Assembly (NCBI GenBank): GCA_934307185.1
Contig: CAKRCJ010000017.1
Coordinates: forward strand, 1-16,141
Reading direction: 5' to 3'
Length of the DNA: 16,141 nucleotides
Source of the DNA: an uncultured Roseburia sp.
GTDB lineage: Bacteria > Bacillota > Clostridia > Lachnospirales > Lachnospiraceae
The translations under genes and the position numbers were made by a program. Shown here piece by piece: positions 1 to 16,141 of this stretch; the first letter of the stretch is position 1, and each line of letters starts with the position of its first letter. The notes under the pieces are model-generated. The model had not been told where the DNA came from and did not search any database. It worked only from the letters and a program-made list of their open reading frames with translations.

Positions 1-564
1 CTGAAGAACCTTATTATAAAGTCTCTCCACAAATTTTCTGTCTAAAATTCTTCTGTAATCTTCAAGTTTTACCGTAAATGACTCTTTGTTATTCTGTGCA
101 TCTACATTCTTTTTCTCATCATTATAATAAGATGTACAGGTGATTGTGTAAGTTCCCTCTGTATATTTTTTACAGTCTGTGGTGTCCCAGCTATAGGTAA
201 TATTGTAGGTTCCCTTTTTTGCCTCGAAATCGGCATTTTTTCGTGCCACTAAATTAGCAGCATCCTCTTTGGCCCCTTTGAAAATTCTGATTTCGTAACG
301 CTCCATCTCATTTCCAAAAGTCCTCACATTAAATACCAGATTAATCTTTGTGTTATTAGAATAAGTAGCATCATACATTGTCGGATCCGGATAAATCGAT
401 GCATGTGCAGATGCCTCCACTAAATCCTCCTCTGTATCCTGCTGCTCACTTGATACATAAGATAACTCGTCTGCATCACTCTCCGCAGCCAGTGCCGTCA
501 TGGAAAGTGTCATGCTAAGACATAATACTGCTGCAAATCTTTTGAATAACTTATTTACTTTCAT
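1..564 (-). CDS. Secreted protein with beta-rich domain and the start of a DUF4214 module (3' end outside window)
   Basis: Open frame of 188 codons running off the left edge, so the C-terminus is missing. The start is ATG at 564-562, with an AGGAGGG ribosome site at 571-577 and a good promoter further upstream. Residues 1-28 form a signal peptide (MKVNKLFK, a hydrophobic stretch, then a TALAAE cleavage region). An acidic, Ser/Glu-rich segment follows (about 29-62), then a region with alternating hydrophobic residues (about 63-165, including FNVRTFGNEMERYEIRIFKG and YNITYSWDT), which looks like an Ig-like or other beta-sandwich domain that I cannot name. The last residues, KFVERLYNKVL, match the opening of the DUF4214 units in the neighbouring genes (for example FVNRLYNKLLDR), so this is probably another member of the same exoprotein set. 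Its enzymatic or binding role is unknown. Confidence 0.85.
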   Translation of the reverse strand, partial: MKVNKLFKRFAAVLCLSMTLSMTALAAESDADELSYVSSEQQDTEEDLVEASAHASIYPDPTMYDATYSNNTKINLVFNVRTFGNEMERYEIRIFKGAKEDAANLVARKNADFEAKKGTYNITYSWDTTDCKKYTEGTYTITCTSYYNDEKKNVDAQNNKESFTVKLEDYRRILDRKFVERLYNKVLQ

Positions 565-570
565 ATGTTT

Positions 571-577
571 CCCTCCT
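571..577 (-). promoter_or_regulatory. Ribosome binding site AGGAGGG
   Basis: On the minus strand AGGAGGG lies 6 nt before the ATG at 564. It fixes the start of the left-edge gene. Confidence 0.85.
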
Positions 578-594
578 GTTTGTTTTCTGCCCCT

Positions 595-624
595 ATTATA
601 GACCTCTGTCTACTCAATTTACAA
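595..624 (-). promoter_or_regulatory. Sigma-A type promoter for the left-edge gene
   Basis: The minus strand reads TTGTAA (619-624), an 18-nt spacer, then a perfect TATAAT (595-600). Transcription would start near 588, giving a short leader that carries the AGGAGGG ribosome site. The promoter lies in the gap after the C1 protease gene, so the left-edge gene can be transcribed independently of the cluster upstream. The -10 box is strong; the -35 box matches the consensus at four of six positions. Confidence 0.6.
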
Positions 625-636
625 TCAAATAATATG

Positions 637-656
637 GAAAAATTTCTTAATTTTTC
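637..656 (-). terminator. AT-rich hairpin directly after the C1 protease stop codon
   Basis: A perfect inverted repeat, GAAAAATT, a 4-nt loop, AATTTTTC, begins right after the protease stop codon. It is the right place for a terminator, but the stem has only two G-C pairs and no uninterrupted T-run follows, so it is a weak candidate. Confidence 0.25.
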
Positions 657-2690
657 TTAAGGATTTGTCTTCCTCTGTAAATATTCCTCGGAGTAATAAA
701 ATCCCTGCTCTATCTCTTCCTCTGACTGACCGTTTTTCTTTTTTTCTGCCCAGTAGCATAATCCCGGCAGGTCATATTCCCGGTCTAAAACTGTCTCGTA
801 CAAACTACATATATCGTTTACTTTTACTTCATAACAATTCTCCACACACTGCCTAAGAATACTTTTCCCAAAACTTAAAAGCTCTGCATTTTCTGCCATA
901 AATTCATCCGAATACAAAAAGCCTTCCATAATGCTTAATGTGCTAAAACCAGCTTCACTGCGGCTTACCCAGTTATTCACTCCCTGTGCTTCGCCCTGTC
1001 TTTGCAGCAGGCTTTCATATAACAATTCAACGCCACGCTCCGTTTCACTGCCCCGGACACATGTTAAGAACTGCCCATAAGCATCTAAAATATCCTGTTC
1101 TGTGAGCGTTACTTTATAATCCTGCTGTAAAAGAGTTCCCTTTTTTATAAAAAGTTTTATCCTGAAATTTCTGTCCTGCTCTTTTCCAAAATCAACCCAG
1201 TCCTCCCCTGTTTTTAAAAGACTGGTGTTTTCTCCGCCTGTTGCCTTGCACCGTGTGCGTCTGCCGGAGGCTGTCGTGTCCGTATAAATGCCGGTCCGTT
1301 CCCCTGTAAATGTTATGACAACAGAAATCACTGTTCCTTTTGGCTGCTGCTCTATCTCCGGAAGTTCTACCGTGTACTGTCCGGCATTATTTATATATCC
1401 TTCCACCGGTTCTTCTAATAAAGTCTGTCCGGACTCCGGGTTTTCTTTCTGTGAATTTTTATATAAAGAAACCTGATATGCCATATTCCCATACGGCACT
1501 GCAAAGGTTACCGCCGATGGTATCTCACAATACTCATCTGTTCCTTCTAATATATAGTTGTTTGCAGCCACTAACTCATTTTCCTGTGTTACTGCTTCAT
1601 CCATTAAAGTATTATCACACTGATAGATATTATTATATACGCCTGTCTGTTCTGCTTCCATTGCATATGCTTTCCCCGAAATCGAGGCATCTTCATAAGA
1701 AAGCCAGAAATACCCATTGTCGCCAAACACGGTCCCCCATGTATTTTTCACAAGCCAGGCACCGTTTTGTTTTGGCATGGTTTTAAAATTCTCTTTTGCA
1801 TAACAATCATCCCAGCCAACGATTACTACCGCATGGTCACTTTTTATCCTGCCCGGGCAATACTGTGCAGCTGTATCATAGTTATAATAGGCAAGTCCAC
1901 TGTAATAAGAAATACCAACTGCTCCGTAAGATAAAACCGCTTCTTTTATTTCATTCTGGTTTGCAGTATTTAATAGATATGCATTTTTTAACCGCACTCT
2001 TGCATTTTGATAGACAAATTCACTGTTTTCCGGCAGACTCTCATTTAAGTAATCATAAGGCGCACTGCTTTCATCGGCTGCACCAGCATAGCTTCCGAGT
2101 GTCCGCATTGCATACTCATAGGTTCCTCCATTTTGAAAGCATATAGAAGCAGCCCCATTATCCTGATAAGTCGTTCCCTCACCTTCCTGTTGTCCCGGTG
2201 TTCCTTTCAGTGAATGAAAAGAATAGTATACCAGATGCCGTTCGGACAAATCGCAGTCTTTTACAAAGCCTTTTTTTATACTGTTGATTTGCAAAAGCTC
2301 TAATGCCGAAAATGCCCAGCAGTCCCCATATTTCTGTGTCTTTACCGAAGTGACAAGTCCCTCTTTTCTGCCATCATAAGCAGCCGGCAGATTTACTTTT
2401 AAAATGGCAGTCTCCGGCAAATTCTCTGTGCTGTCTGCAAAAGTGTCATCTGCATCATCAATAAAAGAACCTTTTCCCGCAAATTCATCTACAGCATTTG
2501 TTACCTCTTCCTTTTCAGACTCCGAAAGCGGTCTTCCCTTAATATAATCGAACGTGCCGGTATTCTCCTCTGTTTCAGCTTCTGTACTTATTTCCACAAC
2601 ATTTTCTTCTGCGAAAGCTTTCTGTCCGGGCATCCAAAATAAAATACAGAAAAAAAATGTCATCCAGAAGGTTACTCTTTTTCTTTTCAT
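657..2690 (-). CDS. Secreted papain-like (C1A) cysteine protease with lectin-like domain and C-terminal DUF4214 units
   Basis: 677 residues. Residues 1-27 are a signal peptide ending in KAFAEE, followed by a short acidic pro-region. The C1 peptidase domain spans about 100-340 with the full catalytic set visible: oxyanion Gln119, Cys124 in GDCWAFSA, His286 in SDHAVVIVGW and Asn316 in VKNTWG. Residues about 350-515 are beta-rich and resemble the lectin-like domain found after bacterial C1 peptidases (inference). The tail (about 553-672) holds two divergent DUF4214 units, marked by LYESLLQRQ and LYETVLDREYDLPGL. It should cleave proteins or peptides outside the cell or at the surface; the substrate is unknown. 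The ATG lies 2 nt after the TAG of the glucosaminidase gene and the ribosome site (GGAG) is inside that gene's end, so translation is likely coupled. No LPXTG motif is present. Confidence 0.92.
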   Translation of the reverse strand: MKRKRVTFWMTFFFCILFWMPGQKAFAEENVVEISTEAETEENTGTFDYIKGRPLSESEKEEVTNAVDEFAGKGSFIDDADDTFADSTENLPETAILKVNLPAAYDGRKEGLVTSVKTQKYGDCWAFSALELLQINSIKKGFVKDCDLSERHLVYYSFHSLKGTPGQQEGEGTTYQDNGAASICFQNGGTYEYAMRTLGSYAGAADESSAPYDYLNESLPENSEFVYQNARVRLKNAYLLNTANQNEIKEAVLSYGAVGISYYSGLAYYNYDTAAQYCPGRIKSDHAVVIVGWDDCYAKENFKTMPKQNGAWLVKNTWGTVFGDNGYFWLSYEDASISGKAYAMEAEQTGVYNNIYQCDNTLMDEAVTQENELVAANNYILEGTDEYCEIPSAVTFAVPYGNMAYQVSLYKNSQKENPESGQTLLEEPVEGYINNAGQYTVELPEIEQQPKGTVISVVITFTGERTGIYTDTTASGRRTRCKATGGENTSLLKTGEDWVDFGKEQDRNFRIKLFIKKGTLLQQDYKVTLTEQDILDAYGQFLTCVRGSETERGVELLYESLLQRQGEAQGVNNWVSRSEAGFSTLSIMEGFLYSDEFMAENAELLSFGKSILRQCVENCYEVKVNDICSLYETVLDREYDLPGLCYWAEKKKNGQSEEEIEQGFYYSEEYLQRKTNP

Positions 2691-2692
2691 CT

Positions 2693-4891
2693 CTATTCCA
2701 CTCCATATGACTGCATCAGATTATGAAATTCTGTACTGCGCGCAAAGCCACGGAATACCTGCTCTCTGTCTGTTCCTGCCTCTAGCTGTGATACCCAGTC
2801 ATTTAATCCTGCCTCGTCATATTCCCTGTCTAAAAAAGTACGGTACATAATTTTCACAAAATCAACATTTGAAGTATTCCTGTTTGAAAATTCCTGTGAA
2901 AAAACAAAACCATATGCCACATTTTCTGTTGTATCAGACTTTGTCAAAATGGTTTTACACCAGTTCTCAATTCCTGCATCCTCGCCCTGTCTGTCTAATA
3001 ATTTATTATATAAACGGTTCACAAAAGCTGTCACACCTTCATTCTGGTCACGATAGCTGCCTAGCGTAACCGTTCCCTGAACCACTCCATACTGACTGCA
3101 CACATTGGAAAACTCATCGGAATCGGAAAATCCCCGGTACACATACTCACGGCTCATTCCGTTTTGTAATACACTAAGCCAGTTCTCTTTTCCTCCCTGG
3201 TCTGCTTCTCTGTCAAACATAACTTTATAGAGGACATCCACATAGGCCTCATCTGAAAGATTTTTATTTTTAAATTCATCACTGAAGAAAAATCCCTGTG
3301 CTGTCTCTGCTCCTGTTTTCTCTCCATTTTTCAATGCTGTATACCAGTAATTGATTTCCGACTCATCATAAGAATTTCTCTGCAATGCATCCTCATACAG
3401 TCTAATGACGAAAGCTCTCAGCTTTTGTTCTGCTGTTGTAGAACTATCGGAGTTGTCTGAGCTGTTTGAACTGTTTGAATTATTGGAGTTATTTCCATTA
3501 TTTGAACCATTTCCACTGCTGGAACTATTTCCATTGCCCGAATTATCAGAACTGCTTCCTGTGTCCGGGGAGGCACACGCCGTTTCTGGCATATTATTGT
3601 AAACCGGTATCTTAAATACGAACGGATTTTCCAGCGCATTCGTTTTACTGTATGCACTCTTTATCTGGCTTCCCTCTGACATCGGTGCAACAATATTCTG
3701 CTGATACTGATGTGAATACAGCCCATTATACGAGGCATCCACATCAAACTTCTGCAGATACAGGGTATCCTGTCCCTTTAAAATATAATTTTGTGAAATA
3801 TACCCAGCACCGCCGGACAACGATTTCACCCTGCTGTCCCAGCCATATTTTTTAGCCGCAGTAAGACCATTCACGTATACATCTGTAGTTGTGTTTCCTG
3901 TTGCTCCAATGTTATAATAATTGTAATATCCTTCATAACCAGCATAATTGCCGGAAATAAGCGGTGATGTTCCTTCACTTCCCTGCTCCTGATAAACCCT
4001 GCATGCTAAAAAGAACGGACTGACCCCTATCTCATTTCCTATATTATAAAATTCCTGCGCATAACTGATGCCCTCTCCCGGAATGTCTCCCTGCATAAAT
4101 GTTCCTGAAATTATGTTGGAAACGGCATCCACCGTGTGATACTGCGCATTATATGTCTGCTGTTCAAACATAAAAATGTATGAGTCATTGATAAAATTAC
4201 GTGGGTCCAGGCAATATTCTACTGCTGTCTGCGATGCCACATACCAGCCTGGCTGTGATGATGCCCCTGCTTTCCAGGCATCGCTTTTATTTTTATACAC
4301 CCAGCTTCTGTCATTTTTCATCTCCGCAGACACCACACTATTCCAGTCCAAATTCGTCTGCATTGATACGAAGGTCCAGTCTGGATGCGACGATTTCAAC
4401 GTATAAAGTGCACTCCGGTAAGACTCAGGAAAAGAAAGAATATCTTCATTTCCACCCCGGACAACATCTTCTGCTATTTCATCATTTATATCGGAAAGTT
4501 TCTCCTCCCACTGTCTGAAATCCACATCACTTGTAATAAGATTTTGTGCTTCTATATATCCGCTCATTTCACGGTCATCTACCGCAAAAGCCACCTGATA
4601 CCAGACCTCATCTTCTAAAATAGAAACATCCTTAATGAATACCTGGCTTCCTGACGCAAGCGTTGCCACTGTCTCATCGGTAAGAGCCGGTTTTCCTTTT
4701 ACTTCATAATAATCTGTATGATAAACAGTTGCCATCACTGTTTTTTTCTGCAATATGTCCTGTAATTCCTGTTCTGCTGTATCATTAACCTGTTCATTTT
4801 CCATTGCCATACATTGCATGCTGCCACTCGCAAAAATGATTGCTGCAGCCAACATTGCTGCCAATAATTTAGGCATCCGTTGCTTTTTCAT
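2693..4891 (-). CDS. Secreted GH73-like endo-beta-N-acetylglucosaminidase with SH3 domain and four DUF4214 units
   Basis: 732 residues from the chosen start at 4891. A longer frame opens at 4951, but those 20 extra residues would be encoded by a terminator hairpin, while the 4891 ATG has GGAGG 4 nt upstream and is followed by a proper signal peptide (MKKQRMPKLL, hydrophobic core, MQCMAME). Residues about 51-119 look like a bacterial SH3 domain (VWYQVAF, SGYIEAQNL). Residues about 150-420 match the glucosaminidase family of Lachnospiraceae autolysins, with FFLACRVYQEQGSEG; Glu302 in this motif is the probable catalytic acid. A Ser/Asn/Gly-only linker (about 443-486) leads to four DUF4214 units (491-732) in two A-B pairs, ending at SYGVE. 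The likely role is cutting peptidoglycan glycan strands. It is followed after 2 nt by the C1 protease gene. Confidence 0.88.
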   Translation of the reverse strand: MKKQRMPKLLAAMLAAAIIFASGSMQCMAMENEQVNDTAEQELQDILQKKTVMATVYHTDYYEVKGKPALTDETVATLASGSQVFIKDVSILEDEVWYQVAFAVDDREMSGYIEAQNLITSDVDFRQWEEKLSDINDEIAEDVVRGGNEDILSFPESYRSALYTLKSSHPDWTFVSMQTNLDWNSVVSAEMKNDRSWVYKNKSDAWKAGASSQPGWYVASQTAVEYCLDPRNFINDSYIFMFEQQTYNAQYHTVDAVSNIISGTFMQGDIPGEGISYAQEFYNIGNEIGVSPFFLACRVYQEQGSEGTSPLISGNYAGYEGYYNYYNIGATGNTTTDVYVNGLTAAKKYGWDSRVKSLSGGAGYISQNYILKGQDTLYLQKFDVDASYNGLYSHQYQQNIVAPMSEGSQIKSAYSKTNALENPFVFKIPVYNNMPETACASPDTGSSSDNSGNGNSSSSGNGSNNGNNSNNSNSSNSSDNSDSSTTAEQKLRAFVIRLYEDALQRNSYDESEINYWYTALKNGEKTGAETAQGFFFSDEFKNKNLSDEAYVDVLYKVMFDREADQGGKENWLSVLQNGMSREYVYRGFSDSDEFSNVCSQYGVVQGTVTLGSYRDQNEGVTAFVNRLYNKLLDRQGEDAGIENWCKTILTKSDTTENVAYGFVFSQEFSNRNTSNVDFVKIMYRTFLDREYDEAGLNDWVSQLEAGTDREQVFRGFARSTEFHNLMQSYGVE
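3434..3565 (-). repeat. Low-complexity Ser/Asn/Gly linker coding repeat
   Basis: This 132-nt stretch of AGT/TCA/AAT/AAC/GGA codons encodes a 44-residue flexible linker between the glucosaminidase and DUF4214 domains. It consists of short imperfect repeats of TCA-AAC-AGT and GGA-AAT-type units, a likely site of length variation by slippage. In other frames it produces artificial Leu/Glu/Phe-rich or Thr/Val/Gln-rich frames. Confidence 0.8.
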
Positions 4892-4895
4892 TTTT

Positions 4896-4900
4896 CCTCC
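4896..4900 (-). promoter_or_regulatory. Ribosome binding site GGAGG abutting a terminator T-run
   Basis: GGAGG on the minus strand, 4 nt before the ATG at 4891. It directly follows the TTTTTT (4901-4906) of the terminator upstream. It decides the start of the glucosaminidase gene against the longer frame opening at 4951. Confidence 0.8.
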
Positions 4901-4949
4901 AAAAAAGCCTCCCCAAACTTCAGACATCCCGTCTGCAATTTGGGAAGGC
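4901..4949 (-). terminator. Strong intrinsic terminator after the LRR gene, possibly an attenuator of the glucosaminidase gene
   Basis: On the minus strand a 19-position stem starts GCCTTCCCAAA and closes TTTGGGGAGGC around a 5-nt GGGAT loop, with two G-T pairs and one mismatch, followed by TTTTTT. It lies 17 nt after the stop of the LRR gene and would end that transcript. The T-run touches the ribosome site of the next gene, leaving no room for a promoter between them. The downstream gene must therefore be read by partial read-through or from a promoter upstream of the hairpin. Confidence 0.85.
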
Positions 4950-4966
4950 AATTCTTTATAAATTAA

Positions 4967-7654
4967 TTATTCTCTTGTAATACCATATTTTTTGCATAAA
5001 TTATCAAATTCAGTACTTCCGACAAATCCGTTGAATACGTCTTCCCTGCTGTATCCTTCATTATGCATGCGATTTAACCAGTCGTTCTTTCCACCTTCAT
5101 CAGAAGAACGGTCGAAAAATGCACGATATAAGTATTCTACATAATCTTCATCATTTAATCCCTTGTTGGTAAATTCCTGAGAGAAAATGAATCCTTCAGA
5201 TACTGTTCTTCCACTTCTTGAATGTTGCCACAAGCTATTGGTCCAGTCATTTAATCCATCTGTATCCGGTTCACGGTCTAAACAAATATTATACAGTCTT
5301 GTTACAAATGCTGTCACTCCATCTGTTTTTCCACAAACAGAACATGGTCCGTGAGGAACTGTTCCATACTGTGGTATAGCGATACCATCACCTAATGTAA
5401 TGCCATATTCTGCACAGATATTCGTAAACTCAGCACTCTTAGCAAATCCGTTAAATACTTCTTCGCGGGTTGTACCTGTCTCTAATCTGTTAACCCAGTC
5501 ATTCAATCCACCCTGGTCATATTCACGTCCCATAAAAGCACGATATAACTGTTTCACATAATCTTCATTACAGTAATTATAGTTCTGGAACTCTGTGCTG
5601 AAAATAAATCCATACGCTGCGCTTGAACCTGTCTCAGTTCCATTTGACAGACGATTTACCCAGTCAGCTTTTCCTGCTGCATCCGGTGTACGATTTAAAC
5701 ATACGCTGTATAAACGGTTTACAAAATTTCCAATCTGTGAGTCCTCAGATTCTACTTCAACTGCATTCGTATTTACCCACATCGCCGGACGCACACCACC
5801 AATTACATTGGCAGCAGCCATTCCGTCACTGCTTAAGGAGCCTGTGTAATGTACATACATTGCATCATAGTCAAATATACCAGGTGTACGCAGCCACCAG
5901 TAAGACGACTGTGTCACATTATTTCTTAACGCAGAATCTCCATTCCGGCTCAATGCATATTCTGTACAGTTCGCCATTCTTGCTCCATCTGTCTCAAAAT
6001 ATTTTTCTGCTTCTGATGCACTTAACAAAAATACTTTGTCATCTGTTGAAGATCCTCCGGAAGTTCCATATGTGGAATTATTCTCTGCAGATACATTTGT
6101 CGTGTTAATAGCTGATTTCTGGCTGTCTGTAAATGCCGTATTATAGAATGTATTATTCAGCCAGTTTCTGATGGAGCTGTTGCTCCAGGTTATCTGTGTC
6201 TGTAAATTTGGATAATACTGTTGGAAATCAAGTACATTTTTGCTGATTATGAGTGCTTTATCTCCCTGTAAATCAAGTACTGTCCACTCAATCTGCTCTG
6301 CACCATTTGAGCTGTTGTTATCCTGCTCATAAGAGCCAAATTTTACAGTTCCGCCAACATGTATTACGCTTGTATCCACAACCTGTCTATTTGCGCTTCC
6401 TGTTCCACTGCATTCAATGTTTGAACCTGTCAGGGAACCATTATTATTGCCAATAGAAAGTGCATTCCACTGTTCTTTAGAACCGCCATAATGAACAGTA
6501 TGCAATCCGGAGCAGCTATTGAATGCATTATCTCCAATGAAAGTTACTCCGCTTCCAATTGTTACTTCAGCAATACATCCACATCCTTCAAATGCATGTC
6601 CTTCAATTACTCCCTGGTTAATCTCTGCATGTGAAATCGGAACCCACGTAAAGGCACTGCTTCCAATATATGATACACTGGAAGGAATATTAATATCTTT
6701 AAGCTGTGAACAGCTGTCAAATGCACTTGCACCAATAGATTCTACTCCTGAGGAAGGTAATACTACTTTTTTCAGATTATTACATAAATAAAATGCATAA
6801 TTTCCAATCTTCTTCACACTAGAAGGCACTACAACAGTATTAATGCTCTGACCATATTCAAATACATAATCACCAATTTCAGTAACACCTTCCGGAATAA
6901 TAATATCTTTTAATTCTACTCCACCGAGATATAAATGTTTTGCAAACTGCAGTGGGTTGGCAAGATAACCGCCAAACTTCATTCCACACCATGCTGCAAT
7001 ATCACTGATATAAACTCCTTTTAAATTCGTACAGTCCTCAAATGCACTGATTCCACAGCCTGTCGCTTTTCTTCCAAATGTAACTTTTTCTAATGCACTA
7101 CAGCGGATAAATGCAGATTCTCCTACAAATCCTCCGTTAATTACAACTTCTTTTAATCCTGTACATTCACCAAAAGCTGCATAACCGATTGTAGAAATTG
7201 TCGATGGTGTTGTTACTGAGGTCAGAGATTTGCATCCCCAGAATGCGCATGCACCGATAGATGTAACCCCTTCCGCAATCTTTACACTTTTAATGCTGTC
7301 TTTGTATGCATACCACGGCATACACTGTGAAGATGCAGGTGTATCATAAACCGGATAATCATACATTGCTCCATTTCCGGTAATCGTAAGTGTTCCATTC
7401 TGATAGGACCAGTTTACATTCTGTCCACACTTGCCAGAAGCTCTTGAAGCAAGCAAAAGTTCACTCTCTTCAAAATATTCAAATGCTTCACCATCATCCT
7501 CTAAGGCTTGTACCGTTACATCCTCTGCATCTTCCGTTCCTTCCGCTTCACTTACAACAGCACCTGTGTCTTCTGCAAATACAGTAATTCCTGAAACTGC
7601 AGTTGTTAAGCTAAGTGTCATTGCAAGAAAAGATACAACAACTTTTCTTTTCAT
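4967..7654 (-). CDS. Secreted BspA-like leucine-rich-repeat protein with DUF6273 domain and four DUF4214 units
   Basis: 895 residues. The signal peptide (MKRKVVVSFL, hydrophobic core, TVFAED) is followed by an acidic pro-segment to about residue 73. Residues about 75-415 are BspA/LRR_5-type leucine-rich repeats with the recurrent pattern I-P-x-G-V-x-x-I-G-x-x-A-F-x-x-C. Residues about 434-630 match DUF6273 (KFGSYEQ at the start, YWWLRTPG and GGVRPAMWVN at the end), a domain often found in such surface proteins. Residues 641-895 are four DUF4214 units in two A-B pairs separated by a linker with a CSVC motif; the protein ends at KYGITRE. BspA-like proteins usually bind host or bacterial surface molecules, so an adhesin or ligand-binding role is inferred. 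The start has AGGAGG at 7664-7669 with a 9-nt spacer, 17 nt after the AraC gene stop, so the gene is probably co-transcribed with it. Confidence 0.92.
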   Translation of the reverse strand: MKRKVVVSFLAMTLSLTTAVSGITVFAEDTGAVVSEAEGTEDAEDVTVQALEDDGEAFEYFEESELLLASRASGKCGQNVNWSYQNGTLTITGNGAMYDYPVYDTPASSQCMPWYAYKDSIKSVKIAEGVTSIGACAFWGCKSLTSVTTPSTISTIGYAAFGECTGLKEVVINGGFVGESAFIRCSALEKVTFGRKATGCGISAFEDCTNLKGVYISDIAAWCGMKFGGYLANPLQFAKHLYLGGVELKDIIIPEGVTEIGDYVFEYGQSINTVVVPSSVKKIGNYAFYLCNNLKKVVLPSSGVESIGASAFDSCSQLKDINIPSSVSYIGSSAFTWVPISHAEINQGVIEGHAFEGCGCIAEVTIGSGVTFIGDNAFNSCSGLHTVHYGGSKEQWNALSIGNNNGSLTGSNIECSGTGSANRQVVDTSVIHVGGTVKFGSYEQDNNSSNGAEQIEWTVLDLQGDKALIISKNVLDFQQYYPNLQTQITWSNSSIRNWLNNTFYNTAFTDSQKSAINTTNVSAENNSTYGTSGGSSTDDKVFLLSASEAEKYFETDGARMANCTEYALSRNGDSALRNNVTQSSYWWLRTPGIFDYDAMYVHYTGSLSSDGMAAANVIGGVRPAMWVNTNAVEVESEDSQIGNFVNRLYSVCLNRTPDAAGKADWVNRLSNGTETGSSAAYGFIFSTEFQNYNYCNEDYVKQLYRAFMGREYDQGGLNDWVNRLETGTTREEVFNGFAKSAEFTNICAEYGITLGDGIAIPQYGTVPHGPCSVCGKTDGVTAFVTRLYNICLDREPDTDGLNDWTNSLWQHSRSGRTVSEGFIFSQEFTNKGLNDEDYVEYLYRAFFDRSSDEGGKNDWLNRMHNEGYSREDVFNGFVGSTEFDNLCKKYGITRE

Positions 7655-7670
7655 ACTCTTTTTCCTCCTG

Positions 7671-8516
7671 TTAATCTTTAATCCATTGTGCCCATCTTCT
7701 TCGATATTCTTCCGGTGTCATAGATTCATTTTCTCTGAATAACTGATAAAATAAATCTTCATTCATAATTCCGGAGTCCTGTATTACCTCATTCATTGGC
7801 TGTATGGTAAACCGAAGAAGCTCTTTTGCCGCATTAAAACGGCGGTTTAAAATATAATCTCTGATTCCAATTCCATAATTTGCCATAAAGGTATGGTTCA
7901 TTTCTTCCTGATTCATGTGAAATTTTTCACAGAGTATACTTAACAATGATTGTTCTTTATAATTTGTATTCACAAACTCACGGATATCTTCCATCTTGTC
8001 CTTATCATTCATCTTCGCAATACAGTCAACAATTAATTTTGTAAGTTCTGCATGCATCTGAAGTTCAGAACAATTTTTCTTTAACATATCAAGCAGATTT
8101 CTAATACCGGATGCTACATTCACATGCTCTGCCGGAACAAATACCGGTAAACCATTCTGTTCTGTAAAAAGTTCATAAAATTCTTTTGCGCAGCATCCGT
8201 TAAAATGAATCCATGCAAGCTGCCATGGCCTGTCCTCACTGCTGATGTGCTCAAAAGCATGCCTGCAGTCGATCCACGCACAGTCTCCCTTCTGTAATTC
8301 AAAAGTATTTCCCTGCGTTGTGATACTTCCTTTTCCTTTTTCCACTTCCAGTAACAAGTAAGAATCAAGATTTTCTCTCCTGCAGACATGTGGAGTAAGG
8401 CTCTGCAAAACACCCGCTTCCTGTACATACAGCAGATTCTTTTTTGCAAAAGTTCCCGGTGTATGCAGCATTCGGTCAGATTTGGTAACCCCCTCTGATG
8501 CAAACATATTTTCCAT
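7671..8516 (-). CDS. AraC-family transcriptional regulator
   Basis: 281 residues, a usual length for the family. Residues about 30-130 form a cupin-like ligand-binding half with beta-strand character (SYLLLEVEKGKGSI, FELQKGDCAWIDCRHAFEHI, AWIHFNG), typical of AraC regulators that sense sugars or other small molecules. Residues about 175-278 form the double helix-turn-helix DNA-binding half, ending in the family hallmark LFYQLFRENESMTPEEYRRRW. The first helix-turn-helix is somewhat divergent from the consensus. The ribosome site AGGAGG overlaps the TAG stop of the upstream reductase gene, so the two are translationally linked. As the only regulator in the window, and being followed by an exoprotein gene in the same operon, it is a candidate controller of the cluster; its ligand and operator are unknown. 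Confidence 0.93.
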   Translation of the reverse strand: MENMFASEGVTKSDRMLHTPGTFAKKNLLYVQEAGVLQSLTPHVCRRENLDSYLLLEVEKGKGSITTQGNTFELQKGDCAWIDCRHAFEHISSEDRPWQLAWIHFNGCCAKEFYELFTEQNGLPVFVPAEHVNVASGIRNLLDMLKKNCSELQMHAELTKLIVDCIAKMNDKDKMEDIREFVNTNYKEQSLLSILCEKFHMNQEEMNHTFMANYGIGIRDYILNRRFNAAKELLRFTIQPMNEVIQDSGIMNEDLFYQLFRENESMTPEEYRRRWAQWIKD

Positions 8517-8528
8517 TCTTCTTTCCTC

Positions 8529-9467
8529 CTAAACTCTTGCTCTCCAATAATCTAATGTTTCTTTAATTGTCTGTTCCAACGGTATTTCCGGTTTCCAGCC
8601 TGTAATGGCATTTATCTTCGTGATGTCCGCTTCGATAATCGGCACATCAACCGGACGGATTTTATTCGGGTCTATCTCCACCTGAATATCAACAGTTGAT
8701 AATGAAATAATCAGATTTAATATTTCTTCAATCGCATATGCATGTCCGCTTCCTACATTATATGTCTCTCCGCACTGACCCTTTTGTATCAGCATGGCAT
8801 ACGCTCTGACCACATCCCTTACATCTGTAAAATCTCTTTTTGCTGCAAGATTGCCAACATACATGACCGGCTCTTTTTTTCCGGCTTCAATCTCTGCCAC
8901 CTGTTTGCAGAAATCAGAAACAACAAAAATCGGTGACTGAGTTGGACCTATATGATTAAATGCACGGACCATCATAAGCTCCATATCATATGCCTGTGCA
9001 TAAATACCCGCAATCATATTCTGGCATACTTTTGTTGCCGCATAAATATTTCCCGGACGGACATGGTTATCTTCTTTAATCGGTGTCTCACCTTCCCTGA
9101 TATGTCCGTATTCTTCACCAGAACCTATCAAAAGAACTCTCGGCTTATAAAACAACTCCCTGATTGCATCAAGTAAATTAACACACCCCTTGACATTAAT
9201 GTCAACCGTAAGTCCCGGATTTTTCCATGCAACACTAACGGAGCTCTGCGCTGCCAGATGAAAAATATAGTCCGGACGAACTTCATATAAAAGTGTTACT
9301 ATATCCTCTTTATTCAAAATATTTAATTCATGAACGTATGCTCCCGGAATATCTAATTCATTCGCAAGCTTTGTAGCATGCACTTCCATGTCATGATGCT
9401 CCATCAGTTCTTTTGCAAGATAACCTCCCACAAAACCAGCCGCTCCAATAATCAACGCTTTCTTCAT
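8529..9467 (-). CDS. NAD(P)-dependent sugar-nucleotide reductase/epimerase, GDP-4-dehydro-6-deoxy-mannose reductase-like
   Basis: 312 residues. Extended short-chain dehydrogenase: the Rossmann motif GAAGFVG at 8-14, the IFHLAAQSSV strand, the active-site serine region LIGSGEEYG (114-121) and the catalytic pair Tyr142/Lys146 in IYAATK. The combination of GSGEEYG, FNHIGPTQ and the late RPVDVPIIEAD motif is closest to Rmd, which reduces GDP-4-dehydro-6-deoxy-D-mannose to GDP-D-rhamnose. The substrate assignment is inferred; other GDP- or dTDP-sugar 4-reductases or epimerases are possible. No partner GDP-mannose dehydratase is in the window. It is the first gene after the promoter at 9530-9558, behind an unusual leader hairpin. 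The ATG at 9467 has only a weak GGA 8 nt upstream, so translation may be regulated. Gene order suggests it supplies a sugar for surface polysaccharide or glycoprotein. Confidence 0.88.
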   Translation of the reverse strand: MKKALIIGAAGFVGGYLAKELMEHHDMEVHATKLANELDIPGAYVHELNILNKEDIVTLLYEVRPDYIFHLAAQSSVSVAWKNPGLTVDINVKGCVNLLDAIRELFYKPRVLLIGSGEEYGHIREGETPIKEDNHVRPGNIYAATKVCQNMIAGIYAQAYDMELMMVRAFNHIGPTQSPIFVVSDFCKQVAEIEAGKKEPVMYVGNLAAKRDFTDVRDVVRAYAMLIQKGQCGETYNVGSGHAYAIEEILNLIISLSTVDIQVEIDPNKIRPVDVPIIEADITKINAITGWKPEIPLEQTIKETLDYWRARV

Positions 9468-9482
9468 TCTTTTCGTCCATAA

Positions 9483-9507
9483 AAGGGAATTCCACCGGAA
9501 TTCCCTT
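9483..9507 (-). promoter_or_regulatory. Perfect hairpin in the leader of the reductase gene
   Basis: Minus strand AAGGGAATTCC, a GGT loop, then GGAATTCCCTT: an 11-bp perfect stem followed by TTATGG, so four T in a row (two of them in the stem). It lies after the promoter at 9530-9558 and before the ATG at 9467. An AAGGAG sequence (9508-9513) sits immediately upstream of the stem. It may be a weak terminator for the preceding transglutaminase gene, an attenuator, or a hairpin that controls ribosome access. Confidence 0.6.
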
Positions 9508-9529
9508 CTCCTTTTTCTTGATATGCTTT

Positions 9530-9558
9530 ATCATACTACACTTACTCTTTTTTTTCAA
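9530..9558 (-). promoter_or_regulatory. Sigma-A type promoter of the reductase-AraC-LRR operon
   Basis: The minus strand reads TTGAAA (9553-9558), exactly 17 nt, then TATGAT (9530-9535). Five of six bases match the -10 consensus and four of six the -35, with optimal spacing and an A-rich spacer. Transcription would begin near 9523, leaving a leader of about 55 nt that contains the hairpin at 9483-9507. A small inverted repeat (AATGAA, 5 nt, TTCATT at 9574-9590) lies just upstream and could be a regulator site, but it is short and partly overlaps the previous stop codon. Confidence 0.65.
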
Positions 9559-9589
9559 CAAGTGTCGCCGTAGAATGAATGGATTTCAT

Positions 9590-11707
9590 TTACAGTCCAT
9601 AACTTGCCACAAGATTTGCAAATTCCTGGGAATTGGCAAATCCCCAGAACACATCCTCTCTTGAAGTTCCGGCATTTAATCTGCCGGTCCAGTCCGAAAG
9701 TCCGGCTTCATCTGCTTCTCTGTCAAAAATTCCACGGTATAAAATCTTTACAAATTCTTCATTTGAAAGGTTCATATTCTCACATTCTGTTGAAAATACA
9801 AAACCATGTGCCACCTGGTCTAATCCATAGCCTCCGTTAATTCTGCCGGTCCAGTCATTCAAACCGTCAACATCGTAATCTCTTCCCAAAAACTGTTTGT
9901 AATTTCTTACGACAAATCTAGTAACATTATAATTTTGGTCTCTTGCCTCATCTAACGTCACATCACCCTTATCAATCTGATAAGCATTGCACAGATTAGA
10001 AAATTCATCCGAATTAATGAACTGTCTGAACACATACTTTCTGGAAACTCCATTCTGCAAATGTGTCACCCAGTCGTTCTTTCCGTCTGTATCAGAGGCA
10101 CGTCCCATAAGACTTAAATATAAATGCTCCACATAATCGCCGTCGCTATAATTTTTGTTGGTAAACTCCTGGCTGAAAATGAAACCATATGCAACATCCG
10201 CTCCAGTGCTTCCACTTTCCAGACGGCCTACCCAGTAATCAAGTTCGCTTCGTGCTGCATAGCGGTCCAATACATTTTCATATAATAATGCAACAAAACG
10301 GTCTTTTCCCGTCACTCTTGCGCTTGAGGTTTCACATACGACTTCTACACTTTCCTGTGCCACATCACTGTCCCAGTAAGTATCCCGTACTGCTACCGCC
10401 TTCACATCACAGCTTTTGTCAACTGTAAACACACCACTATAGCAAATCGAGCGTGTCGCAGCAGGAGTTGGGGTACTGCCATCTAATGTATAATAAATAA
10501 TTGCATCTGATGTATCTGTTTTGATAGAAACCTGTGCATCTGCTCCATCCTGTGTAACCGTGATAACCGGAGTGTTAGTGTTTCCTGCTACGTTTGGAAG
10601 CTTTCCCGGATTCGTAAATGTAGCACCGGAATCTAGGGTACAGCTTGGAAGATAGCCATTCCAAAAACCTGACTCTCTATGGGATGATGCATAGTATGAA
10701 TCAGAATCATAGACCTTATCACTCCGCTCAAAATAAAAATAATTAATACTGGACGACTGGTCTGCCCAGGTACAATCCACATTATACCAGGAATCATTAA
10801 TACGTACTTTATTCCATTCATGATCGCTGCTTGTCACGGCAGCACAGTCAATTCCGACTGCATTGCACATTACCTCAAAAGCCTGTGCATAGCCGGCACA
10901 CACTGTTTTATCCATGCAGAATACACTGTACGCACTCTGTGTAAAAGCTGTATTCTCGTTAAAGTTAGAACTATATATATCGTTATTATATTCCACTTTA
11001 TTCACGATAAGGTCATGCAGTGCCTTTACTTTTTCTGCGTCGGTTGTATATTTTTCCACTGCAGACTTCCAGCTGTCAATCTGGCTTTTTACCTGTTTTG
11101 TCGCATTCTGTCTTGCAGAACCGTCAGCAAATGCCGGATAAACTCCCAGCGAAATAAAATAATTATTTCCGCTATATCCATATCCTAACTTATTGCTTAA
11201 GAAGTAATATTGAGGATTTGAAAACTTAAAAATATATGCAACATTTTTTGCTTCACTTTCACTCAACCCGGTATAATATACATATGGAAGTATATTATTA
11301 TCAATGTTTGTCGTATTTAACAAAGCATTCAGGCAGGATGCATCCAGTGCATCCCATAATTCACGCTCCTCCTCTGACATCTGGTTATAAAAATAATTTG
11401 TAGAATAACTATCCCATTCCGATGCATAGGCAGATGAACCAAGAAGGTTCTCCAAATCATCACTGTATGCCTCTGCCGGAGTATAAATATCCTCTTCATC
11501 AACTTCCCCGATATTTATTTCCTGCATTTGCAGTAAGCCAGTCGGATGAGCTGCTTCTTCTGATGCCTCTGTGCTTTCTGTCTCAACCTCTGCACTTTCT
11601 GCCTGCTCTGCCGTCTGCATCTGTCCGGATGCATTTTGTGCATAGACATTTAAATTTCCAATAAGCATACACGCTGCGAGTACTATGACTGCTATTTTCT
11701 TCTTCAT
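9590..11707 (-). CDS. Secreted transglutaminase-like protein with chitobiase-C-type domain and four DUF4214 units
   Basis: 705 residues from the ATG at 11707, chosen over a frame opening at 11755 because GAGGAG lies 6 nt upstream and the protein then starts with a classic signal peptide (MKKKIAVIVLAACMLIG, NVYAQ). An acidic Glu/Thr/Ser-rich region follows. Residues about 225-340 form a transglutaminase/papain-like core: Cys270 in KTVCAGYA, His296 in SDHEWN and Asp311 in NVDCTWAD. Residues about 377-457 resemble the chitobiase/beta-hexosaminidase C-terminal domain (IIYYTLDGSTPTP), usually a beta-sandwich spacer or carbohydrate-contact module. Residues 471-705 are two A-B pairs of DUF4214 ending at VASYGL. 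It may crosslink or cleave proteins at the cell surface; which one cannot be told from sequence. The repeat half closely matches that of the lysozyme gene just upstream. Confidence 0.92.
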   Translation of the reverse strand: MKKKIAVIVLAACMLIGNLNVYAQNASGQMQTAEQAESAEVETESTEASEEAAHPTGLLQMQEINIGEVDEEDIYTPAEAYSDDLENLLGSSAYASEWDSYSTNYFYNQMSEEERELWDALDASCLNALLNTTNIDNNILPYVYYTGLSESEAKNVAYIFKFSNPQYYFLSNKLGYGYSGNNYFISLGVYPAFADGSARQNATKQVKSQIDSWKSAVEKYTTDAEKVKALHDLIVNKVEYNNDIYSSNFNENTAFTQSAYSVFCMDKTVCAGYAQAFEVMCNAVGIDCAAVTSSDHEWNKVRINDSWYNVDCTWADQSSSINYFYFERSDKVYDSDSYYASSHRESGFWNGYLPSCTLDSGATFTNPGKLPNVAGNTNTPVITVTQDGADAQVSIKTDTSDAIIYYTLDGSTPTPAATRSICYSGVFTVDKSCDVKAVAVRDTYWDSDVAQESVEVVCETSSARVTGKDRFVALLYENVLDRYAARSELDYWVGRLESGSTGADVAYGFIFSQEFTNKNYSDGDYVEHLYLSLMGRASDTDGKNDWVTHLQNGVSRKYVFRQFINSDEFSNLCNAYQIDKGDVTLDEARDQNYNVTRFVVRNYKQFLGRDYDVDGLNDWTGRINGGYGLDQVAHGFVFSTECENMNLSNEEFVKILYRGIFDREADEAGLSDWTGRLNAGTSREDVFWGFANSQEFANLVASYGL
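9593..10297 (-). repeat. DUF4214 array of the transglutaminase gene (paralogous copy 1)
   Basis: Encodes four DUF4214 units in A-B-A-B order. It is paralogous to 11791-12504: shared stretches include DYVEHLYLSLMGR, DVDGLNDW, DVFWGFANSQEF and NLVASYGL, with similarity also visible in the DNA. The unit core is R-x-x-D-x-x-G-x-x-x-W, then a G-x-S/T-R turn, then G-F-x-x-S-x-E-F. Confidence 0.85.
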
Positions 11708-11713
11708 TCCAGA

Positions 11714-11720
11714 CTCCTCT
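11714..11720 (-). promoter_or_regulatory. Ribosome binding site AGAGGAG
   Basis: The minus strand reads AGAGGAG followed by 6 nt and the ATG at 11707. It decides the start of the transglutaminase-like gene. Confidence 0.75.
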
Positions 11721-11738
11721 CTTGTACTATATGCACAG

Positions 11739-11767
11739 ATAGGGCTGTCCGTCACCGGAAGCCCTAT
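11739..11767 (-). promoter_or_regulatory. Intergenic hairpin between the lysozyme and transglutaminase genes
   Basis: Minus strand ATAGGGCT-TCCG, a GTGA loop, CGGA-C-AGCCCTAT: a 12-bp stem with one bulged C and a GNRA-type loop. No T-run follows it on the minus strand (CTGTGCATA), so it is not a classic terminator. It could be an RNA processing or stability element or a partial terminator between two operon genes. Confidence 0.55.
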
Positions 11768-11787
11768 ATTTTCTGTCCTAACTTTTT

Positions 11788-13434
11788 TTATAATCCGTAG
11801 CTTGCAACAAGATTTGTAAATTCCTGGGAGTTAGCAAATCCCCAGAACACATCATCCTTTGATGTACCTGCATTTAATCTTGCAGTCCAGTCTGAAAGAC
11901 CTGCATCATCTGCCTCCCTGTCAAAAAATCCACGGTAAAGCATTTTAACAAAATCTTCATTGGAAAGATTCATGTTTTTGCACTCATCGGAAAATACAAA
12001 ACCATAAGCTACCTGTTCCAATGTATATTCTTTTCTGTTAATCTTTCCGCACCAGTCATTTAATCCATCCACATCATAGGAACGGCCTAAAAATTCCCTG
12101 TAGTTTCTTACCATAAATCTTGTAACATTATAGTTAATATCGCGTGCTTCATTTAATGTAATGGTTCCCTGTTTAATTCCATAATTATTGCACAATCCAC
12201 AAAACTCATCAGAATCAACAAACTGTTTGAAAATATACTCTCTTGAAACACCATTTGCCAGATATGTAATCCAGTTCTCTTTACCTGCTTCATCAGAAGA
12301 ACGGCCCATCAGACTTAAGTATAAATGCTCTACATAATCTGCATCATCATAGTTATGGTTTTTAAATTCATCACTGAAAATAAAACCATGCGCCGTTTCT
12401 GCACCGGTTCTTCCGTTTTTCAGTTCGCTCACCCAGTAATCAACTTCGCTCTGCTCCGCTGTACGGTCTAATACATACTGATATAATCCACGGATAAAGC
12501 CGGCTGCTTTCTCTTCATCAACTGTAACCTTTTCTGTCTGCTGTGTATTTCCATCATACCAGAAGTTCATGTCTACACGTCCTGCAATTCCGTTTACAGA
12601 GCCATTGCTTGAATACTGCCAGAAAGTATAAGCTCCAGCATAATCGGTACAGTTTGTATAATTTGCAAGCCAGATTTTATACTTGGAACCAAGTGTATTT
12701 GCATCCACCTGGTCATTAAGCATATTCTTGTTTGCATAAATCATCGGTGTATATCCTGCCCCCGCTACTCTGTCACAAAATGCGCTGCACACCGCTGTCG
12801 CTGCTTCCCTGCTTAATCCTGCCTGATATAATCTTCCCTTATTTGCCGCCTGGCTTACATACTCAAAATCCATAGCAACCGGAAGTGTTATATTATATCC
12901 GGAAATTTTTCCAAGAATAAAGTTTGCCTCTTCTACTGCCTCATCGGTACTAATTGCCTGTGAAAAAATATAAACGCCAACTTTTAATCCCGCATTCAAT
13001 GCGCCTGTGATATTCTTTGTAAAATTAGGATCATCCTTTAATGCTCCATTTGAATATCCTCTGTATCCAACACGGATAATTGCATACTCAATTCCGGAAC
13101 TTCTTACTGCATTCCAGTCGATGTCCTTCTGGTAATAAGATACATCAATCACATCTTTAACTTCCATGCCATTAAATCTGGAATTATGTGTATATCCACT
13201 GTCGCGTGAGCTTCTTAAAAGTGCACCTTCTTCTGCTTCATCATAAAAGTCATCATCCGCTTCACCTTCTGCACGAAATGCCTCCGGGTCATCCTCTAAC
13301 GCTTCACTGCCAGTTTCCTCTTCTGCTTCCACTGTAACTTGTGATGTTTCTTCTGCCTGTACCGGCATGCTGCCACACAATGTGGCAAATGTAAGTGCTG
13401 CCGTTAATACCGACATTAATAATTTCTTTCTCAT
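11788..13434 (-). CDS. Secreted GH25 lysozyme with four DUF4214 units
   Basis: 548 residues. Signal peptide 1-27 (MRKKLLMSVLTAALTF to PVQAEE), then a very acidic pro-segment (about 28-72) ending in ALLRSSR. Residues about 93-295 are a GH25 muramidase: Asp97 in VIDVSYYQ and the catalytic pair Asp189/Glu191 in AMDFEY, with FWQYSSNG and VDMNFWYDG closing the barrel. The enzyme should cut the MurNAc-GlcNAc bond of peptidoglycan. Residues 311-548 are four DUF4214 units in two A-B pairs, taking the place where other GH25 enzymes carry SH3 or choline-binding repeats. The start has AGAGG 6 nt upstream, and the gene begins 26 nt after the mutase stop, so the two probably share a transcript. No LPXTG motif or membrane anchor is present. 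Confidence 0.94.
   Translation of the reverse strand: MRKKLLMSVLTAALTFATLCGSMPVQAEETSQVTVEAEEETGSEALEDDPEAFRAEGEADDDFYDEAEEGALLRSSRDSGYTHNSRFNGMEVKDVIDVSYYQKDIDWNAVRSSGIEYAIIRVGYRGYSNGALKDDPNFTKNITGALNAGLKVGVYIFSQAISTDEAVEEANFILGKISGYNITLPVAMDFEYVSQAANKGRLYQAGLSREAATAVCSAFCDRVAGAGYTPMIYANKNMLNDQVDANTLGSKYKIWLANYTNCTDYAGAYTFWQYSSNGSVNGIAGRVDMNFWYDGNTQQTEKVTVDEEKAAGFIRGLYQYVLDRTAEQSEVDYWVSELKNGRTGAETAHGFIFSDEFKNHNYDDADYVEHLYLSLMGRSSDEAGKENWITYLANGVSREYIFKQFVDSDEFCGLCNNYGIKQGTITLNEARDINYNVTRFMVRNYREFLGRSYDVDGLNDWCGKINRKEYTLEQVAYGFVFSDECKNMNLSNEDFVKMLYRGFFDREADDAGLSDWTARLNAGTSKDDVFWGFANSQEFTNLVASYGL
11791..12504 (-). repeat. DUF4214 array of the lysozyme gene (paralogous copy 2)
   Basis: Four units in A-B-A-B order, paralogous to 9593-10297. 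By eye roughly three quarters of residues are shared with the other copy, much more than with the arrays of the LRR or glucosaminidase genes. This points to a fairly recent duplication or a gene-conversion event between neighbours. Confidence 0.85.
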
Positions 13435-13460
13435 GAATTGCCTCTACTCCATTATTTCTA

Positions 13461-15179
13461 TTATTCCTGTACTAAATCTTTTTTCAATGCTTCTAACTTT
13501 TCTTCTGCATCAGCTAAGGATGTTCCTTTTACACCAAAGTAAAATTTAATCTTTGGCTCTGTTCCGGATGGACGTACACAGCACCATGCATTATCACTTA
13601 GTTCATAATAAAGAACATTGGATGCCGGAAGCCCTGTCTTTGTCACTTCACCGGTCTTTAAATCTTTTCTTGTGTCTTCTTTGTAGTCACGGACTGCGAG
13701 GACATCAAAACCACCTAATGTTTTCTTCGGATTGTTTCTCATGTCACTCATCATCTGCTGTATCTGTGCTGCACCATCAATTCCTTTTAATGTCATTGTA
13801 GAAAGACCTTCTTTATAATAGCCATATTTCTCATACAAATCAATCATGGCATCCCATAAAGTCTTTCCATTCTTTTTGCACCAGGAAGCCACTTCACATA
13901 ACATCATAACCGCTACACATGCATCTTTGTCCCTTGCATATGTACCTGCAAGACAGCCGTAACTTTCTTCCAGTCCGAATACATAATTGTGGGAATGATT
14001 CTGTTCAAAGAACTTAATCTGCTCTCCGATATACTTAAATCCGGTAAGAACCTCAATCAATGCTACTCCATAAGAAGCTGCCATTGCTTTTGCCATATCA
14101 GTTGTAACAATTGTCTCAACCAATGCTGGATTTTCTGGCATTGTTCCGGTCGCTGTCTTCTCTCTTAAAATATATTCTGCGATAAGCATTCCTGACATAT
14201 TTCCGGTAAATGTTACATACTCTCCGGTCTTTGTATCTTTACAGTAAACACCAAGACGGTCAGCATCCGGGTCTGTTGCCAGAACGATATCTGCATCGAC
14301 CTCTTTTGCAAGCTTTAATGCAAGCTCAAATGCCTTTGGAGATTCCGGGTTTGGATATGCAACTGTAGGGAAATTACCGTCTGGAAGTTCCTGCTCTTTT
14401 ACTACATATACATTTTCAAAGCCAAGTTCTTTTAAGACACGGCGTACCGGAAGATTTCCGGTTCCATGTAATGGTGTGTATACAATCTTAATATCCTTTG
14501 CCATTTCTTTGATGATTTCCGGATGAATGGATTGTTTCTTTAACTCCTCCATATAACGGTCATCAATTTCTTTGCCGATTGTCACAAAAAGTCCTGCTTT
14601 TACAGCATCATCTTCTGCCATTGTCTTTACCTGGTCAAAAGATGTTACCTTAGCAACTTCTGCAAGAATATTCTTGTCGTGAGGAGGTGTAATCTGTGCG
14701 CCGTCCTCCCAGTATACTTTGTATCCATTATATTCTCTAGGATTATGACTTGCTGTGATAACAATTCCGGATACACAGCCTAACTCACGTACTGCAAAAG
14801 AAAGCTCCGGTGTTGGACGAAGGCTGTCAAACACATATGCCTTAATACCATTTGCATTCAAGCAGAGTGCTGCCTCTTTTGCAAATTCCGGCGACATAAT
14901 TCTGGAATCGTGTGCAATTGCAACACCCTTGTCCTGTCCGTTCTGGGAAATAATATAGTTTGCAAGTCCCTGTGTTGCCTGACGTACCGTATAAATATTC
15001 ATGCGGTTTGTACCTGCTCCGATAACACCACGCAGTCCACCTGTACCAAACTCAAGCTGACGATAGAAACGGTCTTCAATCTCAGCCTTATCATCTTTGA
15101 TTGCTTCTAATTCTTTTCTTGTCTCCTCAGAAAAATATGGGTCTGTACACCACTGTTTGTAGGTCTCCATGTAACTCAT
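13461..15179 (-). CDS. Phosphoglucomutase/phosphomannomutase (alpha-D-phosphohexomutase)
   Basis: 572 residues, the normal length for the PgcA/PGM2-like bacterial family. All four family signatures are present: the phosphoserine loop TASHNP (Ser144), the metal-binding loop DPDADRLG (Asp303, Asp305, Asp307), the sugar-binding loop GLEESYG, and the phosphate-binding loop RPSGTEPKIKFYF near the C-terminus. It interconverts hexose-1-phosphate and hexose-6-phosphate in the cytoplasm, feeding sugar-nucleotide and surface-glycan synthesis or glycogen and galactose use. Glucose versus mannose preference cannot be set by eye. The ATG at 15179 has AAGGAG (15189-15194) with a 9-nt spacer. It is the first gene after the strong terminator at 15252-15306 and is followed at 26 nt by the lysozyme gene. 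No clear promoter is visible in the AT-rich gap upstream. Confidence 0.95.
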   Translation of the reverse strand: MSYMETYKQWCTDPYFSEETRKELEAIKDDKAEIEDRFYRQLEFGTGGLRGVIGAGTNRMNIYTVRQATQGLANYIISQNGQDKGVAIAHDSRIMSPEFAKEAALCLNANGIKAYVFDSLRPTPELSFAVRELGCVSGIVITASHNPREYNGYKVYWEDGAQITPPHDKNILAEVAKVTSFDQVKTMAEDDAVKAGLFVTIGKEIDDRYMEELKKQSIHPEIIKEMAKDIKIVYTPLHGTGNLPVRRVLKELGFENVYVVKEQELPDGNFPTVAYPNPESPKAFELALKLAKEVDADIVLATDPDADRLGVYCKDTKTGEYVTFTGNMSGMLIAEYILREKTATGTMPENPALVETIVTTDMAKAMAASYGVALIEVLTGFKYIGEQIKFFEQNHSHNYVFGLEESYGCLAGTYARDKDACVAVMMLCEVASWCKKNGKTLWDAMIDLYEKYGYYKEGLSTMTLKGIDGAAQIQQMMSDMRNNPKKTLGGFDVLAVRDYKEDTRKDLKTGEVTKTGLPASNVLYYELSDNAWCCVRPSGTEPKIKFYFGVKGTSLADAEEKLEALKKDLVQE

Positions 15180-15251
15180 CTGTCATATCTCCTTTATTTT
15201 GATTTTGAATCTGTAATTTTTTTACTTTAAAAAGCAAAAGATTTTTCGATA

Positions 15252-15306
15252 AAACACAAAATCCGCTATACTAAAGTCCGTTCTTTAGTATAGCGGATTT
15301 TTGATT
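15252..15306 (-). terminator. Intrinsic terminator after the helicase remnant (works on either strand)
   Basis: Perfect 18-bp stem: AAATCCGCTATACTAAAG on one arm (15258-15275), a short loop, and the matching arm at 15283-15300. On the minus strand it is followed by TGTGTTTT and on the plus strand by TTTTT-rich sequence. It should end transcription of the helicase-like gene and insulate the mutase operon. Confidence 0.85.
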
Positions 15307-15357
15307 AAAATACAACAAAGGAGGGTTTATTATTTTCTTAATTTATTTTCTATGCCT

Positions 15358-16141
15358 TTATGCCGTTAATTTTTTCAGTGTTTCAGTAATTTTCTCTTTT
15401 TCACTGCTGCCATTTGTTTTAAATCTCAATAACGGAATTCCATATAACTCCATTATATGATTTTTTAACAAATCCCTCGATGCCTGCACCGTGTTTATTG
15501 CATGAAAATTATATCCATCAACCTCTATCGCTAAGACTGGTTTTTTTGTTATTCTGTTATAAATTAAAAAATCCAGATGCGTTGCCGGATTCATCGCATA
15601 TTTGTATTCTTCTTCCTTTAAAAATCTGGTATTTTTTATCAAAAGCTTCAACGGAAAATGACAGATAACATCTAAATCAGAATATACATTATCAGAAATA
15701 ATTTTCTCAATTAACGCATACATCAAATTTTCCGAATCAAATTCCGAAATTCTTTTATGACTCTTCAAAAAATTCTTTCTCTCCTCTGTATATTGCTTAT
15801 AAAGATAATCAAAAACTGAGTATGTATTGCTGTCTGTCACTTCGAAATTATTATACTGAATATATTGTATCAAATCAGTTATATTCCTGTCTTCTTTCGG
15901 TTCATTTCCCGTCACTGATTTCCCTAATGTTGCAGCAATAAAACCCAAATTATATTTTGAAGAGGACAATTTTTCATATACATTTTCTGTGGCAGAATTA
16001 TTATTAGAAACTATTTGAACTGTTTTTCCCTGCATTAATATATTGGCAATTATATTTAATATTGTCTGTGTCTTTCCGGTTCCGGTCGGTCCTTGAATGA
16101 TACTAATTTGATTTTCCATTGCATTTTTTACAGCCTTATAC
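15358..16141 (-). CDS. SF1 helicase/nuclease remnant: Walker A joined to a C-terminal DUF2726-like nuclease (5' end outside window)
   Basis: The frame stays open to the right edge (YKAVKNA precedes the first Met at 16119), so the true start is outside the window. Counting from that Met, residues 7-18 carry the Walker A motif IQGPTGTGKTQ and residues 33-50 the motif Ia region VSNNNSATENVYEKL of a large UvrD/DNA2-type helicase. The C-terminal half (about 121-250) resembles the nuclease domain found at the end of such proteins: Asp183 in HLDFLIYN, Glu199 and Asp201 in IEVDGYNFH. Helicase motifs II (DExx), III, IV, V and VI, normally several hundred residues between them, are absent. The frame is uninterrupted, so this looks like an in-frame internal deletion. 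It is unlikely to work as a helicase; residual nuclease activity is possible. Confidence 0.75.
   Translation of the reverse strand, partial: YKAVKNAMENQISIIQGPTGTGKTQTILNIIANILMQGKTVQIVSNNNSATENVYEKLSSSKYNLGFIAATLGKSVTGNEPKEDRNITDLIQYIQYNNFEVTDSNTYSVFDYLYKQYTEERKNFLKSHKRISEFDSENLMYALIEKIISDNVYSDLDVICHFPLKLLIKNTRFLKEEEYKYAMNPATHLDFLIYNRITKKPVLAIEVDGYNFHAINTVQASRDLLKNHIMELYGIPLLRFKTNGSSEKEKITETLKKLTA

Follow-up and report, generated by a model that had tools for sequence, protein, structure and literature searches.

DUF4214 tails as putative polysaccharide anchors of secreted proteins in a Roseburia gene run with a probable GDP-D-rhamnose synthase gene

The gene run and its DUF4214 proteins

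The window analysed here, a stretch of 16,141 nucleotides from an uncultured Roseburia sp., carries on its minus strand a run of genes that opens with a phosphosugar mutase, followed by a GH25 and a transglutaminase-like protein with DUF4214 tails, a probable GDP-6-deoxy-D-mannose reductase (RMD), an AraC regulator, three DUF4214 proteins of LRR/DUF6273, SH3/glucosaminidase-like and C1 protease type, and a sixth DUF4214 protein cut by the window edge (Table 1). The open frames, as listed, are separated in run order by 26, 32, 122, 12, 16, 15, 2 and 92 bases, and we infer a single transcript for the run. A preliminary description had spoken of six neighbouring secreted proteins; they do lie in one run, but the GDP-sugar reductase and AraC regulator genes are interposed and the mutase gene lies ahead. 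A promoter-like site falls within the 122-base gap ahead of the RMD gene, such sites being roughly as frequent in the window as in shuffled sequence (52 against a mean of 47.8), and an Rfam search of the window gave no match at the gathering threshold. A strong terminator-like palindrome (19 pairs, 15258-15301, minus strand) lies directly upstream of the mutase gene and may delimit the run, while an 11-pair palindrome (9483-9507) lies after an RBS-like sequence and ahead of the RMD start codon (ATG), where translational control is possible. The frame at 15358-16140 encodes an AAA/helicase N-terminal piece fused straight to DUF2726, which is cut by the window edge, is short for its kind and weakly resembles large antiphage proteins.

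Table 1. Positions of the window features, with the matches or comparisons on which each assignment is based.
Feature	Position	Strand	Evidence or remark
Sixth secreted protein	1..564	-	Truncated by window edge; first DUF4214 unit starts at its end (about 1-33)
Secreted C1 (papain-type) peptidase with lectin-like domain and two divergent C-terminal DUF4214 units (about 678-1034)	657..2690	-	PF00112 1.2e-19, PF18560 5.4e-15, PF13946 6.2e-16
Secreted SH3-like and glucosaminidase-like protein, four DUF4214 units	2693..4951	-	PF13946 9.9e-52, SH3_3 0.02, SagB-like glucosaminidase 1.7e-11 (below cut-off)
Four-unit DUF4214 array of glucosaminidase-like protein	2696..3430	-	Alignment A1
Secreted BspA-type LRR protein with DUF6273 and four DUF4214 units	4967..7654	-	Pfam; 57% identity to G001 protein over 952 aligned positions
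Four-unit DUF4214 array of LRR protein	4970..5746	-	Alignment A1; 74% identity with G001 counterpart
AraC-family regulator with AraC_binding (cupin-type) sensor domain	7671..8516	-	PF12833, PF02311
Probable GDP-6-deoxy-D-mannose reductase (RMD; product GDP-D-rhamnose)	8529..9467	-	Closest solved structure 2pk3
Secreted transglutaminase-like protein with Fn3_assoc and four DUF4214 units	9590..11755	-	Pfam
Four-unit DUF4214 array of transglutaminase-like protein	9593..10312	-	Alignment A1; 70% identity to GH25 array
Secreted GH25 muramidase, four DUF4214 units	11788..13434	-	PF01183 1.8e-37, PF13946 1.5e-52
Four-unit DUF4214 array of GH25 protein	11791..12519	-	Alignment A1; structure model
Phosphoglucomutase/phosphomannomutase	13461..15179	-	PF02878/79/80, PF00408; opens run, 26 bp ahead of GH25 gene

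All five complete secreted proteins exceed the curated Pfam cut-off for DUF4214 (PF13946, 23.2 bits) with scores from 58.7 to 192.4 bits: 58.7 for the C1 protease with its two units, 173.3 for the SH3/glucosaminidase-like, 187.1 for the LRR_5 and DUF6273, 192.4 for the transglutaminase-like and 176.0 for the GH25 protein. Among their partner domains, GH25, Transglut_core, LRR_5, DUF6273 and Peptidase_C1 pass their cut-offs; SH3_3 stays under its own (15.5 against 27), as does the SagB match behind the glucosaminidase call (43.8 against 425). The left-edge protein is visible for 188 residues, the last of which form the start of a DUF4214 unit, and a 413-residue relative in the genome G001 (L044:1130-2371; 63% identity over those 188 residues) carries four units. 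The shared tail claimed at the outset is thus borne out in the five complete proteins and backed by this relative for the sixth. Judged by eye, all six have signal-peptide-like N-termini, two of them with a start codon later than listed, likely at 4891 in the glucosaminidase-like and at 11707 in the transglutaminase-like protein.

Established anchoring elements were likewise said to be absent, and this is upheld: a Pfam scan at E 0.1 found no SLH or choline-binding domains in the window proteins, the three LPXTG-like matches are all internal rather than C-terminal sorting signals, and no 19-residue stretch beyond residue 60 has a mean hydropathy above 1.24. The caveat is a lipobox-like LAAC motif inside the signal peptide of the transglutaminase-like protein, because of which this protein may be a lipoprotein with a lipid anchor. 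The proposal that DUF4214 takes the place of a lysozyme wall-binding module does not generalise, since, of seven other GH25 relatives read by eye, at least five have a GH25 sequence that reaches the protein end or nearly so.

Within the window, the GH25 and transglutaminase-like arrays share 70% identity, against 57 and 60% with their own counterparts in G001, whereas the LRR-protein array is closest to its G001 counterpart. The idea that arrays track the genome rather than the partner protein therefore gave a mixed result, fitted by the former two and contradicted by the latter. Alignment A1, used for these arrays, is without the truncated sixth protein, the two units of the C1 protease, a cytosolic protein with two units and two arrays that run off the edge of their locus.

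Distribution of DUF4214 and its polysaccharide neighbours

DUF4214 was counted in genomes of relatives, not in the window's own genome; G001 and G002 were picked by their match to the window GH25 protein and are not a random draw. The domain is found in 5 of 60 genomes in the family of G001, in 3 of 41 in the genus group of G002 and in 6 of 391 in the class (one under the cut-off), and is thus rare across genomes yet abundant in the rich ones (G001, G002, G060, G334, G363 and G431). Six close DUF4214 neighbours among 11 genes in G001 and eight among 12 in G002 were reached by none of 20,000 random placements, whereas the three among 36 counted genes in G060 (80 of 153 candidates scored) were reached by 9,111 of 20,000. 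This test covered these three genomes; DUF4214 fragments lying in very short frames, of which G002 has two and G060 one, were not counted. The check for clustering proposed by the preliminary description, and with it the notion of a co-displayed set, hence finds support in two genomes and not in the third, and since G060 is rich yet unclustered, adjacency is no requirement for the use of DUF4214. As a substitute for sortase the domain was rejected, because sortase genes occur in five of the six rich genomes, and SLH matches, present in 8 of 60 genomes, did not separate the DUF4214 groups. One DUF4214-rich genome of 1.5 Mb is free of sortase and also of the sugar genes considered below, so its ligand must differ.

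The SDR enzyme of the window has as its closest solved relative an RMD, the GDP-6-deoxy-D-lyxo-4-hexulose reductase 2pk3 (279.9 bits, 3.3e-82), ahead of the GDP-6-deoxy-D-mannose reductase 6x3b (167.9 bits, 4.3e-48) and a GDP-heptose dehydratase (163.0 bits); the NCBIfam comparison listed 19 models, no RMD model among them, and all stayed under their cut-offs. By these similarities it is a probable GDP-D-rhamnose synthase. In G001, an 82%-identical RMD gene adjoins an AraC-type gene (L043:1269-2114, by eye) and DUF4214 genes. RMD matches at E 1e-30 occur in 8 of 12 genomes with DUF4214 and in 9 of 48 without it (one-sided Fisher p=0.002, uncorrected for kinship), three of the eight being just 31-35% identical and possibly other enzymes; with the family of G001 taken alone and a threshold of 57% identity, the counts are 4 of 5 and 3 of 26 (p=0.005). 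The 60-genome set was chosen by the authors and excludes G189, which has a match below the cut-off, and its 48 DUF4214-free members were drawn solely from the surveys of G001's family and G002's genus group. No RMD match at E 1e-30 was found in the DUF4214 genomes G334, G163, G086 and G106. Wzt_C and gmd, considered as discriminating partners, were rejected because they occur in 45 and 37 of the 60 genomes.

In G002, a polysaccharide cluster (L053) encodes two DUF4214 proteins, one secreted and of LRR type, the other with two units and no evident signal peptide, and in G060 a DUF4214 protein lies at the edge of one (L073); none was found in the regions read of G363 and G431. Six genomes have one to three DUF4214 matches each (G022, G163, G086, G106, G023 and G031), and no polysaccharide cluster surrounds DUF4214 at the loci read in the first four, two of these loci being without a unit by our own HMM. 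The only listed DUF4214 match of G163 is a lone protein in which DUF4214 is fused to an L,D-transpeptidase (YkuD) domain (L070:7322-8353).

In G023 and G031, the sole DUF4214 match is an apparently cytosolic methyltransferase whose gene adjoins Wzt, the surrounding cluster also comprising Wzm-like, gmd, RMD and glycosyltransferase genes. The unit passes the Pfam cut-off in G031 (28.3 bits) and scores 20.9 bits in the protein scan, below 23.2, and 24.1 in the genome search for G023. The list for this methyltransferase family comprises 68 proteins; our own HMM detects the unit in 55 of them and precomputed Pfam annotation in 31. Read by eye, the order in the G031 protein is DUF4214, a hydrophobic stretch, a coiled-coil-like stretch and the methyltransferase. 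The source names three distant family members O-antigen chain-terminating methyltransferases, all three of which lack a DUF4214 unit. The chain terminator WbdD, a methyltransferase-kinase with a coiled coil, sets O-antigen chain length (PMC3482155; PMC11231755); it likewise combines a methyltransferase with a coiled-coil-like stretch and is encoded next to Wzt, but its domain order is reversed and it has a kinase, for which no domain was found in the two DUF4214 methyltransferases scanned. A further methyltransferase with a DUF4214 unit is encoded on a Rhizobium rhizoryzae plasmid (L085:11943-13454), where glycosyltransferase genes cluster with those for phosphomannomutase and GDP-mannose pyrophosphorylase.

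Searched against 72,556 plasmids, the GH25 array matched 44 records, mainly from Alphaproteobacteria. The first three, read as exploratory cases, are polysaccharide plasmids or regions, two with dTDP-rhamnose genes. For 17 further records (13 genera, Alphaproteobacteria and others), the threshold was set beforehand at two or more genes of polysaccharide or sugar-nucleotide type no further than 8 kb from DUF4214, and 9 of the 17 reached it; this count excludes the exploratory three, so that 3 + 17 of the 44 records are covered. On ten plasmids, 7 of 10 DUF4214 windows against 2 of 10 control windows half a plasmid away (one shifted to remain inside the record) did so (p=0.035; paired 6 to 1, p=0.06), which covers 10 of the 11 tested plasmids of at least 120 kb and excludes that of Shinella, where polysaccharide genes are absent by its DUF4214. 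All plasmid counts were made by reading annotation tables that PLSDB calls incomplete. Plasmids of Sulfitobacter (L081) and Roseovarius (L080) carry multiple four-unit DUF4214 genes together with dTDP-rhamnose and ABC exporter genes on the same replicon, with a full rfb set in the former and rfbC listed in the latter.

Fold and possible remote relatives of the module

In the DUF4214 tail, helical units, most commonly four, form a compact module that is placed mostly at the extreme C-terminus of many different secreted proteins. The GH25 array is modelled with a pLDDT of 97 as two domains of phycobilisome-linker fold, each formed by a pair of units. At the sequence level, PF00427 (PBS_linker) falls short of its cut-off in the transglutaminase-like protein (14.6 against 28.7) and is not listed at E 0.1 for the other window proteins.

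A comparison of profiles suggests RsaA_NTD (PF19198) as a remote relative. In hhalign, DUF4214 and RsaA_NTD align locally and in register across two DUF4214 units (P 0.003, probability 10%), with a score reached by none of 200 column shuffles. An HMM of plasmid-derived pairs scores at least 8 bits in 34 of 120 RsaA sequences and a pooled-pair HMM in 13 of 120, with 0 of 2,400 decoys in either case; the Firmicute pair HMM reaches 8 bits in none of the 120, its best decoy (7.7) exceeding its best RsaA score (5.6). Firmicute-only profiles are weak (P 0.12 for arrays, 0.047 for pairs, 0.017 for units), the pair and unit scores being reached by 0 of 100 column shuffles. A negative control from N-terminal parts of DUF4214 proteins was void, since some bear N-terminal DUF4214. 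PF19198 has no match in the window proteins (Pfam, E 0.1), nor did the RsaA homologue P0117 match the plasmids.

Proposed role and comparison with known systems

Taken together, we propose with a probability of about 0.55 that the DUF4214 tail is a non-covalent cell-surface anchor on a polysaccharide made by the cell itself, holding secreted enzymes and the LRR protein. After export by the signal peptide, the tail would bind polysaccharide on the cell's own surface, and wall hydrolases, protease and LRR protein would thereby be retained there. The ligand polymer in this organism probably holds a 6-deoxy sugar derived from GDP-mannose, such as D-rhamnose, which is proposed on account of the probable synthase gene in this run. 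On the apparently cytosolic methyltransferases beside exporters, the unit might read the same class of glycan before export. The targeting to wall or surface polymer suggested earlier fits a mostly C-terminal module that has varied secreted partners and is repeatedly associated with polysaccharide genes; of the two polymers, polysaccharide is the better-supported putative ligand and peptidoglycan the less supported.

That DUF4214 is a protein-protein scaffold, its tails docking on a surface protein lattice and the methyltransferase unit recruiting polymerase subunits, is unlikely but a serious alternative, since protein binding is what the linker fold is known for. The fold clearly matches phycobilisome linkers, some DUF4214 proteins have precomputed PF00427 matches, and the unit of the L067 protein lies (by eye) about where, according to a passage in PMC11231755, the membrane end of the WbdD coiled coil recruits the polymerase. 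Against this, sugar-nucleotide and export genes repeatedly adjoin DUF4214 genes, and RsaA_NTD, the only extracellular one among the possible relatives of solved structure, is a glycan binder. Binding to peptidoglycan itself, in the manner of LysM or SH3b and aiming wall hydrolases at their substrate, would suit the GH25, glucosaminidase-like and L,D-transpeptidase partners and a weak pseudomurein-binding-repeat match in the GH25 tail (E 0.011, below cut-off); many partners without wall activity (LRR, C1 protease, CAP) and the cytosolic methyltransferases make it improbable.

Equally improbable is a release of the proteins with tails that bind targets beyond the cell, for instance mucus or glycans of the diet or the host, which agrees with secreted enzymes and an LRR protein showing no covalent anchor, but cannot explain DUF4214 on methyltransferases in polysaccharide clusters and sits poorly with a probable RMD gene in the run. 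A paralogous gene expansion with the sugar gene as accidental neighbour and no functional unit might be read from the absence of clustering in G060 and from window arrays similar enough to look recently duplicated; with the clustering in G001 and G002 and the RMD gene of G001 likewise beside AraC-type and DUF4214 genes, it seems slighter still. The anchoring reading could be widened to a superfamily of DUF4214, RsaA_NTD and phycobilisome linkers, whose DUF4214/RsaA branch would read surface polysaccharides on both sides of the membrane, by assembly-line methyltransferases inside and mooring tails outside, in Gram-positive and Gram-negative bacteria. This is a tentative and rather doubtful extension, its probability being lowered because the named chain terminators lack the unit.

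For segmented filamentous bacteria, a surface-anchoring function of DUF4214 has already been called likely (a passage in PMC12780176, 2025, with reference to earlier genome papers). A Halomonas paper mentions another species whose surface proteins with DUF4214 are thought to make up an S-layer-anchored enzyme (PMC11970703), and DUF4214 peptides are listed from human gut fluid (in part, PMC6034559). A search short of most subscription journals found no literature tying DUF4214 to RsaA, phycobilisome linkers or chain terminators. New in this analysis are the probable GDP-D-rhamnose synthase in a DUF4214 run, kept beside DUF4214 genes in a relative, the unit on apparently cytosolic methyltransferases next to polysaccharide exporter genes in two genomes, the proximity to polysaccharide genes of about half of the plasmid DUF4214 genes examined (9/17) and the suggested kinship with an O-antigen binder. 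With a fold, a working model and a candidate ligand class for the proposed anchor, protein display on the surface of segmented filamentous bacteria and of certain Clostridia from gut and rumen becomes directly testable. If true, the proposal would supply a function for a DUF family with members in Clostridia, in Proteobacteria and in one actinomycete, and the display of proteins at the surface would become linked to the export of polysaccharide.

Among known systems, the surface proteins of segmented filamentous bacteria share the Pfam domain, for which the passage in PMC12780176 names no ligand, and G334, a genome that appears to be of this type, lacks the RMD and gmd genes proposed here. The phycobilisome linker domain (PF00427) has the fold common to pairs of DUF4214 units; linkers are intracellular light-harvesting scaffolds that bind phycobiliproteins, whereas the window proteins begin like secreted ones. 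SLH, CWB2 and choline-binding wall anchors are non-covalent and common to many different secreted proteins, in which they resemble the proposed anchor; they have no sequence match in the window proteins and their folds differ from DUF4214. The working model, by analogy, is RsaA_NTD, the S-layer anchor of Caulobacter crescentus, which is all-helical and keeps a secreted protein on the cell non-covalently through Ca2+-dependent binding of a surface polysaccharide, in a solved binding mode. The polysaccharide that it binds is an O-antigen made up of N-acetylperosamine and mannose, sugars which, like the one suggested for the Roseburia polymer, are derived from GDP-mannose.
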